A stretch of 64,000 bases of DNA from Pseudofrankia saprophytica (GCF_000235425.2 NZ_KI912266.1:7184720-7248719), one strand, 5' to 3'. Positions 1-64,000 are shown, counted from the first letter of the stretch. Made by a program: numbers and translations. The notes: generated by a model from the letters alone, not told the origin.

Positions 1-52
1 ACTTCGTCATCGAGATCCCGAGGATCCAGACGTCCTGGGTCACGGCGGACAT
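1..52 (-). CDS. thiolase-like protein, N-terminal fragment (cut by window edge)
   Basis: Only the first 17 codons are present; the rest lies beyond base 1. The visible peptide (MSAVTQDVWILGISMTK) matches the usual N-terminus of actinobacterial thiolase/lipid-transfer (SCP-x) proteins, where a VWILGxGMTKF-type strand opens the fold. An AAAGGA sequence touches the ATG at 52, which is too close, and lies 9 bases before an in-frame GTG at 43, so GTG 43 is the likelier start. It follows the DUF35 gene by 23 to 32 bases in the same direction, the usual order for a DUF35/thiolase aldolase or ketothiolase pair. The short length limits certainty. Confidence 0.6.
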   Translation of the reverse strand, partial: MSAVTQDVWILGISMTK

Positions 53-75
53 TCCTTTCGTCTTGGCGAGCCCGC

Positions 76-468
76 CTAAGCGGGCTCGAACCCGTAACCG
101 ACGGCCTCGACGCCCACGCCGTCCGTGCCCACGGAGACGGTGGTCAGCCGCACCTCCATACCCGTCCGCACCTGCCCTGGATCGGGCTGGACATTCACGA
201 TGTTTCCGCGCACGATCGTGCCGCCGCAGTCGACGACGGCGGCGACGAACGGCACCTGAATTCCCGGCCCGGCGGTCGACACGATCGTGTAGGTGAGCAG
301 CGTTCCCTTTCTCGGGATGTCGACCTGGTGGAAACCGATGGCCCCGCACGAGGCGCACGCGTTGCGTCGGTCGAAGAATCGCGCCCCGCACCGTTCGCAC
401 TCGTGGGCGACAAGATGGGGATCGTCGGAGAGAACCAGATAGTCCACCAACGGGACCCGATCAGCCAC
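76..468 (-). CDS. DUF35 OB-fold protein with zinc ribbon
   Basis: About 130 residues. The N-terminal rubredoxin-like zinc ribbon shows two CxxC pairs (CERC near residue 25, CASC near 40), followed by an OB fold (GTLLTYTIV... GTIVRGNIV). DUF35 proteins are acyl-CoA-binding partners of thiolase-like enzymes, for example the DUF35 part of ChsH2 that supports the Ltp2 aldolase in steroid side-chain breakdown. The GTG at 468 is chosen because GGGGAG lies 6 bases upstream; the longer TTG at 474 would leave no spacing. The thiolase-like gene follows directly, so the two probably form one complex. The exact substrate is unknown. Confidence 0.85.
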   Translation of the reverse strand: MADRVPLVDYLVLSDDPHLVAHECERCGARFFDRRNACASCGAIGFHQVDIPRKGTLLTYTIVSTAGPGIQVPFVAAVVDCGGTIVRGNIVNVQPDPGQVRTGMEVRLTTVSVGTDGVGVEAVGYGFEPA

Positions 469-731
469 GGACAACTCCCCACGCCAGGGTGCGCGTCACG
501 ACGACGTCACACGAATCGCTCATACGATTGCCCCGCGCCGGCCGTGACGCACTTCACCGCGACCGGCTCCACCAGGGCGACAACCGGGGCCCGACATGGG
601 CGCCGCCAGCCGCGCCGGGACGCTCGGTGGGGCGCCGTCCTCCCGGGGCGTGCCGCCACCAAGGGGCTGAGGCCGGCCACGCGCCCGCTCTTTTCGGCCG
701 GGTCGCGTGACGCGGCGGGTGACCACGCCGG

Positions 732-737
732 TATATT
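732..737 (+). promoter_or_regulatory. -10 hexamer for a leaderless TetR transcript
   Basis: TATATT ends 6 bases before the ATG at 744 and no Shine-Dalgarno sequence is present, so the predicted transcript starts at or next to the A of the start codon. Inference from spacing only. Confidence 0.45.
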
Positions 738-743
738 TGGTCA

Positions 744-1391
744 ATGACTACCCCACCCACACCGCGGCGGGCCCGCCTTATGCAGGCGCGCTCCCGCGAA
801 ACTCGACGCCGCTTGGTGCGTGCCGCACTGCGCCTGTGGTCCGAGCGAGGCTTCGAGACCGGGATCGAAGAAACGACGGCCGAGGAGATTGCCCAAGCCG
901 CCGGAGTCACGAAGGGGACCTTCTACTTCCACTTCGCCCATAAGGAGGAAATTCTTCTCGAAATGGGCTACGAGACCGCCTCCGTCCTCAGCGAGGAGGC
1001 GGCCCGCTGCATCAAGGCGAATCGGGGTCTCGAGGAGTCGCTGCGTTCCCTCATGAACGCGCTGGCACGCAACATCAAGGCCGCCGACCCGGCGGCCGTC
1101 ATCCGCGCTCTCGCCGAGTTCCGACGCCCTCGCCGGCCCGACAGCGAGATACCTCCCCCTGACCCGGCCTTCGCCGAGGCCTTCGAGACGCTGTTCGCGC
1201 GAGCGCAGAAGGAAGGCGAGGTGACCGACCAGGTCGAGCCGGCCGAGATGGCGCAGATCCTGGAGGCCCTGGTGCTGGACTCCATTCTGGAATGGGCCCA
1301 GGGCCGGACCGGTCGACTCAATCTTGCCCTGCACCGCCGGACGGCCATCGTGCTCGCGGGGCTGCATCCGGACAGCACCCTCTCGCTCTGA
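744..1391 (+). CDS. TetR family transcriptional regulator
   Basis: 215 residues, the usual TetR length. The N-terminal helix-turn-helix spans roughly residues 17-63 (RETRRRLVRAALRLWSERGF, then TTAEEIAQAAGVTKGTFYFHF with the typical GTFYxHF recognition helix end). The C-terminal ligand-binding half is divergent and predicts no ligand. It is transcribed away from the DUF35 gene across a 275-base gap, so it may control that promoter as well as its own. The start is supported by a -10 hexamer 6 bases before the ATG (leaderless). A second ATG at 780 is possible but would begin very close to the DNA-binding domain. Confidence 0.9.
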   Translation: MTTPPTPRRARLMQARSRETRRRLVRAALRLWSERGFETGIEETTAEEIAQAAGVTKGTFYFHFAHKEEILLEMGYETASVLSEEAARCIKANRGLEESLRSLMNALARNIKAADPAAVIRALAEFRRPRRPDSEIPPPDPAFAEAFETLFARAQKEGEVTDQVEPAEMAQILEALVLDSILEWAQGRTGRLNLALHRRTAIVLAGLHPDSTLSL

Positions 1392-1432
1392 CGCCCGGCC
1401 GGCGGTTCCACTCATCTTCTTGTCTTCTTGCG

Positions 1433-1756
1433 TCAGATCTGGATCTGGACGACGTCGTCCTGAACACGGGTGGGGAAGACCATCAGATCCTGGTTGAATC
1501 CGTCTGAGGACGAGGGCCGGACACAGGCGCCAGAACGCACGTCATACCTGCTGGCGTGTGTGGGGCAGATGATGAAACAGCCCTCGTCCAGTGCGCGCCC
1601 ACCCAGCTTGCTGCCCTGGTGGGGGCAAAGGTTCTGGAAGGCGTAGAACTCGCCGTCCACGTTGGCGACCGCCACCGGGAAGCCATCCACGTCGACAGTC
1701 GTCGTCTCGCCCGGCTCGATGAAGTCCACCGGCAGGGCGTCATAGAACTCGGCCAC
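1433..1756 (-). CDS. Rieske-type [2Fe-2S] ferredoxin
   Basis: 107 residues, a stand-alone Rieske ferredoxin. Cluster ligands are visible as CPHQG (Cys-x-His) and CPTHA (Cys-x2-His) about 17 residues apart. Such proteins pass electrons to Rieske oxygenases or sit as small subunits of oxygenase systems in the cytoplasm. The GTG at 1756 is chosen because GGAG lies 8 bases upstream and the protein then opens MAEFYDALPVDFIEPG, as expected; the longer frame to 1822 would run through the dispersed hairpin repeat. It is last in a minus-strand run behind an SDR and an amidohydrolase. No reductase partner is in the immediate neighbourhood. Confidence 0.88.
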   Translation of the reverse strand: MAEFYDALPVDFIEPGETTTVDVDGFPVAVANVDGEFYAFQNLCPHQGSKLGGRALDEGCFIICPTHASRYDVRSGACVRPSSSDGFNQDLMVFPTRVQDDVVQIQI

Positions 1757-1784
1757 TAAAGAATCTCCGGCACCAATCGCCCTA

Positions 1785-1848
1785 AGAGCCAAAGGGCATG
1801 CTAAAACGATCTTCTTTCGCATGCCCGTCGGCCATTTCCTCTGGGATC
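1785..1848 (+). repeat. dispersed hairpin repeat, copy R1
   Basis: Short copy of a five-member intergenic family. Arms GGGCATGC (1794-1801) and GCATGCCC (1819-1826) enclose an ACGATCTTCTT-like centre, preceded by GCCAAA and followed by a TGGGATCACTA tail close to the neighbouring stop codon. It lies between the SDR stop and the Rieske ferredoxin start. See R2 to R5. Confidence 0.8.
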
Positions 1849-1849
1849 A

Positions 1850-2635
1850 CTAGTAGCTGCGGGCGCGGACGACGTCGAGCTTCTGGCCACGAGGTCGGGT
1901 GGCGATGAAGACGTGGACGTCGGCCACGCTTTCGACGGTCATTCCGCCGTGCTTTCCGATCACCCGGTTGACCGTTCCCTCCGCCTGGAGACGCGGCCAC
2001 ACCAGATGGGTGTGCTCCCCGCTGTCCTCCCAGTCGGTCGAACCGCCGCCCTCGCCGAGCGCCACGCCCTGGATGAGGGTCGTGACCCGGATCTCCTCCT
2101 TCTCGAACTCCAGGCCCAGGGCCTGGCCGAGCGCCTCCAGACCCGCTTTGGTCGCCTTGTAGATGGACTCGTACGGGAACACTTCGAGGGTCACCTCGGA
2201 CGAGGTGTTGATGATGTCGCCGCCGCCCGCGGCCCGCAGCAGGGGAATCGCCGCCCGGCACGTGTAGACCGGGCCCAGCAGGTTGGTGCGCGCCACCCGG
2301 CCGATGTCGTCGTCGGTGAGCGCCTCGAACGGGCACGGGCGGTGCAGGCCGGCGTTGTTGATGAGGACGTCGAGCTTCCCGAACTGCGCCTCGATGGCCT
2401 CGAACGCGGCGCGCACGCTGTCCGGGTCGCCAACATCGGTCGTCACGCCGACGGCGCGCGGCCCTAACTCCTCCTCCAGCGCCTTCAGCCGGTCCGCCCC
2501 CCGTGCCAACAGGACGACGGAGGCGCCCTCGGCCGCGAACCGCCTGGCGATCGCCAGGCCGGACCCGCTGGTCGCGCCGGTTACCGCCACCACCTTGCCG
2601 GCGAGCTGTCCCTCGCCGCCGCCAGTCGCGCTCAT
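1850..2635 (-). CDS. short-chain dehydrogenase/reductase (SDR)
   Basis: 261 residues, a classical NAD(P)(H)-dependent SDR. Visible motifs are the Rossmann TGATSGSG near residue 17, NNAG near 95 and the catalytic Ser (NTSS) with YKATK (Tyr-x3-Lys). Central strand spacing is normal. The C-terminal third is unusual: TDWEDSGEHTHLVWPRLQAEGTV replaces the usual GG-rich tail, as in SDRs of the YdfG/NP-type group. The ATG at 2635 is chosen because it overlaps the amidohydrolase stop (ATGA), so the two are translationally coupled; the 15-codon longer frame is not needed. It probably oxidises or reduces a product of the amidohydrolase-family enzyme. Confidence 0.9.
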   Translation of the reverse strand: MSATGGGEGQLAGKVVAVTGATSGSGLAIARRFAAEGASVVLLARGADRLKALEEELGPRAVGVTTDVGDPDSVRAAFEAIEAQFGKLDVLINNAGLHRPCPFEALTDDDIGRVARTNLLGPVYTCRAAIPLLRAAGGGDIINTSSEVTLEVFPYESIYKATKAGLEALGQALGLEFEKEEIRVTTLIQGVALGEGGGSTDWEDSGEHTHLVWPRLQAEGTVNRVIGKHGGMTVESVADVHVFIATRPRGQKLDVVRARSY

Positions 2636-3909
2636 GGGACGAGCACTCCGATCCCGGCCGCCTCGTTGCGCCGCCGCCATTCGTTCTTGGACATCCGGGT
2701 GGTGTCGACGTGCGCGTTATGCGCCCGCGCCCGCAGCGCGCCGACCGTGGCCTCTTCGCGCGGAATCGCGGTGAAGGGGTCGAAACCGAAGAACCGGCAG
2801 GCGTTCTGCCAGGTGATCTTGTGGGTCTCCTCCTCGGTCACCGCCGCGTCGACCAGCTCGCTCCAGAGGATCTCCGGCGACTCGGGCCAGGTCGTGTCCG
2901 TGTGCGGGTAGTCGGACTCCCACGCGATGATGTCGATGCCGATCTCGTGCCGGTTCTTCAGCCCGATCGGGTCGGTGATGAAGCAGCCCAGGACGTGCTC
3001 ACGGAAGATCTCCGACGGCAGCCGGCCGCCGAAGTCGTTCCGCAGCCACAGCTGGTTCTTCACGTGCCGGTCGGCCCGCTCGAGGTAGAACGGGATCCAG
3101 CCGATCCCGGCCTCGGAGAAGGCGATCTTGAGGGTCGGGTACTTCAGGAGCACCCCGCCGAAGATCAGGTCCTGCGCGACCAGGGTCATGATCTGCGTGG
3201 ACAGGATGATCGAGTGGTCCGCCGGGGCCTCCTTCGGCAGCTTGAGCAGGCCCATGCCGCCGCCGATGTGCAGGCAGAGCACCGTTCCGGTCTCGACGAC
3301 GGCGTTCAGCAGCGGGTCCCAGTGACCGGACAGGAGGCTCGGGTATCCCTGCGCGTGCGGGGCCTCCAGGAAGCTGACCGCCGGGCAGCCCTTCGCCGCG
3401 AGCCGGCGGACCTCCGCCGCCGCGAGCTCGGGGTCCCACATCGGCAGCATCCCGATCGGGATGAACCGGCCGGGAGCACCGGCGCACCACTCGTCGATGT
3501 GCCAGTCGTTGTAGGCCTGGAGCATGATCAGAGAGAGCTGCTTGTCCGGCGCCTCGGCGAACGTCCTGGCGTTGTAGCCGGCCATGCTGGGGAAGCACAT
3601 CGACGCGAGCACGCCGTTGGCGTTCATGTCGTCGATCCGGGCGTTCAGGTCGAAGCACCCGGGCCGCAGCTCGGTGTAGGTGCCGGGGTCACGGCCCCAC
3701 TCCTCGGCCGGCCAGCCGACCGTGGCGGCCATGCCGAACGGCGTCGACGTCGCCGCGCCCTGGAAGACCCACTGGTCGATCCCGTCGGCGTTGCGGATGA
3801 CCTTCGGTGCCTGGTCCCGGTACTTGGCTGGAACGTGCCTTTCATACATGTCGGGCGGCTCGATCGAATGATCATCGATACTGACCAGGATCATGTCTTC
3901 TTTGTGCAT
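2632..3909 (-). CDS. amidohydrolase-family TIM-barrel protein (ACMSD-like)
   Basis: 425 residues. It belongs to the metal-dependent amidohydrolase_2 group that includes aminocarboxymuconate-semialdehyde decarboxylase. Seen are an N-terminal D-D-H (SIDDHSIEPPDMY), a mid-barrel CLHIGGG His, SEAGIGW near the strand-6 region and ESDYPH with the conserved Asp. Members decarboxylate or hydrolyse carboxylate substrates, and many actinobacterial copies sit in lipid/steroid-type catabolic loci without known substrate. ATG 3909 is preferred over GTG 3915 (GAAGG 10 bases upstream). A palindromic operator-like site lies 44-58 bases upstream. A paralogue is encoded at 22326-23621. Confidence 0.85.
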   Translation of the reverse strand: MHKEDMILVSIDDHSIEPPDMYERHVPAKYRDQAPKVIRNADGIDQWVFQGAATSTPFGMAATVGWPAEEWGRDPGTYTELRPGCFDLNARIDDMNANGVLASMCFPSMAGYNARTFAEAPDKQLSLIMLQAYNDWHIDEWCAGAPGRFIPIGMLPMWDPELAAAEVRRLAAKGCPAVSFLEAPHAQGYPSLLSGHWDPLLNAVVETGTVLCLHIGGGMGLLKLPKEAPADHSIILSTQIMTLVAQDLIFGGVLLKYPTLKIAFSEAGIGWIPFYLERADRHVKNQLWLRNDFGGRLPSEIFREHVLGCFITDPIGLKNRHEIGIDIIAWESDYPHTDTTWPESPEILWSELVDAAVTEEETHKITWQNACRFFGFDPFTAIPREEATVGALRARAHNAHVDTTRMSKNEWRRRNEAAGIGVLVP

Positions 3910-3952
3910 CGGCACGCGACCTTCCGTGCTCCACAGTCGGCACTGTCGGTAT

Positions 3953-3967
3953 TTAAACTCAGTTTAA
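3953..3967. promoter_or_regulatory. operator-like palindrome, motif A copy 1
   Basis: TTAAACTCAGTTTAA is a perfect 7-1-7 palindrome 44 bases upstream of the amidohydrolase ATG. Read on the minus strand it contains TAAACT, a plausible -10 hexamer, so a repressor bound here would block the promoter. It fits the pattern TTnnACTnAGTnnAA seen at other promoters in the window. Confidence 0.6.
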
Positions 3968-3971
3968 CTAC

Positions 3972-4008
3972 GATTCGGGCCGCCCGCCAGTGGCGGGCGG
4001 CCCGAATC
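3972..4008 (-). terminator. strong hairpin, probable terminator of the ABC operon
   Basis: A perfect 17-bp stem (arms 3972-3988 and 3992-4008) with an AGT loop lies 7 bases past the LivF stop on the minus strand. There is no long T tract, as is common in high-GC actinobacteria. It separates the ABC transporter genes from the amidohydrolase promoter. Confidence 0.75.
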
Positions 4009-4014
4009 CGCTGG

Positions 4015-4722
4015 TCAGGCGTCGACGTCCTGCCCCAGGTAGGCACGTTCGACCTGGTGGAGGTTCTGCCTCGCCTCGTCGGCCGAGCCCGACCAGACCA
4101 CGCTCCCGCGCTGCAGGATGTATGCCCGGTCGGCGACGGCCAGCGCCTGCCGGGCGTGCTGCTCGACGAGCAGCACGCCCGCGCCCCGTTCCGCCGCCGC
4201 CCGCAGGGCCTGCATGAGCCTGGCGACGGGCTTGGGGGCCAGCCCCAGGGAGAGCTCGTCGGCGAGCAGGACCGCGGGCTCGGCCGCCAGCGCCCTGGCC
4301 GTCAGGAGCATCCGCTGCTCGCCCCCTGACAGCAGGCCGGCCCGCCGGCGCAACAGCGGCCTGAGCTCGGGAAACAGCTCCAGGGCCTGCTCCACGGGCC
4401 CCTGGCCGATGCGCAGGTTGTCGTGCACCGAGAGCCGGGAGATGACCGAGCGCTCCTCCGGGATCACGCCCAGGCCGTCGCGCACCCGGCGGTGCAGCGA
4501 CGCCTTCGTCGGGTTGCCCCGCCAGTGGACCTCCCCGCCGAGGCCGGGAAGCGCCCCGGCAAGGGTCAACAGCGTCGTCGTCTTGCCGGCGCCGTTCGGT
4601 CCGAGCACGACGACGATCTCGCCCGGATACACGTCGAGGCTGACGTCCCGCACGCACGGGATCCGCCGGTAGCCGGCGAACAGGCCCCGTGCCCGCAGCA
4701 CCGCCGTGGACTCATCGGGCAT
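4015..4722 (-). CDS. livF: branched-chain-type ABC transporter ATP-binding protein (LivF-like)
   Basis: 235 residues, normal for LivF. Walker A is GPNGAGKTT near residue 42, the signature is LSGGEQ near 136 and Walker B is AVLLADELSLGLAP near 155, followed by the switch His (LLVEQHA). LivF is the second cytoplasmic ATPase of HAAT-type importers. Its start overlaps the end of the fused permease/ATPase gene by 11 bases, so the two are coupled. Together they give two permeases and two ATPases, a full transporter core. The gene context (CoA-based catabolism) suggests a carboxylic acid or lipid fragment as cargo rather than leucine; that is inference. Confidence 0.92.
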   Translation of the reverse strand: MPDESTAVLRARGLFAGYRRIPCVRDVSLDVYPGEIVVVLGPNGAGKTTTLLTLAGALPGLGGEVHWRGNPTKASLHRRVRDGLGVIPEERSVISRLSVHDNLRIGQGPVEQALELFPELRPLLRRRAGLLSGGEQRMLLTARALAAEPAVLLADELSLGLAPKPVARLMQALRAAAERGAGVLLVEQHARQALAVADRAYILQRGSVVWSGSADEARQNLHQVERAYLGQDVDA

Positions 4723-7615
4723 CGCTGACCACCTCCTGCGGGCGCTCGTCCTGGACGCGCGCCTCCCCGACGGGCTCCTGCGCGCGCTCGCCCTCCGGCT
4801 CCGCCGCGCGCTCCTCGCCGAGATAGGCGGCGACCACCCGCGGGTCGACGCGGATCTCGGCCGGTGTCCCGGTCGCGATGACCTTGCCGAAGTCCATGAC
4901 CACGAGGCGGTCGCACACCCGGTTGAGCATCGGGACGTCGTGCTCGACGAGCAGCACGCCGATGCCCCACTCGTCGACCAGCCGCAGCAGCAGGTCGGAC
5001 AGCTCCTGGGTCTCCGTCTCGTGCAGCCCGGCGGCCGGCTCGTCGAGCAGCAGGATCGACGGCTCGGTCGCGATGGCCCGGGCGATCGCGACCTGCCGGC
5101 GGCGGCCGTAGGGCAGCTCGGAGGGCACCCGGCGCAGATCCTTCGCCAGCTCGAACATCTCGATCGCCGACCGGGCGGCCGGCGTCAGCTCGGTGTGCCG
5201 CGGCCGCACCAGGTCGGTCAGGTAAGCGGCCGAGTCGCGCGGGTCGGAGGCGGTACGCAGGTTCTCCAGCACCGTCAGCTGGTCGAACAGCTCGAGCGAC
5301 TGGAAGGTCCGCCCGACACCCAGGCGAGCACGGCGGCGGGCGTTCAGGCCGTCGATCCGGACACCGTCCACCAGGATCTTCCCGTCCTGGATGCGGTTGA
5401 AGCCGGTGACCGCGTCGATGAAGGTCGTCTTGCCGGCGCCGTTCGGCCCCATCAGGCCGACGATCTCGCCCGGACGCACCTGGATGGACACGCCGTCGAG
5501 CGCCTGCACCCCGCCGAAACGGACCGAGACGTCCTCCACCTCCAGCACCCGCGGCGTGACCCGGCGCGGCACGGCGGGGGTGGCCTTCGCCATGGCCTTC
5601 CGCAGCGCCACGCGCGCCGCGTCGGTCGCGTCGTCCGCTGCCGCCGGCTTCGGGCCGTCGGCGGTCGGGTCGGCCCCGTTCGGGTCGGCCCCGTCCGCGT
5701 CGGTCGTGACGCCGGCTCCGTCCGCGGCACCGGCGTCGTCGGGCGACGTGGCGCGCCGGAAGGGAAGGCGCCCCCACGGCAGCTTCCAGGTGACGACCCA
5801 GGCCGCCAGGCCGTTGGGGTACTGGATCAGGGTCGGCACCAGCAGCACCGCGAGGCCGAGCGTCACGTACTGGTTGGCCGAGCCGCTCGTGATCAGCTCG
5901 CCGAAGATCTTGGGGGTGACGCCGCCAGCGATGCTGAGGCCGGCGGCGACGCCGCCGACCAGGAACCCGACGCCGCTGATCACGGTATTGATGATCACGG
6001 CGATCGAGTTGAAGACGTTGAACTGGCTGAAGTCGACATAGGTCGTCTGGAAGGCCAGCAGGACGCCGCCCAGCCCCGCGATCGCCGCCGAGAGGGCGAA
6101 CGCGTAGAGCTTGGCGCCGTACACGCTGATCCCCAGCGAGGCGGCCGCCCGTTCGTTCCCCCGGACCGCCACCAGCCGTCTTCCCGAACGCCCCCGCCTG
6201 ATGTTCCCGGCCACCAGCCCGGCCAGCACCAGCGCGACGAGGCAGGTGATGGCGTAGCGCTTGGGGTGGTTGACCGCGTCGATGTCCCAGCCGAACAGCG
6301 TCGGCGGATCGACGACCGTACCCTCGAGGCCCCCGGTGAGCGGGACGCTCTGGAAGAGGATGCTCTGGAACGAGTAGGCCAGGCCGAAGGTCGCGATCGC
6401 GAGGTGGATCCCGCGGGTCCGCAGCGCCGGCAGCCCGATGAGGATCCCGACGGGCACGGCCGCGGCGACACCGATGACCAGTGCCAGCAGGAACGGCAGG
6501 CCGGCCACCGCGGCCAGCCGGGAGGCGACGTAGCCGCCCCAGCCGGCGAACGCATACTGCGCCAGGGACAGCTGGCCGGCGTAGCCGGTCACGACCACGA
6601 GCGACACGCAGATGATCGCCCCGATGGTCGTGGCGGTCAGCGCGTCGTTCCAGGTCGTGGGCGTGACCAGGATCAGCACCGCCATCGCCACGACGGCCAC
6701 CACCAGCCAGCGCGGCCGCGGGCGCCCGGTGCCGATCTCTGGGAGCAGCTCGTTCACGTGGCTGCGCAGCGGCAGGCTCTGGCCCCGGGCGACGAGCACC
6801 AGGATGACGAACAGGAACGGGACGGCGTCGCTCCAGCCCGAGGCGTGCACGTAGTTGGTGATCTCGGACTGGGAGATGCCGATGACCAGCGACGCGAGGA
6901 GGGCGCCGGCGAAGGAGTCGAACCGGGCCATCATGGCGGTGGCCAGGGCCGGGATGATCAGCAGGACGAGGGTGTTGATGTCCAGCCCGGCGATCGGCGC
7001 GATGAGAATGCCCGCGAGGCCCGCGAGCATGGCGCCGAGGGTCCAGTTGATCACAGCGATCACGTCGGGTGAGTGGCCCATGAGCTGCGCGCCGCGCTCG
7101 TTCTCGGCCACCGCCGAGGTGATGGCGCCGAACCTGCTGTACCGGTAGACCAGCCAGAGGGTCGCCGACACCACGATGGCGATACCGAGCAGGACGAAGC
7201 GGTCCAGCCCCACCGCCGCTCCGCCCACGGGGCTGACGCTCCTGGTCGGCAGGAACGACGGCACGATGCGGATCGAGGTCCCGAACACTATTCGGCCGAG
7301 CTGTTGCAGCACGACCATCACGCCGAGGGTCGCGATCACCCTGGTCAGCGGCGGGGCATGCCGCAGCGGGCGCATGACCAGAAGGTGCATGAGCGTGCCG
7401 ACGGCGCCGGAGATGAGTAGTGCCAGCACGACCGACGGCGCGACTGGCAGACCGGCACTGACGTGCAGGTCGTAGTAGGCGAGGGCGCCCACGGCGGCGA
7501 ACGCGCCGTGGGCGAAGTTGAGGACGCCGGACCCTCGGTAGATGAGGACCAGGCCCTGACCGGCCAGGGCGTAGATGGCTCCCAGCCCCAGGCCGAGGAA
7601 AAGAAAACGGATCAC
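4712..7615 (-). CDS. fused LivH-LivM-LivG ABC permease/ATPase
   Basis: 967 residues in one open frame. Residues about 1-290 are a LivH-type permease (start MIRFLFLGLGLGAIYALAGQ, NFAHGAF motif), about 300-620 a LivM-type permease (QLSLAQYAFAGWGGY), about 620-690 an Asp/Ala/Gly-rich linker, and about 695-930 a LivG-type ATPase with Walker A GPNGAGKTT, signature LPYGRRRQ and Walker B SILLLDEPAAGL. An acidic Glu-rich tail follows. The three parts are normally separate genes. The GTG start has GGGGGTGG just upstream. It lies between the binding-protein gene and livF in one minus-strand operon. It most likely imports an organic acid; the cargo is unknown. Confidence 0.93.
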   Translation of the reverse strand: MIRFLFLGLGLGAIYALAGQGLVLIYRGSGVLNFAHGAFAAVGALAYYDLHVSAGLPVAPSVVLALLISGAVGTLMHLLVMRPLRHAPPLTRVIATLGVMVVLQQLGRIVFGTSIRIVPSFLPTRSVSPVGGAAVGLDRFVLLGIAIVVSATLWLVYRYSRFGAITSAVAENERGAQLMGHSPDVIAVINWTLGAMLAGLAGILIAPIAGLDINTLVLLIIPALATAMMARFDSFAGALLASLVIGISQSEITNYVHASGWSDAVPFLFVILVLVARGQSLPLRSHVNELLPEIGTGRPRPRWLVVAVVAMAVLILVTPTTWNDALTATTIGAIICVSLVVVTGYAGQLSLAQYAFAGWGGYVASRLAAVAGLPFLLALVIGVAAAVPVGILIGLPALRTRGIHLAIATFGLAYSFQSILFQSVPLTGGLEGTVVDPPTLFGWDIDAVNHPKRYAITCLVALVLAGLVAGNIRRGRSGRRLVAVRGNERAAASLGISVYGAKLYAFALSAAIAGLGGVLLAFQTTYVDFSQFNVFNSIAVIINTVISGVGFLVGGVAAGLSIAGGVTPKIFGELITSGSANQYVTLGLAVLLVPTLIQYPNGLAAWVVTWKLPWGRLPFRRATSPDDAGAADGAGVTTDADGADPNGADPTADGPKPAAADDATDAARVALRKAMAKATPAVPRRVTPRVLEVEDVSVRFGGVQALDGVSIQVRPGEIVGLMGPNGAGKTTFIDAVTGFNRIQDGKILVDGVRIDGLNARRRARLGVGRTFQSLELFDQLTVLENLRTASDPRDSAAYLTDLVRPRHTELTPAARSAIEMFELAKDLRRVPSELPYGRRRQVAIARAIATEPSILLLDEPAAGLHETETQELSDLLLRLVDEWGIGVLLVEHDVPMLNRVCDRLVVMDFGKVIATGTPAEIRVDPRVVAAYLGEERAAEPEGERAQEPVGEARVQDERPQEVVSDAR

Positions 7616-7682
7616 TGGACCACCCCCTGCCCGCGGGTCGTCACCGACCCGCGGGCATCGCGGCTTTCGGGCATCGTGATCG

Positions 7683-8900
7683 TTACGGCTTCGGCGTGAA
7701 GACGGGCACGTAACCGTCGGACGTCTGCACGAGCTTGCCGTCCTTCACGACACCTTCGATGATCTGGTGGTTGAAGAGGCGGCCGAGCCCGGGGAAGTCG
7801 AAGTCCTTCGTCGTGGTGTAGCCCTCCGGCAGAAGGCCGAACACGTTGAAGTTCGTGAGCTTGCCGAAGGCATCGAGCACCGAGGCCCGGGTGACGTCGC
7901 CCTTGATGGTGCGCGCGACCTGCGCGAAGGCCCAGGTACCCATCCAGGCGTTGAGGCTGACCTGGTCGATGTCCGCCTTCGGCTGGTACTTGGCCATCTC
8001 GTCCCTGAAGCGCTTGATGCCCGGCATGTCACTGGTCACCAGCGGGAGGCCCGCCGCGACGAGCAGACCGTTGGCCTTGGTACCGAGCGACTTCAGGGTG
8101 TCCTCGGTGAGCGACCCCGCGCTGGCGGACAGCTTCTGGGTGAAGTTCCCGCTCTTGGCCACGTTCAGCCACGCGGCGACGTGGGTCGGCATCATGGCCA
8201 TCGCCACGCCGTCACCCTTGGCCCCGGCGGTCACGACCGGCGTCAGGTCGGTGGCGGTCACCTCGACCGGGATACCGCCCATGAGCTTGAGGCCGCGGCC
8301 CTGCTGCAGCGTGATCGTGTTGAATCCCACCGCGGCGGCCGCCGCGGCGACGTTCGTGTAGGCGACCTGGATGTTCTTCGCACCGTTGTCGGCCAGGACG
8401 GTCCCCAGGCCTGCGCCGTCCGAGCCCGCGAGCGGGAAGGAGTTCGGCGAGGAGAGAGTCGACTGGGAGCTCGGCTGTGAGGCGATGTTCGGCACCTTCG
8501 CCGCGTTCAGAATCGTGTTGGTCTGCTCGGGGAAGGCCTGGTAGTCGCCGACCTCCGCGATCACGTCCTTGTCCGCGACCAGGTTGCGGGCGCAGGTCGT
8601 CGCGGCCGTCGGGCTCTCGGTGCCCTTGGCGTCACACACCTTCACCTTGAGCGGGTGCCCGTTGATGCCCCCCGACGCGTTCACCGCCGCGGCGGCTGCC
8701 TGCGCGGCCTGGTAGGCCTCGGTGCCGGGCGTGACGCTGGTGAGGGTCGTGATCACTTCGATGGTGATGGGTGACCCGGTGAGCCCGCCGCTCGCCGAGT
8801 CCGCACCCTTGGAGTCGTCGCCGCCACCGCCACAGGCCGCGACCAGGGCCGCTAACAGGCCGGCAGCAGCGGTCACCGAAATCAACTTGTTGTTCTTCAC
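7683..8900 (-). CDS. ABC transporter substrate-binding lipoprotein (LivK/HAAT type)
   Basis: 405 residues. A lipoprotein signal is clear: KNNK basic start, hydrophobic stretch, then LVAAC with the acceptor Cys at about residue 23, followed by a Gly/Ser-rich tether. The rest is a type I periplasmic-binding-fold receptor (ITIEVITTLTSVTPG, GINGHPLKVKVCDAKG, VIAEVGDYQAFPEQT). It would be anchored on the outer face of the membrane and deliver ligand to the fused permease encoded 67 bases downstream. The ligand pocket cannot be assigned from sequence. A palindromic operator-like site lies about 250 bases upstream in a long regulatory gap. Confidence 0.92.
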   Translation of the reverse strand: MKNNKLISVTAAAGLLAALVAACGGGGDDSKGADSASGGLTGSPITIEVITTLTSVTPGTEAYQAAQAAAAAVNASGGINGHPLKVKVCDAKGTESPTAATTCARNLVADKDVIAEVGDYQAFPEQTNTILNAAKVPNIASQPSSQSTLSSPNSFPLAGSDGAGLGTVLADNGAKNIQVAYTNVAAAAAAVGFNTITLQQGRGLKLMGGIPVEVTATDLTPVVTAGAKGDGVAMAMMPTHVAAWLNVAKSGNFTQKLSASAGSLTEDTLKSLGTKANGLLVAAGLPLVTSDMPGIKRFRDEMAKYQPKADIDQVSLNAWMGTWAFAQVARTIKGDVTRASVLDAFGKLTNFNVFGLLPEGYTTTKDFDFPGLGRLFNHQIIEGVVKDGKLVQTSDGYVPVFTPKP

Positions 8901-9148
8901 GCCGGGACTTCCCTTCCAAGTACGACTTGCTTCGAGATGGCGCTAGAGACTGCTTCGACGGTCGTTTGAGCTCGACGCGATGACCCGCGGGGTTTCGGCG
9001 GCTCCACGCGAGTAGGGCTCGCTCGGAGCCCGGATGGCCCTAGATCGTCTTCTTGGCCGCCGGACGGCGGGGCTTGGCCATGGCCCGCGGTCGCGCCGGC
9101 CACACGCCAACTCCTCCCGGGCGCGGACCCCCAGCCCCCGAGCCGGGT

Positions 9149-9163
9149 TTGTACTGAGTACAA
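9149..9163. promoter_or_regulatory. operator-like palindrome, motif A copy 2
   Basis: TTGTACTGAGTACAA, a perfect 7-1-7 palindrome that fits TTnnACTnAGTnnAA. It lies in the divergent gap between the transporter operon and the CoA-transferase gene. Confidence 0.6.
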
Positions 9164-9495
9164 GATCTGAGGGGTAATGTTTAGCAGGTGGCGGGAGGTC
9201 ACACAAGACCTCGCCGTCAAACTCCCGCCCCGCCAGGACGCCTGGACGCCGGCGCGGGCCACCGCCAGGGCCGGCGGGAGCCGTCACCAAAGGTGCTCGC
9301 ACGATCACCCAGTGACCGCACCGCCAGCACATCCCCGCCACCGGGACACCCTCGCGCCAGACGAGTCACCCACCCCGCGACGTCGCCGACAGGCACCATG
9401 CGCTCGCCATGCACTCACCACGGGCTCGGGGGCGACCACACGCGGAAGTCGGCCGGCTACGAACCCATCCCCCACGGGACCCAGCCCTTGCGTTC

Positions 9496-9510
9496 TTGTA
9501 CTCAGCCTAA
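9496..9510. promoter_or_regulatory. operator-like site, motif A copy 3 (degenerate)
   Basis: TTGTACTCAGCCTAA repeats the left half of copy 2 exactly (TTGTACT) and departs from the pattern at one fixed position in the right half. It lies 86 bases upstream of the CoA-transferase GTG. Confidence 0.4.
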
Positions 9511-9595
9511 CTACGTTGTCCAGAGACGAGCCGTTCGCCGACCCACACAGCGTCCGGCCGGCTTCCACGCCGTTCGCAGGAAGGACCGGGGATCA

Positions 9596-10816
9596 GTGCA
9601 GCAGCCGATGGCAGGCGTCAAGATGATCGAGGTCGCCCAGTTCACGTTCACCCCGGCGGCCGGCGGAGTCCTCGCCGAGTGGGGCGCCGACGTGATCAAG
9701 GTGGAGCATGCCGAGCGGGGTGACGCGCAGCGCGGGATGGTGAACCACCCGAAGGACGGCACGTTCCACCCGATCATGGAGCATCCCAACCGCGGCAAGC
9801 GCAGCATCGGCCTCGACCTGGAGAACCCCGCCGGATACGCCGTCCTGCTCGAGCTGGTCAAGGACGCGGATATCTTCCTCACCAACTTCCTCCCGGACGC
9901 GCGCCGGCGGCTCGGTATCGAGCTCGAGGACATCCGCAAGGCCAATCCGGACATCATCTATGTGCGCGGGAGCGCGCACGGCCAGCGCGGGCCGTGGGCG
10001 GAGAAGGGCGGGTACGACGGCTCCTCGTTCTGGTGCCGCATGGGCAGTGCCTGGGGTGTGACGCCGCCGGACAGCCCGCGGGTCCTCACCATGCCGGGCG
10101 GCGCCTATGGCGATTCCATGGGCGGGATGACGATCGCCGGCGGTATCGCGGCCGCGCTCTACGGCCGGGCGGCGACCGGGGAGCCGTCCGTGATCGATGT
10201 TTCGCTGATGAGCGTCGGGGCGTGGGCGTTCGCGCTCGATCTCAGCAACGCGGCGCTGACCCGCGGCGAGAAGACGCCGATATCCATCAACGAGATGATG
10301 GCGAACGCCCCGTTGAACCCCACCGTCGGTCATTTCCGGACCTCGGACGGGCGCTGGATCAACTTCACCATGATCCAGCCGTTCCGTTACTTCGCCGACG
10401 TCTGCCGCCACCTCGGCCTGGACGAGCTCATCGACGACGAACGCTTCAACACGGCCCAGAAGCTCATGGCCAACGCGACCGCGGCCGGCCAGTACATCAC
10501 CGAGGCCATCGCCCAGAAGCCGTTCGCCTACTGGAGCAGTCACCTGCAGACCATGGAAGGTCCGTGGGCTCCGGTGCAGGGCCCGCTCGACATCCTGGAC
10601 GACCCCCAGATGGAGGCCAACGGCTACATCCGGCCGGTCCTGGACAGCGAGGGCAAGGAGCGCCGGCTGATCGCCAACCCGGTCCAGTTCGACTCCCAGC
10701 CACCCGAGACCAGCCGCGGGCCGCTGTTCGCGGAGCACACCGACGACCTGCTGCGCGAGCTCGGCCACTCCGAGGACGAGATCCTCGAGCTCAAGATCGC
10801 CGGTGCCGCCACCTGA
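9596..10816 (+). CDS. family III CoA-transferase (CaiB/BaiF type)
   Basis: 406 residues. It shows the family features GVLAEWGADVIKVEH near residue 20, a GKRSIGLDL segment, ILTNFLPDARRRLGI-like text and the conserved Asp region (YDGSSFW). Family III enzymes move CoA between acyl-CoA and a free acid in the cytoplasm, activating the substrate without ATP; some are racemases. The GTG at 9596 is chosen for the AGGAAGGA upstream and because the family N-terminus begins here; ATG 9608 is the alternative. The open frame continues far upstream but without family similarity. The next gene, an SDR, follows after a hairpin. Confidence 0.88.
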   Translation: MQQPMAGVKMIEVAQFTFTPAAGGVLAEWGADVIKVEHAERGDAQRGMVNHPKDGTFHPIMEHPNRGKRSIGLDLENPAGYAVLLELVKDADIFLTNFLPDARRRLGIELEDIRKANPDIIYVRGSAHGQRGPWAEKGGYDGSSFWCRMGSAWGVTPPDSPRVLTMPGGAYGDSMGGMTIAGGIAAALYGRAATGEPSVIDVSLMSVGAWAFALDLSNAALTRGEKTPISINEMMANAPLNPTVGHFRTSDGRWINFTMIQPFRYFADVCRHLGLDELIDDERFNTAQKLMANATAAGQYITEAIAQKPFAYWSSHLQTMEGPWAPVQGPLDILDDPQMEANGYIRPVLDSEGKERRLIANPVQFDSQPPETSRGPLFAEHTDDLLRELGHSEDEILELKIAGAAT

Positions 10817-10887
10817 CGCGACCTGGCGCCGCTTCGACCAGGGCTGACCCGGCCGTACCACCCGCGTCATGAGCTTGATCGGCAGAT

Positions 10888-10938
10888 CTGTACCCGGATC
10901 CGAACCAGCGAGGGCTCGGAACTCGGATTTGGGTACAG
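10888..10938 (+). terminator. inverted repeat, possible terminator
   Basis: Arms CTGTACCCGGATCCGA (10888-10903) and TCGGATTTGGGTACAG (10923-10938) match at 14 of 16 positions around a 19-base loop. It lies 71 bases after the CoA-transferase stop and 133 bases before the SDR start. It could end the first transcript or be an operator; GTACCC/GGGTAC is the symmetric outer part. Confidence 0.5.
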
Positions 10939-11070
10939 TCCTGGCGATCTTCGTCATGCGAGGCGGCGGGCGTCGCCGTGAACGGCGCTCGACGGCGAGG
11001 AACCGAAGAACCGAGTCTGCCCGCCGAGACCTGCTGCGCTGACATCTACTGCCCTGAGAGAGGCATACAC

Positions 11071-11889
11071 GTGAGCTTCACGATCGATCTCGGCGAGCGC
11101 ACGGCTCTCGTCACCGGCGGCGGGCAGGGCGTGGGGCGGGCGGTCTGCCTGTCCCTCGCGGCGGCGGGCGCCAGGGTGCTCGTCAACGACTTCGTGCCCG
11201 ACCGGGCGGACGGGGTCGTCAAGGAGATCGAGGCCGCCGGCGGCTCCGCGCTGGCCCGCCCCTTCGACGTCTCGGACTACGCGGCCGTGACCGCGGCGAT
11301 AGGCGCCGACACGGTGGACATCCTGGTCAACAACGCCGGAAACGCCGGACCCGGCGGCTGGGACGTGAAGGACCCGGCCGCAGGCTCCAAGGGGGTCTCG
11401 GTCAGCGTCGGGGCGTTCGCGACCACCGAGCCGGCCGACTGGGACCGCTACTTCGCCGTGAACCTGTACGGGGTGCTGAACTGCACCCGCGTGGCGCTGC
11501 CCAACATGCTCGCCGCCGGCGAGGGCCGGGTCATCACGATCGTCTCCGACGCCGGGCGCGTCGGCGAGGCGAACATGGCCCCCTACTCGGCCGCCAAGGC
11601 GGGCGCCGCGGGGTTCATGCGGGCGCTGGCCCGCGAGGTCGGCGGTCAGGGGATCACGGTCAACAGCGTGGCGCTCTCCACCGTGGACACTCTCGGGCTC
11701 GAGGAGATGGCCAGCACGTCGGCCGAGATGGCCGACCGCCTGCGCCGCCAGCTCAAGCGGTACATGGTTCCCCGGCTGGGACGGCCCGACGACGTGGCCG
11801 GCCTCGTCACGTTCCTCGCGAGCCCGCTCGCGTCCTGGATCACCGGCCAGACCTACCCGGTGAACGGCGGTTACTCCGTCTCCGCGTGA
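11071..11889 (+). CDS. short-chain dehydrogenase/reductase (SDR)
   Basis: 272 residues. The Rossmann motif TGGGQGVG is near residue 15, NNAG near 92, the catalytic Ser in IVSDAG, and YSAAK supplies Tyr and Lys. The C-terminus ends GQTYPVNGGYSVSA as in FabG-like SDRs. An insert after NNAG (WDVKDPAAGSKGVSVSVGAF, about residues 100-120) lengthens the active-site rim and may bind a large or CoA-linked substrate. GTG 11071 is chosen over the upstream frame because AGAGAGG lies 7 bases before it and the protein then begins just before the first strand. Probably a hydroxyacyl or alcohol dehydrogenase of this locus. Confidence 0.88.
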   Translation: MSFTIDLGERTALVTGGGQGVGRAVCLSLAAAGARVLVNDFVPDRADGVVKEIEAAGGSALARPFDVSDYAAVTAAIGADTVDILVNNAGNAGPGGWDVKDPAAGSKGVSVSVGAFATTEPADWDRYFAVNLYGVLNCTRVALPNMLAAGEGRVITIVSDAGRVGEANMAPYSAAKAGAAGFMRALAREVGGQGITVNSVALSTVDTLGLEEMASTSAEMADRLRRQLKRYMVPRLGRPDDVAGLVTFLASPLASWITGQTYPVNGGYSVSA

Positions 11890-11932
11890 GGGTCTTCGTA
11901 TCGGCGTGAGGGCCGCCGTCTCGGCGTGAGGG
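11884..11932 (+). repeat. three tandem 20-bp repeats over the SDR stop codon
   Basis: GCGTGAGGG recurs at 11884, 11904 and 11924, exactly 20 bases apart, with similar flanking bases (TCGGCGTGAGGGCCKCCGT). The first copy contains the SDR stop codon. Function unknown; it may reflect local slippage. Confidence 0.75.
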
Positions 11933-12020
11933 CCTCCGTTCTGGCTTCGATACCCAGCGGTTTCGCGCCGCTAGGCGATCTTCCGTTGGTCTGGAGGGCG
12001 CGGCCGATCCGGCCCGCGAC

Positions 12021-12026
12021 TAGTCT
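12021..12026 (+). promoter_or_regulatory. -10 hexamer for a leaderless lipoprotein transcript
   Basis: TAGTCT ends 6 bases before the ATG at 12033. No Shine-Dalgarno sequence is present, so initiation at the start codon is likely. Confidence 0.45.
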
Positions 12027-12032
12027 TTCGTC

Positions 12033-12626
12033 ATGATTGGCGTGGGAATCAGCGGGTTGTCGAAGTTGCTCGGCGGGATGCTCGTCGCCGGAGCCGTGCT
12101 CGCCGGCTGCTCCAGCGACACGAGCGAGCCCACCGGGTCGCCCTCGGCGCCCTCGTCGCCCTCACCCGCCCCATCCCGGTCGCCGGTGGCATCGCCGGCC
12201 TCATCTTCGGCGTCATCGCCGGCGGCGCCTCCGTCAGCGTCGGTGTCCCACTCGCCCCTGCCGCGGGACGCGCACCCACCGCTCGCCGGCTTCGGCGAGG
12301 TTCACGACCTCGGCACGGTGGCGAGCGTCGACGGCACCGTGCTCCGGCTCGACCCGAAGGCCTACGTCCACTGCGCTCCGCAGGCCGGAGACGACACCGG
12401 GACCTGCCTGGACGGTTACCGGATCGACGACGTCGGGACCCAGACCCGCGAGTACGTGCTGGCGCCGACGGTCCGGGTCACGTACTCGGTGGGACCCGAG
12501 GAGTACGAGACCGGCGACCTCACGGACCTGCGGAAACTGATCGCGTCCGCTCCGGACAAACTGATGATGCTTCAGCTCGACGCGGCGGGGCTTGTGACCG
12601 CCGTCGGCCAGCCCTGGCTTCCCTAG
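12033..12626 (+). CDS. secreted lipoprotein of unknown function
   Basis: 197 residues. A type II signal peptide ends in LAGC with the lipid-accepting Cys at about residue 26. A linker of about 50 residues made mainly of Ser, Pro and Ala (about 29-78) would span the cell wall. The C-terminal domain (about 85-197) has two Cys (YVHCAPQ, GTCLDGY) that could form a disulfide, and strand-rich text (TVASVDGTVLRLDPKAYV). No family was recognised. The neighbours are metabolic enzymes, so a link to the locus is uncertain. A Frankia-like surface protein or small sensor domain are possible alternatives. The start is supported by a leaderless promoter arrangement. Confidence 0.85.
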   Translation: MIGVGISGLSKLLGGMLVAGAVLAGCSSDTSEPTGSPSAPSSPSPAPSRSPVASPASSSASSPAAPPSASVSHSPLPRDAHPPLAGFGEVHDLGTVASVDGTVLRLDPKAYVHCAPQAGDDTGTCLDGYRIDDVGTQTREYVLAPTVRVTYSVGPEEYETGDLTDLRKLIASAPDKLMMLQLDAAGLVTAVGQPWLP

Positions 12627-12713
12627 CCCGGACCCGGACCGCCCCGCCAGCTCCAAACGATCACAGAAGTCGGACTGAGTCAACGATCGTGGACCGGCGG
12701 CAGTCCCTTGTTC

Positions 12714-12719
12714 TAGAGT
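12714..12719 (+). promoter_or_regulatory. -10 hexamer upstream of the luciferase-like gene
   Basis: TAGAGT ends 8 bases before the ATG at 12728 and no Shine-Dalgarno sequence is present. A GATCGTGGAC / GTTCACGATC inverted repeat (9 of 10) flanks this promoter and may be an operator. Confidence 0.35.
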
Positions 12720-12727
12720 TCACGATC

Positions 12728-13696
12728 ATGGCGAGTTCGAGGGCCTTCCGATTCGCGGTGCAGGCGACCAGGGCGCGTTCCGGCGGTGAGTGGCGAACGC
12801 TCGCCCGCCGGGTCGAGGACCTGGGGTTCTCCACGATCTTCCTGGCGGACCACTATCTGGGTCGTGGGCCGGCGAGCAGCGAGGCCCGCCAACCGCCGCA
12901 GCATCTCGCGCCGATCACCGCGATGGCCGTCGCCGCGGCCGTGACCGAGACGCTGCGGATCGGCTGCCGGGTCTTCTGCGTCGACTACCACGTGCCGGCC
13001 GTGCTGGCGAAGGAGGCGGCCACCCTCGACCTGCTGTCGGACGGGCGGCTGGAGTTCGGCATCGGCGCCGGGTGGAGCGCGCCCGAGTACCGGGCGATGG
13101 GACTGGAGTTCGCGCCGGGGCCGCGGCGGATCACCAAGCTCGAGGAGGTGATCGCGCTGTTCAAGGAGCACTGTGCGGGCGAGGAGCTGGACCGGCACGG
13201 CGAGTTCGTCGAGGTGAGCGGCTACGCCGGACTGCCCCTGCCCGTGCAGCGGCCGCACCCGCCGATCATGATCGGCGGCGGGAAGAAGCGGGTGCTGACG
13301 CTCGCCGGCCGGCAGGCCGACATCGCGAGCATCGCGAACGTGCCGTTCACACCCGTGAACGACGACGGGCTGACCCCGCACCAGGAGGCGGAACGCCGGA
13401 TCGGCTACGTGCGGGACGCGGCCGGCGAGCGGTTCGCCACGCTCGACGTCGAGGGCTCCCCGTTCTTCACCCGGGTGACCGACGACCCGGAGGGCGCGCT
13501 CGCGCCGGTCGCCGAGGCGATGGGCATGCCGCCCTCCGAGCTGCGCAACCACCCCAACGTCCTGGCCGGCACCGCCGACGAGATCATCGACCTGCTGGAG
13601 CTGCGGCGGGAGGCCTTCGGGGTCAACTACGTGAGCGTCCAGCAGTCCGACGCGGAGGCGTTCGCGCCGATCGTCGCCCGGCTGGCCGGGAAGTAG
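12728..13696 (+). CDS. luciferase-like (LLM class) F420-type oxidoreductase
   Basis: 322 residues, a TIM-barrel LLM protein. The features are ARRVEDLGFSTIFLADHYLG near residue 22, PITAMAVAAAVTETLRIGCRVF near 60, the LDLLSDGRLEFGIGAGW motif near 95 and PHPPIMIGGGKKRVLTLAGRQAD near 175. The pattern matches actinobacterial F420-dependent oxidoreductases of the MSMEG_2516 type rather than FMN luciferases. These usually oxidise alcohols or reduce enones using cofactor F420 in the cytoplasm. ATG 12728 is chosen because the family N-terminus (FRFAVQA) starts here. It ends next to dispersed repeat R2, convergent with an SDR gene. Substrate unknown. Confidence 0.9.
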   Translation: MASSRAFRFAVQATRARSGGEWRTLARRVEDLGFSTIFLADHYLGRGPASSEARQPPQHLAPITAMAVAAAVTETLRIGCRVFCVDYHVPAVLAKEAATLDLLSDGRLEFGIGAGWSAPEYRAMGLEFAPGPRRITKLEEVIALFKEHCAGEELDRHGEFVEVSGYAGLPLPVQRPHPPIMIGGGKKRVLTLAGRQADIASIANVPFTPVNDDGLTPHQEAERRIGYVRDAAGERFATLDVEGSPFFTRVTDDPEGALAPVAEAMGMPPSELRNHPNVLAGTADEIIDLLELRREAFGVNYVSVQQSDAEAFAPIVARLAGK

Positions 13697-13697
13697 G

Positions 13698-13845
13698 TCC
13701 CTGGAGGGCCAAGGGCGTGCGAAAATGATCTTCTTCGCACGCCCGGCCGGGGTTCCCGCCGGATCGCGAAGCCGGGGTTCCTGCCGGATCGCCGAAGGCG
13801 ATCTGGCAGGTCTGCTGGCAGGTCCGATTGTCCCCAGGATCACTC
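13698..13845 (+). repeat. dispersed hairpin repeat, copy R2 (long form)
   Basis: The first hairpin has perfect 11-bp arms GGGCGTGCGAA (13713-13723) and TTCGCACGCCC (13734-13744). A second hairpin has 14-bp arms with one mismatch (13780-13793 and 13797-13810, GAA loop). A CCGGGGTTCC-type segment is duplicated between them. The copy ends with a CCCCAGGATCACT tail at the SDR stop. It lies between two convergent genes, where it could act as a two-sided terminator. R5 has the same two hairpins in the opposite orientation. Confidence 0.85.
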
Positions 13846-14599
13846 AGCGGGCCGTGTAGCCGCCGTCCACCGGGAGCAGCACGCCGGTTATGAACGACGA
13901 CTCGTCGCTCGCCAGGAAGAGCGCGGCGGCCGCCAGTTCCTCCGGCATGCCCCACCGCTTCATCGGCTGCGGCGGGATCAGGTCGGCCGGCGGGGTCGAG
14001 CCGGGCTCCCCGCCGGCGAGGCCCGTCCAGACCATGCCGGGGCAGATCGCGTTCACCCGCACCCCCTTGGTGGCGTAGTCGAGCGCGGCCGACCTGGTGA
14101 GCTGCACGACCCCGCCCTTGGCCGCCGCGTAGACCGCCTGGTTCTTCATCCCCACCAGGCCGGTGACGGACGCCGTGTTGACCACCGAGCCGCCGCCGGT
14201 GCGCAGCATGGCCTCGATGCCGTGCCGCATGCCGAGGAAGACGCCCTTGAGGTTGACCCCTACGACGTCGTCGAAGATCTCCTCGTCGAACTCGGCCAGC
14301 GGGCGGCGCGGGCCGCCGAAGCCGGCGTTGTTGAACAGCACGTCGAGGCCGCCGAATTCGCGCTCGGCGGTTTCGATCATTCGTACGACGTCATCGTTCC
14401 GTGATACGTCGACATGAACCGCGACCGCTCCGTCACCGATCTCAGCAACGACGTCCTTCTCTTTTCCACTGATGTCCGCGCATACCACGCGAGCACCTTC
14501 ACGTGCAAAGAGGAGGGCTGTCGCGTGCCCTATTCCTGAACCGGCGCCGGTGACCACGGCGACCTTTCCGGCAAGCCGACCCGTCTTTTCTTCGCTCAT
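13844..14599 (-). CDS. short-chain dehydrogenase/reductase (SDR), FabG-like
   Basis: 251 residues. Motifs are TGAGSGIG near residue 17, NNAG near 92, Ser in NTAS and YAAAK. It ends SFITGVLLPVDGGYTAR, the usual FabG-like tail. It likely interconverts an alcohol and a ketone, possibly 3-hydroxyacyl-CoA. A close paralogue is encoded at 59013-59753: both share CPGMxWTG and PEELAAAALFLASDESSF. ATG 14599 is chosen because the Rossmann strand follows directly and a TATACT -10 hexamer lies 7 bases upstream; the longer open frame is spurious. It is divergent from the epimerase gene at 14652 across 52 bases, so the two share a control region. Confidence 0.9.
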   Translation of the reverse strand: MSEEKTGRLAGKVAVVTGAGSGIGHATALLFAREGARVVCADISGKEKDVVAEIGDGAVAVHVDVSRNDDVVRMIETAEREFGGLDVLFNNAGFGGPRRPLAEFDEEIFDDVVGVNLKGVFLGMRHGIEAMLRTGGGSVVNTASVTGLVGMKNQAVYAAAKGGVVQLTRSAALDYATKGVRVNAICPGMVWTGLAGGEPGSTPPADLIPPQPMKRWGMPEELAAAALFLASDESSFITGVLLPVDGGYTAR

Positions 14600-14606
14600 G
14601 TGAGGA

Positions 14607-14612
14607 AGTATA
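14607..14612 (-). promoter_or_regulatory. -10 hexamer for a leaderless SDR transcript
   Basis: On the minus strand TATACT ends 7 bases before the ATG at 14599, predicting transcription from the start codon. A facing GTATATCC sequence at 14621 may serve the divergent gene. Confidence 0.5.
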
Positions 14613-14651
14613 GTACGACGGTATATCCGAGGTCGATTTCGAGGAGACCAT

Positions 14652-15413
14652 ATGGCGACGGTCGAGTTCGCGCTGAGCCCCGACACGATGTGGGACGTCG
14701 ACACTGACGCGATGGCCGACGCGACCCAGGCGGCCGGCTTCTCGGCGCTCGGGCTCGTGGTCGGCCGGGCGGACGAGACCGCCGCGGCCGCGTTCGACAA
14801 GGTCGGGCTGCGCTGCCACGAGCTGATGGTGCTGCTGTACACCGGGCGAGACGACGTCGTGCTCCGACACGCGGCCCGGCTCGCCACCTCGGCGGCGGCC
14901 GTACGGGCCGAGTGGGTCGTGGCGACGTTCCTCGCGCCGCTCGGCGGGCAGACGCTGGACCTTCTCAAGCGGAGCGCGGACATCTTCGCCGAGGTGGGAG
15001 CGCGGCTGGCGGTGGAGTTCAGCCCGGGTGGCGGGGTGACGTCGATCGACGAGGCGCTCGAGGTGGTCGAGGCCGCGGGCCCGGAGCGGGCCGGCGTGCT
15101 GATCGACAGCTGGCACTTCTTCCGCGGCGGCGCTCCCTGGGAGCAGCTCGAGCAGGTCCCCCTCGACCGCGTCGCGTACGTGCAGCTCGCCGACGCGGTG
15201 CCGCCGATCTCCGACGACGCGATGAGCGAGACCGGGAACCGGCGGGCGCTTCCGGGTCAGGGCGAGCTGGACCTGGCCCGGTTCGTCGGGACGCTGCGCG
15301 ACCGCGGCTACGACGGGCTCGTCAGCGTGGAGGTGCTGAACGAGGAACTGCGCCGCCGCCCGCTGGAGCTGCCGCAGGCGGCCATGGCGGCGACGGCGCC
15401 CTACTGGCGCTGA
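14652..15413 (+). CDS. sugar-phosphate isomerase/epimerase-type TIM-barrel protein
   Basis: 253 residues of the AP-endonuclease-2/xylose-isomerase-like TIM-barrel family. Visible metal-site candidates are LAVEFSPGG (Glu), VLIDSWHFFRGG (Asp and His), VQLADA and SVEVLNEE (C-terminal Glu). Members isomerise sugars, keto acids or inositol intermediates with a divalent metal. GAGGAG lies 5 bases before the ATG. A related protein is encoded at 26957-27775 and shares the LLIDTMHLxR and YIQLSDA pattern. In both places it sits with dehydrogenases, so it may act on a non-sugar hydroxy-keto intermediate; that is inference. Confidence 0.85.
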   Translation: MATVEFALSPDTMWDVDTDAMADATQAAGFSALGLVVGRADETAAAAFDKVGLRCHELMVLLYTGRDDVVLRHAARLATSAAAVRAEWVVATFLAPLGGQTLDLLKRSADIFAEVGARLAVEFSPGGGVTSIDEALEVVEAAGPERAGVLIDSWHFFRGGAPWEQLEQVPLDRVAYVQLADAVPPISDDAMSETGNRRALPGQGELDLARFVGTLRDRGYDGLVSVEVLNEELRRRPLELPQAAMAATAPYWR

Positions 15414-15424
15414 CGGCGGGCCGC

Positions 15425-16972
15425 TCACGCCGAGCCGATCCGGAACCGGCGGACCTTGCCGACGCTGGTGCGCGGCAGCTCGTCGATCAGATGCCACTCG
15501 CGCGGGCGGGCCGCCGGCGGGAGGTTGCCGGTGGCCCAGGCCGCCACCTCGTTCAGGTCGGGCGGGGCGCCCGCGTCCCGCGGCACGAGGTAGGCGACGG
15601 GAACGACGTCGCGGGTCGGGTCCGGCCTGGCCACCACCGCGGCCTCCAGGACGCCCGGCGCCTGCGCCAGGACCGACTCCACCTCGGTGAGGCTGACGTT
15701 CTCGCCGGAAACCTTGATCACGTCGTCGAGCCGGCCGACGAAGCGCAGCCGCCCGTCGGCGTCGGCCGCCACCAGGTCCCCGGTCGTGAACCAGCTCGTC
15801 CCATCCGGAAGGTCGGTGAACGACCGGCTGTTCGTCGCCGGGTCGTCCAGGTAGCCCGCGAAGAGGTCCACGCCGCGCACCCCACGTACCCGCAGCATGC
15901 CGGGCGCCCCCGTGGCGGCGGGACCGCCGTCCACCGGGTCGACCACCGCGATCTCGCGGTCGCCGAGCGGCTCGCCGATCACGTCGTGCCGCAGCGGGAC
16001 GCTGGTGTCGCCGGTGACCGCGGCGATGGTCTCGGTCATCCCGTACAGCTGGCGGGGCCGGCACCCGACGATCGCGGCGAACCGCTCGTAGTGCTGCTCC
16101 CCGAGGCTCTGCGCGAACCACACGTGCCGCAGCCGCAGCGGCGGGAGCTCGGTCGGGCAGCGGGCGAGGATCATCCGGATCGGCGCCGCGAACAGGCTCG
16201 CGTGCGTCACGCCGAGCTCGTCCGCCTGCCGCAACCAGCGGGACGCGGAGAACGCGTGGGTGAGCGCGACGGCGGCGCCGGTCGCGATCGCCGGGGCGAA
16301 GCAGTAGTACTGCGCGTTCGCGTGGAAGAGCGGCAGCGTGACGAGCCAGCGGTCCTCGGGGCGCAGGCCCACGGCCGCGGCCATGGCCGTGCCGACCGTG
16401 CGGTAGTTCTCCTGCGTCAGCACGACGCCCTTCGGCTCGGACGTGGTGCCCGACGTGAACATCACCGCGAGCCGGTCGGACGGGCCGATGCCGGCCGCGG
16501 CGGCGGCGACGGGCTCGCCGCCGGAGAGCGGGCCCCCCGGTGCCACGTCGGCGGCCGTCTCGGCGAGCTCGACCACCACGGGAACCGCGCCGGCGGCGCC
16601 CGCGTGGTAGGCGTCCGCGCGGGCGGCGGCGCACAGGGCGACGGCCGGCCGGATCCGGCGGACCTGGGAGGCGATGTCGCGCGCCGTCGACGCCGGGTCG
16701 GCGGGCACGATCCAGGCGCCCAGCCGGGCGGCGGCGAGCCAGGCGGCGACGAAGGCCGGGCAGTTGGCGAGCGCGAGGTGCACGCACGAGCCGGGCCCGA
16801 CCCCGGCGGCCCGCAGCGTCCCGGCGGTCTCGGCCACGACCTCGTCGAACTCCTCGTACGAGTACGCGTTGATCGCGTGGTCGTCGCGAAAGAGCAGGAA
16901 GAGCCGGTCGCCGTGGCCGGCCACGGCCGCGGACCACAGCTCGTGGAACGTCGCGGAAGGCACGGGCGTCAT
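15425..16972 (-). CDS. AMP-forming acyl/aryl-CoA ligase
   Basis: 515 residues of the ANL superfamily. The phosphate-binding loop is FTSGTTSEPKG near residue 163, A5-type text is QLYGMTE near 288, TTGDLVAADADGRLRFVGRLDDVIKVSGENV covers A7/A8, and the catalytic Lys is in SVGKVRR near the end. It activates a carboxylate with ATP to acyl-AMP and then acyl-CoA. The closest named relatives by pattern are crotonobetaine/carnitine-type ligases. The ATG at 16972 overlaps the aldolase stop (ATGA), showing coupling. The preceding long open frame is a shadow of the aldolase gene. Confidence 0.92.
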   Translation of the reverse strand: MTPVPSATFHELWSAAVAGHGDRLFLLFRDDHAINAYSYEEFDEVVAETAGTLRAAGVGPGSCVHLALANCPAFVAAWLAAARLGAWIVPADPASTARDIASQVRRIRPAVALCAAARADAYHAGAAGAVPVVVELAETAADVAPGGPLSGGEPVAAAAAGIGPSDRLAVMFTSGTTSEPKGVVLTQENYRTVGTAMAAAVGLRPEDRWLVTLPLFHANAQYYCFAPAIATGAAVALTHAFSASRWLRQADELGVTHASLFAAPIRMILARCPTELPPLRLRHVWFAQSLGEQHYERFAAIVGCRPRQLYGMTETIAAVTGDTSVPLRHDVIGEPLGDREIAVVDPVDGGPAATGAPGMLRVRGVRGVDLFAGYLDDPATNSRSFTDLPDGTSWFTTGDLVAADADGRLRFVGRLDDVIKVSGENVSLTEVESVLAQAPGVLEAAVVARPDPTRDVVPVAYLVPRDAGAPPDLNEVAAWATGNLPPAARPREWHLIDELPRTSVGKVRRFRIGSA

Positions 16973-17763
16973 TCCGCGTAGGACGGGTCGAGCCGTTCGA
17001 TCTTCCGCAGCAGCGCGGGCCACTCGCGGTCGTGCGAGCCGGCGAGGTCGCGCAGCCACTGGCGGACGGTCAACGCGACGACCTCCGGCGGCGGGATGGT
17101 GAGCGGCTGCCCGCTGGACAGCGCCAGAAGCTGCGCCCGCGCGGCCTTCTCCAGGTAGAAGGTCTCCGTGATGGCGTGCCCGACGCTGCGGCCGACCGTG
17201 ATCGTCCCGTGGTTGCGCAGGATCAGGCCGGCGTGGTCGCCGAGGTCGCTGACCAGGCGCTCCCGCTCTCCCGAGGCGAGCGCGATGCCCTCGTAGTCGT
17301 GGTAGCCGAGCCGGTCGTGGAAGCGCATCGCGTGCTGGGTCAGTGGAAGCAGCCCGTCGGCCAGCGTCGAGAGCGCCATGCCGGCCTCGGTGTGCAGATG
17401 CACCACGGCGTGCGCGTCCTCGCGGGCGGCGTGGATCGCGCCGTGGATGACGAAGCCCGCCGCGTTCGGCCGGAACGGGCTCTCGCCGATGACCGTGCCG
17501 TCCAGGTCGATCTTCACCAGGCTGGACGCGGTGATCTCGTCGAAGCCAAGGCCGAGCGGGTTGACCAGGAAGTGGCCGCCAAGGCCGGGTACCCGCGCCG
17601 AGATGTGGGTGTAGATCAGGTCGTCCCAGCCGAAGAGCGCGCACAGACGGTACGCGGCGGCCAGATCGCGCCGGACCTGCCGTTCCTCGGCCGACATCGG
17701 CCCGGCCTCGGCGACCCGCGTGACGGGCAGCTCGAACGACGCGTACTCGGTGACCGATGCCAT
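16969..17763 (-). CDS. class II aldolase/adducin-family protein
   Basis: 264 residues. The fold is marked by LCALFGWDDLIYTHISAR near residue 42, HGAIHAAR and VVHLHTEAG (zinc His pair) near 107-125, and LILRNHGTITVG with the third His near 178. Members are zinc aldolases such as fuculose-phosphate aldolase, but many actinobacterial copies sit beside CoA ligases and SDRs without a known sugar substrate. It is first in a two-gene operon with the CoA ligase. The region upstream holds a perfect 20-bp palindrome shared with a divergent TetR gene, so it is probably repressed by that regulator. Confidence 0.88.
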   Translation of the reverse strand: MASVTEYASFELPVTRVAEAGPMSAEERQVRRDLAAAYRLCALFGWDDLIYTHISARVPGLGGHFLVNPLGLGFDEITASSLVKIDLDGTVIGESPFRPNAAGFVIHGAIHAAREDAHAVVHLHTEAGMALSTLADGLLPLTQHAMRFHDRLGYHDYEGIALASGERERLVSDLGDHAGLILRNHGTITVGRSVGHAITETFYLEKAARAQLLALSSGQPLTIPPPEVVALTVRQWLRDLAGSHDREWPALLRKIERLDPSYAE

Positions 17764-17786
17764 GACTGCCCACCGTCCGGCTAGGC

Positions 17787-17806
17787 TGAACTGAACGTTC
17801 AGTTCA
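17787..17806. promoter_or_regulatory. 20-bp perfect palindromic operator
   Basis: TGAACTGAAC followed by its exact reverse complement GTTCAGTTCA. It lies 24 bases before the aldolase ATG on one side and about 100 bases before the TetR ATG on the other. This is the classical arrangement for TetR autoregulation plus control of a divergent operon. Binding by the adjacent TetR is inferred. Confidence 0.75.
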
Positions 17807-17810
17807 ATGT

Positions 17811-17877
17811 GTCAACCGGGCAGGTGCCGTGTCAACCGGCCAGCGCGGCATCAACCGGGCAGCGCGGCGTCAACCGG
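17811..17877 (+). repeat. four direct repeats of 19-20 bp upstream of tetR
   Basis: The core TCAACCGG recurs with starts at about 17811, 17831, 17850 and 17869 (spacing 20, 19, 19), followed by GCAG or CCAG each time. They fill the tetR leader between the palindrome and the ribosome-binding site. They could be extra protein-binding sites or slippage products. Confidence 0.75.
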
Positions 17878-17910
17878 GCAGCTCAGCGCCAACAGAAAGG
17901 AGCGCCAGCC

Positions 17911-18459
17911 ATGGCGGCACGAGCCGAGTCGGCGATCCTCGACGCGGCGTACGCGCTGCTGGTCGAACGCGGGCTCGAGGCCACGACGGTCGAGGCGATC
18001 GCCGCGCGGGCGGGCGTGAGCAAGGTGACCATCTACAAGTGGTGGCCCAACCGCGCGGCGGTGATCATGTCGGCGTTCCTGCGCGAGTCCGCGGACCTGC
18101 TGCCCTACCCCGAGCACTTCCAGCTACAGCAGGTCGAGGACCGGCTGCTGATGATGACCGCGGCGTTCCGGGGCGCGACCGGGACCGCGATGGCGGCGCT
18201 GATCGCCGCCGGCCGGTCCGACCCGCAGCTCGCCGAGGCGTTCCGCGACGGCTACATCAACGCGCGGCGGCGCCAGGGCATCGCGATCGTGCGGGCGGCC
18301 ATCGCGGCCGGGGAGATTCGGCCCGCCGATCCCGACGTGGTGCTCGACCTGGTGTACGCGCCGCTCTACTTCCGACTGATGGTCGGGCACAAGCCGCTGG
18401 ACGAGGACGACGTGCGCGAGCACGTCCGGTTGGTGCTCGCGGCGCTGCGCCCCGCCTAA
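17911..18459 (+). CDS. TetR family transcriptional regulator
   Basis: 182 residues. The helix-turn-helix covers about residues 6-52 (AILDAAYALLVERGLEATTV, then AIAARAGVSKVTIYKWW with the recognition helix). The C-terminal half resembles the TetR_C_11-type dimerisation domain (RSDPQLAEAFRDGYINARR). AAAGGAG 8 bases upstream supports the ATG at 17911, against an upstream GTG whose frame would read through the direct repeats. It probably represses the divergent aldolase/CoA-ligase operon via the palindrome at 17787-17806, with an acyl-CoA or free acid as inducer. The inducer is inference. Confidence 0.9.
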   Translation: MAARAESAILDAAYALLVERGLEATTVEAIAARAGVSKVTIYKWWPNRAAVIMSAFLRESADLLPYPEHFQLQQVEDRLLMMTAAFRGATGTAMAALIAAGRSDPQLAEAFRDGYINARRRQGIAIVRAAIAAGEIRPADPDVVLDLVYAPLYFRLMVGHKPLDEDDVREHVRLVLAALRPA

Positions 18460-18530
18460 AGGGCCAAAGAGTATGCGAAAATGATCTTCCTTCGCATACT
18501 CGGCGGCCGCCCTCCCCAGGGTCACTAGAG
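18460..18530 (+). repeat. dispersed hairpin repeat, copy R3
   Basis: Perfect 11-bp arms GAGTATGCGAA (18469-18479) and TTCGCATACTC (18491-18501). Compared with R2, both arms changed together (GGGCGTGC to GAGTATGC with the matching change opposite), so pairing is kept. GGGCCAAA precedes and CCCAGGGTCACTAGA follows. It lies between convergent TetR and SDR genes. Confidence 0.85.
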
Positions 18531-18605
18531 GGCCGACATGAGGCCCCCGTTCCCGCTGACGTCGGGGCGTCCGCGGGACCGAGGGCCTCTCGTGGTCAGA
18601 CCGAG

Positions 18606-19433
18606 TCAGATCGTGGTCTCGGACATCAGGAAGTCGATGACCGGCTTGCCTGGCGCCCACGAGCCGCCCATCGAGGCCTTCACGTGGCCGTAGTCGACCA
18701 GGAGGCTCTCGCCGCTGATGCCGAAGGCGGCGTCGCTGTTCAGGAAGGCCATCACGTTGGCCATCTGCTCGGGCTGCAGCTGCTCCGTCCCGGTCGCCTC
18801 GCGGTACTGCTGGTCGAAGCCACCCCAGCCGTTCGCCCGGGCGAGCGGGGTGTCGGTCGGGCCGGGGCAGATCGCGTTGATCCGGATGTGCTTGCTGGCG
18901 AACGGGTAGGCCTGCCGGGCCACGTAGGCGTTCACGGCCTGCTTGCTGAACATGTAGGTGTCGGTCTTCTCGTGGGCCTGCACCCAGGCCTCGGCGTCCT
19001 CGTAGGAGGTCGTCGCCAGGAAGTCCACGAGCCGGTCCAGGTGGTTCTGCCAGCCGAGACCGGCCACCGACGAGATGAAGCAGATCGCCGAGCCGGCGCC
19101 GAGCCGACCGTCCTCGATCAGCTTCTCGATCAGGTGGCGGTGCGAGATGAAGTTGACCCGCATCGTCCCGTCGCCGCCGCCGATGCCGGCGGCGGCGAAC
19201 ACCGCGTGCACCGGTCCGGCCACCTGGTCGAGCGCGGCGTCGATGCTCTCCCGCTCCATCAGGTTGACCTCGATCGCCTTCGCGACGGAGTAGTCGACGG
19301 GCGCGCGGTCCAACACCGTGACCTCTGCCCCGAGGGCCGCGACCGCCCGCGCGGCCGCGGCGCCCATGCCGGTCGCGCCGCCGATTACCAGGACATGCTT
19401 CCCGTCGTAACGGAAGGGCTGTGTGTCACCCAT
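18606..19433 (-). CDS. short-chain dehydrogenase/reductase, 3-alpha-HSD/carbonyl reductase type
   Basis: 275 residues. The Rossmann motif is IGGATGMG near residue 17, followed by a short acidic-strand region (VNLMERESIDAALDQV) and AAAGIGG replacing NNAG. Ser is in FISSVAG and YMFSK supplies Tyr and Lys. The shortened middle and the AAAGIGG motif resemble 3-alpha-hydroxysteroid dehydrogenase/carbonyl reductase SDRs such as Comamonas HsdA, which suggests a cyclic or steroid-like alcohol; that link is by motif only. ATG 19433 is preferred over GTG 19436 (GGAG 4 bases upstream). It is divergent from an acyl-CoA dehydrogenase gene, with motif A copy 4 between them. Confidence 0.88.
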   Translation of the reverse strand: MGDTQPFRYDGKHVLVIGGATGMGAAAARAVAALGAEVTVLDRAPVDYSVAKAIEVNLMERESIDAALDQVAGPVHAVFAAAGIGGGDGTMRVNFISHRHLIEKLIEDGRLGAGSAICFISSVAGLGWQNHLDRLVDFLATTSYEDAEAWVQAHEKTDTYMFSKQAVNAYVARQAYPFASKHIRINAICPGPTDTPLARANGWGGFDQQYREATGTEQLQPEQMANVMAFLNSDAAFGISGESLLVDYGHVKASMGGSWAPGKPVIDFLMSETTI

Positions 19434-19498
19434 CACTCTCCAACCTCCCGGCTCGCCAGTCCGCTCTGGTCCGCGCTAGAACTGCTCAACACGGTAAA

Positions 19499-19513
19499 TT
19501 ATACTGAGTTCAA
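19499..19513. promoter_or_regulatory. operator-like site, motif A copy 4, over divergent -10 hexamers
   Basis: TTATACTGAGTTCAA fits TTnnACTnAGTnnAA at every fixed position. It overlaps TATACT on the plus strand (19500-19505) and TATAAT on the minus strand (19498-19503), so one bound repressor could silence both the acyl-CoA dehydrogenase and SDR genes. Confidence 0.6.
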
Positions 19514-19568
19514 ACTTTGGGTGCCAGGCTGGCGCATCGCGGCGCAAGACCGTCCGAAGGGAACAGGC

Positions 19569-20693
19569 ATGGATCCTGATCTCAGCCCCGATCAGCGGCT
19601 CCTGCGGGAGACCACTGAGCGGTTCATCGAGGCGAACCTGCCGCTGGACAAGCTCCGTGAGCTGATCGACGCGGGCGGCCAGGTCGGCCCGTCCTACTGG
19701 CGCGACGGCGCCGAGCTCGGCTGGTTCGCCTTCCTCGCCCCGGAGTCACTGGGCGGCGGGAGCGTGTCCGGCGACGGCGTGCTCGACGCCGTCATCCTCG
19801 CGGAGCTGCGCGGCCGGTACCTGCAGCCAGGCACCTTCATCGACACCAACCTCGCCGTGGCCACCCTCGCGCGCGAGGGCTCGGAGGAGCAGCGGGCGAA
19901 GGTCGTGCCGACGCTGATCTCCGGCGAGGCGGCCGTGGCCTGGGCCGTGGCGGACCCGGCCGGCGACTGGTCCGGTTCCGCCGGGGTCGACTGCGAGCCC
20001 ACCCGCGGCGGGTACCGCCTCACCGGCCGCAAGGGGCTCGTGGTCGAGGCGCAGTCGGCGCAGTGGCTGCTCGTGACGGCGGCGGCGCCCGACGGGCCCA
20101 CGCAGTTCCTCCTGCCCACGGCCACGCCGGGCGTGACCGTGGAGGTGCTGACCGGCCTCGACCTCAGCCGCCGGCTCTGCGAGGTCCACTTCGACGACGT
20201 CGAGGTCGACGGCTCCGCGCTGGTGGGCACCCTCGGTGGGGCGGCGGCCGCCGTCGACGCGCAGCTGCTGCTCGCCGGCGTGCTCGCCACCGCGGAGACG
20301 GTGGGCGCCATGCAGCACCTGTTCGACCTCACCGTGCAGTACTGCAAGGACCGCGTCGCCTTCGGCCGGCCCATCGGCTCCTTCCAGGCGGTCAAGCACC
20401 AGCTGGCCGACACCAGCCTGGCGCTGGAGATGAGCCACGCCGTGGCCAGCGGCGCGGCGCGCGAGGCCCAGCAGGATGGTCGCGGCGCGGCGCACGCCGC
20501 GAGCATGGCGAAGGCGTTCGTGGGTGACGCGGCGGTCGAGCTGGCGCACAAGTGCTGGCAGCTTTTCGGCGGCATCGCCTACACGTGGGAGCACGACTTC
20601 CACCTGTATCTCCGTCGGCTGACGACCGACGCGTCGCTGTACGGGTCGCCGGCCTGGCACCGGGAGCGGATCTGCCAGCTGGCCGGTCTCTGA
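19569..20693 (+). CDS. acyl-CoA dehydrogenase
   Basis: 374 residues, an FAD-dependent acyl-CoA dehydrogenase. Seen are an N-terminal helical domain (LLRETTERFIEANLPL), a beta-domain with weak FAD-binding text, and the C-terminal helices with RVAFGRPIGSFQAVKHQLAD near residue 260 and CWQLFGGIAYTWEHDFHLYLRR near 325. This last pattern is typical of FadE28/FadE27-like subunits that work as hetero-oligomers with a second dehydrogenase. The next gene in the same direction is another acyl-CoA dehydrogenase, so a mixed complex is likely. It desaturates an acyl-CoA side chain. Motif A copy 4 at the promoter suggests repression. Confidence 0.9.
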   Translation: MDPDLSPDQRLLRETTERFIEANLPLDKLRELIDAGGQVGPSYWRDGAELGWFAFLAPESLGGGSVSGDGVLDAVILAELRGRYLQPGTFIDTNLAVATLAREGSEEQRAKVVPTLISGEAAVAWAVADPAGDWSGSAGVDCEPTRGGYRLTGRKGLVVEAQSAQWLLVTAAAPDGPTQFLLPTATPGVTVEVLTGLDLSRRLCEVHFDDVEVDGSALVGTLGGAAAAVDAQLLLAGVLATAETVGAMQHLFDLTVQYCKDRVAFGRPIGSFQAVKHQLADTSLALEMSHAVASGAAREAQQDGRGAAHAASMAKAFVGDAAVELAHKCWQLFGGIAYTWEHDFHLYLRRLTTDASLYGSPAWHRERICQLAGL

Positions 20694-20704
20694 GACGTCG
20701 AGAT

Positions 20705-20760
20705 GGCCTCCGGGCACGCAAAGAAGATCATTTTCGCGCGCCCTTTGGCCCTGTGACTCC
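20705..20760 (-). repeat. dispersed hairpin repeat, copy R4 (inverted orientation)
   Basis: Arms GGGCACGCAAA (20712-20722) and TTCGCGCGCCC (20733-20743) flank AGAAGATCAT, the reverse complement of the R1-R3 centre. Two positions differ between the arms; on the minus strand they would be G-U pairs in RNA. The TTTGGCCCT flank is kept. It lies between two co-directional acyl-CoA dehydrogenase genes. Confidence 0.8.
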
Positions 20761-20776
20761 GGAAACGAGGAAATCC

Positions 20777-22039
20777 ATGACCGACACACCGGAGATCGAG
20801 GAGTACCGCGAGCGGGCCAGGCAGTGGCTCGCCGCGAACCTCGAGCCGCGCCACCCGGGCCAGGGCGCGCACGGGCGCGGCGGCACCCAGCAGAACGACG
20901 AGGGCTTCCAGGCGGAACGAGCCCTGCAGAAGAAGCTCTACGAGGCCGGCTACGCGGGCATCAACTGGCCCAGCGAACACGGCGGCCAGGGTCTCTCCGA
21001 CCGGCACGCCCGCGCTTTCGCTGAGGAGGCCGCCCGGTACCGGATGCCCGATCTCGGCCACGCGGGCGGCACGACGTACGGCCCGTGCGGGCAGACCATC
21101 GTCCGGCACGGCTCACCGGAGTTCCTGGCCCGGCACGTCCCGCGGATGCTCGCCGGCGACGAGCTGTTCGTCCAGCTGTTCTCCGAGCCGAGCGCCGGCT
21201 CCGACATGGCCGGCATCACGACCCGTGCGGTGCGCGACGGTGACAGGTGGTTGATCACCGGTTCGAAGATCTGGACCAGCGGCGCCCACCAGGCCGACTA
21301 CGGGATGTGCCTCGCCCGGACCGACTGGGACGCCCCCAAGCACCGCGGCCTCACCTGGTTCGCGGTACCCCTGCGGGCCAAGGGGGTGACCATCCGCCCC
21401 ATTCGCGAGATCACCGGCGACGCCGAGTTCTGCGAGGAGTTCCTCGACGAGGTCGAGGTCGGCGACGACGCCGTGATCGGCGAGGTCAACCAGGGCTGGA
21501 CCGTGGCACAGACGCTGCTGCTCGTCGAGCGGGGCGCCGGGCGCGACGACCCGGTGAACCTGCCGACGACCCAGGCCGCCGATGTCGACCCGTTCCTGCT
21601 GGACGTGATCCGCGCCGCCGGCCGCGCCCAGGATCCGGTAGCCCGGCAGGCGCTCGCCCGGATCCACACCGCCGACTGGGCCAAGGGACAGCTCGGCCAG
21701 CGGATCACCGGCTTGCTGCGGTCGAGCGAGAAGCCCGCGGCCGGCGTCGCCTCTTACTGGAAGCTGGCGGCCGGCGTGTACAACCCGGAGCGGGCGCGCC
21801 TGGTCCTGGAGATCGGGCAGGGGCTAGGGCTTGCCTGGAAGGACGGGGACGAGGAGGGGCAGCACGCCGCCCTGGACTACCTGAACAGCCGGGTGTGGTC
21901 GATCGCCGGCGGCTCCAACGAGATGCAGCGCAACGCGATCAGTGAGCAGGTCCTCGGCATGCCCCGGGAGCCGAGCTTCGACCGGGGCAAACCGTTCCGT
22001 GAGGTCGTCAACAGCGCCCGCGAGTGGTTCAGGAGCTGA
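20777..22039 (+). CDS. acyl-CoA dehydrogenase
   Basis: 420 residues. The FAD-domain motif is FSEPSAGSDMAGITTRA near residue 138, followed by WLITGSKIWTSGAHQADYG. The C-terminal signature reads VWSIAGGSNEMQRNAISEQVLG. In most homotetrameric dehydrogenases the catalytic Glu lies in the YEGT position of this signature; here it is AGGS, so activity probably depends on a partner subunit or a Glu elsewhere. That fits pairing with the dehydrogenase encoded 83 bases upstream, as in the FadE28-FadE29 type heterotetramers of steroid degraders. A 16-bp hairpin follows the stop. Confidence 0.9.
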   Translation: MTDTPEIEEYRERARQWLAANLEPRHPGQGAHGRGGTQQNDEGFQAERALQKKLYEAGYAGINWPSEHGGQGLSDRHARAFAEEAARYRMPDLGHAGGTTYGPCGQTIVRHGSPEFLARHVPRMLAGDELFVQLFSEPSAGSDMAGITTRAVRDGDRWLITGSKIWTSGAHQADYGMCLARTDWDAPKHRGLTWFAVPLRAKGVTIRPIREITGDAEFCEEFLDEVEVGDDAVIGEVNQGWTVAQTLLLVERGAGRDDPVNLPTTQAADVDPFLLDVIRAAGRAQDPVARQALARIHTADWAKGQLGQRITGLLRSSEKPAAGVASYWKLAAGVYNPERARLVLEIGQGLGLAWKDGDEEGQHAALDYLNSRVWSIAGGSNEMQRNAISEQVLGMPREPSFDRGKPFREVVNSAREWFRS

Positions 22040-22065
22040 TCGGGTAACGGGGCCTGGGTGAATCT

Positions 22066-22104
22066 CGTGGTCATTCCGCCCCGGCCCCGGGCGGAATGAC
22101 CACG
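22066..22104 (+). terminator. 16-bp perfect hairpin after the dehydrogenase pair
   Basis: Arms CGTGGTCATTCCGCCC (22066-22081) and GGGCGGAATGACCACG (22089-22104), loop CGGCCCC. It begins 26 bases after the stop and lies before the next promoter (motif A copy 5). No T tract. Confidence 0.7.
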
Positions 22105-22276
22105 GAAGAATTTCGCGGCCGAGCCCGCCAGCCGGCGAAAAGTGGCGTGGCGGCGTCCTGCGCCACCTCGGCCGGCTCTGCCGTGCGCAAAGTCGCCCGA
22201 CGACGCGGCGGCATTGCCACGCAAAGTGCGGGCCACGACACCTTGAGGTGGGGTGGCGCGCGAGGCGCCGGCATAG

Positions 22277-22291
22277 TTAAACTCAGTTCAA
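22277..22291. promoter_or_regulatory. operator-like site, motif A copy 5
   Basis: TTAAACTCAGTTCAA, differing from copy 1 at one base. It contains TAAACT (22278-22283) as a plausible -10 hexamer on the plus strand, 35 bases before the amidohydrolase TTG start. Confidence 0.6.
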
Positions 22292-22325
22292 ATACGCAGT
22301 GTCCATGAACTCCCAGGAGGGCCCG

Positions 22326-23621
22326 TTGGCCGACACGCCCCAGCTCGGATCACGCGGTATCTACGTGGCGGATGTCGAGCAGAGCCTCCCGTACGGCATT
22401 TTCGATGCCGACCATCACCTCTACGCGCCGGACGACGCCGTGACGCGCTATCTGTCCGCCGACATGGTCGAGCGGGCCTGGCTGCCCGGCGAGCCACGCA
22501 TGCTCACCGAGGAGGAGCACGACGAGGACGAGGAGGTCGACCACGAGCGGCGGACGCTCGGGGTCCACTCCGCGCCGGAGGGCGGCTTCGGCGGCGTCGA
22601 CCTCTCCCAGGTCTCCGGGATGGCCGGCAACATCCCGATCCCGGGCGCGATGCTCAACAAGCTCAACCCCATGAAGGACCTCGACCAGCTCAGCCGTGAG
22701 CAGCTCGTCGAGCGGTACAACGCGATGCGGCCGGCCTTCGAGAGGAAGGACCCCCGTCTGTCGCTCATGGACCTTCAGAACGTCGAGGTCGCGGTCCTGC
22801 ACACGGTCGGCACCGGCTGGGAGAGCGCCTTCGGGCGCGGTGACATCGAGGCCGGCTACGCCGTGAACCGGGCGTACAACGACTGGCTCTGGGAGGACTG
22901 GGGCTACGCGCACGAGGGCCGCATCCTGGTCCCCGTGCCGATCCCGCTCCTCGACGTCGACCTGGCGGTCGCCGAGCTCAAGCGGTCGCTCGAGCGCGGC
23001 GCGAAGTTCGTCGACCTGCAGCCGGGCCCGGCGTGGAACGGCCGGTCGCCGTTCGACCCCTACTTCGACCCGTTCTGGAACCTGGTCAACGAGTCGAACA
23101 CGCGGGTCGCCGTCCACCTCGGTGGGACCTACGCGCGCCACGGCGGCGAGTGGGGCGAGAAGCCGGACGCCCGCTACGTGGAGTTCAACGGGTTCCAGTG
23201 GGTGGCCTACTGGGGCGACCGGCCGATCATGGACACCCTCACCGCGATGTTCTACCACGGCATGTTCGGCCGGTTCCCGAACATCAAGGTGCTCATCGCC
23301 GAGTTCGGCACCGTCTGGCTGCCCTACCTGCTCCGCAAGCTGGACCACGCCATGCTGCTGGGCCGCAAGCCCAAGTGGGGTTCCCTCCCCGGCCGGCCGT
23401 CCTCCGTCTTCAAGGAGCGGTGCGTCATCGCCCCGTTCCCGGAGGAGGACATCAAGCGGGGCATCGAGACCGTCGGGATCGACTCGCTCGTGTTCGGGTC
23501 CGACTTCCCGCACTCCGAGGGTGTTCCGGACCCGATGCAGTACGTCTCGCTGCTGAAGGGCCTCGACGACCTCTCCATCCGCAAGATCATGCGCGACAAC
23601 CTCGTCCGCTTCATGGGTTAG
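22326..23621 (+). CDS. amidohydrolase-family TIM-barrel protein (ACMSD-like)
   Basis: 431 residues. Metal and barrel motifs are DADHHLYAP near residue 21, AVHLGGTYARHGG near 260 and FGSDFPHSEGVPDP near 390. It is a paralogue of the protein at 2632-3909, and both follow a motif A site. Such proteins decarboxylate or hydrolyse carboxylates; related genes are common in actinobacterial lipid and aromatic loci. The TTG at 22326 is chosen because AGGAGG lies exactly 5 bases upstream; GTG 22299 and ATG 22305 lack a ribosome site. The SNTRVAVHLGG region suggests an active metal centre. Confidence 0.87.
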   Translation: MADTPQLGSRGIYVADVEQSLPYGIFDADHHLYAPDDAVTRYLSADMVERAWLPGEPRMLTEEEHDEDEEVDHERRTLGVHSAPEGGFGGVDLSQVSGMAGNIPIPGAMLNKLNPMKDLDQLSREQLVERYNAMRPAFERKDPRLSLMDLQNVEVAVLHTVGTGWESAFGRGDIEAGYAVNRAYNDWLWEDWGYAHEGRILVPVPIPLLDVDLAVAELKRSLERGAKFVDLQPGPAWNGRSPFDPYFDPFWNLVNESNTRVAVHLGGTYARHGGEWGEKPDARYVEFNGFQWVAYWGDRPIMDTLTAMFYHGMFGRFPNIKVLIAEFGTVWLPYLLRKLDHAMLLGRKPKWGSLPGRPSSVFKERCVIAPFPEEDIKRGIETVGIDSLVFGSDFPHSEGVPDPMQYVSLLKGLDDLSIRKIMRDNLVRFMG

Positions 23622-23679
23622 GGACACGGCGTGGGTTGGCGGTTCGGCACGTTCATCGGCTAGAGGTCCAGCACGACCA

Positions 23680-23721
23680 CCGTGCCTCCGCCGCCGCGAA
23701 ACAGCGGCGGTGGAGGCACGG
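23680..23721 (+). terminator. 18-bp hairpin between amidohydrolase and CoA-transferase genes
   Basis: Arms 23680-23697 and 23704-23721 pair at 17 of 18 positions around a GAAACA loop, followed by TCGTT. It begins 59 bases after the amidohydrolase stop and 42 bases before the next start. Confidence 0.65.
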
Positions 23722-23762
23722 TCGTTAGGATCTGCCACGTCTTCGGTACTTCAGGAGAAGCG

Positions 23763-24887
23763 ATGTCCGAGAAGAGACTGCCGCTGTCCGGCGTCACGGT
23801 GCTGGACCTCACCCGGCTGCCGCCCGGTGGTTTCTGCACCGTGCTGTTGGCCGACCTGGGCGCCGACGTCATTCGGGTGGAATCTCCAAAGGGCCGGCCG
23901 TTCGACGGCCCGATCGGGCTGAACCGTGGCAAGCGTTCCGTGGCCGTCGATCTTCGGCACCCCCGTGGGCTCGAGGTACTGCGGCACCTGGCCGCGCACG
24001 CCGACGTTCTCGTCGAGAACGAACGGCCCGGCGCCATGGACGAGCGCGGGTTCGGCTACTCCCACGCCTCCAAGGAGCTGCCCGCGCTGGTCTGGTGCTC
24101 GATATCCGGATACGGCCAGGACGGGCCTTATGCGGACTGGTCCGGGCACGATCTGTCTTTCGCGGCGCATTCCGGCCTGCTGACCGCGCTGAACCCTGGC
24201 CTGCCGTGGCACCCGCAGCTGATCCTGCCCATCCCGGTGGGCGCGCTCATGGCCGTCGTCGGCATCCTCGCCGCCCTGCGCGAGCGGGACCAGACCGGCT
24301 CGGGAAGCCAGCTCGACATCAGCCTGTCGGAGTCGGCGACCTGGCTGCTCTCCTCCGCCGACGGAACGTTCGAGGCGGGCGGCCGCGGCGTGCCCATCGG
24401 CCCCGACCGTCGGCTCTACGAGTGCGCGGGCGGCAGCTGGGTCGCCGTGACCGCGGCCGAGCCGCGCACCTGGGCGGCGCTCGTCGAAGGACTCGGCCTG
24501 CCGGACCTGGTCGGCACGTTGCACCGGTGGGACGACTGGGACGCCGTGACCGAACGGCTCGCCGCCGTCCTGCGGACCCGCCCCGCCGACGACTGGGTCG
24601 CCGAGCTGGGGCCGCGCGGCGCCAGCGTCGTCCGCGTCAACCGCGGCCCGGACCTGGCGGCGGACCCGCACGCGGCGGCGCGCGGCACGCTGCGGCAGGT
24701 TGGCGACCTGCTCGTTCCCCGCTCCCCCATCCGGATCCGCGACACGGAGGGCACACGGCCGGCCGCCGAGAGCTACCCGCCGCCCCCGGCCGGCGAGCAC
24801 ACCCGGGCCGTCCTCGCGGAGGCCGGGCTGGACGCCGCGCTGATCGACGAGCTCGTCGCGTGCGGCGCCGCCGGCCGCCAGCCCTGA
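23763..24887 (+). CDS. family III CoA-transferase/racemase (CaiB/AMACR-like)
   Basis: 374 residues. Features are LPLSGVTVLDLTRLPPGGFCTVLLADLGADVIRVE at the N-terminus, GKRSVAVDLRHP near 58, ENERPGAMDERGFG near 85, and SGYGQDGPYADWSGHDLSFAAHSG near 117 with the His-Asp region used by alpha-methylacyl-CoA racemases. The length and the GHDLSF motif make a racemase of 2-methylacyl-CoA at least as likely as a CoA-transferase. That would fit branched side-chain oxidation with the nearby acyl-CoA dehydrogenases. AGGAG lies 5 bases before the ATG. Confidence 0.88.
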   Translation: MSEKRLPLSGVTVLDLTRLPPGGFCTVLLADLGADVIRVESPKGRPFDGPIGLNRGKRSVAVDLRHPRGLEVLRHLAAHADVLVENERPGAMDERGFGYSHASKELPALVWCSISGYGQDGPYADWSGHDLSFAAHSGLLTALNPGLPWHPQLILPIPVGALMAVVGILAALRERDQTGSGSQLDISLSESATWLLSSADGTFEAGGRGVPIGPDRRLYECAGGSWVAVTAAEPRTWAALVEGLGLPDLVGTLHRWDDWDAVTERLAAVLRTRPADDWVAELGPRGASVVRVNRGPDLAADPHAAARGTLRQVGDLLVPRSPIRIRDTEGTRPAAESYPPPPAGEHTRAVLAEAGLDAALIDELVACGAAGRQP

Positions 24888-25013
24888 CCTTCCCCGGCGC
24901 GACCTCGGTCGTCAACCCAGCCCTGTACGCCCCCATGTTCGTCTTCGAGGTGACCACCGGCCTGTGGCTGCTGATCCGAGGCGTCCGGGGAACCGCGTTC
25001 CCAGACGGTTGGG

Positions 25014-25820
25014 CTAACGGTTGGGCTGGTCGAGGACCCTCTCACCGAAGACGTCCTTGGTCATCTCGTCAATCATCAGGATCCTGGCGCGCCGTCCATC
25101 GCCCGCCGCGTCGACTGTCTGGCCCTGATTGTGGACGGGGCCGTGCGGAAGGCGTGTCACTCCGGCGTCGGCCACATCGTGCGGGGTCGCCCAGTCGGTC
25201 GGCTCCGGCAGTCCCTTTTCCGCCAGCAGAGCCCGGAAGGCCGGTGTATCGGTCTTGCCGAGCACCAGGTTGAGCACATCGACGTTGTAGGGGCGCAGCT
25301 CGGCCCACAGGGACTCACCGAAACACAGTTCGAAGGCCTTGCTCCCCGCGTAGGCCGCCATGAAACTGCCGCCGCCGTAGGCCGCGCCGGAATTGACCAG
25401 CAGCAGTCCGCCGCGCCGACGCGCTCGCATGCGTCCGCCGAAATGGTGACACAACCGCATCATCGTCAGCACGTTGATGCGCATCAGGTTCAGCCAGGGC
25501 TCGACGTCGGTGTCGAGGAAGTGCGCTCCGTTGGGGTCGGCGCCGGCGTTGGCGACGTACAGCCCGATCTCGCGGTCGCCCACTGCTTCAACGACCTGCT
25601 GGGCGCCGTCTTCGGCTGCCAGGTCCACCGACGCCGCGACGCATTCGACGCCCGTTTCGGCGCGGATCGACCTGGCCAGGTCCGTCAACGGCCCCAACCG
25701 GCGCGCGAGCAGGACGGAAGGTATCCCCTCGGCGGCGATGCGCCGGGCGAATGCCTGCCCGGTCCCCTCGGAGGCGCCGGTGATTACTGCCCACGGTCCA
25801 TATCTTTCCGCGAATGTCAC
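25014..25820 (-). CDS. short-chain dehydrogenase/reductase (DltE/YqjQ-like)
   Basis: 268 residues. The Rossmann motif is TGASEGTG near residue 15, ANAG near 87, Ser in LLVNSGAAYG and YAGSK. The RYGPWAVITGASEGTGQAFAR opening and FELCFGESLWAELRPYNVDVL region match the COG0300/DltE group of SDRs. GTG 25820 is chosen because AGAGGA lies 6 bases upstream and the protein starts just before the first strand; the 20-codon longer frame is not needed. It heads a minus-strand block but is separated from the aldo/keto reductase by short tandem repeats. Substrate unknown. Confidence 0.88.
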   Translation of the reverse strand: MTFAERYGPWAVITGASEGTGQAFARRIAAEGIPSVLLARRLGPLTDLARSIRAETGVECVAASVDLAAEDGAQQVVEAVGDREIGLYVANAGADPNGAHFLDTDVEPWLNLMRINVLTMMRLCHHFGGRMRARRRGGLLLVNSGAAYGGGSFMAAYAGSKAFELCFGESLWAELRPYNVDVLNLVLGKTDTPAFRALLAEKGLPEPTDWATPHDVADAGVTRLPHGPVHNQGQTVDAAGDGRRARILMIDEMTKDVFGERVLDQPNR

Positions 25821-25933
25821 GAGGTTCCTCTTCTTCGGTCCGCGGCCCCCAGGCCGCCAGTACTCGCGCTCACCGACCACGCCGCACGGCGTCGCCCACC
25901 ACCTGAGACCTCTGCGTGTGATCCTCGATCACG

Positions 25934-25970
25934 AAGGCTCAGGAAGGCTCAGGAAGGCTCAGGAAGGCTA
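25934..25970 (+). repeat. 10-bp tandem repeat at the aldo/keto reductase stop
   Basis: AAGGCTCAGG occurs three times in a row and is followed by a partial unit that contains the stop codon of the aldo/keto reductase gene. Probably slippage; no function is evident. Confidence 0.8.
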
Positions 25971-26960
25971 GGCCTCCCGGGCGACGATCGCGTCGACGGC
26001 CGCGACCTCGTCCGGGGTGAGCTGCCATCCGGCGGCGGAGGCGTTGGCGATGATCTGTTCGGGCTTCGTGACACCGACCAGGACCGACGCGACGGTCGGC
26101 TGGGAGGCGACCCACGAGATCGCGAGCTCGAGCAGCGAACGCCCTCGTTCCTCGGCGAAGGCGGTCAGCTGCTCGACGGTGGCGAGCCGCTCGTCGGACA
26201 GCGGCGGGCGCCGCGCCATGATCCCCTGGCGGAGCATGGTGCTGACCATCGCGTCGGCGCCGAGCCGTGCGTCGGGCGGCGGTGGTACACCCCGGCGGTA
26301 CTTGCCAGTGAGGAGTCCGCTGGCGAGGGGGAAGTAGGCAAGCACGGCCAGGTCATGGCGGGCCACCGCGTCGAGCACGTCCTGCTGGGGTCGCTCCAGC
26401 ACGCTGTACTGCACCTGGCAGGACCGGTACGGCGAGAACGACGACCGAGCCGCGGTCTCGGCGGCGTCGTCCAGCATTTCACCAGTGAAGTTGCTGCAAC
26501 CGACCTCGCGCACCTTGCCGGCGCGCACCAGCCGGTCGAGCGCCTCGAGGATCTCCTCGATGGGCGTATCGGGGTCGGGCTGGTGCTGCTGGTAGAGGTC
26601 GATCCGGTCCGTTCCGAGGCGTCGCAGGCTGGCCTCGACGGCGGCCACGATGCGCGCCGCGCCCCGCTGATCCGGATCGGCCTCGCTCTGGTTGAGGAAC
26701 TTCGTGGCGATGATCGCCTCGTCCCGGCGCTGGCCGAGCGCCGCGCCGATCAGCTCCTCGGAGTGCCCCTCGCCCAAGAAGGACGTGATGCTGTATTCCT
26801 CGGCGGTGTCGAAGAGGTTGATACCCGCGTCGAGGGCGGCGTGCACGATCCGATCGACCTCGTGTTTGTCGCAGCCAGCGCCGAAGAAGTCCGTACCGAA
26901 GTTGTTACCGCCGAGACCGACGACGGATACCTCCAGGCTGCCGATACGCCGACGATTCAC
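25968..26960 (-). CDS. aldo/keto reductase
   Basis: 330 residues of the AKR superfamily, close to the YajO/tas-like group. The catalytic set is visible: Asp and Tyr in INLFDTAEEYS near residue 50, Lys in IATKFLNQ near 83 and His in LYQQHQPDPDTP near 120. The NADPH-binding end is present (SVLVGVTKPEQIIANASA). It reduces aldehydes or ketones. GTG 26960 overlaps the epimerase stop (GTGA), so the two genes are coupled; the upstream Arg-rich extension in the open frame is spurious. With the epimerase and the alcohol dehydrogenase it may process one hydroxy-carbonyl intermediate. Confidence 0.9.
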   Translation of the reverse strand: MNRRRIGSLEVSVVGLGGNNFGTDFFGAGCDKHEVDRIVHAALDAGINLFDTAEEYSITSFLGEGHSEELIGAALGQRRDEAIIATKFLNQSEADPDQRGAARIVAAVEASLRRLGTDRIDLYQQHQPDPDTPIEEILEALDRLVRAGKVREVGCSNFTGEMLDDAAETAARSSFSPYRSCQVQYSVLERPQQDVLDAVARHDLAVLAYFPLASGLLTGKYRRGVPPPPDARLGADAMVSTMLRQGIMARRPPLSDERLATVEQLTAFAEERGRSLLELAISWVASQPTVASVLVGVTKPEQIIANASAAGWQLTPDEVAAVDAIVAREA

Positions 26961-27775
26961 TGGACGTCCAGCTGGGCGAGGAGCTTCCGGGCGGCGTCGA
27001 CGCATGCGCCGAGCCTTTCGTGCGGACCTACGCCGGCGTCGGCCCGCGAGCGGAGCGGCACCTCGAGTCCGATCACAAGCTGACGCGGCAGCGCGTCGAG
27101 TATGTCGAGCAGTGGTAGGTCGCCGGTGCCCGGCACCATCCGCTCGAAACACGCCTCTTCCATGTAGTTGGGAATGGTGGGCACAAGCGGGGCGTCACTG
27201 AGCTGGATGTACCCGATCAGGTCGGGATCGATCGCGGCGACCTCGGCCGGGCTGGAACCGGACCGCACGAGGTGCATCGTGTCGATGAGGAGCCGGAAGT
27301 CCGGCCTGCCCACTGCCCGCACGGCGTCGAGCGCGGTCGGGAGGTCTGCGATCGTGAGACCGGGCGCGAACTCCAGCGACGTCTCCATCCCAGCCTCGGC
27401 GGCCAGCTCGGCAAGTACGCCGAACTGGTCGACGCTGCGGTTGAGGTCCGGGTCGAAGGTGACGGTGTTGACCCGCTGGGCACCGAGCTCGGCCATGATG
27501 GCGACGTCGCCCGCGAGATCGCGCATGTTCATGCCGGGTTGGAGTACGAATCCGTCGCCGAGCGACACCGTCACGCCCCGGTCGCGCAGGGCGGCGACCG
27601 TCTCGCGCCGCAGGGCTGCATCGTCTCGGAGTGAGTAGGACGGGTAGCCGTACGGATTCGGTAACGCGCTCAGGGCGAGGGCGACGTACCGCAGTCCGAG
27701 GTCGGCGGCCAGGCCGACGTATTCAACCGGCGGAAGTCCCATCACGCTTAGCGGCTCGATCGACAGTCGTTCCAT
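26957..27775 (-). CDS. sugar-phosphate isomerase/epimerase-type TIM-barrel protein
   Basis: 272 residues of the AP-endonuclease-2 family. Motifs: SLEFAPG (Glu) near residue 135, LLIDTMHLVRSG (Asp, His) near 170, YIQLSDAP near 195, PGTGDLPL near 220 and IGLEVPL near 240. The metal ligands of the family can thus be placed. It is the second member of this family in the window (see 14652-15413). ATG 27775 is chosen because GGGAG lies 5 bases upstream. It is coupled to the aldo/keto reductase. The gap to the alcohol dehydrogenase upstream is about 230 bases without a recognised gene. Confidence 0.88.
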   Translation of the reverse strand: MERLSIEPLSVMGLPPVEYVGLAADLGLRYVALALSALPNPYGYPSYSLRDDAALRRETVAALRDRGVTVSLGDGFVLQPGMNMRDLAGDVAIMAELGAQRVNTVTFDPDLNRSVDQFGVLAELAAEAGMETSLEFAPGLTIADLPTALDAVRAVGRPDFRLLIDTMHLVRSGSSPAEVAAIDPDLIGYIQLSDAPLVPTIPNYMEEACFERMVPGTGDLPLLDILDALPRQLVIGLEVPLRSRADAGVGPHERLGACVDAARKLLAQLDVQ

Positions 27776-28001
27776 CGTGCTCCCTCTCATAATCCACGGT
27801 CCTTGGGCCACGCCACGCCGCGACCGTGAGGCTGGCCGTGGTGCCCATCAGGTCGGCCATGGTCGCCCTGCGACGTTGCCGCCGGAGTCCGTCCGGTGCC
27901 TGGTGATTTCGGCGGTGCGGGCCTGGCGTAGCCGACGGTTGTCGGTGTCCATCAGGCAGCGGTAGCGGGCCTCGTGCCGCGTGGCCCCTCGACGCCGCAC
28001 A

Positions 28002-29039
28002 TCACGCGACCTCTAGTGAGACGCGCACGGCGTCCTTGCCTTCAACCCTCCTGTCAGCGAGCGCCAAAGCTTCCTCGAACTGCTCCAGGGGAAAGGACTC
28101 GCCCGCCAGTTCCACGGTGGGGACCTTGCCTTCATTGATCATCGAGCACGCGAAGCTCAGGTCGACGCCGCCACCTGGCAGCACGGTGAGGTTCCGCAGC
28201 GGGATCTGGTTGATGTCGAAGCCGTCCAGCGGGCGGTCCTTCATCCCGGCGGCCACCACCTTCCCGCCGGGTCGCACCAACTCGAAGGCCGTGATGAACG
28301 ATCCGGGATGGCCGGAGGCGACGTCGAGCACGACGTCCGCCATCCTGCCGCCGGTCGCCTCAGCGACACGGGTCACCGGATCCTCGTCCTGAAGGTCGAT
28401 AGCATGGTCCGCTCCGACGCGGAGTGCGGTGTCGAGGCGCAACCGGTCACGTGACAGACCGACGGCGATGATCGTGCCCACGCCCTGTGCTCGGGCGGCA
28501 ACGATGGCGGCGAGGCCCATGTGGCCCGGACCCAGGACGACCAGTGACTCCCCGGGTTGCGCGGGGCGTACGAAGGTCGCCGAGTTGGACAGGCACTCAT
28601 AGACGGTGAGCTGGGTCGCAGGTAGGTCATCGCGGAGCTTCTGCACCTCGGAGCCCGGCACGATCTCCATGTAGTCGGCGTAGCCGCCGAACTGCCCGGA
28701 AGCCTCATCGATCGGGAAGTCGAACCCGTAGACGCGCGATCTCCCGTCGGCCGTCCTGACGTAGGAGCGGACACCCACCCGGTCCCCCTCCCGCACGCCG
28801 AACTCCGCGGCCGCGTCGGGAGAGATCTGCTCGATCCGGCCGACGATCTCGTGGCCCGGAACCGTGGGGAACACTCCCCCAGACGGCACCGGCGCATGAC
28901 CCCTGAACTGGTCGACGTCGCTGTGACAGATCCCGACCGCTTCGACCCGAAGCACGGCGCAGCCGGGCCGGAGCTTGGGCTTCGGGACCTCGCGGAGCTC
29001 CCAGGTCTCATCACCGTTGAACACGATCGCGCGTGGCAA
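28002..29039 (-). CDS. medium-chain alcohol dehydrogenase lacking the structural zinc lobe
   Basis: 345 residues. Catalytic zinc residues are visible as GICHSDVDQF (Cys) near residue 35 and VPGHEIVG (His) near 60. The Rossmann motif is VLGPGHMG near 167. The usual four-Cys structural zinc loop is absent: the region about 85-110 reads VGVRSYVRTADGRSRVYGFDF. Members oxidise secondary or primary alcohols with NAD(P). TTG 29039 is chosen because GGAGG lies 5 bases before it and the protein then starts at the expected strand; the 24-codon longer frame crosses the promoter. It is divergent from a TetR gene that probably controls it. Confidence 0.88.
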   Translation of the reverse strand: MPRAIVFNGDETWELREVPKPKLRPGCAVLRVEAVGICHSDVDQFRGHAPVPSGGVFPTVPGHEIVGRIEQISPDAAAEFGVREGDRVGVRSYVRTADGRSRVYGFDFPIDEASGQFGGYADYMEIVPGSEVQKLRDDLPATQLTVYECLSNSATFVRPAQPGESLVVLGPGHMGLAAIVAARAQGVGTIIAVGLSRDRLRLDTALRVGADHAIDLQDEDPVTRVAEATGGRMADVVLDVASGHPGSFITAFELVRPGGKVVAAGMKDRPLDGFDINQIPLRNLTVLPGGGVDLSFACSMINEGKVPTVELAGESFPLEQFEEALALADRRVEGKDAVRVSLEVA

Positions 29040-29124
29040 CCGGGCCTCCAGAAGTTGACTAGCCAGAGTTACCTGGCGGGTGCCCGACAAGTTAGCACTT
29101 CTCTGGCGCATGCCAGGGATTTGC

Positions 29125-29130
29125 TATCGT
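29125..29130 (+). promoter_or_regulatory. -10 hexamer for a leaderless TetR transcript
   Basis: TATCGT preceded by TGC (extended -10) ends 7 bases before the GTG at 29138. A CTGGC-GCAT-GCCAG imperfect hairpin just upstream (about 29102-29117) may be an operator. Confidence 0.45.
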
Positions 29131-29137
29131 CCTGACA

Positions 29138-29857
29138 GTGGTTGGACATCCGGAGCGGCGAACGCAGGTCGAGCGCCGTGCCGCGTCCGAAGCGGCGTTG
29201 CTGCGAGCCGCGGCCGAGCTGATCGCGGAACGTGGGTTCGAGCGGACGTCATTGCGCGGCATCGGCGCCCGCGCCGGGACGAGCCGAGAGATGCCCGCCT
29301 ACCACTTCGGGTCGAAAGAGGCCTTGATCACCCGGCTGGCCGAACGCGCCCACGAGCGCACGATCGAGGCAAGCGCCGAGGCTCTCACGCGCGCCGGCCG
29401 GCGAGCCGAGGAGCTCTCCGCCCTCGAGGCGCTTCGCGTGATGATCGAGACCTACCTCGAGGTCTTCATCGCCGCCGACGCACCCGAGGAACGCGCGGTG
29501 GTCGTGATGTGGGGCGCGACGTTCCCGTCCGACTCCCCGCTGCCCGCCGCCGTACAGGCGGACCGGCAGACACATCGCGACCTTGCCGAGACCATCCGAG
29601 CCGGCCAGCAGGACGGGTCGATCCGCGCCGACGCCGACGCGGACGCCGCCGCCGTGCTCGTCATGGGGATGGCCCGGGGCATCGCGGCCCTCTCCCTCGC
29701 GCATCCCGACGCCGCCGACCCGGCCAAGGTCCAGGGCCTTTGCGGTGCGGCCATCACCGCCTTGCTCCAGGGCCCGAGCCCCACGGCGCCGGACAGCCCA
29801 GAAACGGCGGCCCGCTCGTCAGGTCAGCCGCTGGAGCTGAGGAAGAGCGTCGGGTAG
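29138..29857 (+). CDS. TetR family transcriptional regulator
   Basis: 239 residues. The helix-turn-helix is at about residues 17-62 (ALLRAAAELIAERGFERTSL, then GIGARAGTSREMPAYHFGSKEAL). The C-terminal domain resembles the TetR_C_6-like group (EERAVVVMWGATFPSD). The last 39 bases overlap the 3' end of the convergent double CoA-transferase gene, so the tail of each protein uses the opposite strand of the other. It is divergent from the alcohol dehydrogenase gene, which is the likely target. Leaderless GTG start. Confidence 0.9.
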   Translation: MVGHPERRTQVERRAASEAALLRAAAELIAERGFERTSLRGIGARAGTSREMPAYHFGSKEALITRLAERAHERTIEASAEALTRAGRRAEELSALEALRVMIETYLEVFIAADAPEERAVVVMWGATFPSDSPLPAAVQADRQTHRDLAETIRAGQQDGSIRADADADAAAVLVMGMARGIAALSLAHPDAADPAKVQGLCGAAITALLQGPSPTAPDSPETAARSSGQPLELRKSVG

Positions 29858-32296
29858 ACAGACCACGTTCTCGCTCGCGAGCGTCCGCATCTCCGGCTCG
29901 GAGACCCCCAGCTCGGTGAGGATCTCCACGGCCTGGGAGCCGACGGCGCCGGGGCTCGCGCCGACCCGCGGCGGCGTCTCCGACAGCCACCGGCCGATGC
30001 CCGGCCGGGCCACGTCCCTGCCGTCCACGCCCCGCTCGAAGTAGACGACACCGCGCCGGTGCAGGTAGTCGACCGCCTCGTCGATGGCGACCGCCGGCTG
30101 GGCCGCGATGCCGGCCTTCTCCAGCGCCGCGACCCAGTGCTCGGCCGGTTCGGCGGCGAACCGCGCGGCGAGCAGCCCGGCCAGGGCGCCACCCGGGGAA
30201 TGCCAGTCGGCCGTCGCCTCGCCGGGCTCGATCTCCACCGTGGCCAGGAGTGTCGGGAGATCCGCCTCGTGCGCGACGAGGAAGAACCACCGGTCCGAGG
30301 CCGAGTAGAAGCGGTAGAGGGCGTTGTCGCCGTACTCGTTGCGCGCCGCGTCAGGCCGGCCGCCGGCCGTGGCGTCGGGACCGGCACCGAGTACCTCGGC
30401 GCGCCCGCCGTCCCGCGGTGCCTGCGCCTCCGCGGTCAGATAGACGGCCTGGTGGAGCGTCGAGCCCTGGACGAGCGAGGCACCGACCTTCTGGCCTCCG
30501 CCGCCGCGAAGCCGCGCGTAGAGGGCTACGGCCGTGGCGTAGGCGCCGAGGATGCCGGTGTCGGCGTCGTTGATCGGCGTTGGCTGGTACAGGGTCCAGC
30601 CGAAGCGCGACCCGTACCGCCAGCTCATGCCCGTCGCCGCGTTGCACTGGTTCTCGTAGCCCCGGCGGTGCGCCCACGGGCCGGTGAGGCCGTAGGCGGT
30701 GATGGAGCAGTAGACGATCTGGGGATTGAGCGCGCTGGCCCGCTCGTAGTCGATGCCGTACCGGGCCTGCGACTTCGGGGTGAAGTTGGTGACCAGCAGG
30801 TCGGCCGCCTGGATCAGGTCCCCCGCGAGCTTGCCGCCGGCAGCGCTCTTCGAGTCGAGCAGGATGGTGCGCTTGCCGCGGTGGAGCTGGCCGACGATGC
30901 CGTCGGTGACGGCCGGGACCGGGTTGCCGACCTTGATGACGTCGGCACCGAAGTCGGCAAGCAGCCGGGCGGCGGTCGGGCCGGCCACGGCCTGGCTGAC
31001 GTCGATGGCCTTGTAGCCCTCCAGCGGCAGGTCCAACGGGCTCGCCGTCTCCCCCGAGAGGGCGGGCACACCGGACGCCGCCGACCCGGCGGCCAGCAAC
31101 TCGGCGAGGATCGCGTCGCGGTCCTGGTCGGGCAGGTGCCGCGGCCGTGGCGCCGGCGCCGCGGGCAGGTCGAAGCCCCGGCCGGGCAGGACGACCGGGC
31201 CGGCCAGCGGGTCGTCGAGGGTCACCACGGCGCCGGACCGGGAGGCGTGCTCGGTGGCGACCCACTCCGCCGGGGAGCGGACCATCGAGACCGGCATCTC
31301 CGCGCTGGTCGCGACCTCGTCCCACCACGCCGCCGGGTGCGAGCGGACCAGGTCGGCGAACATCGCCATGATCCGGTCCCGCTTCTCCATCGAGAAGGTC
31401 CGGGCCGCGACGTCGATCAGGCCCTCTCGCTCCCAGTCCCCTGCCACCCCGGCCGCCACGAGCAGCGGGATGACGAACTTCGAGTAGGGCGACAGGTCGA
31501 CGATGCCGCCGTCCGCGCACGCGTAGGTGAGGTCGCGCAGCATGTGGTTGTCGCCCATGAGCGGGTTCTCGTACACCCGCATCCCGAGCATGGTGCTGTA
31601 GGCCTCGGCGTACGCCTCAGCGAGCGGGATCTCGATCCGCTGGGCGCGCCCGGTGCGCTCGCGGGCGATCAGCGCCATGACGACGGACACCGCGCCCATC
31701 AGGCCGCCGAAGTTGGAGGCGGTGGTGATCGGCGTGAAGAGCGGCGCCGCCGGATCCTCGACCTTCGCCCTCTTGCGGCCAGAGGGGTCCCAGTGCTCCC
31801 TGAGCGGCCGGTACCCGGCGACGGCGGCGTGCAGAACGCCTTCCCAGGCGGCCACGCCCGCCTTCTCGTCGTCGGACGCGAAGCCCGGCAGCGAGCAGTA
31901 GATGAGCCGCTCGTTCAGGTCCGCCGCGGCCGCGGGACCGAGGCCGAGGCGGTCCATGACGCCGGGCCGGAAGTTCTCGACCACGACGTCGGCACGCGCG
32001 ACGAGGTCGCGCGCCGTGGCCCGGTCGGTCTCGCCGCGCAGGTCCAGCGTGATGCGCCGCTTGCTCCGGTTGAGGAAGGCGTCCGCCGGCCCGAGCGACC
32101 GGGCGGCCCGGGGAGAGTCGACGTGCACGACGTCGGCGCCCGCCTCGGCCAGCAGCAGGGCGGTCAGCGGCCCCGCGATCTGGTGGCCGAAGTCCACCAC
32201 CCGGACCCCGGCCAGCCCTACGCCGGCCTCGCCCACGCCGGCACCGAGGCTGGCACTGGCACTGGCACTGGCCTCGCCCGGGCTAGTTGACCGCAC
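29819..32296 (-). CDS. tandem double family III CoA-transferase
   Basis: 825 residues, twice the family length. Domain 1 (about 25-410) carries RVVDFGHQIAGPLTALLLAEAGADVVHVD, RSKRRITLDL and ENFRPGVMDRLGLG. Domain 2 (about 435-825) carries YKAIDVSQAVAGPTAARLLADFGADVIKV, GKRTILLDSKS and NFTPKSQARYGI. The N-terminus is a low-complexity Ser-Ala stretch encoded by TGGCAC repeats (32251-32273). Family III enzymes are normally interlocked dimers, so the fusion may hold two unlike halves together. The GTG start overlaps the CoA-ligase stop by 14 bases; the stop end overlaps the convergent TetR gene by 39 bases. Confidence 0.88.
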   Translation of the reverse strand: MRSTSPGEASASASASLGAGVGEAGVGLAGVRVVDFGHQIAGPLTALLLAEAGADVVHVDSPRAARSLGPADAFLNRSKRRITLDLRGETDRATARDLVARADVVVENFRPGVMDRLGLGPAAAADLNERLIYCSLPGFASDDEKAGVAAWEGVLHAAVAGYRPLREHWDPSGRKRAKVEDPAAPLFTPITTASNFGGLMGAVSVVMALIARERTGRAQRIEIPLAEAYAEAYSTMLGMRVYENPLMGDNHMLRDLTYACADGGIVDLSPYSKFVIPLLVAAGVAGDWEREGLIDVAARTFSMEKRDRIMAMFADLVRSHPAAWWDEVATSAEMPVSMVRSPAEWVATEHASRSGAVVTLDDPLAGPVVLPGRGFDLPAAPAPRPRHLPDQDRDAILAELLAAGSAASGVPALSGETASPLDLPLEGYKAIDVSQAVAGPTAARLLADFGADVIKVGNPVPAVTDGIVGQLHRGKRTILLDSKSAAGGKLAGDLIQAADLLVTNFTPKSQARYGIDYERASALNPQIVYCSITAYGLTGPWAHRRGYENQCNAATGMSWRYGSRFGWTLYQPTPINDADTGILGAYATAVALYARLRGGGGQKVGASLVQGSTLHQAVYLTAEAQAPRDGGRAEVLGAGPDATAGGRPDAARNEYGDNALYRFYSASDRWFFLVAHEADLPTLLATVEIEPGEATADWHSPGGALAGLLAARFAAEPAEHWVAALEKAGIAAQPAVAIDEAVDYLHRRGVVYFERGVDGRDVARPGIGRWLSETPPRVGASPGAVGSQAVEILTELGVSEPEMRTLASENVVCLPDALPQLQRLT

Positions 32297-33830
32297 GGTC
32301 GCGGCCCTCCCAGTAGGGCGCGCGCAGCTTGAACTTCTGCAGCTTCCCGGTCGCCGTGCGCTCGAGCGCGCCGCGCAGCTCGACGGAGGTGGGGCACTTG
32401 TAGTGCGCCATCCGGTCCCGGCAGAACGCGATCAGCTCGGCGGGAGTGAGCTCGGCCCCCGGTCGCAGCACGACCAGGGCCTTCACGGTCTCGCCCCACT
32501 TCTCGTCCGGTACGCCGATCACGGCGGCCTCGGCTACCGCCGGGTGCTCATACAGGCAGTCCTCGACCTCGATCGACGACACGTTCTCGCCGCCGGTGAT
32601 GATGACGTCCTTCTTGCGGTCCGTGATCGACAGCAGCCGGCCGTCGAAGCGGCCGCCGTCGCCGGTGTGGAACCAGCCGTCGTCGATCGCGGCAGCGGTC
32701 TGCTCCGGCTGGCGCCAGTAGCCCTCGAAGACATGGTTGGACCGGGCGAGCACCTCGCCCGCGGCGTCGATCCGCAGCCGCACCCCCAGCGCCGGGGCGC
32801 CGGCCTGCGACAGCAGCTTCGCCCGCTCGTCGGTGGGCAGGTACTCCCAGCCGGGACGGGCCCGGTTGATGGTGAGCAGCGGCGAGGCCTCCGTGAGGCC
32901 GTAGATCTGGATGAACTCCCAGCCGAGGAGCTCCTCGACCCGGGCGATGACCGCGCTGGGCGGCGGCGCGCCGGCGACGACCATGCGCACCTTGTCGCGG
33001 CCCGGGACCGGCAGGCCGGCCGCCACCCGCGCCGCCGCGGCATCGAGGATCGAGGCGACGACGGCGGGCGCGCCGCACAGCAGCGTCACGCCCTCCTGCT
33101 CGACCCGGGAGAGGATGTCCTCGCCGTCGATCTTGCGGATCACGATGTGCGCCCCGCCCATGCCCGTCACCGCGTAGGGCATGCCCCAGCCGTTGACGTG
33201 GAACATCGGCAGCGTGTGCAGGATGACGTCCCGGTCGGTCACCGTCGTGTGCCAGCCGAACGACGTGGCGTTCAGCCAGCAGCTCCGGTGGGTCAGCTGG
33301 ACGCCCTTGGGACGCGCCGTCGTGCCCGACGTGTAGTTGATCGTGCAGATCGCGTCCTCGTCGGGCTCCCAGGGCGCCGGTACCGCTCCCGGCGGCGCCG
33401 GGGCGAACAGCTCGGAGTCGGCCACCCCGTCCAGGACGATCCGTTCCTTCGCCGTCACGCCGGACAGCACCTCGTCGAGCTCCGGGTCGACGAGCAGGAG
33501 CGACGTCCCCGAGTGCTCGACGATGTAGGAGATCTCGTCCGCCGTCAGCCGGTAGTTGATCGGCACCAGCGTCCGGCCGAACCCGCTCACCCCGAAGAAG
33601 CTGATCAAAAAGCGCGCGCTGTTCGGGGACACGATCCCGACCCGCCCGCCGGCGGGGATCCGCAGCCGGTCCAGCGCCAGCGCCATCCCACGGGCGCGCG
33701 CCGCGACCTGCCGGTAGGTGAGCCGCCCGAGCGACCCCGGCCGGCCCGGCTCGTCGACCACCGCGAGGCTCTCCGGATAGACCGTCTCGGCCCGATCCAG
33801 GAAGTCGGCGACCGTCAGGGCAACCTTCAT
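32283..33830 (-). CDS. AMP-forming acyl-CoA ligase (FadD-like)
   Basis: 515 residues of the ANL superfamily. NYTSGTTARPKG near residue 165 is the phosphate loop; QIYGLTEASP near 303; HTGDGGRFDGRLLSITDRKKDVIITGGENV near 395; and catalytic Lys in TATGKLQKF near 500. It forms acyl-CoA from a carboxylate, ATP and CoA. AAAGGAGG stands 9 bases before the ATG. It is translationally coupled to the double CoA-transferase, so one enzyme can activate the acid while the other moves CoA to the next acid; that is inference. Motif A copy 6 lies 41 bases upstream. Confidence 0.92.
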   Translation of the reverse strand: MKVALTVADFLDRAETVYPESLAVVDEPGRPGSLGRLTYRQVAARARGMALALDRLRIPAGGRVGIVSPNSARFLISFFGVSGFGRTLVPINYRLTADEISYIVEHSGTSLLLVDPELDEVLSGVTAKERIVLDGVADSELFAPAPPGAVPAPWEPDEDAICTINYTSGTTARPKGVQLTHRSCWLNATSFGWHTTVTDRDVILHTLPMFHVNGWGMPYAVTGMGGAHIVIRKIDGEDILSRVEQEGVTLLCGAPAVVASILDAAAARVAAGLPVPGRDKVRMVVAGAPPPSAVIARVEELLGWEFIQIYGLTEASPLLTINRARPGWEYLPTDERAKLLSQAGAPALGVRLRIDAAGEVLARSNHVFEGYWRQPEQTAAAIDDGWFHTGDGGRFDGRLLSITDRKKDVIITGGENVSSIEVEDCLYEHPAVAEAAVIGVPDEKWGETVKALVVLRPGAELTPAELIAFCRDRMAHYKCPTSVELRGALERTATGKLQKFKLRAPYWEGRDRAVN

Positions 33831-33870
33831 CAGCCAGTCCCTCCTTTGACCGGGTTGAAACTACCGGTTC

Positions 33871-33885
33871 TTCAACTTAGTGTAA
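33871..33885. promoter_or_regulatory. operator-like site, motif A copy 6
   Basis: TTCAACTTAGTGTAA fits TTnnACTnAGTnnAA at all fixed positions, 41 bases upstream of the CoA-ligase ATG. On the minus strand it contains TACACT as a possible -10 hexamer. It is also upstream of the divergent crotonase gene at 34042. Confidence 0.5.
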
Positions 33886-34041
33886 ATATGGGCGGCAACA
33901 GTCCAGGCAGGACAGGCGCGGCCAGCCAGGCGCGGGCCAGACGGGCGCCGGCCCGGACGCAGGTCAGCGGCACCTCGCCCAGACGCGGGCGTGGGAGTTC
34001 AGGTCCAGGGCGGGGTCCATGTCCAGGGTGGAAAGGCGCTG

Positions 34042-34968
34042 ATGATCGACTCGAAGTATCAGTACCTCACGTACGAGTCCCTCGACGAGGGAACGATCGT
34101 ACGGATCATGCTCAACCGGCCGGAGACGCGCAACGCCCAGAGCCGTGGGCTTCTGGTGGAGCTCGGCGAGGCGTTCCTGCGGGCCGAGGCGGACGACACC
34201 GTCCGGGTCGTGATCCTCGGCGGCCACGGCCCGATGTTCTCCACCGGCCACGACATGGGCTCGAAGGAGGGCCGGGCGGACCACACGCCCGGGCCGAACC
34301 AGCACCCGTCGGCGAGGGTCAACGGCGCCACCCGACAGGGCGCCGAGAAGCTGATGCTGCAGGAGTGGCACCACTTCTTCGAGAGCACCCGCCGGTGGCG
34401 CAACCTCCGCAAGATCACGATCGCCGCCGTGCACGGGCAGGTCTACGCCGCCGGCCTCATGCTGATGTGGGCGTGCGACCTCATCGTCGCGGCCGAGGGG
34501 ACGACCTTCGCCGACATGGTCGGGACCCGCCTCGGCATGTGCGGGATGGAGTACTTCGCCCATCCCTGGGAGTTCGGCCCGCGCAAGGCCAAGGAGCTTC
34601 TGCTGACGGGCGACTCGATCGATGCCGACGAGGCCCACCGGCTCGGGATGGTCTCCAAGGTCTTCCCGGCCGACGAGCTGGCCGACAGTGCCGTGGCCTT
34701 CGCGCGGCGCATCGCCAGCCTGCCCACCATGGCGGCGCTCCTGATCAAGGAGTCGGTCAACCAGACCGTCGACAACCAGGGCTTCTACAACGCGCTGAAC
34801 GCCTGCTTCACCCTCCACGAGCTCAACCACGCGCACTGGGCCTGGGTCCACGAGGGCGGGTTCCCCGTCGCCACGCCGGACCAGGACGGCGTCCCCGACT
34901 GGCGGACCAGCCCGCCGGTGCTCCCGGCGCTGCGCGACGCCGTCGCCGCCCCCGGCCCGGTCGGCTGA
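34042..34968 (+). CDS. crotonase-fold (enoyl-CoA hydratase-like) protein, atypical active site
   Basis: 308 residues. The crotonase fold is clear: VRIMLNRPETRNAQSRGLL near residue 18, the oxyanion loop PMFSTGHDMGS near 65, IAAVHGQVYAAGLMLMWACDLIVAAEGTTFAD near 130 and AHRLGMVSKVFPADEL near 200. The two Glu of classical hydratases (in GGGxE and PE-x-x-LG) are replaced by AAGLM and DMVGTRLG, so simple hydration is unlikely. Other crotonase reactions or a structural role are possible. An insert of about 40 residues follows the oxyanion loop. ATG 34042 is chosen for the GGAAAGG upstream; the longer frame is repetitive. Confidence 0.85.
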   Translation: MIDSKYQYLTYESLDEGTIVRIMLNRPETRNAQSRGLLVELGEAFLRAEADDTVRVVILGGHGPMFSTGHDMGSKEGRADHTPGPNQHPSARVNGATRQGAEKLMLQEWHHFFESTRRWRNLRKITIAAVHGQVYAAGLMLMWACDLIVAAEGTTFADMVGTRLGMCGMEYFAHPWEFGPRKAKELLLTGDSIDADEAHRLGMVSKVFPADELADSAVAFARRIASLPTMAALLIKESVNQTVDNQGFYNALNACFTLHELNHAHWAWVHEGGFPVATPDQDGVPDWRTSPPVLPALRDAVAAPGPVG

Positions 34969-34972
34969 CGCG

Positions 34973-35923
34973 ATGGCGAACACGACGTGGACCATGCCAC
35001 CCGAGGTGGATCCGGAAGCGAAGATCAGGTGTAGCGACTTCTCGCGGGTGGCGTCCCTGTCCCCCGTCGGGAGCAGTGGCACGTACCCGGGTTTCCTGCT
35101 GCTCGAGCTGCCTCTGCCGTGGCCGCACGACATCGGCGAGACGCCCGAGGCGGCGGCGATCGCCCCGCTGCTCGGCCCGCTCGGCTACCGGTTGCAGGCC
35201 GTCGTCCCGGCTGACCCGGACGCCCGCCCGGAGGACCGGCGCGTCATCCTGCACGCCCGGCCGGCGGGGGACAGCCTGTTCGCGGGCTACCGCCGGTTCG
35301 AGCGCCCGGTCGGCGCGTCGCTGCCCGGCGCCGTCGCCGACCTGCTCGCGCTCGCCGCCGGCCCGGCGCCGTCGTACCTGGAGACCGACGGGATCGACGT
35401 CCTGGTCTGCGGCCACGGCCGGCGCGACGCCTGCTGCGGACGCCTCGGCGCGGGCCTCGCCACCCGGCTCACGGCCGCCGGGGCGCCCGACGGCGTCAAC
35501 TACTGGCGCACCAGCCACCTCGGCGGCCACCGCTTCGCCTCGACCTTCCTCGTGCTGCCGCAGGGCTCGGCCTGGGCCTACGGCGACGAGGACCTCGTCG
35601 AGACGGTCCTGCGACGCAAGGGCGAGTTCGCCGACGTCGCCGACCACTACCGCGGCTGCTGCGGCCTGAAAGGCCCGCAGACGCAGGCACTCGAGCTCGA
35701 GGTCCTGCGCCAGGTCGGCTGGAGCCTGCTGGACTCCCCCCGCGCCGGCTCGTTCGACGGCTCGCGCGCCGAGCTGTCCTGCGTGTATGACGGCGAGACG
35801 GTCACCTGGTCGGCCGACGTCCAGCCCGGGCGTTCCCTCCCGGCTCCCGACTGCCAGAGCCCGCCCGCATCCGCCACCAAGAGCCAGACCGAATGGGCGG
35901 TCTCGGCGATCAGCCGCGGCTAG
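34973..35923 (+). CDS. thioredoxin-like [2Fe-2S] ferredoxin (sucrase/Apd1-like)
   Basis: 316 residues of the sucrase/ferredoxin-like family. The cluster site is visible as VLVCGHGRRDACCG near residue 143 (Cys pair) and TSHLGGHRFAS near 180 (His-x3-His). In yeast Apd1 the same arrangement holds a [2Fe-2S] cluster with two Cys and two His ligands. It would be a cytoplasmic electron carrier or redox sensor. It begins 5 bases after the crotonase stop, so it belongs to that operon. It could serve the P450 downstream at 37702; that is inference. Repeat R5 lies after the stop. Confidence 0.85.
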   Translation: MANTTWTMPPEVDPEAKIRCSDFSRVASLSPVGSSGTYPGFLLLELPLPWPHDIGETPEAAAIAPLLGPLGYRLQAVVPADPDARPEDRRVILHARPAGDSLFAGYRRFERPVGASLPGAVADLLALAAGPAPSYLETDGIDVLVCGHGRRDACCGRLGAGLATRLTAAGAPDGVNYWRTSHLGGHRFASTFLVLPQGSAWAYGDEDLVETVLRRKGEFADVADHYRGCCGLKGPQTQALELEVLRQVGWSLLDSPRAGSFDGSRAELSCVYDGETVTWSADVQPGRSLPAPDCQSPPASATKSQTEWAVSAISRG

Positions 35924-35929
35924 TGCCCC

Positions 35930-36035
35930 CGGAACAGCCGGACCTACCAGATCGCTTCGCGATCCGGCAGGAACCCCGTCCGGGCGTGCACACAAAGATC
36001 ATTTGCGCACGCCCTTTGGCCTCCAGCACCTGCCC
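35930..36035 (-). repeat. dispersed hairpin repeat, copy R5 (long form, inverted orientation)
   Basis: A hairpin with arms 35943-35955 and 35959-35971 (11 of 13 pairs, TTC loop) is followed by the main hairpin with arms GGGCGTGC (35982-35989) and GCACGCCC (36007-36014), then CTTTGGCCTCCAG. It is the mirror order of R2. It lies between two co-directional genes. Confidence 0.85.
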
Positions 36036-36056
36036 TTTACCTGACGGAGGAACTAC

Positions 36057-37523
36057 ATGACTTTCGCGGGACTGAACGTCGCGAAGCTGCTCATCGACGG
36101 TCAGCTCGTCGACGCGGAGGGCGGCGCCACCTACGAGAACATCAACCCGGCGACCGAACAGTCGATCGGCGTGGCGGCCGACGCCTCCACGGGCGACATC
36201 AACGCGGCCATCGCCGCGGCCCGCAGGGCCTTCGACGAGACCAGCTGGAGCACGGACGTCGCGTTCCGGGTCCGCTGCCTGCGCCAGCTGCACGAGGCGC
36301 TGGCCAAGCACGCGGAGCCGTTCAAGGCGATGATGACGGCCGAGGTCGGCCTGCCCACCAAGATGGTCGGCTCCACCTTCGACATGCCGGTGGAGAACGT
36401 CGGCTGGGTGACCGACCTGCTGGAGAAGTACGAGTTCAGCCAGGACCTCGGGCTCGGCAACATCGAGGGGTTCGGCGCCCACCGCTGGACCGAGCGGGAG
36501 CCCTACGGTGTGGTCGGCGCGATCGTGCCGTGGAACCAGCCGCTCCAGGTGGCCCTGGCGAAGGTGGCGCCGGCGCTGGCCGCCGGGAACACGGTGATCC
36601 TGAAGGGCCCGCCGACGACGCCGTGGTGCGTGAGCGCCCTGGGCAAGCTCGTCGCCGAGTACACGGACATCCCTGCCGGCGTCTTCAACGTCATCACCAG
36701 CTCGGCCAACGACCGCGGCGAGGAGCTGATCACCGACCCGCGCGTCGACCTGATCAGCTTCACCGGCTCGACCGCCGTGGGCCGCCGCATCATGGAACTG
36801 GGCGCCCAGACGGTGAAGAAGTGCTTCCTGGAGCTCGGCGGGAAGTCCCCGAACATCGTCTTCGAGGACGCCGACCTGCGCACCGGGATCGGCATGTCGA
36901 CCTTCATGGTGTGCCTGCACGGCGGCCAGGGCTGCGCCACGCTGTCGCGCCTGCTGCTGCCGCGGTCCATCTTCGAGCAGGGCGTGCAGCTCGCCAGCGC
37001 GATGCTTTCGGCGATGCCGTACGGCGACCCGCTCGACCCGAACAACGTGATGGGCCCGCTGAACAGCGCCCGGCACCGCGACCGCGTCGAGGCCATGGTC
37101 GACCGGGCGATCGCGTCCGGTGCCACGCCGGTCGTCGGTGGCCGCCGCCCGCCGCAGCTGGAGACGGGCTACTACTTCGAGCCGACGCTGTTCGCGGACC
37201 TGCCGGAGGACGCGGAGATCGTCCAGAACGAGGTCTTCGGCCCGGTCCTCGTCATACAGGCGTTCGAGGACGAGGACGACGCGGTCCGGATCGCGAACAA
37301 CACCATCTTCGGCCTCTCCGGCGCCGTCTTCTCCGGCGACCACGAGAAGTCCAAGCGCGTCGCCCGCAAGATCCGGGCCGGCACGATGATCGTCGACGGG
37401 GGCATCTACTACGGCTCGGACGTCCCCTTCGGCGGCTACAAGCAGAGCGGCATCGGCCGCGAGATGGGCACGATCGGCTTCGAGGAGTACCTCCAGGTGA
37501 AGGCGCTGTGCGAGCCGGCGTGA
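36057..37523 (+). CDS. NAD(P)-dependent aldehyde dehydrogenase
   Basis: 488 residues, full ALDH length. PWNQPLQVALAKVAPALAAGNTV (Asn and cofactor loop) near 159, FTGSTAVG near 238, catalytic Glu in FLELGGKSPN near 260, and catalytic Cys in GGQGCATLSR near 294 are all visible, as is EVFGPVLVIQAF near 391. It oxidises an aldehyde to an acid, for instance the product of the alcohol dehydrogenases in this locus. GGAGG lies 6 bases before the ATG. The P450 gene follows after a low-complexity stretch, which may form an alcohol to aldehyde to acid chain. Confidence 0.93.
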   Translation: MTFAGLNVAKLLIDGQLVDAEGGATYENINPATEQSIGVAADASTGDINAAIAAARRAFDETSWSTDVAFRVRCLRQLHEALAKHAEPFKAMMTAEVGLPTKMVGSTFDMPVENVGWVTDLLEKYEFSQDLGLGNIEGFGAHRWTEREPYGVVGAIVPWNQPLQVALAKVAPALAAGNTVILKGPPTTPWCVSALGKLVAEYTDIPAGVFNVITSSANDRGEELITDPRVDLISFTGSTAVGRRIMELGAQTVKKCFLELGGKSPNIVFEDADLRTGIGMSTFMVCLHGGQGCATLSRLLLPRSIFEQGVQLASAMLSAMPYGDPLDPNNVMGPLNSARHRDRVEAMVDRAIASGATPVVGGRRPPQLETGYYFEPTLFADLPEDAEIVQNEVFGPVLVIQAFEDEDDAVRIANNTIFGLSGAVFSGDHEKSKRVARKIRAGTMIVDGGIYYGSDVPFGGYKQSGIGREMGTIGFEEYLQVKALCEPA

Positions 37524-37583
37524 TCGTCACCGGCCGCGAGGCCCGACTCGTGGAACGGGCCGCGCCGGCCGGCGCGGGCGCCG

Positions 37584-37657
37584 CCGCGGCTGCCGCGGCT
37601 GCCGCGGCTGCCGCGGCAAAGAACATCGGGGCACAGAACGTCGGGGCACAGGACGTC
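37584..37657 (+). repeat. 9-bp and 15-bp tandem repeats upstream of the P450 gene
   Basis: CCGCGGCTG occurs three times plus a partial copy (37584-37619), followed directly by two copies of a 15-bp unit GAACRTCGGGGCACA (37621-37650) and a third start. These fill the gap between aldehyde dehydrogenase and P450 genes. Probably slippage. Confidence 0.8.
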
Positions 37658-37701
37658 CCAACAGTGTTATCCGCACGCGTACTTGTTGAGAGGAGCTCCG
37701 C

Positions 37702-38892
37702 GTGACCGCTGCCACGGATATCTACTACGATCCGTACGACTTCGCCATCGACGAGAATCCGTATCCGGTCTGGAAGCGGATGCGCGAAGAGGCGCCGCTC
37801 TACTACAACGAGCGCTACGACTTCTACGCGGTCTCGCGCTACGTCGACGTCGAGGCCCTCTCGGTCGACTGGCAGACGTACACCTCGTCCAAGGGCATCC
37901 TGATGGAGATGGTCAAGGCGGGGATTCCGACCCCGCCCGGCCTGTTCATCGCGGAGGACCCGCCCGAGCACGACATGCACCGGCTGCTCCTGAGCCGAGC
38001 GGTCACCCCGAAGCGGGTGCTCGTCCTGGAGAACCGGATCCGCGAGCTGTGCGCGGAGTACCTCGACCCGCTGGTCGGCAGCAGCCGGTTCGACCTGATG
38101 CAGGACTTCGCCAGCCAGCTGCCGATGCGGGTCATCGGCGCCCTGGTCGGCATCCCCGACGAGTACCTGCTGAACCTGCGCGACCACGTGGAGGAGTCGG
38201 CCCGGCTCAAGGAGGAGAAGCCGCAGGACTCCCAGCGGCTGCCCAGCATCGGGGAGCCGTACGCCCCGTTCCTGGAGTACAAGAAGTCGCACCCGGACGA
38301 CGACTTCCTCACCACGCTGATCCAGGTCCGGTTCAAGGACGTCCTCACCGGTGAGGAGCGCGGTCTCACCGACGCGGAGATCCTCAACTACGTCGGCATG
38401 CTCTACGCCGCCGGCGTCGAGACGACGGCCCGGCTGATCGGCTGGTTCGGCAAGACGCTCGCCGACAACCCGGACCAGCGCGCCCTGGTGGTAGCGGACA
38501 GGTCCCTCGTCAAGAACACGATCGAGGAGACCCTGCGCTACGAGGTGCCGTCGCCCATCCAGGTGCGGGTGACGACCAGGCCGGTCGAGCTGCACGGGCA
38601 GACCGTGGACGCGGGGAAGATCATCACCTTGATGACCGGAGCGGCGAACCGTGACCCGGCCGCCTTCCCGGACCCCGACACCTTCGACATCCGCCGGAAG
38701 ATGGACGCCCACATGACCTTCGGCAAGGGCGTCCACTACTGCTTCGGCGCCGCCCTGGCCCGCATCGAGGGCCGGATCGCGCTGGAAGAGATCCTGGACC
38801 GCTTCCCGAAATGGGATCTCGACCTGTCCGGCGCCGAACTCATTCACACCGCCACGATCCGTGGTTACCACAAACTGCCCGTGGTGCTCTGA
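37702..38892 (+). CDS. cytochrome P450
   Basis: 396 residues, a soluble class I bacterial P450. The I-helix reads AAGVETTARLIGW near residue 235, the K-helix ExxR is EETLR near 277 and the heme-binding loop is FGKGVHYCFGAALAR near 336 with the thiolate Cys. It hydroxylates an inert carbon using O2 and electrons from a ferredoxin. GTG 37702 is supported by GAGAGGAG 6 bases upstream. It is clearly related to the P450 at 50585-51790, with the same YxDPxD...NPYPVW opening. The ferredoxin-like protein upstream and the small protein downstream could be partners. Confidence 0.94.
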   Translation: MTAATDIYYDPYDFAIDENPYPVWKRMREEAPLYYNERYDFYAVSRYVDVEALSVDWQTYTSSKGILMEMVKAGIPTPPGLFIAEDPPEHDMHRLLLSRAVTPKRVLVLENRIRELCAEYLDPLVGSSRFDLMQDFASQLPMRVIGALVGIPDEYLLNLRDHVEESARLKEEKPQDSQRLPSIGEPYAPFLEYKKSHPDDDFLTTLIQVRFKDVLTGEERGLTDAEILNYVGMLYAAGVETTARLIGWFGKTLADNPDQRALVVADRSLVKNTIEETLRYEVPSPIQVRVTTRPVELHGQTVDAGKIITLMTGAANRDPAAFPDPDTFDIRRKMDAHMTFGKGVHYCFGAALARIEGRIALEEILDRFPKWDLDLSGAELIHTATIRGYHKLPVVL

Positions 38893-38964
38893 ACCCCCGA
38901 ATACCCGAATACCCGAACGTCCCCACGCCACGTCACGCGTCCCCACCCCGGACGCGCGAGCCGT

Positions 38965-39020
38965 TCATGATCTGGTGGAATCCTCGGAGCCATAACTCCC
39001 AAAATCCCACCAGATCATGA
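38965..39020 (+). terminator. 17-bp inverted repeat after the P450 gene
   Basis: Arms TCATGATCTGGTGGAAT (38965-38981) and ATCCCACCAGATCATGA (39004-39020) match at 16 of 17 positions around a 22-base loop. It lies 73 bases after the P450 stop. The long loop makes a protein-binding site possible as well. Confidence 0.5.
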
Positions 39021-39128
39021 GACGCGGCGACCCGCCCGCGGTCGACATCCGGCCGCGGGCGGGCGCGTCTGTACCGACCTCCAGATGGTCGTCTTCGTCG
39101 CTCTCGTCCTTGACAAGGAGACACAACG

Positions 39129-39437
39129 TTGCAGATCAAGAGCGGCGCCCGCCTGCGTAGCCAGGTCGATTCCACCGAACTCGTGGTCGTACGTCCGATT
39201 CCCGGGGAGGTCGCGCTGACCTGCGGCGGCCATCCGATGATCGACGTCAAGGCCGAGCCCCAGCCCGGTCTGGCCGTTCTGGACGGTGCTACTGGCGAGA
39301 CCCAGCAGGGCAAGCGCTACATCCTCGCCGACACCGGCCTGGAGATCCTGGTGACGAAGCCGGGCACCAGCGCCCTCGCCATCGGCGCCCAGCCCCTCGT
39401 CCTCAAGGAAGCCCGTCCCCTCCCATCCAGCGACTGA
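39129..39437 (+). CDS. conserved small protein of unknown function
   Basis: 102 residues. The start is TTG at 39129, supported by AAGGAG 8 bases upstream. It opens MQIKSGARLRSQVDSTELVV and has a single Cys in ALTCGGHPMIDV; GKRYILADTGLEILVTKPG suggests a small all-beta fold. No family was recognised. The base composition and codon pattern look native. It follows the P450 gene in the same direction by about 235 bases with a hairpin between. A role as a small redox or binding partner is only a guess from position. Confidence 0.75.
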   Translation: MQIKSGARLRSQVDSTELVVVRPIPGEVALTCGGHPMIDVKAEPQPGLAVLDGATGETQQGKRYILADTGLEILVTKPGTSALAIGAQPLVLKEARPLPSSD

Positions 39438-39532
39438 CCGATCGAGCTCGGTCCACGAAGGAGGCCAACGCCCGAACGAGGCCGCCGCCCGCTCAAGGCC
39501 GCCGTCAGAACGAGATCAGCGTGTGATCGAGG

Positions 39533-40075
39533 TCAGCGCCCGATCCACTTGTCGAAGGCGGGCCGGTCGGTGACGCCGGGTGGGCCGCCCCGCTGGTGGA
39601 TGCGCAGCGTCTGGAGGTAGCCCCACATGGTGTCGGGCTCCACCAGGCCCGCTCGGACCGCGACGTGGAGGAGATGCCAGGTCCGCACGACGCGGATGCC
39701 ATGCCGCGTCGCGAGCCGGACCGCATCGTTGTCGTCGGTGACGAAGTAGCCATCGACCTGGCGGTAGATCATGATGGCCAGCGTCTCGGCCTCGCCGAGA
39801 TGCCGATGTGGGCGGTCGCCGGGGCTCGCGAGTTCTTCGCGGAGACGCCTGGTGTCCTGGAGTTCCGCCGCGTTGGGAAACCAGGGCGACCCGAAGATGC
39901 CCTTGGCGGCCCTCAGCGCAGCGAGTTCGGGCCGCCGCGCGGAGGCGTCGCACTCGGTCGCGACCGTGGCGCACCAACGGCCGTTGCCGTTGGCCAGCCG
40001 CTCCAGCAGGTCCATGCGGCTGAGGATCGCGAAGTTGATCAGAACCGTGGTGTCCGGGAAGAGAAGGACGGTCAC
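39533..40075 (-). CDS. PIN-like domain protein
   Basis: 180 residues. The PIN-like pattern is an N-terminal strand ending in FPDTTVLINFAIL (first Asp, residue 8), HLGEAETLAIMIY (Glu, near 95) and YFVTDDNDAVRLA (Asp pair, near 113), which together make a metal-binding nuclease site. It starts 3 bases after the metallopeptidase/XRE gene, so the two form one operon. PIN nucleases in such pairs usually cut RNA and are held by the partner. Whether this pair acts as toxin-antitoxin, stress or phage defence is not known. Confidence 0.82.
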   Translation of the reverse strand: MTVLLFPDTTVLINFAILSRMDLLERLANGNGRWCATVATECDASARRPELAALRAAKGIFGSPWFPNAAELQDTRRLREELASPGDRPHRHLGEAETLAIMIYRQVDGYFVTDDNDAVRLATRHGIRVVRTWHLLHVAVRAGLVEPDTMWGYLQTLRIHQRGGPPGVTDRPAFDKWIGR

Positions 40076-40078
40076 TCC

Positions 40079-41167
40079 TCAGAGGCCCAGCGCCGCGGAA
40101 AGATCGTCGACGTTCACCTCGGGCACGGCGGGCACGTCGACCTCCAGCGCGTCGGGGTCGATGCCGAGCATCCAGGCGAGCGTGCCCTTGCCGAGGGTGC
40201 CGGACTCGATGCCGGCGAGGTGCGCTTCCTGAAGCGGGAGCGGGAAGCGGCGGCGCGCGGCGGCGTCCATGCGCAGGGTGATCTCGTCGAAGCTCGCGCC
40301 GACGGCCCAGTGACGTCGCAGCAGGCGTTGGGTGGGCTGACTGGCCCATTCCCGGAGGATGGCCGGCAGCTCACCGTTCAGGGCGTTCAGCCTGCGGGCG
40401 AGCGCATCGATGGACACCCCCCACTGCCACAGGATCTCGGCCAGGCCGGCCGCGTCCAGCGAGTTCCAGTCGATCGAGGCGAGCAGCACGCGCGGAAGGA
40501 GCAGGTCGGCGGCGAACGCGTTCGCCGCCGCCTCGTGCCGGTCACGCTCGGCTTCGGAAATTCCTTGATCGTGGTGAGCGAGCGCGAGGTGGCCCAGTTC
40601 GTGAGCCATCGACCAGTTCTCCCAGAACCAGTTGCCCGTGGCCGGCAGGACGATCACTCGATGCCCACCGAGCGTGAACGAGTACGCGGTGGACAGTTCG
40701 GCGACCCGCACGACGTCGACGCCGAATCGGGCCTCCAGCCGATCCGCGAACGGCCGCACGAAGTCCTCGCCCAGCGCGGCCCGGACCCGGTCGGCGGTGG
40801 CCGGGAGCTGGGAGACAGGTTTCGCCTGGAGGCCGCCCTGGCGATACGTCAGCGCGACGTCGCGCAGCACCTGGTCGTCGGCCTCGCGGTCGGGGACGTC
40901 CCGCCGGCCCGTCTCGTGGTCGAACCGGTGCCGCGCCGCGACCACCAAGCGGTTCGGGTCCGGCTGCCCGGTGATCAGCCAGTGAATGTCGGCGTCCAGC
41001 TCATCGGCCAGCCGAGCCACCTCGATCGAGGAGAAGGCCCGTTTCCCGTTCAGCGCACGCGAGAACGCGTCGGGAGTCATCCCGATCTTCTCCGCGAGAT
41101 CCCGGTGCAGGGCACCAGGGCGGGCGCGCCCGATCAGCTCCAACGCCCGTTCTCCGATGCCGTGCAT
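40079..41167 (-). CDS. XRE helix-turn-helix fused to an ImmA/IrrE-type metallopeptidase
   Basis: 362 residues. Residues about 10-60 form an XRE-type helix-turn-helix (LAEKIGMTPDAFSRALNGKRAFS). The peptidase motif HELGHLALAH lies near 190, and EAAANAFAADLLLP near 213 gives the third zinc ligand, as in ImmA/IrrE (COG2856). ImmA-type proteases cut repressor proteins on stress. The C-terminal part (about 240-362) is a longer all-helical region of unknown role. The start is leaderless: TAGCGT ends 6 bases before ATG 41167 with TTGGGA 18 bases further up. It is the first gene of the operon with the PIN-like protein. Confidence 0.9.
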   Translation of the reverse strand: MHGIGERALELIGRARPGALHRDLAEKIGMTPDAFSRALNGKRAFSSIEVARLADELDADIHWLITGQPDPNRLVVAARHRFDHETGRRDVPDREADDQVLRDVALTYRQGGLQAKPVSQLPATADRVRAALGEDFVRPFADRLEARFGVDVVRVAELSTAYSFTLGGHRVIVLPATGNWFWENWSMAHELGHLALAHHDQGISEAERDRHEAAANAFAADLLLPRVLLASIDWNSLDAAGLAEILWQWGVSIDALARRLNALNGELPAILREWASQPTQRLLRRHWAVGASFDEITLRMDAAARRRFPLPLQEAHLAGIESGTLGKGTLAWMLGIDPDALEVDVPAVPEVNVDDLSAALGL

Positions 41168-41173
41168 GCGACC

Positions 41174-41179
41174 ACGCTA
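41174..41179 (-). promoter_or_regulatory. -10 hexamer for the XRE/ImmA operon
   Basis: TAGCGT on the minus strand ends 6 bases before the ATG; TTGGGA 18 bases upstream is a fair -35. Leaderless start predicted. Confidence 0.5.
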
Positions 41180-41237
41180 CCTGATCGATTGGCAAAATCC
41201 CAAGTCGGACGGTCGGGTTGGCGGTCGGAATGGGAGA

Positions 41238-42173
41238 TCAGGGTTCGACGACGACACGGAAGACGCCCTTGGACCGGTCGCGGGCGGTCTCGAAGGCGGC
41301 GGGCGCCTCGTCGAGCGGGTAGCGGCGCGAGATCAGCAGCTCGGGCAGGGCGGGGCGGGACGCCAGCAGGTCCGCCACCTCGGCGAACTCCCGGCGCCCG
41401 CCGTGGGCGCTGTAGCCGAGCGACGGCCGCAGGGCGACCTCCTTCAGCGCCAGCTGCGAGTGCGGCAGCTTCGCGTCCTCGAGGATGCCTGCGTAGACGA
41501 CCGTCCCGCGCTGCCGGGCCAGCTCGATGGCCCGGTGCAGGGCGCTCTCGCTGCCACCGGTCTCGACGACCACGTCGTAGAGCCCGCGCGGGATGCCGGC
41601 GCCGAGGCGCTCGCGGGCCTCGTGCTGGTGGGGGTGGCGGGCCTCGATCGCGACCTCGTCGGCGCCCAGGGCCTGCGCCGCCGCCGCGGCGAGGATGCCG
41701 ATCGCGCCGGCGCCGACCACGGCCACGCGGGTACCGGGCCCGACGCCGCCGAGACGGCAGGCGTGCCAGGCCACCGAGCCCGGCTCGACCAGGCAGGCGT
41801 CGCGGACCGCGAGCCCGGCGGGCAGCGGCAGGACCGCGCGGCGCGGGGCGCGGAAGTACTCGCTCATCCCGCCGGGCGCCGTCATTCCGAGCGCGCTGTG
41901 CAGCAGGGTGTCGCAGAACTGGTAGTTGCCGTCGTCGCAGTGCGGGCAGTTCCCGCAGCCGGTGATCGCCTCGACGGCGACGGGCGTGCCGTCGGCCAGC
42001 ACGCCGGAGATCTCGTGGCCCGCGACCTGTCGGCTTCCGTAGCGCAGGTACAGGAAGTCCGACGCGCAGATGCTGACCGCCGCCACCTTGATCAGCTCAC
42101 TGTCACCGTCGTCCGCTGGCTCGTCGACCTCGACCACCTCGACGCCCGGCGGCGCGTTGCGTACGGCCTTCAC
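41238..42173 (-). CDS. zinc-dependent medium-chain alcohol dehydrogenase
   Basis: 311 residues, somewhat short for the family. Catalytic ligands are in SICASDFLYL (Cys) near residue 36 and VAGHEISG (His) near 51. The structural zinc loop GCGNCPHCDDGNYQFC near 73-88 has all four Cys. The Rossmann motif is VVGAGAIG near 153. The GTG start overlaps the VOC gene stop (GTGA), showing coupling. It is last in the minus-strand operon of DUF35-thiolase, VOC protein and dehydrogenase, so it may oxidise or reduce the aldehyde or ketone released by the aldolase. Confidence 0.9.
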   Translation of the reverse strand: MKAVRNAPPGVEVVEVDEPADDGDSELIKVAAVSICASDFLYLRYGSRQVAGHEISGVLADGTPVAVEAITGCGNCPHCDDGNYQFCDTLLHSALGMTAPGGMSEYFRAPRRAVLPLPAGLAVRDACLVEPGSVAWHACRLGGVGPGTRVAVVGAGAIGILAAAAAQALGADEVAIEARHPHQHEARERLGAGIPRGLYDVVVETGGSESALHRAIELARQRGTVVYAGILEDAKLPHSQLALKEVALRPSLGYSAHGGRREFAEVADLLASRPALPELLISRRYPLDEAPAAFETARDRSKGVFRVVVEP

Positions 42174-42766
42174 GCGCCCGCCTCCTGGCTGTCCGCCGAC
42201 GACAACGGCGAGGCCGGCCGTTCTGGCGCTGCCGCCGGTGCCGGCGGTGCGGGTGAGGTCGGTGGTGCAGGTGGTGCCGGCGGTACGGGCGGTGCCGCCA
42301 GCAGCACCCGCATGTCCCGCAGCACCGAGCGGTTGACCACCTCGATGCGCAGCCCCGCGCTCGTCGTGTGGTACGCGAACCCGCTCGGGCGCGTCGGCCC
42401 CGCCCCGCAGGTCTCCAGCGGCAGGCCGGCCTCGGTCAGTGCCCGGGACGAGGCGACGAGATCGTCCACGAAGTAGCCGATGTGATGGATCGCGCCGCCA
42501 CGCGAGGGCATCCAGGTCGTGCCCGGCACCTGTTCGATGAGCTCCAGGAGCGGCTCGTCGAGCGAGTAGACCATCCGCAGCAGCACCGTCGTCTCCCCCG
42601 CCGGCGTCCAGACCGCCGTGGGGTGCTCGACCGCCGGCATCCAGCGGTAGCCGGCCAGGCGCGTGAGCTGCTCCATCGACCCGGCGAGGTCCTGGACGAC
42701 GACGCAGGTGTGGTACAGGTCCGCGGCCCTCAGGGGTGACAGGGGTAACGGGCAGGGCTCGTTCAT
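42170..42766 (-). CDS. VOC (glyoxalase-fold) protein with Pro/Ala-rich tail
   Basis: 198 residues. The vicinal-oxygen-chelate fold occupies about residues 15-150: YHTCVVVQDL (His), LLELIEQV (Glu), IHHIGYFVDDL (His), LRIEVVNRSV (Glu), which could bind one metal. The last 45 residues are nearly all Pro, Ala and Ser and are probably unstructured. The protein resembles methylmalonyl-CoA epimerase-type VOC proteins in length and motif spacing, which would suit acyl-CoA breakdown, but this is only pattern. It starts directly after the fused thiolase stop with GGAGG 6 bases upstream and overlaps the next gene. Confidence 0.85.
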   Translation of the reverse strand: MNEPCPLPLSPLRAADLYHTCVVVQDLAGSMEQLTRLAGYRWMPAVEHPTAVWTPAGETTVLLRMVYSLDEPLLELIEQVPGTTWMPSRGGAIHHIGYFVDDLVASSRALTEAGLPLETCGAGPTRPSGFAYHTTSAGLRIEVVNRSVLRDMRVLLAAPPVPPAPPAPPTSPAPPAPAAAPERPASPLSSADSQEAGA

Positions 42767-44479
42767 CTAGGACCTCCGCAGCAGGATGGCGCCGGCCGGG
42801 GCGAGTCCCCCGGTGCTGACGGCGGCGACCGAGCATCCGTCGACCTGGCGGGCCCCACCCTCGCCGCGCAGCTGGACCACCGCCTCGTGGATCATTCCCA
42901 TGCCGTGCGTCCGGCCGGCCGACAGCTGGCCGCCGTGGGTGTTCAGCGCCACGACCCCGTCCTTGAGGGCGATGTTGTGACCACCGGCGACGAAGTCGGC
43001 GGCCTCGCCGATCCCGCAGAATCCCAGGGCCTCCAGCCAGGACAGGCAGTTGAAGGTGAACCCGTCGTACAGCTCGGCCACCTGGACGTCGGCCGGCCGC
43101 AGCGACGTTCGGGACCACAGGTGCGCGGACGGCCCGAGGGTCTGCGGCTCGTGGCTGGTCGTGCTCTGGTGCCACAGGAAGCGCTCGGTGATCTGGGTGC
43201 CGACCGCCTCGACCAGGACGGGCGGCTTGGGGCGGTCCTGGGCCGTCTCCACCGCGGAGACGATGACGGCGAGGCTCGCGTCCATCGGCACGTCACAGTC
43301 GTAGAGCCCGAACGGAGTCGTGATCATCCGGGCGCTCAGGTAGTCGTCCATCGTCATGGGCTCGCGGTAGACGGCGTCGGGATTGAGCGCCGCGTTCGCC
43401 CGCTGGTTGATCGCGATCCAGCCCAGCGCCTCGCGCGTCGCGCCGTAGCGGTGGAAGTAGTTCGAGGCGATCATCGCGAGGTTGAGGGCGACCGAACCGA
43501 CCCCGTAGGGGGCGACGTACCCCTGCGGTCCCGCGACCCGACCGGTCCTGCCGATGCCGTACGGGCTGCCGCCTCCGGGGTTGGCCGCCCGCTGCTGGGC
43601 GGCGTAGGTGGCCTGCCACACCGTCCGGAAGCACAGCACGTGGCGGGCCAGGCCACTCGCGACGGCGAGCATCGCGGCGACGACGGCGCCGCCGGGGCCG
43701 AAGGTCTCCGAGCCGCCGTTGTACCAGGTCGGCCGGATGCCGAGGGCGTCCGCGACCACCATCACGCCGCCCTCGGTGAAACCGCCAATCAGCTCGCCGC
43801 CCGGATAGGTCGACAGCCCGTCGATGTCGGACAGCTCGAGACCCGCGTCGGCGACGGCGGCCTTGGCCGCCGCGACCGCGAGCGTGAGCGGCGGCAGCAT
43901 GAGCCGCCGGCCGACCGGGGACATGCCGATCCCCGTGATCGCCACCCGGTCCTCGAACTTGTCGGCCCGCGCCATCGGCCGCACGTACCGGGCGTGCTCA
44001 CCCGGCGCGATCGGGTCGTCCGGGAGGTCTCCGAACGCCTCGCCATCACCATCGCCGGGCCGGACCGGCGCGAACACCGGTAGCCACACGTCCTCGGCGG
44101 GCTCGAACCGGACGCGCACGCGCTGCCCCACCGCCGCCCCGCCCGGCGGCACGTCCACCAGGTTCGTGACCAGCCGGGCCCTGGGGTCGTCGTCGAGGGC
44201 GACCGAGCCGACGACGAACGGCGGCGGGAAGGCCGGCTCCCACGGCTGGTGGTTGACGGTGACGCCGACCACGGTGCCGAGCCCGCTCACCTCGGCGGCG
44301 CCGAGGCGCTCGGAGTGGCAGTAGCAGCAGACCGGCTGGGGCGGGTGCACCAGCGACGCGCAGTCCTGGCACCGCTGGATCCGCAGGACGCCGTCACGGC
44401 CCGCGGTCCAGTAGAAGCCGTTGAGATCGTCGAGGGCCGGGAATGGCCGGGCGGGCGGAGGGCTCGCGTCGGACGTCAT
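42767..44479 (-). CDS. fused DUF35-thiolase-like protein (candidate retro-aldolase)
   Basis: 570 residues. Residues about 15-150 are DUF35: zinc ribbon CQDC and CCYC near 37-55, then the OB fold (GLGTVVGVTVNHQPW). Residues about 175-570 are a thiolase-like domain (RVAITGIGMSPVG, AAVADAGLELSDIDGL, VAELYDGFTFNCLSWLEALGF, NTHGGQLSAGRTHGMGMIHEAV). The thiolase nucleophile Cys pattern is not evident; the Tyr in ELYDGFT recalls the Ltp2 aldolase, whose partner DUF35 domain is supplied by ChsH2. Here both parts are one chain. It would cleave a beta-hydroxyacyl-CoA side chain. Leaderless start; divergent from the dehydrogenase at 44546. Confidence 0.9.
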   Translation of the reverse strand: MTSDASPPPARPFPALDDLNGFYWTAGRDGVLRIQRCQDCASLVHPPQPVCCYCHSERLGAAEVSGLGTVVGVTVNHQPWEPAFPPPFVVGSVALDDDPRARLVTNLVDVPPGGAAVGQRVRVRFEPAEDVWLPVFAPVRPGDGDGEAFGDLPDDPIAPGEHARYVRPMARADKFEDRVAITGIGMSPVGRRLMLPPLTLAVAAAKAAVADAGLELSDIDGLSTYPGGELIGGFTEGGVMVVADALGIRPTWYNGGSETFGPGGAVVAAMLAVASGLARHVLCFRTVWQATYAAQQRAANPGGGSPYGIGRTGRVAGPQGYVAPYGVGSVALNLAMIASNYFHRYGATREALGWIAINQRANAALNPDAVYREPMTMDDYLSARMITTPFGLYDCDVPMDASLAVIVSAVETAQDRPKPPVLVEAVGTQITERFLWHQSTTSHEPQTLGPSAHLWSRTSLRPADVQVAELYDGFTFNCLSWLEALGFCGIGEAADFVAGGHNIALKDGVVALNTHGGQLSAGRTHGMGMIHEAVVQLRGEGGARQVDGCSVAAVSTGGLAPAGAILLRRS

Positions 44480-44485
44480 GGCCAG

Positions 44486-44491
44486 ATAATA
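44486..44491 (-). promoter_or_regulatory. -10 hexamer for a leaderless DUF35-thiolase transcript
   Basis: TATTAT on the minus strand ends 6 bases before ATG 44479. An A/T-rich run (44486-44497) in high-GC DNA marks the divergent promoter; GCTACTT is directly repeated at 44497-44510. Confidence 0.55.
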
Positions 44492-44545
44492 TATTTGCTA
44501 CTTGCTACTTGAGAAAGTGGCTGGGCCATCCTCGGGAGGTACGCA

Positions 44546-45886
44546 GTGTGGGATTTCGAGACCGAGCCCGAGTTCCAGGAGAAGCTGGACTGGGCGGAGC
44601 AGTTCGTGCGCGAGGAGGTCGAGCCCCTCGACGCGCTGTGGCGGCACAAGGTGTTCGAGCGTCCGGTCGACCCGACGCTGGCCCGCATCGTCGGACCGCT
44701 CAAGCAGCAGGTACGTGACCATGGGCTCTGGGCCTGCCACCTTGGCCCCGAGCTCGGTGGCCCGGGCTACGGACAGGTGAAGCTCGCTCTCCTGAACGAG
44801 CTCATCGGGCGCGCCGCCTGGGGCCCGGTCATCTTCGGCACCGCCGCGCCCGACACCGGCAACGCCGAGATCCTCGCCCACTACGGCACCGACGAGCAGA
44901 AGCGCCTCTACCTGCAGCCGCTGCTGGACGGCGACATCGTCTCGTGCTTCGCCATGACCGAGCCCCAGGGCGGCTCCGACCCGAGGGTCTTCACCACCAC
45001 CGCCGTCCGCGAGGGCGACGAATGGGTGATCAACGGTCTGAAGTTCATGGCCTCGCACGCCAAGTGGGCCGCGTTCTACATCGTCATGACCGTGACGAAC
45101 CACGACGTCGACATCCACCGCGGCGCGTCGATGTTCATCGTGCCGGCCGACACGCCTGGCATCGAGATCGAGCGCAACATGGCGCTGTTCGGCCACGAGC
45201 CGGTCGGTGAGGGCACGCACGGCCTGGTCCGCTTCACCGACGTCCGGGTGCCGGCCGAGAACATCCTCGGCGGCGAGGGGCAGGCCTTCGCCATCAGCCA
45301 GACCCGGCTCGGCGGCGGGCGCATCCACCACGCGATGCGCACCGTGAGCCAGGCCCGCCGGGCGCTGGACATGATGGTCGAGCGGGCGCTGAGCCGCGAG
45401 ACCCGCGGCAGCGTGCTCGCCAAGAAGCAGTCGGTGCAGAACTACATCGCCGACTCCTACGCCGAGCTCATGCAGTTCCGCCTCTTCGTGCTGTACGTGG
45501 CCTGGCGGATCGACAAGCTCAAGGACTACCAGGCCGTGCGGCACGACATCGCCGCGGTGAAGGTGCTCACCCCGCAGGTGATGCACAACATCACCCAGCG
45601 GTCGCTGCAGGTGCACGGCGCCCTGGGGACGACGAGCGACCTGCCGCTGAACGAGTGGTTCTCCGGGTCGATGATCCTGGGCCTCGCCGACGGGCCCAGC
45701 GAGGTGCACCGGCTGACGGTCGCCCGCAAGGTGCTGAGCGAGGGCAAGGCCACCGACGGCCTGTGGCCGACGCAGTGGCTGCCGCTGCGGCAGGAGGCGG
45801 CCCGCAAGAAGTTCGCAGAGTTCCTCGAGCCAGCCGAGTTCCTCGAGCCAGCGGAGCTCCTCGAGCCGCAGGACGCGGGCGCGTGA
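44546..45886 (+). CDS. acyl-CoA dehydrogenase, ACAD10/11-like
   Basis: 446 residues. HLGPELGGPGYGQVKLALLNE near residue 68, AMTEPQGGSDPRVFTT near 137, QTRLGGGRIHHAMRTV near 253, and LQVHGALGTTSDLPLNEW near 355 are typical of the ACAD10/11 branch. The usual catalytic YEGT position reads ADGP (LGLADGPSEVHRL). The gene downstream encodes an APH-type kinase and overlaps the stop, the bacterial split form of ACAD10/11 (kinase plus dehydrogenase). The C-terminus repeats FLEPAE three times (DNA 45821-45874). GTG 44546 has GGGAGG 6 bases upstream. A close paralogue is at 53359-54657. Confidence 0.92.
   Translation: MWDFETEPEFQEKLDWAEQFVREEVEPLDALWRHKVFERPVDPTLARIVGPLKQQVRDHGLWACHLGPELGGPGYGQVKLALLNELIGRAAWGPVIFGTAAPDTGNAEILAHYGTDEQKRLYLQPLLDGDIVSCFAMTEPQGGSDPRVFTTTAVREGDEWVINGLKFMASHAKWAAFYIVMTVTNHDVDIHRGASMFIVPADTPGIEIERNMALFGHEPVGEGTHGLVRFTDVRVPAENILGGEGQAFAISQTRLGGGRIHHAMRTVSQARRALDMMVERALSRETRGSVLAKKQSVQNYIADSYAELMQFRLFVLYVAWRIDKLKDYQAVRHDIAAVKVLTPQVMHNITQRSLQVHGALGTTSDLPLNEWFSGSMILGLADGPSEVHRLTVARKVLSEGKATDGLWPTQWLPLRQEAARKKFAEFLEPAEFLEPAELLEPQDAGA
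45821..45874 (+). repeat. in-frame 18-bp tandem repeat
   Basis: Three 18-bp units encoding FLEPAE, FLEPAE and LLEPQD at the end of the dehydrogenase. The paralogue at 53359 lacks them, so this is a recent expansion. Confidence 0.85.
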
Positions 45887-46926
45887 GTGCGGTCGTGAGC
45901 AGCGCGTCGACCATCGACGTCGACGCGCTGGGAAGCTGGATGGACTCGCGCGACCTGCCGGGACGGGGCCTGCCGGTCGAGGCTCGGCTGCTGTCCGGCG
46001 GGCGGCAGAACGAGATCTTCGAGATCCGGCGGGGCGACTTCGCCGCGGCGCTGCGCAAGCCGCCCGCGGCGGCGCCGGCCGAACGTGACGCCGGGATCCT
46101 GCGGGAGTGGCGCCTCATCGAGGCGCTCACCGGGACCGACGTGCCGGTCGCCGACGCCATCGCCGCCTGCGACGACCCGAGCGTGATCGGCCGCCCCTTC
46201 TACCTGATGGACGTGGTCGACGGCTGGTCGGTGATGAACACGCCGGGCTGGTGGGCGCCGCCGTTCGACACCGACCTCGCCGCCCGCGGCGAGCTGGCGC
46301 ACGAGCTGATCAACGGCATCGTGCTGATGGGCGCGGTCGACTGGAAGGCCCGCGGCCTCGGCGACCTCGGGCGGCCGGACGGCTACCACGACCGGCAGGT
46401 CGAGCGCTGGACCCGCTTCTACCAGCGGATCCGGGCCCGCGAGGTCCCGGGGCTCGACGAGGCGACGGCGTGGCTCGCCAACCACCGGCCGCTCGACTTC
46501 GTGCCGGGCATCATGCACGGCGACTACCAGTTCCCGAACGTCATGTTCCGCCACGGCGCACCCGGGCGGCTCGCGGCGATCCTCGACTGGGAGATGGGCA
46601 CGGTCGGCGACCCGAAGCTGGACGTCGCCTGGGCGCTGCACAGCTGGCCCGAGGACCCCACCGGACCGTCGGACAACGAGTACCTCGTCGGCATGCCGTC
46701 CCGGTCCGCGCTCCTCGCCTTCTACGCCGAACGCTCGGGCCGGCAGGTCGATGACTTCGACTACTACCTGGTACTGGCAAAATGGAAACTCGCGATCGTG
46801 CTGGAGCAGGGCTACCAGCGCGCGAACGGCGATCCGAAGCTCGAGGACTTCGGTGGGTACGTGGTCAAGTACATGCGGGAGGCGGCGGAGATCGCCGAGT
46901 CCAGCGACTACCCAGCGGTGTCGTGA
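45883..46926 (+). CDS. APH-family kinase (ACAD10/11 kinase-like)
   Basis: 347 residues with the aminoglycoside-phosphotransferase fold. The catalytic loop reads IMHGDYQFPNVMF near residue 209 (His-x-Asp-x4-Asn) and the metal-binding ILDWEMGTVGDPKLDVAW follows near 230. N-terminal lysine region: AALRKPP near 57. In animals the same domain is fused to ACAD10/11, and in the levulinate pathway LvaA phosphorylates a 4-hydroxyacyl-CoA before an ACAD-family enzyme removes phosphate. By analogy it may phosphorylate a hydroxyacyl-CoA for the dehydrogenase upstream. The GTG overlaps that gene's stop (GTGA), so equal translation is expected. Resistance to aminoglycosides is unlikely. Confidence 0.88.
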   Translation: MSAVVSSASTIDVDALGSWMDSRDLPGRGLPVEARLLSGGRQNEIFEIRRGDFAAALRKPPAAAPAERDAGILREWRLIEALTGTDVPVADAIAACDDPSVIGRPFYLMDVVDGWSVMNTPGWWAPPFDTDLAARGELAHELINGIVLMGAVDWKARGLGDLGRPDGYHDRQVERWTRFYQRIRAREVPGLDEATAWLANHRPLDFVPGIMHGDYQFPNVMFRHGAPGRLAAILDWEMGTVGDPKLDVAWALHSWPEDPTGPSDNEYLVGMPSRSALLAFYAERSGRQVDDFDYYLVLAKWKLAIVLEQGYQRANGDPKLEDFGGYVVKYMREAAEIAESSDYPAVS

Positions 46927-46984
46927 CGGAGGTGGGGACGGTGCCCGTCACATCTGCCGCGTCGGCTGATCGCGGAAGCGGCCT

Positions 46985-47689
46985 GTGAGCACACGCGACG
47001 TCGACCCGAGTGCGATCCGCAGGTTCGCCTCGGGTCGGCGGGCCTACGGCAACCTCAAGGACGAGGCGGCCGACTTCATCCGGGACGCGATCGTCTCCGG
47101 CGCGTTGCCGCCGCGCAGCAAGGTCGATCAGGACGAGATCGCGGACACTCTCGGGATCAGCCGCGCCCCGGTCCGCGAGGCCCTCATCGAGCTGGCGCAG
47201 AAGGGCTTCGTCGACGCCGTGCCCCGCCGCGGCGCGTTCGTCGCCGACGTCACCGTCGAGGACATCGAGGACCACTACGAGGTGGTGGCGCTGGTCTCGG
47301 GGATGACGGCGAAGCGAGCGGTCAAGAGGTTGACGCCGGTGGAGCTCGCCGAGCTCCGCCGGCTGCACCAGCAGATCGCCACGACCGACGACGTGACCCA
47401 GGTGCAGGCACTCAACCGCCGGTTCTTCCACGTGATCGCGAATGCCGGGAGATCGCCGCGCCTCGACACGATCCTGCGGTTCCTCGGCGGCGCGCTGCAG
47501 GGCAGCTTCTACTTCGACGCGCCCGGGTGGGTGGGCAACGAGGCGACCTACCGGGAGCAGATGCTCGGCGCGATCGAGGCGGGCGACGTGGTGGCGACGG
47601 CGCGGATCAGCGAGGAACACGTGCGTTCCTGCGCCGCCGTCACCACCAGCCACCTGCGCACCCGCGGCTACTGGCCCGACACCACGTAG
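46985..47689 (+). CDS. GntR family regulator (FadR/FCD subfamily)
   Basis: 234 residues. The winged helix lies at about residues 20-80 (DFIRDAIVSGALPPRSKVDQDEIADTLGISRAPVREALIEL, then RRGAFVAD). The C-terminal all-helical FCD domain is present with LNRRFFHVIANAGRS (Asp/His metal-type region is partly degenerate). FCD regulators bind small carboxylates or acyl-CoA. The GTG at 46985 is 58 bases after the kinase gene, so it may be co-transcribed and control the dehydrogenase/kinase pair. No operator was recognised. Confidence 0.9.
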   Translation: MSTRDVDPSAIRRFASGRRAYGNLKDEAADFIRDAIVSGALPPRSKVDQDEIADTLGISRAPVREALIELAQKGFVDAVPRRGAFVADVTVEDIEDHYEVVALVSGMTAKRAVKRLTPVELAELRRLHQQIATTDDVTQVQALNRRFFHVIANAGRSPRLDTILRFLGGALQGSFYFDAPGWVGNEATYREQMLGAIEAGDVVATARISEEHVRSCAAVTTSHLRTRGYWPDTT

Positions 47690-47733
47690 GTCTCCGGCGG
47701 CCGCCGGGCCAGCCGCGGGCGACGCGGGCGACG

Positions 47734-49257
47734 CTACTGCTCGCCGGGGCCGGGATTCTCTCTGAGCTCGGCGAGGGCGCTTCGGTTGATCTTGCCAGTG
47801 TCGGCGCGGCCCAGGTCGTCGGCGAGCTCGAAGGTCCTGGGGACCTTGTAGCCCGCGAGATGGCTCTTGCAGTGAGAGCGGAGCGCGTCCGCGAGGCCGT
47901 CCCGGCCGGCCTCTGGCCGTGGTTGGACGATGGCGTGCACCCGCCGGCCCCATTCGGCGTCGCGCAGGCCGATCACCACGGCGTCCTCGACGTCCGGGTG
48001 CCGCAGCAGGGCGGCCTCGACCTCGGAGACGTAGACGTTGGCCCCGCCGGTGACGACCATGTCGGTTCGGCGGTCGGCGATGTAGAGATAGCCGTCCTCG
48101 TCCACCCTGCCGAGGTCCCCGATCGAGACGTAGCCTCCCGGCCGGGTACGCGGCGCCGCGTGGCCGATGTACCGGACGTCCCGCGTTCCCTGGACCGGAC
48201 GGAAGTAGAGCTCGCCCACCTCCCCCGCCGGCAGTTCCGCTCCGTCCTCGTCGACGACCAGGACCTCGGTTCCCGCCGGGCGCCCGACACTGCCCGGATG
48301 CCGCAGCCACTCGTCGCCGCGAATCTGCGCGCTGCAGACTCCCTCCGAGGATCCGTAGCCCATGATGAAGCGTTCCGGGCCGACGATGTCGATCCATTCC
48401 CGAACCACCCACTCCGGGCAGGCGCCCGCGCCCTGGATGACTCGGCCGAGACTGGAGAGATCCCTTTCGCGGATGCCCGGGCTACGCAACAACCGGGTCA
48501 ACATGGTCGGCACGAATGCCGCCATGACGACTCTTTCCTTCTCGATGAGATCCAGTACCTGTTCCACGTCGAACCGGGATACCAGAACGTTCCGGTAACC
48601 GTCCACGAGGGTGTGGTGCAGCATGGCGAAGCCCTGCGTGTGGTAAAGCGGCGAGCAGACCAGGTTCACGGGATGACGAGTGCCGGCGGTGTCCCCGAAA
48701 AGGGCGGGGCCGACCGCTCGCGCGCCTGAGGGCACGATCGTCGACGTCGAGGAGGCGATCAGTTTCGGCGCCCCGGTCGACCCACCCGACGCTATGAGCC
48801 ACGCCGGGCTCGACACGACCGACGGGAGTCGCGCCGGCGGGGCCGCGTCGGCGGCGCCCATCAGCTCGTCGGCGGCCACCTCCTGGTCAGCGGCGGGTCG
48901 ACCGTCCACCACGACCACGGCCGGGCCGGCCAACTCGAGCAGCCGCCGGCGCTCGGGCCCCGGCAGGCCAGGGCGTAACGGCAGCACGGTCGCGCCCAGT
49001 CGCCAGGCGCCGAGAGTGCAGACGACGTGCGCGCAGCGATTGGGCAGCTCGACGCAGACGACGTCCCCGGGCTGTATCCCAAATCCGTTCAGCCGGGCGG
49101 CCACCAGATTGCCTCGCCGCGCGAGCTCACCCCATGTCAGGGTCTCGCCACCTAAAGCCGTGGTCGTCAGGGCAATGAGTTCTGGATGCGCGGCGGCCAG
49201 CTCGTCCATGCGCTCCGGCCAGGTCAGGTGACCCACCGGCGCGGTCATCGCGGTCAT
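47734..49257 (-). CDS. AMP-forming acyl-CoA ligase
   Basis: 507 residues of the ANL superfamily. The phosphate loop is the variant LIASGGSTGAPKLI near residue 157; FIMGYGSSEG near 292; IGDLGRVDEDGYLYIADRRTDMVVTGGANVYVSEVE near 375; and the catalytic Lys in DTGKINRSAL near 490. The SGGSTGAPK loop and spacing resemble bile-acid/aryl-CoA ligases rather than long-chain FadD. It converges with the GntR gene (45 bases between stops). It supplies a CoA ester to one of the nearby pathways; which one is not shown. Confidence 0.92.
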   Translation of the reverse strand: MTAMTAPVGHLTWPERMDELAAAHPELIALTTTALGGETLTWGELARRGNLVAARLNGFGIQPGDVVCVELPNRCAHVVCTLGAWRLGATVLPLRPGLPGPERRRLLELAGPAVVVVDGRPAADQEVAADELMGAADAAPPARLPSVVSSPAWLIASGGSTGAPKLIASSTSTIVPSGARAVGPALFGDTAGTRHPVNLVCSPLYHTQGFAMLHHTLVDGYRNVLVSRFDVEQVLDLIEKERVVMAAFVPTMLTRLLRSPGIRERDLSSLGRVIQGAGACPEWVVREWIDIVGPERFIMGYGSSEGVCSAQIRGDEWLRHPGSVGRPAGTEVLVVDEDGAELPAGEVGELYFRPVQGTRDVRYIGHAAPRTRPGGYVSIGDLGRVDEDGYLYIADRRTDMVVTGGANVYVSEVEAALLRHPDVEDAVVIGLRDAEWGRRVHAIVQPRPEAGRDGLADALRSHCKSHLAGYKVPRTFELADDLGRADTGKINRSALAELRENPGPGEQ

Positions 49258-49832
49258 GAGCCGATTCTAGGACGCGGTACGCGGACGATCCACGAAACGA
49301 CGGCCCGCGAGAATGACGGCGCGCGGGAATTCGCCAATTCGGTTTCACCACGACGGCGGACGAGCAGACGTGCCACTCGATGGCGATCATTGTCCCGGAC
49401 GGAACCCGTCGGCGAGGGATCCGTGACCGGCCCGAAGCCAGGCGCACATGATGACGACCGCCGAGTTCCGCCGCGTCACGCCGGAGCGTGGATGCGCCAG
49501 CCGGTCTTCTCTGCCAGGCTCACCGTCTCCGCCAGATCTTCGGGAACCGGCATCGGGAATCCCGAGCCCGCGAACGATCCGATGGCCGGCCGGTGACAGG
49601 CTCCGGACCAGTGCGGTGTTCGAGAGGGTGGGCACCCAGGCCGATGTTGACCAGGTTCGAGCGGGTCACTACTGTCGCAGCCAGCAGGGACGCACCCGAC
49701 AGTCCAGCCGGACATGCGACGACCTATACGCCGACTCGGGCCGCCGAAGGAGAAACGGCGCAGGTGCCGCCTGCCGTCGCCGCGCAGCGAAATGGACGGC
49801 CCTGCTATCGCCTTCCAAGTAGGATTGGAGCC
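49258..49832. other. 575-base region without a recognised gene
   Basis: All frames here are short and lack family features; one minus-strand frame near 49476-49560 reads PEDLAETVSLAEKTGWRIHAP, which looks protein-like and could be a gene remnant. The region may hold the promoters of the ligase (minus) and of the toxin-antitoxin pair (plus). Confidence 0.5.
49820..49825 (+). promoter_or_regulatory. -10 hexamer for a leaderless antitoxin transcript
   Basis: TAGGAT ends 7 bases before the GTG at 49833. GGAG also lies 8 bases before the second GTG at 49839, so start choice is open. Confidence 0.4.
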
Positions 49833-50051
49833 GTGCCGGTGACCAAGGTGTCGCTCACGCTCGACTCAGACCTGGTGCAGGAGGCCCGCGAGCGGGTCGG
49901 GCCGAGGGAGCTTTCCGCCTACATCAACGCCGCTCTGCGGCAGCGGCTGCAGCACGATCGGCTGGCTGAGTTCCTCGCTGCCTCAGACGAGGAAGCTGGC
50001 CCTGTCCCAGAGGAGGACATCGAGGAGGCGCGTCGGTGGTTCCGGCCGTGA
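49833..50051 (+). CDS. VapB-type antitoxin
   Basis: 72 residues. The N-terminal VTKVSLTLDSDLVQEARERVGPRELSAYINAALRQRL region is a ribbon-helix-helix or AbrB-like DNA-binding segment of antitoxins, followed by an acidic C-terminus (EEAGPVPEEDIEEARRWF) that would wrap around the toxin. It overlaps the PIN-domain toxin gene by 4 bases (GTGA), the standard order. It likely neutralises the toxin and represses its own promoter. GTG 49839 would shorten it by two residues. Confidence 0.85.
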   Translation: MPVTKVSLTLDSDLVQEARERVGPRELSAYINAALRQRLQHDRLAEFLAASDEEAGPVPEEDIEEARRWFRP

Positions 50052-50473
50052 CGAGGCGGCGTCCACCCAGCGGCCCACTCGGTATCCCGTTCGTGCTCGA
50101 CACCGGTGCGGTGATCGCGTTGTCCCGGCTCGACAAGACGGCGCGAACGATGCTCGCCGCCGCTCTGCGTGAGCAGTCTCAGGTCTGGGTTCCCGCTCCC
50201 GTCATCACCGAGCTCGTCCGCGGCAATCAGCGGCGAGATACCGCCGTCAACCGCGTGTTGAAGTCCGTCAGCGATGTCCATCCGCTCGACGAACCGCTCG
50301 CGCGGGAGGCCGGCAGGTTGCTCGCCGGTGGCGGCACGGCAGTGGACGCCATGGTGGTGGCGACCGCGCAACGTGTCGCGGGCGCCGGCTCAGTGGTGAT
50401 AATGACGAGCGATCCCCGTGACATCACAGCACTTGCCGCGGACGACTCACGGATACGAGTGGCGGCTGCATGA
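50048..50473 (+). CDS. PIN-domain toxin (VapC-like)
   Basis: 141 residues. PIN nuclease acidic residues are seen in FVLDTGAVIALSR (Asp near residue 18), APVITELVRGN (Glu near 55), TAVDAMVVATA (Asp near 98) and VIMTSDPRDITAL (Asp near 119). VapC toxins cut specific RNAs and are held inactive by VapB. The GTG start overlaps the antitoxin stop. It is unrelated in detail to the PIN-like protein at 39533-40075. The pair stands alone between metabolic genes, as is common for mobile toxin-antitoxin modules. Confidence 0.9.
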   Translation: MTRRRPPSGPLGIPFVLDTGAVIALSRLDKTARTMLAAALREQSQVWVPAPVITELVRGNQRRDTAVNRVLKSVSDVHPLDEPLAREAGRLLAGGGTAVDAMVVATAQRVAGAGSVVIMTSDPRDITALAADDSRIRVAAA

Positions 50474-50584
50474 CCCCGTCTTCCCGGGTCGTACGCGGCG
50501 TTCTCCCCGGCTCTGCCTGCGCCCGTCGTGGCGAGCGTAGGCAGAGCCGGTCGCGCGAGACGGGTGACCACGGCCGTACGGCGT

Positions 50585-51790
50585 CTACAGGGTGATGGGC
50601 AGGTGCTTGTGGCCGCGGACTGTGCTGGTGTGCAGCATCTCGACGCCACCCCGGTCGATCTCCCACTTCGGGAAGCGGCGCAGCGTCTCCTCCAGCGCGA
50701 CGCGCGTCTCCATCCGGGCAAGCGCCGCGCCGAGGCAGAAGTGGATGCCATGGCCGAGGGAGACGTGGCCGTCGACCTTGCGGCGGATGTCGAACCGGTC
50801 TGGGTCGGGGAACCTGCGTTCGTCGCGGCCGGCGGACGCGGTCAGCAGCAGCACCTTGGACTTCGCCGGGATCGTCACGCCGTGCAGCTCGACGTCGCGC
50901 AGGGCGGTGCGGCCCTGCACCGCCGACGGCGCGGCGTAGCGCAGCAGCTCCTCGACGGCGTTCGGGATCAGTCCCGGGTCCTCGGCGAGGTCCGCGCGCG
51001 CCTCCGGGTTCTCGGCGAGGATGAGGCCGGCCCAGCCGACCAGCCGGGCGACGGTCTCGGTCCCGGTGCTGACGAGCAGGCAGGCGAAGTCCGTCGCCTC
51101 CTCGCTGGTCAGCCGGCGGGTGCCGCCGTCCTCGGTGCGCATCTCGGCCTCGACCAGGGCGGTCATCATGTCGTCGCGTGGGTTCGCACGGCGGGACTCG
51201 ATCGCGTCGCCGAAGTAGTCGTACAGCTTGATCTGGGCGCCGAACGAGATGTCGTTGACGATGCCCTTGTTCTCGTCGATGTGAAACGCCTGGTCGATCG
51301 TCCGACGAATCTCCTCGCGGTCGGCCTCCTCGACGCCGAGCAGCTCGGACATGACCCTCGACGGCAGCTGGGCCGAGAACTCCTGGACGTAGTCGAAGCC
51401 GGCGGAGCCGAGGTGCGGGTCGAGCAGCTCTGCGGACACCGACCGGATGTAGGGCTCCAGCTCGGCGATGCGCCGCGGGGTGAAGGCCCGGGAGACCAAC
51501 AGCCGGATCGCGGTGTGCGCCGGCGGGTCCTTGAAGATCATGAATCCGGTGTCCATCGGCTCCGAACTCATGATCTCCAGCACCGTGCCGTAGACGGAGC
51601 TGAAGGTCGCCGGGTCGCGGTGGGCGGCGTCGACATCCTCGTGCCGTGACAGCGCGTAGAAGTCGAGCCGGTCGTTGCGGTAAACGGGCGCCTCGTCGCG
51701 CAGTCGACGCCAGACCGGATACGGGTCGACGTCGATCGCCTTGTCAAATGGGTCCCAGTACAGATCGCGCACAGCCGAAACCCTCGCCAC
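50585..51790 (-). CDS. cytochrome P450
   Basis: 401 residues. I-helix LVSTGTETVARLVGW near residue 240, ExxR as EELLR near 285 and heme loop LGHGIHFCLGAALAR near 345 are present. It is a paralogue of the P450 at 37702-38892, sharing the opening and the end (FPKWEIDRGGVEMLHTSTVRGHKHLPITL versus FPKWDLDLSGAELIHTATIRGYHKLPVVL in short). GTG 51790 follows a TATAAT box by 4 bases; a second in-frame GTG at 51772 with GAGGG 9 bases upstream is the alternative start. No ferredoxin gene is adjacent. It probably hydroxylates a lipophilic acid. Confidence 0.93.
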   Translation of the reverse strand: MARVSAVRDLYWDPFDKAIDVDPYPVWRRLRDEAPVYRNDRLDFYALSRHEDVDAAHRDPATFSSVYGTVLEIMSSEPMDTGFMIFKDPPAHTAIRLLVSRAFTPRRIAELEPYIRSVSAELLDPHLGSAGFDYVQEFSAQLPSRVMSELLGVEEADREEIRRTIDQAFHIDENKGIVNDISFGAQIKLYDYFGDAIESRRANPRDDMMTALVEAEMRTEDGGTRRLTSEEATDFACLLVSTGTETVARLVGWAGLILAENPEARADLAEDPGLIPNAVEELLRYAAPSAVQGRTALRDVELHGVTIPAKSKVLLLTASAGRDERRFPDPDRFDIRRKVDGHVSLGHGIHFCLGAALARMETRVALEETLRRFPKWEIDRGGVEMLHTSTVRGHKHLPITL

Positions 51791-52256
51791 CGTGATTATA
51801 ATTGGTATTTACCTCGACCAAATCGGAGCATAGTCGGCGACGGAGATCCCTCCAGGCGGCGGCGGCGAGGCCTGGTGGGTGGTGCGTCACACCGCATTTC
51901 TAATCCCGCCGGCCGAACTACGTCACGACAACATTTCAAAGAGGACGTCGCCCCACACGCCCGGCGTCTCACCTCGTGACACATCGCGCCTACCCTCCGC
52001 GTGCGGCGCGACGGATGACCTGGGCGATCGCGCGGGCGGCGCCCAAAACTGTCGTCCATCGGCAACGGCCCGGACAGTCCCATTCGCTACGCCCAAGACG
52101 CCGCGGGAGGTCTGAACCCCGCGACGCCGGCTCACCAGGACGGACACGGAGTTCGATCCCGCCGGTGGCCCCGCTTTCCGGCCGAGGAGCCCACCTCGGC
52201 GTGGATCTCCGCCGTTAGGCCGTACCAATCGCGACGCATCCATCAATGCGGCACCT
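51791..52256. other. 466-base region without a recognised gene
   Basis: It lies between the P450 promoter and the 3' end of the kinase gene. Frames are short and Arg-rich with no family match. It contains the P450 promoter at its left end and nothing else recognised. Confidence 0.5.
51795..51800 (-). promoter_or_regulatory. consensus -10 box of the P450 gene
   Basis: A perfect TATAAT on the minus strand, 4 bases before the GTG at 51790. The distance would put the transcription start inside or just at the GTG, which supports either leaderless initiation or the downstream GTG at 51772. Confidence 0.6.
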
Positions 52257-53366
52257 TCAGGCGGGCCGGTTTTCGGTCAGGATCCGCAGGGCGCGGCGGG
52301 CGAGCATTCTGACGGTTTCGCCGCGGGACGCCATACGTTCATCCGTCGACTCGCCGCGGGCATAGCGGGCGTAGAGCTGCTGGCGGATGACGGCGACCCG
52401 CCAGCAGGCGAACGCCTCATACCAGGCGACGGCGGCCAGGTCGAGGTCGCTGCGCGCGGCGTAACGGTCGATGACCTCGGCGCGGGTAGGCAGGCCGAGC
52501 GTGTCCATGCCCGGGTCGTGGATGGCGTGGTCGTCGTCCGTGTCGGCCGGGTCGGGCCAGTAGTTCAGCAGGGTGCCCAGGTCGACCAGCGGGTCGGCGA
52601 GCGTCGCCATGTCCCAGTCGAAGACGGACGCGACCCGCTCGGGGTGCCCGGGCCGGAACTGGCAGTTGTTGACTTTGAAGTCGTTGTGCACGAGCGCCGC
52701 GGCCTGGCTGGCCGGCAGGTGGCGGGACAGCAGGTCGGCGGTCCGCGTCATCGCGGCGTCGTGCGCCGGATCGGCCCATGTCGCGACCCGCCCCCAGCGG
52801 TCGCGCCAGCCGGCCAGCTGCCGCTCGAGAAAACCGTCCGGACGTCCGAGCCGGTCCAGGTCGCAGCCGGCGGGGTCGACCGCGTGCAGGTCCGCGAGCG
52901 CGTCGACGGTCGCGAGCCCCAGTTGGTGCGCCCCGGCGCGCCCACCCAGCTCGGGCGGGATCACGCCCCACACCACGGTGCCGGGACGGTACTCGGAGAC
53001 AAGAAAGTCGCTGCCGGCGACGTCCGGGTCGTCGCAGAACAGGAATGCGCGCGGCGCGCGGTCGTAGACCCGCCACAGCCGGGAGAGCACCCGGTGCTCC
53101 CGGCGCATGTCGTGCGCTCCCGGCGCCAGGACGCCGAACGGCGGGCGCCGCAGGACGAAACGCCGGTCGCCGAACCGGACGAGGTAGGTGAGGTTGGCCG
53201 AGCCGTTCGGGAACTGCGCCACCTCCATCGGCTCGTCGACGCCGAGCCGCGGAGCCAGGTAGTCCCGGATCCCGGCCCAGTCCAGCTCCTGGCCGGGGCG
53301 GACGGGGGCGACCTCGGGTGGGATCCCGGGCGCGGGCGGGATCCCCGGCGCGGGCGGTTCAGTCAC
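52257..53366 (-). CDS. APH-family kinase (ACAD10/11 kinase-like), second copy
   Basis: 369 residues. The catalytic loop is LVHNDFKVNNCQF near residue 210 (His-x-Asp-x4-Asn) and the metal motif FDWDMATLADPLVDLGTLLNYW follows. The nucleotide lysine region is FVLRRPPFGVLAPGAHDM near 70. It has a Pro-rich N-terminus (about residues 1-20) encoded by GCGGGATCCC-type repeats. The GTG start overlaps the end of the ACAD gene by 8 bases. It repeats the arrangement of 44546-46926 in the opposite orientation and likely phosphorylates a hydroxyacyl-CoA or hydroxy acid. Confidence 0.9.
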   Translation of the reverse strand: MTEPPAPGIPPAPGIPPEVAPVRPGQELDWAGIRDYLAPRLGVDEPMEVAQFPNGSANLTYLVRFGDRRFVLRRPPFGVLAPGAHDMRREHRVLSRLWRVYDRAPRAFLFCDDPDVAGSDFLVSEYRPGTVVWGVIPPELGGRAGAHQLGLATVDALADLHAVDPAGCDLDRLGRPDGFLERQLAGWRDRWGRVATWADPAHDAAMTRTADLLSRHLPASQAAALVHNDFKVNNCQFRPGHPERVASVFDWDMATLADPLVDLGTLLNYWPDPADTDDDHAIHDPGMDTLGLPTRAEVIDRYAARSDLDLAAVAWYEAFACWRVAVIRQQLYARYARGESTDERMASRGETVRMLARRALRILTENRPA

Positions 53367-54657
53367 CGTGGACGGCCCGCTCGATCTGCTCGGCGAACCG
53401 TTCGCGCGCGGCGGCCCGGCGCGCCGGCAGGTGCCCCGACGGGAAGGGGCCCGCGGCCGGCTCGAACTGCGCCAGCAACGTACGCGCGAGCGCGGTCCGG
53501 TGGACCTCCGTCGGGCCGTCGGCGAGCCCCATCTGGAAGCTTTCCAGCACCCAGGCGCCGAACGGCATCTCGTTGGAGATTCCCAGCGAGCCATGGATCT
53601 GCACCGCCCGCGCGGCGACGTCGTGCAGGACCTTCGGCATCGCAGCCTTCACCGCGTGAATGTCGGCGCGCACGCGGTCGTAGTCGTCGTAGCGGTCGAT
53701 CCGCCAGGCGGTGCGCAGCACGAGCAACCGGAACTGCTCGATCTCGATCCACGAGTCGGCGATCATCGCCTGCACGAGCTGCTTGCGGGCGAGCGGCTCC
53801 CCCTTGGTGAACCGGCTCAGCGCCCGCTCGCACATCATCGCGAACGCCTCGCGCACCAGCCCGACGGTCCGCATCGCGTGGTGGACGCGGCCGCCGCCGA
53901 GCCGGGTCTGCGCGACGGCGAAGCCCTGCCCGCGCTCGCCGAGCAGATGGTCGGCCGGCACCCGCACGTCCTGGTAGCGGATGTACGCGTGCGCCCCTTC
54001 CATCTCCTCGTGGCCCGCGACGCCGACGTTGCGCAGGATCGTGACTCCCGCGGTCTCAGCCGGGACGACGAACATCGACTGGCGGCGGTGCGGTGCCGCG
54101 TCGGGATCGGTGACCGCGAGCACGATGAGGAACGACGCGTAGCGGGCGTGGCTGGAGAACCACTTCTCGCCGTTGATCACCCACTGGTCACCGTCGAGCT
54201 CGGCCCGGGTGACGAACTGGGTCGGGTCGCTGCCGCCGCCCGGCTCGGTCATCGAGAAGGAGGACATGATCTCGCCCGCGACGAGCGGCTCGAGGTAGCG
54301 CTTCCTGAGCTCGTCGGTGCCGTAGCGGGCGAGGACCTCCGCGTTGCCCGAGTCGGGCGCCTGGCAGCCGAACACCACCGGCGCGGCGTGCGACCGGCCC
54401 AGGATCTCGTGCATGAGCGCCAGCTTGAGCTGCCCGTATCCCGGGCCGCCCAGCGCCGGGCCGAGATGGCAGGCCCAAAGGCCACGTTCGCGTACCTTCT
54501 CCTGAAGCGGCGGGATCAGTTCCCGGCGTAGCGGATCACGTAGGTCCCGCGCGTTCGTGACCACCAGATCGACCGGCTGCACCTCCTGGCGCACGAACTC
54601 GTCGATCCAGTCGAGCTCCGCCTGGAAATCGGCGTCCGTCTCGAAGTCCCATCCCAT
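53359..54657 (-). CDS. acyl-CoA dehydrogenase, ACAD10/11-like, second copy
   Basis: 432 residues. HLGPALGGPGYGQLKLALMHE near residue 68, SMTEPGGGSDPTQFVT near 137, QTRLGGGRVHHAMRTVG near 253, IHGSLGISNEMPFGAW near 355 and MGLADGPTEVHRTALART near 375, again with ADGP in place of the catalytic YEGT. It is a paralogue of the protein at 44546-45886 but lacks the C-terminal repeats. ATG 54657 has GGGAG 5 bases upstream; GTG 54663 is less likely. It is the first gene of the pair with the kinase, and divergent from an aldehyde dehydrogenase gene. Confidence 0.92.
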   Translation of the reverse strand: MGWDFETDADFQAELDWIDEFVRQEVQPVDLVVTNARDLRDPLRRELIPPLQEKVRERGLWACHLGPALGGPGYGQLKLALMHEILGRSHAAPVVFGCQAPDSGNAEVLARYGTDELRKRYLEPLVAGEIMSSFSMTEPGGGSDPTQFVTRAELDGDQWVINGEKWFSSHARYASFLIVLAVTDPDAAPHRRQSMFVVPAETAGVTILRNVGVAGHEEMEGAHAYIRYQDVRVPADHLLGERGQGFAVAQTRLGGGRVHHAMRTVGLVREAFAMMCERALSRFTKGEPLARKQLVQAMIADSWIEIEQFRLLVLRTAWRIDRYDDYDRVRADIHAVKAAMPKVLHDVAARAVQIHGSLGISNEMPFGAWVLESFQMGLADGPTEVHRTALARTLLAQFEPAAGPFPSGHLPARRAAARERFAEQIERAVHGD

Positions 54658-54773
54658 GCGCACTCCCTCGCCGTGTCAGACCTCGAGCCCCTCCGAGGAA
54701 GCCGAAGCTTGTGCCGGACGCCGGCGGTGCCGCTCGTCGGTTGACGCACGACCAGCGCGCACGTTAGTCAGAT

Positions 54774-54788
54774 TTCAACACAGTTTCA
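54774..54788. promoter_or_regulatory. degenerate motif A site
   Basis: TTCAACACAGTTTCA matches TTnnACTnAGTnnAA at 8 of 10 fixed positions. It lies in the divergent gap between the dehydrogenase/kinase pair and the aldehyde dehydrogenase gene. Weak on its own. Confidence 0.3.
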
Positions 54789-54830
54789 GTGGCACGGGCC
54801 GGCGCTCCAGTGCCAGATGCGGAGGAACTC

Positions 54831-56237
54831 ATGTCCGATGTTTCAATGATCATCGGCGGGGAGCGCCGGGCCGCCCCGTCGACCTTCGGCGTCGTCAACC
54901 CCGCGACCGGCGCGGTCCACGCCGACGCGCCCGACTGCTCCCGCGAGCAGCTCGACGAGGCGTTCGACGCCGCCGCCAAGGCCTTCCCCGACTGGCGCAA
55001 GGACGAGACCGCCCGCCGCACCGCACTGCGGGAGGCCTCGGCACGGCTCGCCGCGGCCGCGGACCGGATCGGCCCGGTCCTCACCGCCGAGCAGGGCAAG
55101 CCGCTGAAGGCCGCGAAGATGGAGCCGTTCGCCGCCAGCATGTGGCTGAAGTACTTCGCCGACCTGGAGGTCGGCCGCGAGGTCATCCAGGACGACGCCC
55201 GCGCCTACGCCGAGGTCGTCCGCCGCCCCGTCGGCGTCGTCGCCGCGATCACCCCGTGGAACTTCCCGATCGTGCTGTCGGCGTGGAAGATCGGCCCCGC
55301 GCTGCTCGCCGGCAACACGATGGTCCTCAAGCCCTCACCGTTCACGCCCCGCAGCACCCTGCTGATGGGCGAGATCCTCGCCGAGGTCCTCCCCCCGGGC
55401 GTCCTGAACGTCGTCTCCGGCGGCGACGAACTCGGCAGGTGGATGACCGCCCACCCCACCCCCCGCAAGATCAGCTTCACCGGGTCCGTCGCCACCGGCA
55501 AGCACATCGCCACCGCCGCCGCCCCCGACCTCAAAAGGGTCACCCTCGAACTCGGCGGCAACGACGCCGCGATCGTGCTCGACGACGCCGACCCGGCCGT
55601 CATCACCGAGAAGCTCTTCCGTGGCGCCTTCGACAACAACGGCCAGGTCTGCTCGGCCATCAAGCGCCTCTACGTCCCCGAGTCCCTGTACGACGACGTC
55701 GTCGACGCGCTGGCGGCCCGCGTCGCGCGGGTCAAGGTCGGCGACGGCATGGACCCGGCCTCCGAACTCGGCCCGGTCCAGAACCGACCCCAGTTCGAGC
55801 GGGTGTCCGGCCTCGTCGCCGACGCGCTCGCCGGCGGCGCGAAGGCGGCCACCGGCGGCGCACCGATCGACGGCCCCGGCTACTTCTTCGCACCGACCGT
55901 CCTGACCGGCGCCGCCGAGGGCACCCGCATCGTCGACGAGGAGCAGTTCGGCCCGGCGCTCCCGGTGATCTCCTACCGCGACGTCGACGAGGTCGTCGCC
56001 CGCGCCAACGCCACCATGTACGGCCTCTCAGGCTCGGTCTGGTCGGCCGACCCCGACCGGGCCGCCGGGGTCGCCGAACAACTCGACTGCGGCACCGCCT
56101 GGGTCAACACCCACGTCGCCCTCGGCCCGCACCAGCCCTTCGGCGGGTTCAAGTGGAGCGGCCTCGGCGTCGAGAACGGCCCCTGGGGCCTCGCCGGCTT
56201 CACCGAGATCCAGGTCCAGTACCGCGCCAAGAAATGA
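54831..56237 (+). CDS. NAD(P)-dependent aldehyde dehydrogenase
   Basis: 468 residues. PWNFPIVLSAWKIGPALLAGNTMVLKP near 142, FTGSVATG near 213, catalytic Glu in TLELGGNDA near 235, catalytic Cys in NNGQVCSAIKR near 269 and EEQFGPALPVISY near 366 are visible. Its LELGGND variant is common in succinate-semialdehyde or betaine-aldehyde-type enzymes. It oxidises an aldehyde to an acid. ATG 54831 is chosen because GGAGG lies 5 bases upstream; the longer frame has no family similarity. It is separate from the aldehyde dehydrogenase at 36057 (low similarity). Confidence 0.92.
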   Translation: MSDVSMIIGGERRAAPSTFGVVNPATGAVHADAPDCSREQLDEAFDAAAKAFPDWRKDETARRTALREASARLAAAADRIGPVLTAEQGKPLKAAKMEPFAASMWLKYFADLEVGREVIQDDARAYAEVVRRPVGVVAAITPWNFPIVLSAWKIGPALLAGNTMVLKPSPFTPRSTLLMGEILAEVLPPGVLNVVSGGDELGRWMTAHPTPRKISFTGSVATGKHIATAAAPDLKRVTLELGGNDAAIVLDDADPAVITEKLFRGAFDNNGQVCSAIKRLYVPESLYDDVVDALAARVARVKVGDGMDPASELGPVQNRPQFERVSGLVADALAGGAKAATGGAPIDGPGYFFAPTVLTGAAEGTRIVDEEQFGPALPVISYRDVDEVVARANATMYGLSGSVWSADPDRAAGVAEQLDCGTAWVNTHVALGPHQPFGGFKWSGLGVENGPWGLAGFTEIQVQYRAKK

Positions 56238-56562
56238 CGACAGCCGGACCTGGCTGACGGCCGGGCCAGCCCCACCAACGGGCAGGCTCGGTCGTCGGCC
56301 GGGGCGGCGAGCAGGCCGCGCGGACGCCGCCCCGGCCGGTGCGGCGGGCAGATCAGTCAGACGCCACCTCGGCCGGAGTGCCGCGCAGATCAGTCAGACG
56401 CCGCGCGGCACCGGCGGCGCGAAACGTCTGACTGATCTTGATTCCGTCGTCGCCGCCCGCCCAGCGGTCGGCTCGGAGGGTCGGCTGGACGGCGAAAAGG
56501 AAAAAGATGGTGCGCGGAGATGGCGGGAGCCGGGGCCGCGGGGCGTGGCTTGGTTTAAGGGG
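56238..56562. other. 325-base intergenic region with direct and inverted repeats
   Basis: No gene was recognised. It contains two direct copies of AGATCAGTCAGACGCC (56350-56365 and 56387-56402) and an inverted copy CGTCTGACTGATCT (56425-56438). It lies between two convergent genes. Confidence 0.7.
56387..56438. terminator. 14-bp perfect inverted repeat between convergent genes
   Basis: Arms AGATCAGTCAGACG (56387-56400) and CGTCTGACTGATCT (56425-56438) enclose a G/C-rich loop. It could terminate transcription from both sides. A third, direct copy at 56350 suggests a duplicated arm. Confidence 0.6.
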
Positions 56563-57984
56563 TCAGCCGAGGACTGGTTCCCAGATACTGCGGGAGGCCG
56601 CTTCTGGGTCGGTGATGAGGGAGGTCGGGACGTCGAAACGGCGGGCGAGGCCGGCCGGGCCGGCGGAGCCGAACTCGGGCCAGCCCGGGTCGCCGTCGGT
56701 GGCGAAGGCGACCCAGGCCCTGCGGATCTCCTTCGAGAGCACCACGGCCTCCGCCGGCGTGGGCACGCCGAGCAGCAGGTCGGCCATCCCACCGGCGAGG
56801 TTGCCGAAGGTCAGCGGGACGTCCACGGCGTGGCAGGAGCCGAGCACCCCGCCGAACGCCGGCGACGGCCAGGTGAACTCGTAGCCGAACGCGCGGCCGG
56901 GGTGGCGGCGGGCGCACCACAGCGACGGCATCCGGAACGTGCGGTCCGACATGATCAGCGTGTGCAGGTCGAGGTCCGAGATGCCGGGGTGGACGGCGCG
57001 GTAGTCGGCCACGGCGGTGGCGGGCAGACCGGCGCGTTCGGCGGTCGCGGCCGGATCGGCCTCCTTCAGGCCTTCCAGCAGGGTGAAGAACCGGAACTCG
57101 TCGCACGTGAAGCCGACCAGCAGGTCGACCTCGACGCGTAACCGTTCCCACGGCAGGCCCAGCACCAGCTCCCCGTCGAGGATCGGCGCGTACGGCGTGA
57201 CCTCGCCGGGGACGGCCTGGGCGACGTGGATGGCCTCCGGCGCCACCCCGGCGAGTCCCTCCGCCGTCGCCGGCACGCCCAGCGTCGCGGCGATGCGTTC
57301 CGTGACCGCCGTCGCCTCATCCTGGGTCAGCACGACGCCGGCGACGCTCTGCGCGATCGCCCGGCGGAACAGGCCGCGCCCGGCGTCCGCCGCGGTCAGG
57401 CAGGCGACCGCCGTGGCGCCGGCCGACTGGCCGAAGATCGTGACGTTGCCCGGGTCGCCGCCGAACCGGGCGACGTTGTCCTGGACCCAGCGCAGCGCGG
57501 CCAGCTGGTCGAGAAGCCAGCGGTTGTCCGGCCGGCCGGGCAGCCGGCCGAAGCCCTCGAGGCCGACGCGGTAGTTGAGGCTCACGACGACGGTCCCGGC
57601 GCCGGCGAGCGTCGCCCCGTCGTAGCCGGGCTGGGCCGTCGAGCCGATGATGAACGCGCCGCCGTAGAGCCAGACCAGCACCGGCAGGCCGGCGCCGCCC
57701 GGGTCGGGCGTCCACACGTTGACGGTGAGGCAGTCGTCGCCGTCGCCGGGCCGCCACAACGGGTCCGGCGCGCCGACGAACGCCGGCTGGGGCACGCCGG
57801 GGCCGAAGTGGGTCGCCTCCCGGGTCCCTTCCCAGGGTTCCGGCTCCGCCGGCGCCGCGAACCGGGCCGGGCCGCCGATCGGGGCCGCGTACGGAATCCC
57901 CTTGAAGACGTGGATCCCGGTGTCGGTGATGGCGCCGCTGACGGTTCCGTGCGTGGTTAAGACGGTCGGCCCCTTGGTCGGCAC
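56563..57984 (-). CDS. type B carboxylesterase
   Basis: 473 residues of the alpha/beta-hydrolase type B esterase family. VFKGIPYAAPIGGPARF near residue 26, DDCLTVNVWTP near 83, YGGAFIIGS (oxyanion hole) near 109, nucleophile GQSAGATAV near 187, FTCDEFRFF (acid region) near 293 and GSCHAVDVPLTFG (His) near 386 are visible. There is no signal peptide, so it acts in the cytoplasm. It would hydrolyse an ester or lactone. GTG start. It is the last gene of the minus-strand block that also holds three SDRs. Confidence 0.92.
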   Translation of the reverse strand: MPTKGPTVLTTHGTVSGAITDTGIHVFKGIPYAAPIGGPARFAAPAEPEPWEGTREATHFGPGVPQPAFVGAPDPLWRPGDGDDCLTVNVWTPDPGGAGLPVLVWLYGGAFIIGSTAQPGYDGATLAGAGTVVVSLNYRVGLEGFGRLPGRPDNRWLLDQLAALRWVQDNVARFGGDPGNVTIFGQSAGATAVACLTAADAGRGLFRRAIAQSVAGVVLTQDEATAVTERIAATLGVPATAEGLAGVAPEAIHVAQAVPGEVTPYAPILDGELVLGLPWERLRVEVDLLVGFTCDEFRFFTLLEGLKEADPAATAERAGLPATAVADYRAVHPGISDLDLHTLIMSDRTFRMPSLWCARRHPGRAFGYEFTWPSPAFGGVLGSCHAVDVPLTFGNLAGGMADLLLGVPTPAEAVVLSKEIRRAWVAFATDGDPGWPEFGSAGPAGLARRFDVPTSLITDPEAASRSIWEPVLG

Positions 57985-58149
57985 AGGCCACCCCCAGTCC
58001 CGGGCCGACGGCCGTCCGCCTCTTGACCCGATTCTGCCGTGCTGCGCCGCCGTTTCCGGGCAATGCCGAAATACGCGACCGGTCGGGCATTCCTGGACCG
58101 GCCGACCGAGGCCGACGGAGGCTCGCGGCGGCCAGCGGCCGGCCGCCGG

Positions 58150-58271
58150 CCTAGGTGTTGCGGCCGCCGTTGACGCCGATGATCTGGCCGGTGATGTAGC
58201 TGGCCTCGTCGCGGCACAGGAACGAGGTGGCCGCCGCGATGTCCTCCGGCTTACCCGCCCGGCGGACCGGG
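58150..58271. repeat. 122-bp block identical to 59852-59973
   Basis: The last 40 codons of the SDR at 58151 are base-for-base identical to those of the SDR at 59853. Outside this block the two genes differ often. Gene conversion or a very recent exchange is likely. Confidence 0.95.
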
Positions 58272-58906
58272 ACCCTGGTGGCGTGCTCCTCGACCGAGGT
58301 GCCGAGGTAGCCCTTCTCCTCGGACCTGCGCAGCATCGGGGTGTCGACGAAACCGGGCGGGATCGTGTTCACGGTGATGCCGCTGGGCCCCAGCTCCAGG
58401 GCCAGCGCCTTGGTGAAGCCGATCAGCCCGGCCTTGGACGACACGTAGTGCACCATGAACGCCTGGCCGCCCTGGGCGCTGGAAGACGAGATGTTCACGA
58501 TCCGGCCCCAGCCCGCCGCGGTCATGTCGGGCACGACCGCCTGGCAGCAGTAGAACGGCCCGCTCAGGTTCACCTTGAGCATCTTGTCCCACAGGTCATC
58601 GCTGATCTTCAGGAACTTGTTGCTGGCGGTGAGGCCTGCGTTGTTGACGAGCACCAGCACCGGGCCGTATGCCTCGCGGGCGCGGTCCATCGCCGCGTTC
58701 ACCTGCTCACGGCTCGACACGTCGACGCTGCCGAGGGCGATCGCCTCCCCGCCGTTCTTGCGCGCCTCCTCGGCCACCTGCTCGGCTGCCTCGGCGTTCA
58801 GGTCGAGGACGGCGACCGCGAGGCCGTCCTCGGCGAGCCGCAGCGAGATCGCCCGCCCGATGCCCGACCCGCCGCCGGTGACGACCGCTGTCCGTCGCTC
58901 GGTCAC
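58151..58906 (-). CDS. short-chain dehydrogenase/reductase (SDR), FabG-like
   Basis: 251 residues. Motifs: TGGGSGIG near residue 11, NNAG near 88, Ser in NISSSSAQGG and YVSSK. It ends YITGQIIGVNGGRNT, the same tail as the SDR at 59853 and encoded by identical DNA. It likely acts on a hydroxyacyl or cyclic alcohol substrate. The GTG at 58906 is chosen because GGAGG lies 9 bases upstream and because the paralogue starts at the matching place. Gap to the neighbouring SDR is 106 bases. Confidence 0.92.
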   Translation of the reverse strand: MTERRTAVVTGGGSGIGRAISLRLAEDGLAVAVLDLNAEAAEQVAEEARKNGGEAIALGSVDVSSREQVNAAMDRAREAYGPVLVLVNNAGLTASNKFLKISDDLWDKMLKVNLSGPFYCCQAVVPDMTAAGWGRIVNISSSSAQGGQAFMVHYVSSKAGLIGFTKALALELGPSGITVNTIPPGFVDTPMLRRSEEKGYLGTSVEEHATRVPVRRAGKPEDIAAATSFLCRDEASYITGQIIGVNGGRNT

Positions 58907-59012
58907 TACCGCGAACCTCCTTGGTAAAGGAACCTTCCCCATCCAGCCCTATCGGACCGGCGAGGCACGGCGCCCACAGTGGTGATGCAAGGCTCAACAG
59001 TCAACGTCGTCG

Positions 59013-59753
59013 TCAGCGCGCGACGTAGCCGCCGTCGACCGGCATGGCCACGCCGGTCATGAACGAGGACTCGTCACTGGCCAGGAAGAGCGCCGCCGCG
59101 GCGAGCTCCTCCGGACTGGCGAACCGGGCCATCGGGTTCGGCACCTTGATGTCCGCGGGCGGCGTGGGACCGGCCTGGGCGGCGGCCATGCCGGTCCAGG
59201 TCATGCCCGGGCAGACCGCGTTGACCCGGATGCCGGACTTCGCGTAGTCGAGGGCCGCCGACTTGGTGAGCAGCACGACGCCGCCCTTGGCCGCCGAGTA
59301 GCCGCCCTTGCCCTTCCAGCCGACCATCCCGGCGTTCGACGCCGTGTTGATGATCGAGCCACCGCCGGTCCGCAGCATCACGGGGACGGCGTACTTGATG
59401 CCGAGGAAGACGCCCTTGATGTTCACCGCGAGGAGGCGGTCGAGCGTCTCCTCGTCGAGCTCGTGGATCGGCCCGAACGGGCCGGAGATGCCGGCGTTGT
59501 TGAACAGCACGTCGAGCCGGCCGAACTCGCGCTCCGCCGTCTCGACCATGTTCTGGACCTCGGCGGCCACGGCCACGTCCACCGCCACCGCCACCGCGCC
59601 CGCGCCGATCTGCGCGGCCGTGTCCTTCTCGGAGCCGTTCAGGTCCGCGCACACGACCTTGGCGCCCTCGGCCGCGAACAGCAGCGCGGACGCCTTCCCG
59701 ATCCCGGACCCGGCACCCGTGACGATCGCGACCTTGCCGTCCAGCCTTCCCAC
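59013..59753 (-). CDS. short-chain dehydrogenase/reductase (SDR), FabG-like
   Basis: 246 residues. TGAGSGIG near 13, NNAG near 87, Ser in INTASNAG and YSAAK. The tail reads SSFMTGVAMPVDGGYVAR. It resembles the SDR at 13844-14599 more than its neighbours. GTG 59753 has GGAGG 5 bases upstream. It lies between two near-twin SDRs; three SDRs in one operon suggest successive oxidation or reduction of different positions of one molecule. Confidence 0.92.
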   Translation of the reverse strand: MGRLDGKVAIVTGAGSGIGKASALLFAAEGAKVVCADLNGSEKDTAAQIGAGAVAVAVDVAVAAEVQNMVETAEREFGRLDVLFNNAGISGPFGPIHELDEETLDRLLAVNIKGVFLGIKYAVPVMLRTGGGSIINTASNAGMVGWKGKGGYSAAKGGVVLLTKSAALDYAKSGIRVNAVCPGMTWTGMAAAQAGPTPPADIKVPNPMARFASPEELAAAALFLASDESSFMTGVAMPVDGGYVAR

Positions 59754-59851
59754 GACAACCTCCAGTGGACGCCGATGTCCTTACCGACTGCCCCAGCACC
59801 GACTGCCCCAGCGGCCGACGACCGCGACCCAGCCGAAGCCGGGGACGGCGT

Positions 59852-59973
59852 CCTAGGTGTTGCGGCCGCCGTTGACGCCGATGATCTGGCCGGTGATGTA
59901 GCTGGCCTCGTCGCGGCACAGGAACGAGGTGGCCGCCGCGATGTCCTCCGGCTTACCCGCCCGGCGGACCGGG
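59852..59973. repeat. 122-bp block identical to 58150-58271
   Basis: Second copy of the block described at 58150; it covers the 3' end of the SDR gene at 59853, including its stop codon. Confidence 0.95.
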
Positions 59974-60608
59974 GTCTTCTCGGCGTGGTCGTCGACGCCC
60001 CCGCCCAACATGCCGCGCCGCTCCGACTCGCGCAGCATGGGCGTGTCGACGAAGCCCGGCGGGATCGTGTTGACGGTGATCCCCTCGGGGCCGAACTCCA
60101 GCGCGAGCGCCTTCGTCATGCCGATGAGGCCGGCCTTCGAGGCGACGTAGTGCGTCATGTACTGCTGGCCGCCCTGGGCGCTCGACGACGAGATGTTCAC
60201 GATCCGGCCCCAGTGCGCCGCGATCATGTCGGGCAGCACCGCCTGGGTGAGGTAGAAGGGCCCGGACAGGTTGACCGCGATGGTCTTGTCCCAGGACGCG
60301 TCACTGATCTTCAGGAACTCCCGGAAGCCGGTGATGCCCGCGTTGTTCACCAGCGCGAGGACCGGACCCATCGAGGCCCGGATGCTCTCGACGGCCGCGT
60401 TCACCTGCTCGCGGCTCGACACGTCGACCCCGCCGAAGGCGACGGCCTCGTTCCCCGCCTCACCGATCTCCTCGGCGACCTTCTTGGCCGCGTCGGCGTT
60501 GAGGTCCAGGATGGCGACCGCGAAGCCGTCCGCGGCGAGCCGATGGGCGATGGCCCGCCCGATGCCCGACCCACTGCCGGTCACAAGCGCCGTCCGCTGC
60601 TCGGTCAC
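59853..60608 (-). CDS. short-chain dehydrogenase/reductase (SDR), FabG-like
   Basis: 251 residues. TGSGSGIG near 11, NNAG near 88, Ser in NISSSSAQGG and YVASK. Closely related to the SDR at 58151 and sharing its last 40 codons exactly. The GTG at 60608 has GGAGG 9 bases upstream. It is preceded by a 50-bp perfect palindrome, so it may have a separate promoter from the oxygenase genes. Confidence 0.92.
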   Translation of the reverse strand: MTEQRTALVTGSGSGIGRAIAHRLAADGFAVAILDLNADAAKKVAEEIGEAGNEAVAFGGVDVSSREQVNAAVESIRASMGPVLALVNNAGITGFREFLKISDASWDKTIAVNLSGPFYLTQAVLPDMIAAHWGRIVNISSSSAQGGQQYMTHYVASKAGLIGMTKALALEFGPEGITVNTIPPGFVDTPMLRESERRGMLGGGVDDHAEKTPVRRAGKPEDIAAATSFLCRDEASYITGQIIGVNGGRNT

Positions 60609-60660
60609 TGTGCCGAACCTCCTTTGGTCCTGAATGTGCCCTGGTCAGCCCGTGAACCGA

Positions 60661-60710
60661 GTGCCCGCGGGCGACCGGCCGCCGCGCGGCGGCCGGTCGC
60701 CCGCGGGCAC
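60661..60710 (-). terminator. 50-bp perfect palindrome (25-bp arms)
   Basis: The first 25 bases (GTGCCCGCGGGCG ...) equal the reverse complement of the next 25, with no loop spacing. It lies 26 bases after the TauD-type stop on the minus strand and 53 bases before the SDR start. A terminator is most likely; a recombinase or regulator site is possible. Confidence 0.7.
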
Positions 60711-60735
60711 CCGTCCGGATGTGCGGCGACGGCGA

Positions 60736-61572
60736 CTAGGAGATGGCCTCGTCGCCGGCGATCGACGTGCGGTGCATCAGCCGGCTGGAGGTCTCGCCGT
60801 AGGGCAGCGCCCGGTGCAACATCCCCGTGTTGTCCCAGATGACGAGGTCGCCTCGCCGCCACTTGTGGCGTACCACAAACTGGGGCTGTGCCGCCCAGGT
60901 GAGCAGCCGGTCGAGCAGCGACTCCCCCTCGTCGGCCGGCCGGCCGACCACCTCGCCGGCGGTCGCGCCGAGCAGCAGCGACCGCCGGCCGCTGCGCCGG
61001 TGCCAGACGAGCGGGTGTTCCCGGGACGGGATCCGGTCCCAGGACGCCCGCTCCCGTTCCGAGGGGCTTGGGTAGACGCGCAGCTGCGACGCCGCGAAGC
61101 TGTGCACCACCCGCACCCCCGCGAGCCCCGCCTTCTCGTCGTCGGGGAGGGCGTCGTAGGCGGCGTAGACGTTGGCGAACTCGGTGTCGCCGTCGTCGTC
61201 ATGGGAGATCTCCCGCGCGGTCAGCAGCGTGCACTTGTCCGGCACGGTGTCGGTCGCGCCGTCGAAGTGCCACCAGAACGTCGCCTCGCGGTACGCCGCC
61301 ATCTTGCTCTTCGACGCGTCACGGGTGATCGCCTGAACCTCCGGGTGCCCCTCGACCGCGCCGCGCGCCGGCGGCACGACGTCGCCGAGCAGGCGGCTGA
61401 GCGCCACCAGCTCGTCGTCGGTGACGTTCGCCTCCCGGAAGATCACGACGCCCCGCTCGTCGAGGGCCGCGAGCGTGTCCGCGGCGACCGCCGGATCGAG
61501 CAGCGCGCCGCCGGTCAGCCCGACGATCTCGACGCCGGTGGTCGGCGTGATCTGCGTCCTGGTGACACTCAT
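60736..61572 (-). CDS. TauD/TfdA-family 2-oxoglutarate-dependent dioxygenase
   Basis: 278 residues. The iron site is visible as WWHFDGAT (His-x-Asp) near residue 100 and GMLHRALPY (distal His) near 250; the 2-oxoglutarate-binding Arg is in RLMHRTSI near 267. Members hydroxylate taurine, phenoxy acids, alkylsulfates, betaines and other small molecules. It is in one operon with a Rieske oxygenase and an unknown small protein, so the two oxygenases may act in turn on one substrate. The N-terminus (VEIVGLTGGALLDP) is normal. Confidence 0.92.
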   Translation of the reverse strand: MSVTRTQITPTTGVEIVGLTGGALLDPAVAADTLAALDERGVVIFREANVTDDELVALSRLLGDVVPPARGAVEGHPEVQAITRDASKSKMAAYREATFWWHFDGATDTVPDKCTLLTAREISHDDDGDTEFANVYAAYDALPDDEKAGLAGVRVVHSFAASQLRVYPSPSERERASWDRIPSREHPLVWHRRSGRRSLLLGATAGEVVGRPADEGESLLDRLLTWAAQPQFVVRHKWRRGDLVIWDNTGMLHRALPYGETSSRLMHRTSIAGDEAIS

Positions 61573-61594
61573 CGCGCGTTCGCCCCTGGCCCGC

Positions 61595-61936
61595 TCAGAT
61601 GGCGGGTTCGACGGTGGCGTTGAAGAACGCCGCTCCGGAGTCCGGGATGCGAGGCTGCTTGAAGATGTTCACCGGATACGAGACCATGATCATCGAGTAG
61701 AGCAGGTGCAGCAGCCGGGTCTCCGCCTCGGGCAGGTCGTTCACGTCGAACGAGTCGAGGTAGGCGATCGCCTCCTCGGCGAGCGGCGCGATCGCGTCGT
61801 AGAACTCGCCCAGCTCGTCGATGGTCTTCGTCAGCCGCTTCGCATACCGCTCGGGCCGCGACGCCAGCGCCCAGTCCTCGACCCAGGGCTCGAGGACGCC
61901 GAACTTCTCGGGCAAGGTGCCCGTCGTGGTGCTCAT
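61595..61936 (-). CDS. small protein of unknown function linked to Rieske and TauD enzymes
   Basis: 113 residues, predicted helical: PERYAKRLTKTIDELGEFYDAIAPLAEEAIAYLDSFDVNDLPEAETRLLHLLYSMIMVSYPVNIF in short form. Pro and aromatic residues end it (KQPRIPDSGAAFFNATVEPAI). There is no Cys, so it does not hold an Fe-S cluster. It lies between the Rieske oxygenase (14-base gap) and the TauD gene (22-base gap), strongly suggesting co-expression. It could be a small subunit or assembly factor. No family name can be given. Confidence 0.88.
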   Translation of the reverse strand: MSTTTGTLPEKFGVLEPWVEDWALASRPERYAKRLTKTIDELGEFYDAIAPLAEEAIAYLDSFDVNDLPEAETRLLHLLYSMIMVSYPVNIFKQPRIPDSGAAFFNATVEPAI

Positions 61937-61950
61937 CTCGTGGGCTCCTT

Positions 61951-63246
61951 CTACTTCTCTTTACCGGCCTGGTAAGCGGCGACGGCTTCCCGGACGACGT
62001 GGTGGAACTGGCGAATCATCAGCTCCATGTCGGACAGGTGGAACGTGCCCAGCGCGCGGTTGTTCAGCGCCGACCAGGTCGCCTCCACCGTGTTCGTGTC
62101 CTGCATCGCGAACTCGATCGTGCTGTCGACCACCAGTTCCTGGCCGAGCCGCTCGGTGACGTTCTTCGGCTCCGGGAAGTAGATGTCGACCTCGTACGAG
62201 TGCGTGCCGACCGACTCCGGGATGTACTGGTAGGTGATGTAGTACCCGCGGTGCCACAGCTGGATCGACAGGTTCGGGAACAGCCAGTACTGGTCGTTGC
62301 TCCAGTACTGGACGTTGCCCGGGTTGCGCTCCGGGGTCAGGTAGTCGATGTCCTCCGGCAGGTCGTCCGGGCCGAAGATGCCACCGCGGAACAGCCGGTA
62401 GACCCAGTCCTGGTCGCGCTGGGCCGGGCCGACGGACCGCGTCCGCTTCTTCAGCGGCGGCGGGCCGGGCACCGAGGTCAGCATGTGCGGGGCGAACAGG
62501 TCGTAGTGGTACGAGTCCATCGGCGGGACGAGCTTCTCCGCCTTCGACATGTCGGCGTTGAGGAACCGCCCGTGAACGTACGCCGGGTGGTACCACTCCA
62601 ACAGGGCGTCGATCCCGATCTTCCAGTTGCCCTTGATGAGGGTCTTGAAGCCCCAGTGGTTGGTGAACTTCTCGAACGGCCACGCCTCGAGCTCGGTGAC
62701 CAGCTTCTCGCCGAGGAAGTCCCGCAGCGTCGGGGCGTCCTGGCTGAAGTTCACGAAGATGAACCCGGCCAGCACCTCGCAGCGCAGCTGCGGCATTCCC
62801 AGCCCGTCCTCGGGCAGTGAGTCGAAGAACTGGTCGCGCTTCGTGACGTAGCTGCACTTGCCGTCGAGCCCGTAGCGCCAGCCGTGGTACTTGCACTGGA
62901 ACTGGCGGGCGGAGCCCTTGGACTCCTCGCCCGGGTGCTCCTGCCACACGACCTTGTTGCCGCGGTGCGCGCAGACGTTGTGCAGCGCGTAGATCTCGCC
63001 GTCGGTGTGCCGGCTGATCACGATCGAGCCAAGGCCCTTGAACTCGCGGGTGAAGAAGGTGCCGTTGCGCGGCAGCTGCTCGACCCGGCCGACCTTCAGC
63101 CAGGTCCGCCTGAAGATCGCCTCATGCTCAGCCTGGTAGAACTCCTCTGAGATCGAGTCCTCGTAGCTGACTGGCCCGGTACCAAGCTCCGGGTAATCCA
63201 GCGTGTACTTGGCCCGGCCCGTCGCCAGTTTCTCGATGCTGGACAT
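61951..63246 (-). CDS. Rieske non-heme iron oxygenase, alpha subunit
   Basis: 431 residues. The Rieske cluster ligands are CAHRGN near residue 89 (Cys-x-His) and CKYHGW near 115 (Cys-x2-His). The catalytic iron site is EWYHPAYVHGRF near 216 (two His) and the Asp in FAMQDTNTVEA near 383. It inserts oxygen into an aromatic or alicyclic substrate using electrons from a ferredoxin; the Rieske ferredoxin at 1433 is a distant candidate. ATG 63246 is chosen because GGAGG lies shortly upstream; the 16-codon longer frame covers the ribosome site. No beta subunit is adjacent, apart from the unknown 113-residue protein. Confidence 0.94.
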   Translation of the reverse strand: MSSIEKLATGRAKYTLDYPELGTGPVSYEDSISEEFYQAEHEAIFRRTWLKVGRVEQLPRNGTFFTREFKGLGSIVISRHTDGEIYALHNVCAHRGNKVVWQEHPGEESKGSARQFQCKYHGWRYGLDGKCSYVTKRDQFFDSLPEDGLGMPQLRCEVLAGFIFVNFSQDAPTLRDFLGEKLVTELEAWPFEKFTNHWGFKTLIKGNWKIGIDALLEWYHPAYVHGRFLNADMSKAEKLVPPMDSYHYDLFAPHMLTSVPGPPPLKKRTRSVGPAQRDQDWVYRLFRGGIFGPDDLPEDIDYLTPERNPGNVQYWSNDQYWLFPNLSIQLWHRGYYITYQYIPESVGTHSYEVDIYFPEPKNVTERLGQELVVDSTIEFAMQDTNTVEATWSALNNRALGTFHLSDMELMIRQFHHVVREAVAAYQAGKEK

Positions 63247-63422
63247 TTCTCCACCCCCTCCAGGGATGATCTCGGACCGGATGGACTCCGGCACCGATCA
63301 GCGGTGCTGCGAGCTGCGATGCTGTGATGATCAGAATGTGGATGTGGATCTGACGGGGACGGCGCGTGAACGACGCGACGCGACGGCGTCAGGTTGAAGC
63401 AGCCGAGACGTGGCGGGAGCCA

Positions 63423-64000
63423 TCAGACGACGCCGTCCGCGCGCAGCTGGGCGATCTCGTCGGCCGAGCGGCCGAGGATCTGGCCGAGCACCGCGTCGGT
63501 GTGCTCGCCGAGCTCCGGGCCGAGCCAGCGGATCTCGCCCGGGGTCTCGGACAGCGCCGGAATCACTCCCGGCACCGCGAGCGGTCCGATCCGGGACTCC
63601 TCCACCGTGATCGTCCCGCGGTGCTGGTACTGCTCGTCGTCGAAGATGTCGGCGATCGAGTAAAGCTTGCCGGCCGGCACCTCGGCCGCCCGGCAGCGGG
63701 CCACGACCTCGTCGCACGACAGGGAGCCGACCCAGTCGGTAACCAGCTTGTTGACCACGTCGCGGGCCGCCAGCCGGTTCTGCTTCGGCCCGAAGACGTC
63801 GGGGGCGGACAGCTCCGGCCGGCCCATCGCCCGCGCCAGCCTCGCGAACATGTCGTCGTGCGAGCAGGCGATCGCCACGAAGTGGCCGTCGGCGGTCCGG
63901 TAGTGGCTGTGCGGCACGACGTTCACCGTGTCAGCGCCCATCCGCTCCCGGACATAGCCGTTCTTCTGGTAGGCCGGCGCCAATTCGTCCAGCGCCCGGA
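63423..64000 (-). CDS. family III CoA-transferase, C-terminal part (cut by window edge)
   Basis: The visible 191 codons are the C-terminal half of a CaiB/BaiF-type enzyme; the frame stays open to the window end (RALDELAPAYQKNGY). Seen are VPHSHYRTADGHFVAIACSHDDMFARLARAMG, the typical AEVPAGKLYSIADIF and EDEQYxHRGTIT region, and a C-terminal LGPELGEHTDAVLGQILGRS. It belongs to the same family as the proteins at 9596 and 23763. It is upstream of the Rieske operon on the same strand, about 180 bases away, so it may activate the Rieske substrate or a product. Confidence 0.9.
   Translation of the reverse strand, partial: RALDELAPAYQKNGYVRERMGADTVNVVPHSHYRTADGHFVAIACSHDDMFARLARAMGRPELSAPDVFGPKQNRLAARDVVNKLVTDWVGSLSCDEVVARCRAAEVPAGKLYSIADIFDDEQYQHRGTITVEESRIGPLAVPGVIPALSETPGEIRWLGPELGEHTDAVLGQILGRSADEIAQLRADGVV

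Follow-up and report, generated by a model that had tools for sequence, protein, structure and literature searches.

Two acyl-CoA dehydrogenase–kinase gene pairs of the ACAD10/11–LvaA/C type, predicted to remove 4-hydroxyl groups from acyl-CoAs, in Pseudofrankia saprophytica

Two gene pairs, each encoding an acyl-CoA dehydrogenase (ACAD) and an APH-fold kinase, were identified in a window of 64,000 nt (C1:7184720–7248719; 70 % GC) from the genome of Pseudofrankia saprophytica (about 10 Mb, two contigs). Their identification as modules of the ACAD10/11–LvaA/C type, proposed in an initial annotation of the same DNA, is well supported and was upheld by sequence comparison, active-site residues, phylogenetic trees, co-occurrence and fold searches. 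Each pair probably acts as a two-enzyme unit that removes a gamma (4-) hydroxyl group from an acyl-CoA; we infer both the phosphorylation–elimination chemistry and the 4-position from ACAD10/11 and LvaA/C.

The chemistry of ACAD10/11 was assigned only in 2024–2025, on the basis of the mammalian enzymes and of a small number of orthologues in bacteria. If the present reading is true, phosphorylation followed by elimination would be a general route of gamma-hydroxyl removal in bacterial lipid or terpenoid catabolism, the grounds being that a sister branch widespread in bacteria has all the active-site determinants and that one genome carries many paralogous modules. The unfused pairs could be used for studies of specificity, and genes now labelled ‘phosphotransferase family protein’ or ‘acyl-CoA dehydrogenase’ could be re-annotated as pairs.

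Gene pairs and their neighbourhood

Pair A occupies positions 44546–46926 (plus strand) and pair B positions 52257–54657 (minus strand), and the ORFs, strands and overlaps all agreed with those first described (Table 1). ACAD A and kinase A share 4 nt (GTGA, 45883–45886), and kinase B and ACAD B share 8 nt (GTGACTGA, 53359–53366); the same gene order and overlap recur on Rhodococcus, Caulobacter and Massilia plasmids. Pfam assigned three ACAD domains to each dehydrogenase and APH (PF01636) to each kinase. The motifs reported earlier, ADGP in the dehydrogenases and HxDxxxxN and DWxMxTxxDPxxD in the kinases, were found in both pairs. Both dehydrogenases carry LADGP at the position of the Glu in Glu-type ACADs, the Asp being D380 in ACAD B, whilst the kinase motifs read HGDYQFPN and DWEMGTVGDPKLD in kinase A, and HNDFKVNN and DWDMATLADPLVD in kinase B.

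Table 1. Genes of the two pairs and their neighbours (positions counted from the first nucleotide of the window)
Gene	Description	Position	Strand	Residues
Thiolase-OB	ChsH2-type Zn-ribbon/OB fold fused to thiolase/lipid-transfer protein; candidate C–C cleaving step	42767–44479	-	
ACAD A (P0001)	Asp-type, ACAD10/11–LvaC superclade; predicted 4-phosphoacyl-CoA eliminase	44546–45886	+	
Kinase A (P0002)	APH-fold, ACAD11/LvaA-type; predicted 4-hydroxyacyl-CoA kinase	45883–46926	+	
GntR	GntR/FCD regulator, next gene after pair A	46985–47689	+	
CoA ligase	AMP-forming acyl-CoA ligase, between pairs A and B	47734–49257	-	
P450	Cytochrome P450, between pairs A and B; candidate hydroxyl source	50585–51790	-	
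Kinase B (P0004)	APH-fold, ACAD11/LvaA-type; clade other than that of kinase A	52257–53366	-	
ACAD B (P0003)	Asp-type, superclade of ACAD A, other subclade	53359–54657	-	R252, H260, R263, D380
ALDH	Aldehyde dehydrogenase, divergent from pair B; kept in congener block	54789–56237	+	

The block runs in the order thiolase-OB, ACAD A–kinase A–GntR, CoA ligase, P450, kinase B–ACAD B, ALDH. The thiolase-OB and ACAD A genes are divergent and separated by 66 bp, in which a sequence weakly resembling a promoter was matched on the side of the thiolase-OB gene. The block is syntenic in a congener (about 88–94 % DNA identity), where it is under purifying selection (dN/dS (omega) against the congener 0.11–0.23 over eight genes, the two ACAD and two kinase genes among them).

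At loci of the ACAD B clade, thiolase-OB was present in 12 of 12 cases, the AMP ligase in 11, a CoA-transferase III in six and a P450 in one. The proposed tie of the modules to a hydroxyl-creating P450 holds at this locus and in the congener but not family-wide: a P450 lay within 8 kb at 1/12, 0/4 and 1/13 loci, counts which rule out P450 as a general partner, and a general tie is not supported.

Relationship to ACAD10/11 and LvaA/C

Among solved structures, the best matches of both ACADs were ACAD11 and 4HR3, an ACAD of Mycobacterium abscessus (241–275 bits, against at most 153 bits for classical ACADs), and those of both kinases were 9O56, 3DXP (from R. eutropha) and the ACAD11 kinase domain. 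Kinase A scored 172.2 bits with 3DXP and 169.7 bits with 9O56, compared with 43.9 bits for the 25-hydroxy steroid kinase (25-HSK), which is thus not the closest known relative and was not among the sequence matches of kinase B. No published function was found for 4HR3, 3DXP or 9O56. Fold searches with predicted structures agreed with these results. The top Foldseek matches were 4HR3 and ACAD11 for the model of ACAD B (pLDDT 76.9), in which confidence near D380 (pLDDT 30–50) was too weak for judging the pocket, and 3DXP followed by the 25-HSK structures 9FSG and 9FT5 for the model of kinase A (pLDDT 89.5).

In the ACAD tree (103 rows, quick tree method), the Asp-type ACADs grouped together in a single clade, which did not include the Glu-type ACADs that the genome also encodes. 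Within it, the LvaC/ACAD11 clade held ACAD11, 4HR3, plasmid-borne LvaC-like proteins and one ACAD of the same genome (C1:6109575); LvaC was assigned to this clade through its published ACAD10/11-type active site (PMC12440821), the tree having taken in the LvaC-like plasmid proteins. The window ACADs fell not inside this clade but in a large sister clade (support 100/99), in different subclades, and the branch between the two clades was long (about 1 change per site). They are therefore members of the ACAD10/11–LvaC superclade but not LvaC/ACAD11 orthologues, and represent a widespread sister subfamily; the literature searched for its bacterial members yielded no characterised one. In the kinase tree, kinase B joined 9O56, and then the ACAD11 side one node deeper, and kinase A was placed outside the ACAD11/3DXP/9O56 clade, in another well-supported clade.

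In the published model of mouse ACAD11, R626, H634 and R637 bind the 4-phosphate and D753 is the catalytic base; nonconservative replacement of R626, H634 or R637 by Ala or Leu ablated elimination, 5-deazaFAD abolished activity, and the three phosphate-binding residues were reported to be absent from conventional ACADs (PMC12440821). The four residues correspond to R252, H260, R263 and D380 of ACAD B, and ACAD A has them too, the phosphate-binding residues sitting in an H-C/A-M-R motif. They did not vary among the 90 members of the window-type clade or among the six members of the LvaC/ACAD11 clade in the set, the loci having been fetched with search patterns that covered none of the four. None of the 25 Glu-type ACADs encoded elsewhere in this genome had the residues equivalent to R626 and H634, and four had Arg at the R637 position. 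The window ACADs have GGSDP where members of the ACAD11/LvaC clade have SSDAT. The ACAD11 kinase residues R86, E87, R176, D220 and N225 were kept in kinases A and B and in 25 of 25 paired kinases, so that both window kinases retain all the CoA-contact (R86, R176) and catalytic residues.

Mouse and human ACAD11 and ACAD10 (PMC12440821, PMC11342911) thus have the kinase and ACAD families in common with pairs A and B, together with the catalytic Asp, the phosphate-binding Arg, His and Arg, and the kinase residues R86, R176, D220 and N225. ACAD10/11 are fused proteins with the kinase N-terminal, whereas in pairs A and B the ACAD gene comes first and overlaps a separate kinase gene; in the part that could be aligned, ACAD B and mouse ACAD11 share about 42 % identity. 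LvaA/LvaC of Pseudomonas putida (lva operon) and the Burkholderia orthologue resemble the window pairs in having separate kinase and ACAD genes and the same predicted two-step reaction, but the levulinate-type context of the lva operon was not seen here. A protein with DUF6285, taken here as the family of LvaB, was not found in the genome. The 25-HSK (9FSG/9FT5, PMC8449060) likewise has an APH fold and phosphorylates an alcohol within an ATP-dependent dehydration in lipid catabolism; its substrate, however, is a non-CoA steroid tertiary alcohol, and its sequence similarity is much weaker (44 bits).

Co-evolution, proposed reaction and alternatives

The distances among kinases and among ACADs were correlated (Mantel r 0.73, p 1e-4, 25 pairs). 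Of 119 genomes of the phylum, 46 carried both families, 67 neither, and three and three only a single one (Fisher p about 1e-25, a value that ignores shared ancestry). Many ACADs of the window clade do not adjoin a kinase gene, and among the 88 window-type or LvaC-type ACADs in the fetched loci, 23 had a same-strand kinase within 3 kb; where the ACAD was unlinked, all 20 genomes tested still carried the kinase elsewhere. The kinases of window-type ACADs split into two clades, and the topology holding them together was disfavoured (p-AU 0.014, for a kinase group defined after a tree was seen), which hints at a swap of partners between ACAD and kinase clades. The converse ACAD topology test gave p-AU 0.072, and such a swap appears only moderately supported.

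In mammals, ACAD10 and ACAD11 act on 4-hydroxy acids, which are phosphorylated and lose the phosphate before ordinary fat breakdown resumes (PMC12440821, PMC11342911), and the B. pseudomallei LvaA/LvaC orthologues can substitute for the ACAD10 domains in vitro (PMC11342911). By analogy, the APH-fold kinase would use ATP to convert 4-hydroxyacyl-CoA to 4-phosphoacyl-CoA. The Asp-type flavin ACAD would bind the phosphate via R252, H260 and R263 (ACAD B numbering), D380 would deprotonate C2, and the phosphate would be expelled with the aid of a redox-active FAD but without net oxidation, to yield a 2-enoyl-CoA that could enter beta-oxidation. Pairs A and B probably act on distinct intermediates in a single catabolic pathway of lipid- or terpenoid-like type, which the block would encode with its CoA ligase, P450, ALDH and thiolase-OB genes. 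A gamma-hydroxyl group is the default expectation because ACAD10-dependent phosphorylation took 4-hydroxyhexanoate but not 5- or 6-hydroxyhexanoate (PMC11342911), and 3- or 5-hydroxy substrates seem unlikely.

The substrate or hydroxyl position could nevertheless differ from that of LvaC/ACAD11, since a long branch sets the sister clade of the window ACADs apart. The same chemistry on another skeleton or position, with branched, cyclic or tertiary gamma-hydroxyls as substrates instead of straight-chain 4-hydroxy fatty acids, has in our estimate a little under an even chance. It is favoured by the division of the kinases into two clades, by the recurrence of thiolase-OB and CoA-transferase III beside members of the ACAD B clade, and by the presence in the genome of a separate canonical LvaC/ACAD11-like pair (C1:6108447–6110702; kinase C1:6108447, ACAD C1:6109575). 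This possibility overlaps with the main reading if the hydroxyl is still in the gamma position.

It is improbable that the kinases instead phosphorylate a free steroid or terpenoid side-chain hydroxyl, driving an ATP-dependent dehydration, with the ACADs as separate dehydrogenases of the same pathway. The fold matches of kinase A to 9FSG and 9FT5 point in that direction, as do the activity of the Sterolibacterium 25-HSK on a tertiary alcohol, its actinobacterial relatives (PMC8449060), and the P450 and thiolase-OB of the island, the latter of a type known in sterol side-chain degradation. Against this, the sequence of kinase A is far closer to ACAD11-type kinases (172 against 44 bits), the CoA-contact residues are retained, and another explanation would be needed for why the kinases co-evolve so tightly with ACADs in which the phosphate-binding triad is kept. 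The many APH-fold genes of the genome (63 matches) might allow ordinary ACADs to lie by chance beside unrelated antibiotic or small-molecule kinases. The kinases did not, however, score as antibiotic phosphotransferases: with NCBIfam antibiotic-kinase models kinase A scored 19–28 bits, far under the cut-offs of 205–650, and kinase B gave no match. Of the nine Asp-type ACADs of the genome, seven score above 500 bits whilst two are divergent, with scores near 300 bits, and their adjacency to kinases is not due to chance because six of them adjoin a same-strand kinase of the ACAD11/LvaA type (within about 300 bp); a seventh has a convergent, more distant APH gene. Adjacency also recurs across phyla, and chance association, contradicted by co-occurrence, covariation, the invariant special residues and the model scores, is exceedingly improbable.

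Divergence of the pairs and other modules in the genome

The description of A and B as two copies of one module did not hold. They are diverged modules, because their ACADs are 54 % identical but their kinases only about 28 % (27.6–29 %), the kinases belonging to different clades and the ACADs to different subclades. The genome contains about seven such modules in total, one of them the canonical pair. Given the different kinase clades and the separate canonical LvaC-like pair, it is plausible, judging from the sequences, that pairs A and B act on different hydroxyacyl-CoA substrates. A bolder and rather doubtful extension is that this large sister family of ACAD10/11, with its co-evolving kinase clades and possibly a swap of partners, acts on branched or cyclic acyl-CoAs that bear gamma-hydroxyls, and that two successive phosphorylation–elimination steps would take place here on one compound, the two modules sharing the ligase and the P450 within one pathway.

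Kinase B was most closely related to an unlinked kinase of its own genome (C1:5030k), and an ACAD at C1:5045k belonged to the subclade of ACAD B; on these grounds the two genes look like a partner pair lying 15 kb apart.

Dehydrogenase–kinase pairs at other loci

The Pseudofrankia saprophytica genome also encodes a canonical LvaC/ACAD11-like pair and two very divergent pairs with Asp-type acyl-CoA dehydrogenases (ACADs). HCMR was kept in one of the divergent pairs, whilst in the other the phosphate-binding HxMR motif was replaced by HGMW, in which the second Arg is missing. At two further loci, one in this genome and one at L141, a window-type ACAD had an APH kinase from a distant clade as its neighbour, possibly reflecting a different partner or function.

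Features in the window and at other loci (C1, contig of the same genome, in contig positions; L141, another locus)
Feature	Location	Details
Small protein, about 100 aa	Window 39129-39437 (+)	VVVRP...LTCGG...GKRY...LPSSD
Small PIN-type toxin-like protein and gene with M78 (ImmA/IrrE-like) peptidase domain	Window 39533-41167	Within catabolic island
Two small genes, VapBC-like pair	Window 49488-50473	Between CoA ligase and P450; sequence inspection only
Three SDR genes in a row	Window 58151-60608	One strand
TauD- and Rieske-type oxygenase genes	Window 60736-63294	Next after SDR run
Divergent Asp-type ACAD and kinase	C1:3506188-3508295	About 300 bits
Divergent Asp-type ACAD and kinase	C1:7317615-7319746	About 300 bits
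Canonical pair	C1:6108447-6110702	SSDAT; kinase first
Window-type ACAD, distant-clade kinase	C1:7737128-7739346
Window-type ACAD, distant-clade kinase	L141:6924-9302

Toxin-like genes

The VapBC-like pair looks like an insertion, because the gap between the ligase and P450 genes is 1215 bp in the window, compared with only 167 bp in the syntenic block of congener locus L152. The PIN-type toxin-like protein had no match in Pfam.

Small protein upstream of ligase genes

Searches of Pfam and NCBIfam gave no match to the small protein. Homologues were present in about nine of the fetched loci, usually with an AMP-forming acyl-CoA ligase gene immediately downstream and often right behind an ACAD/kinase pair.
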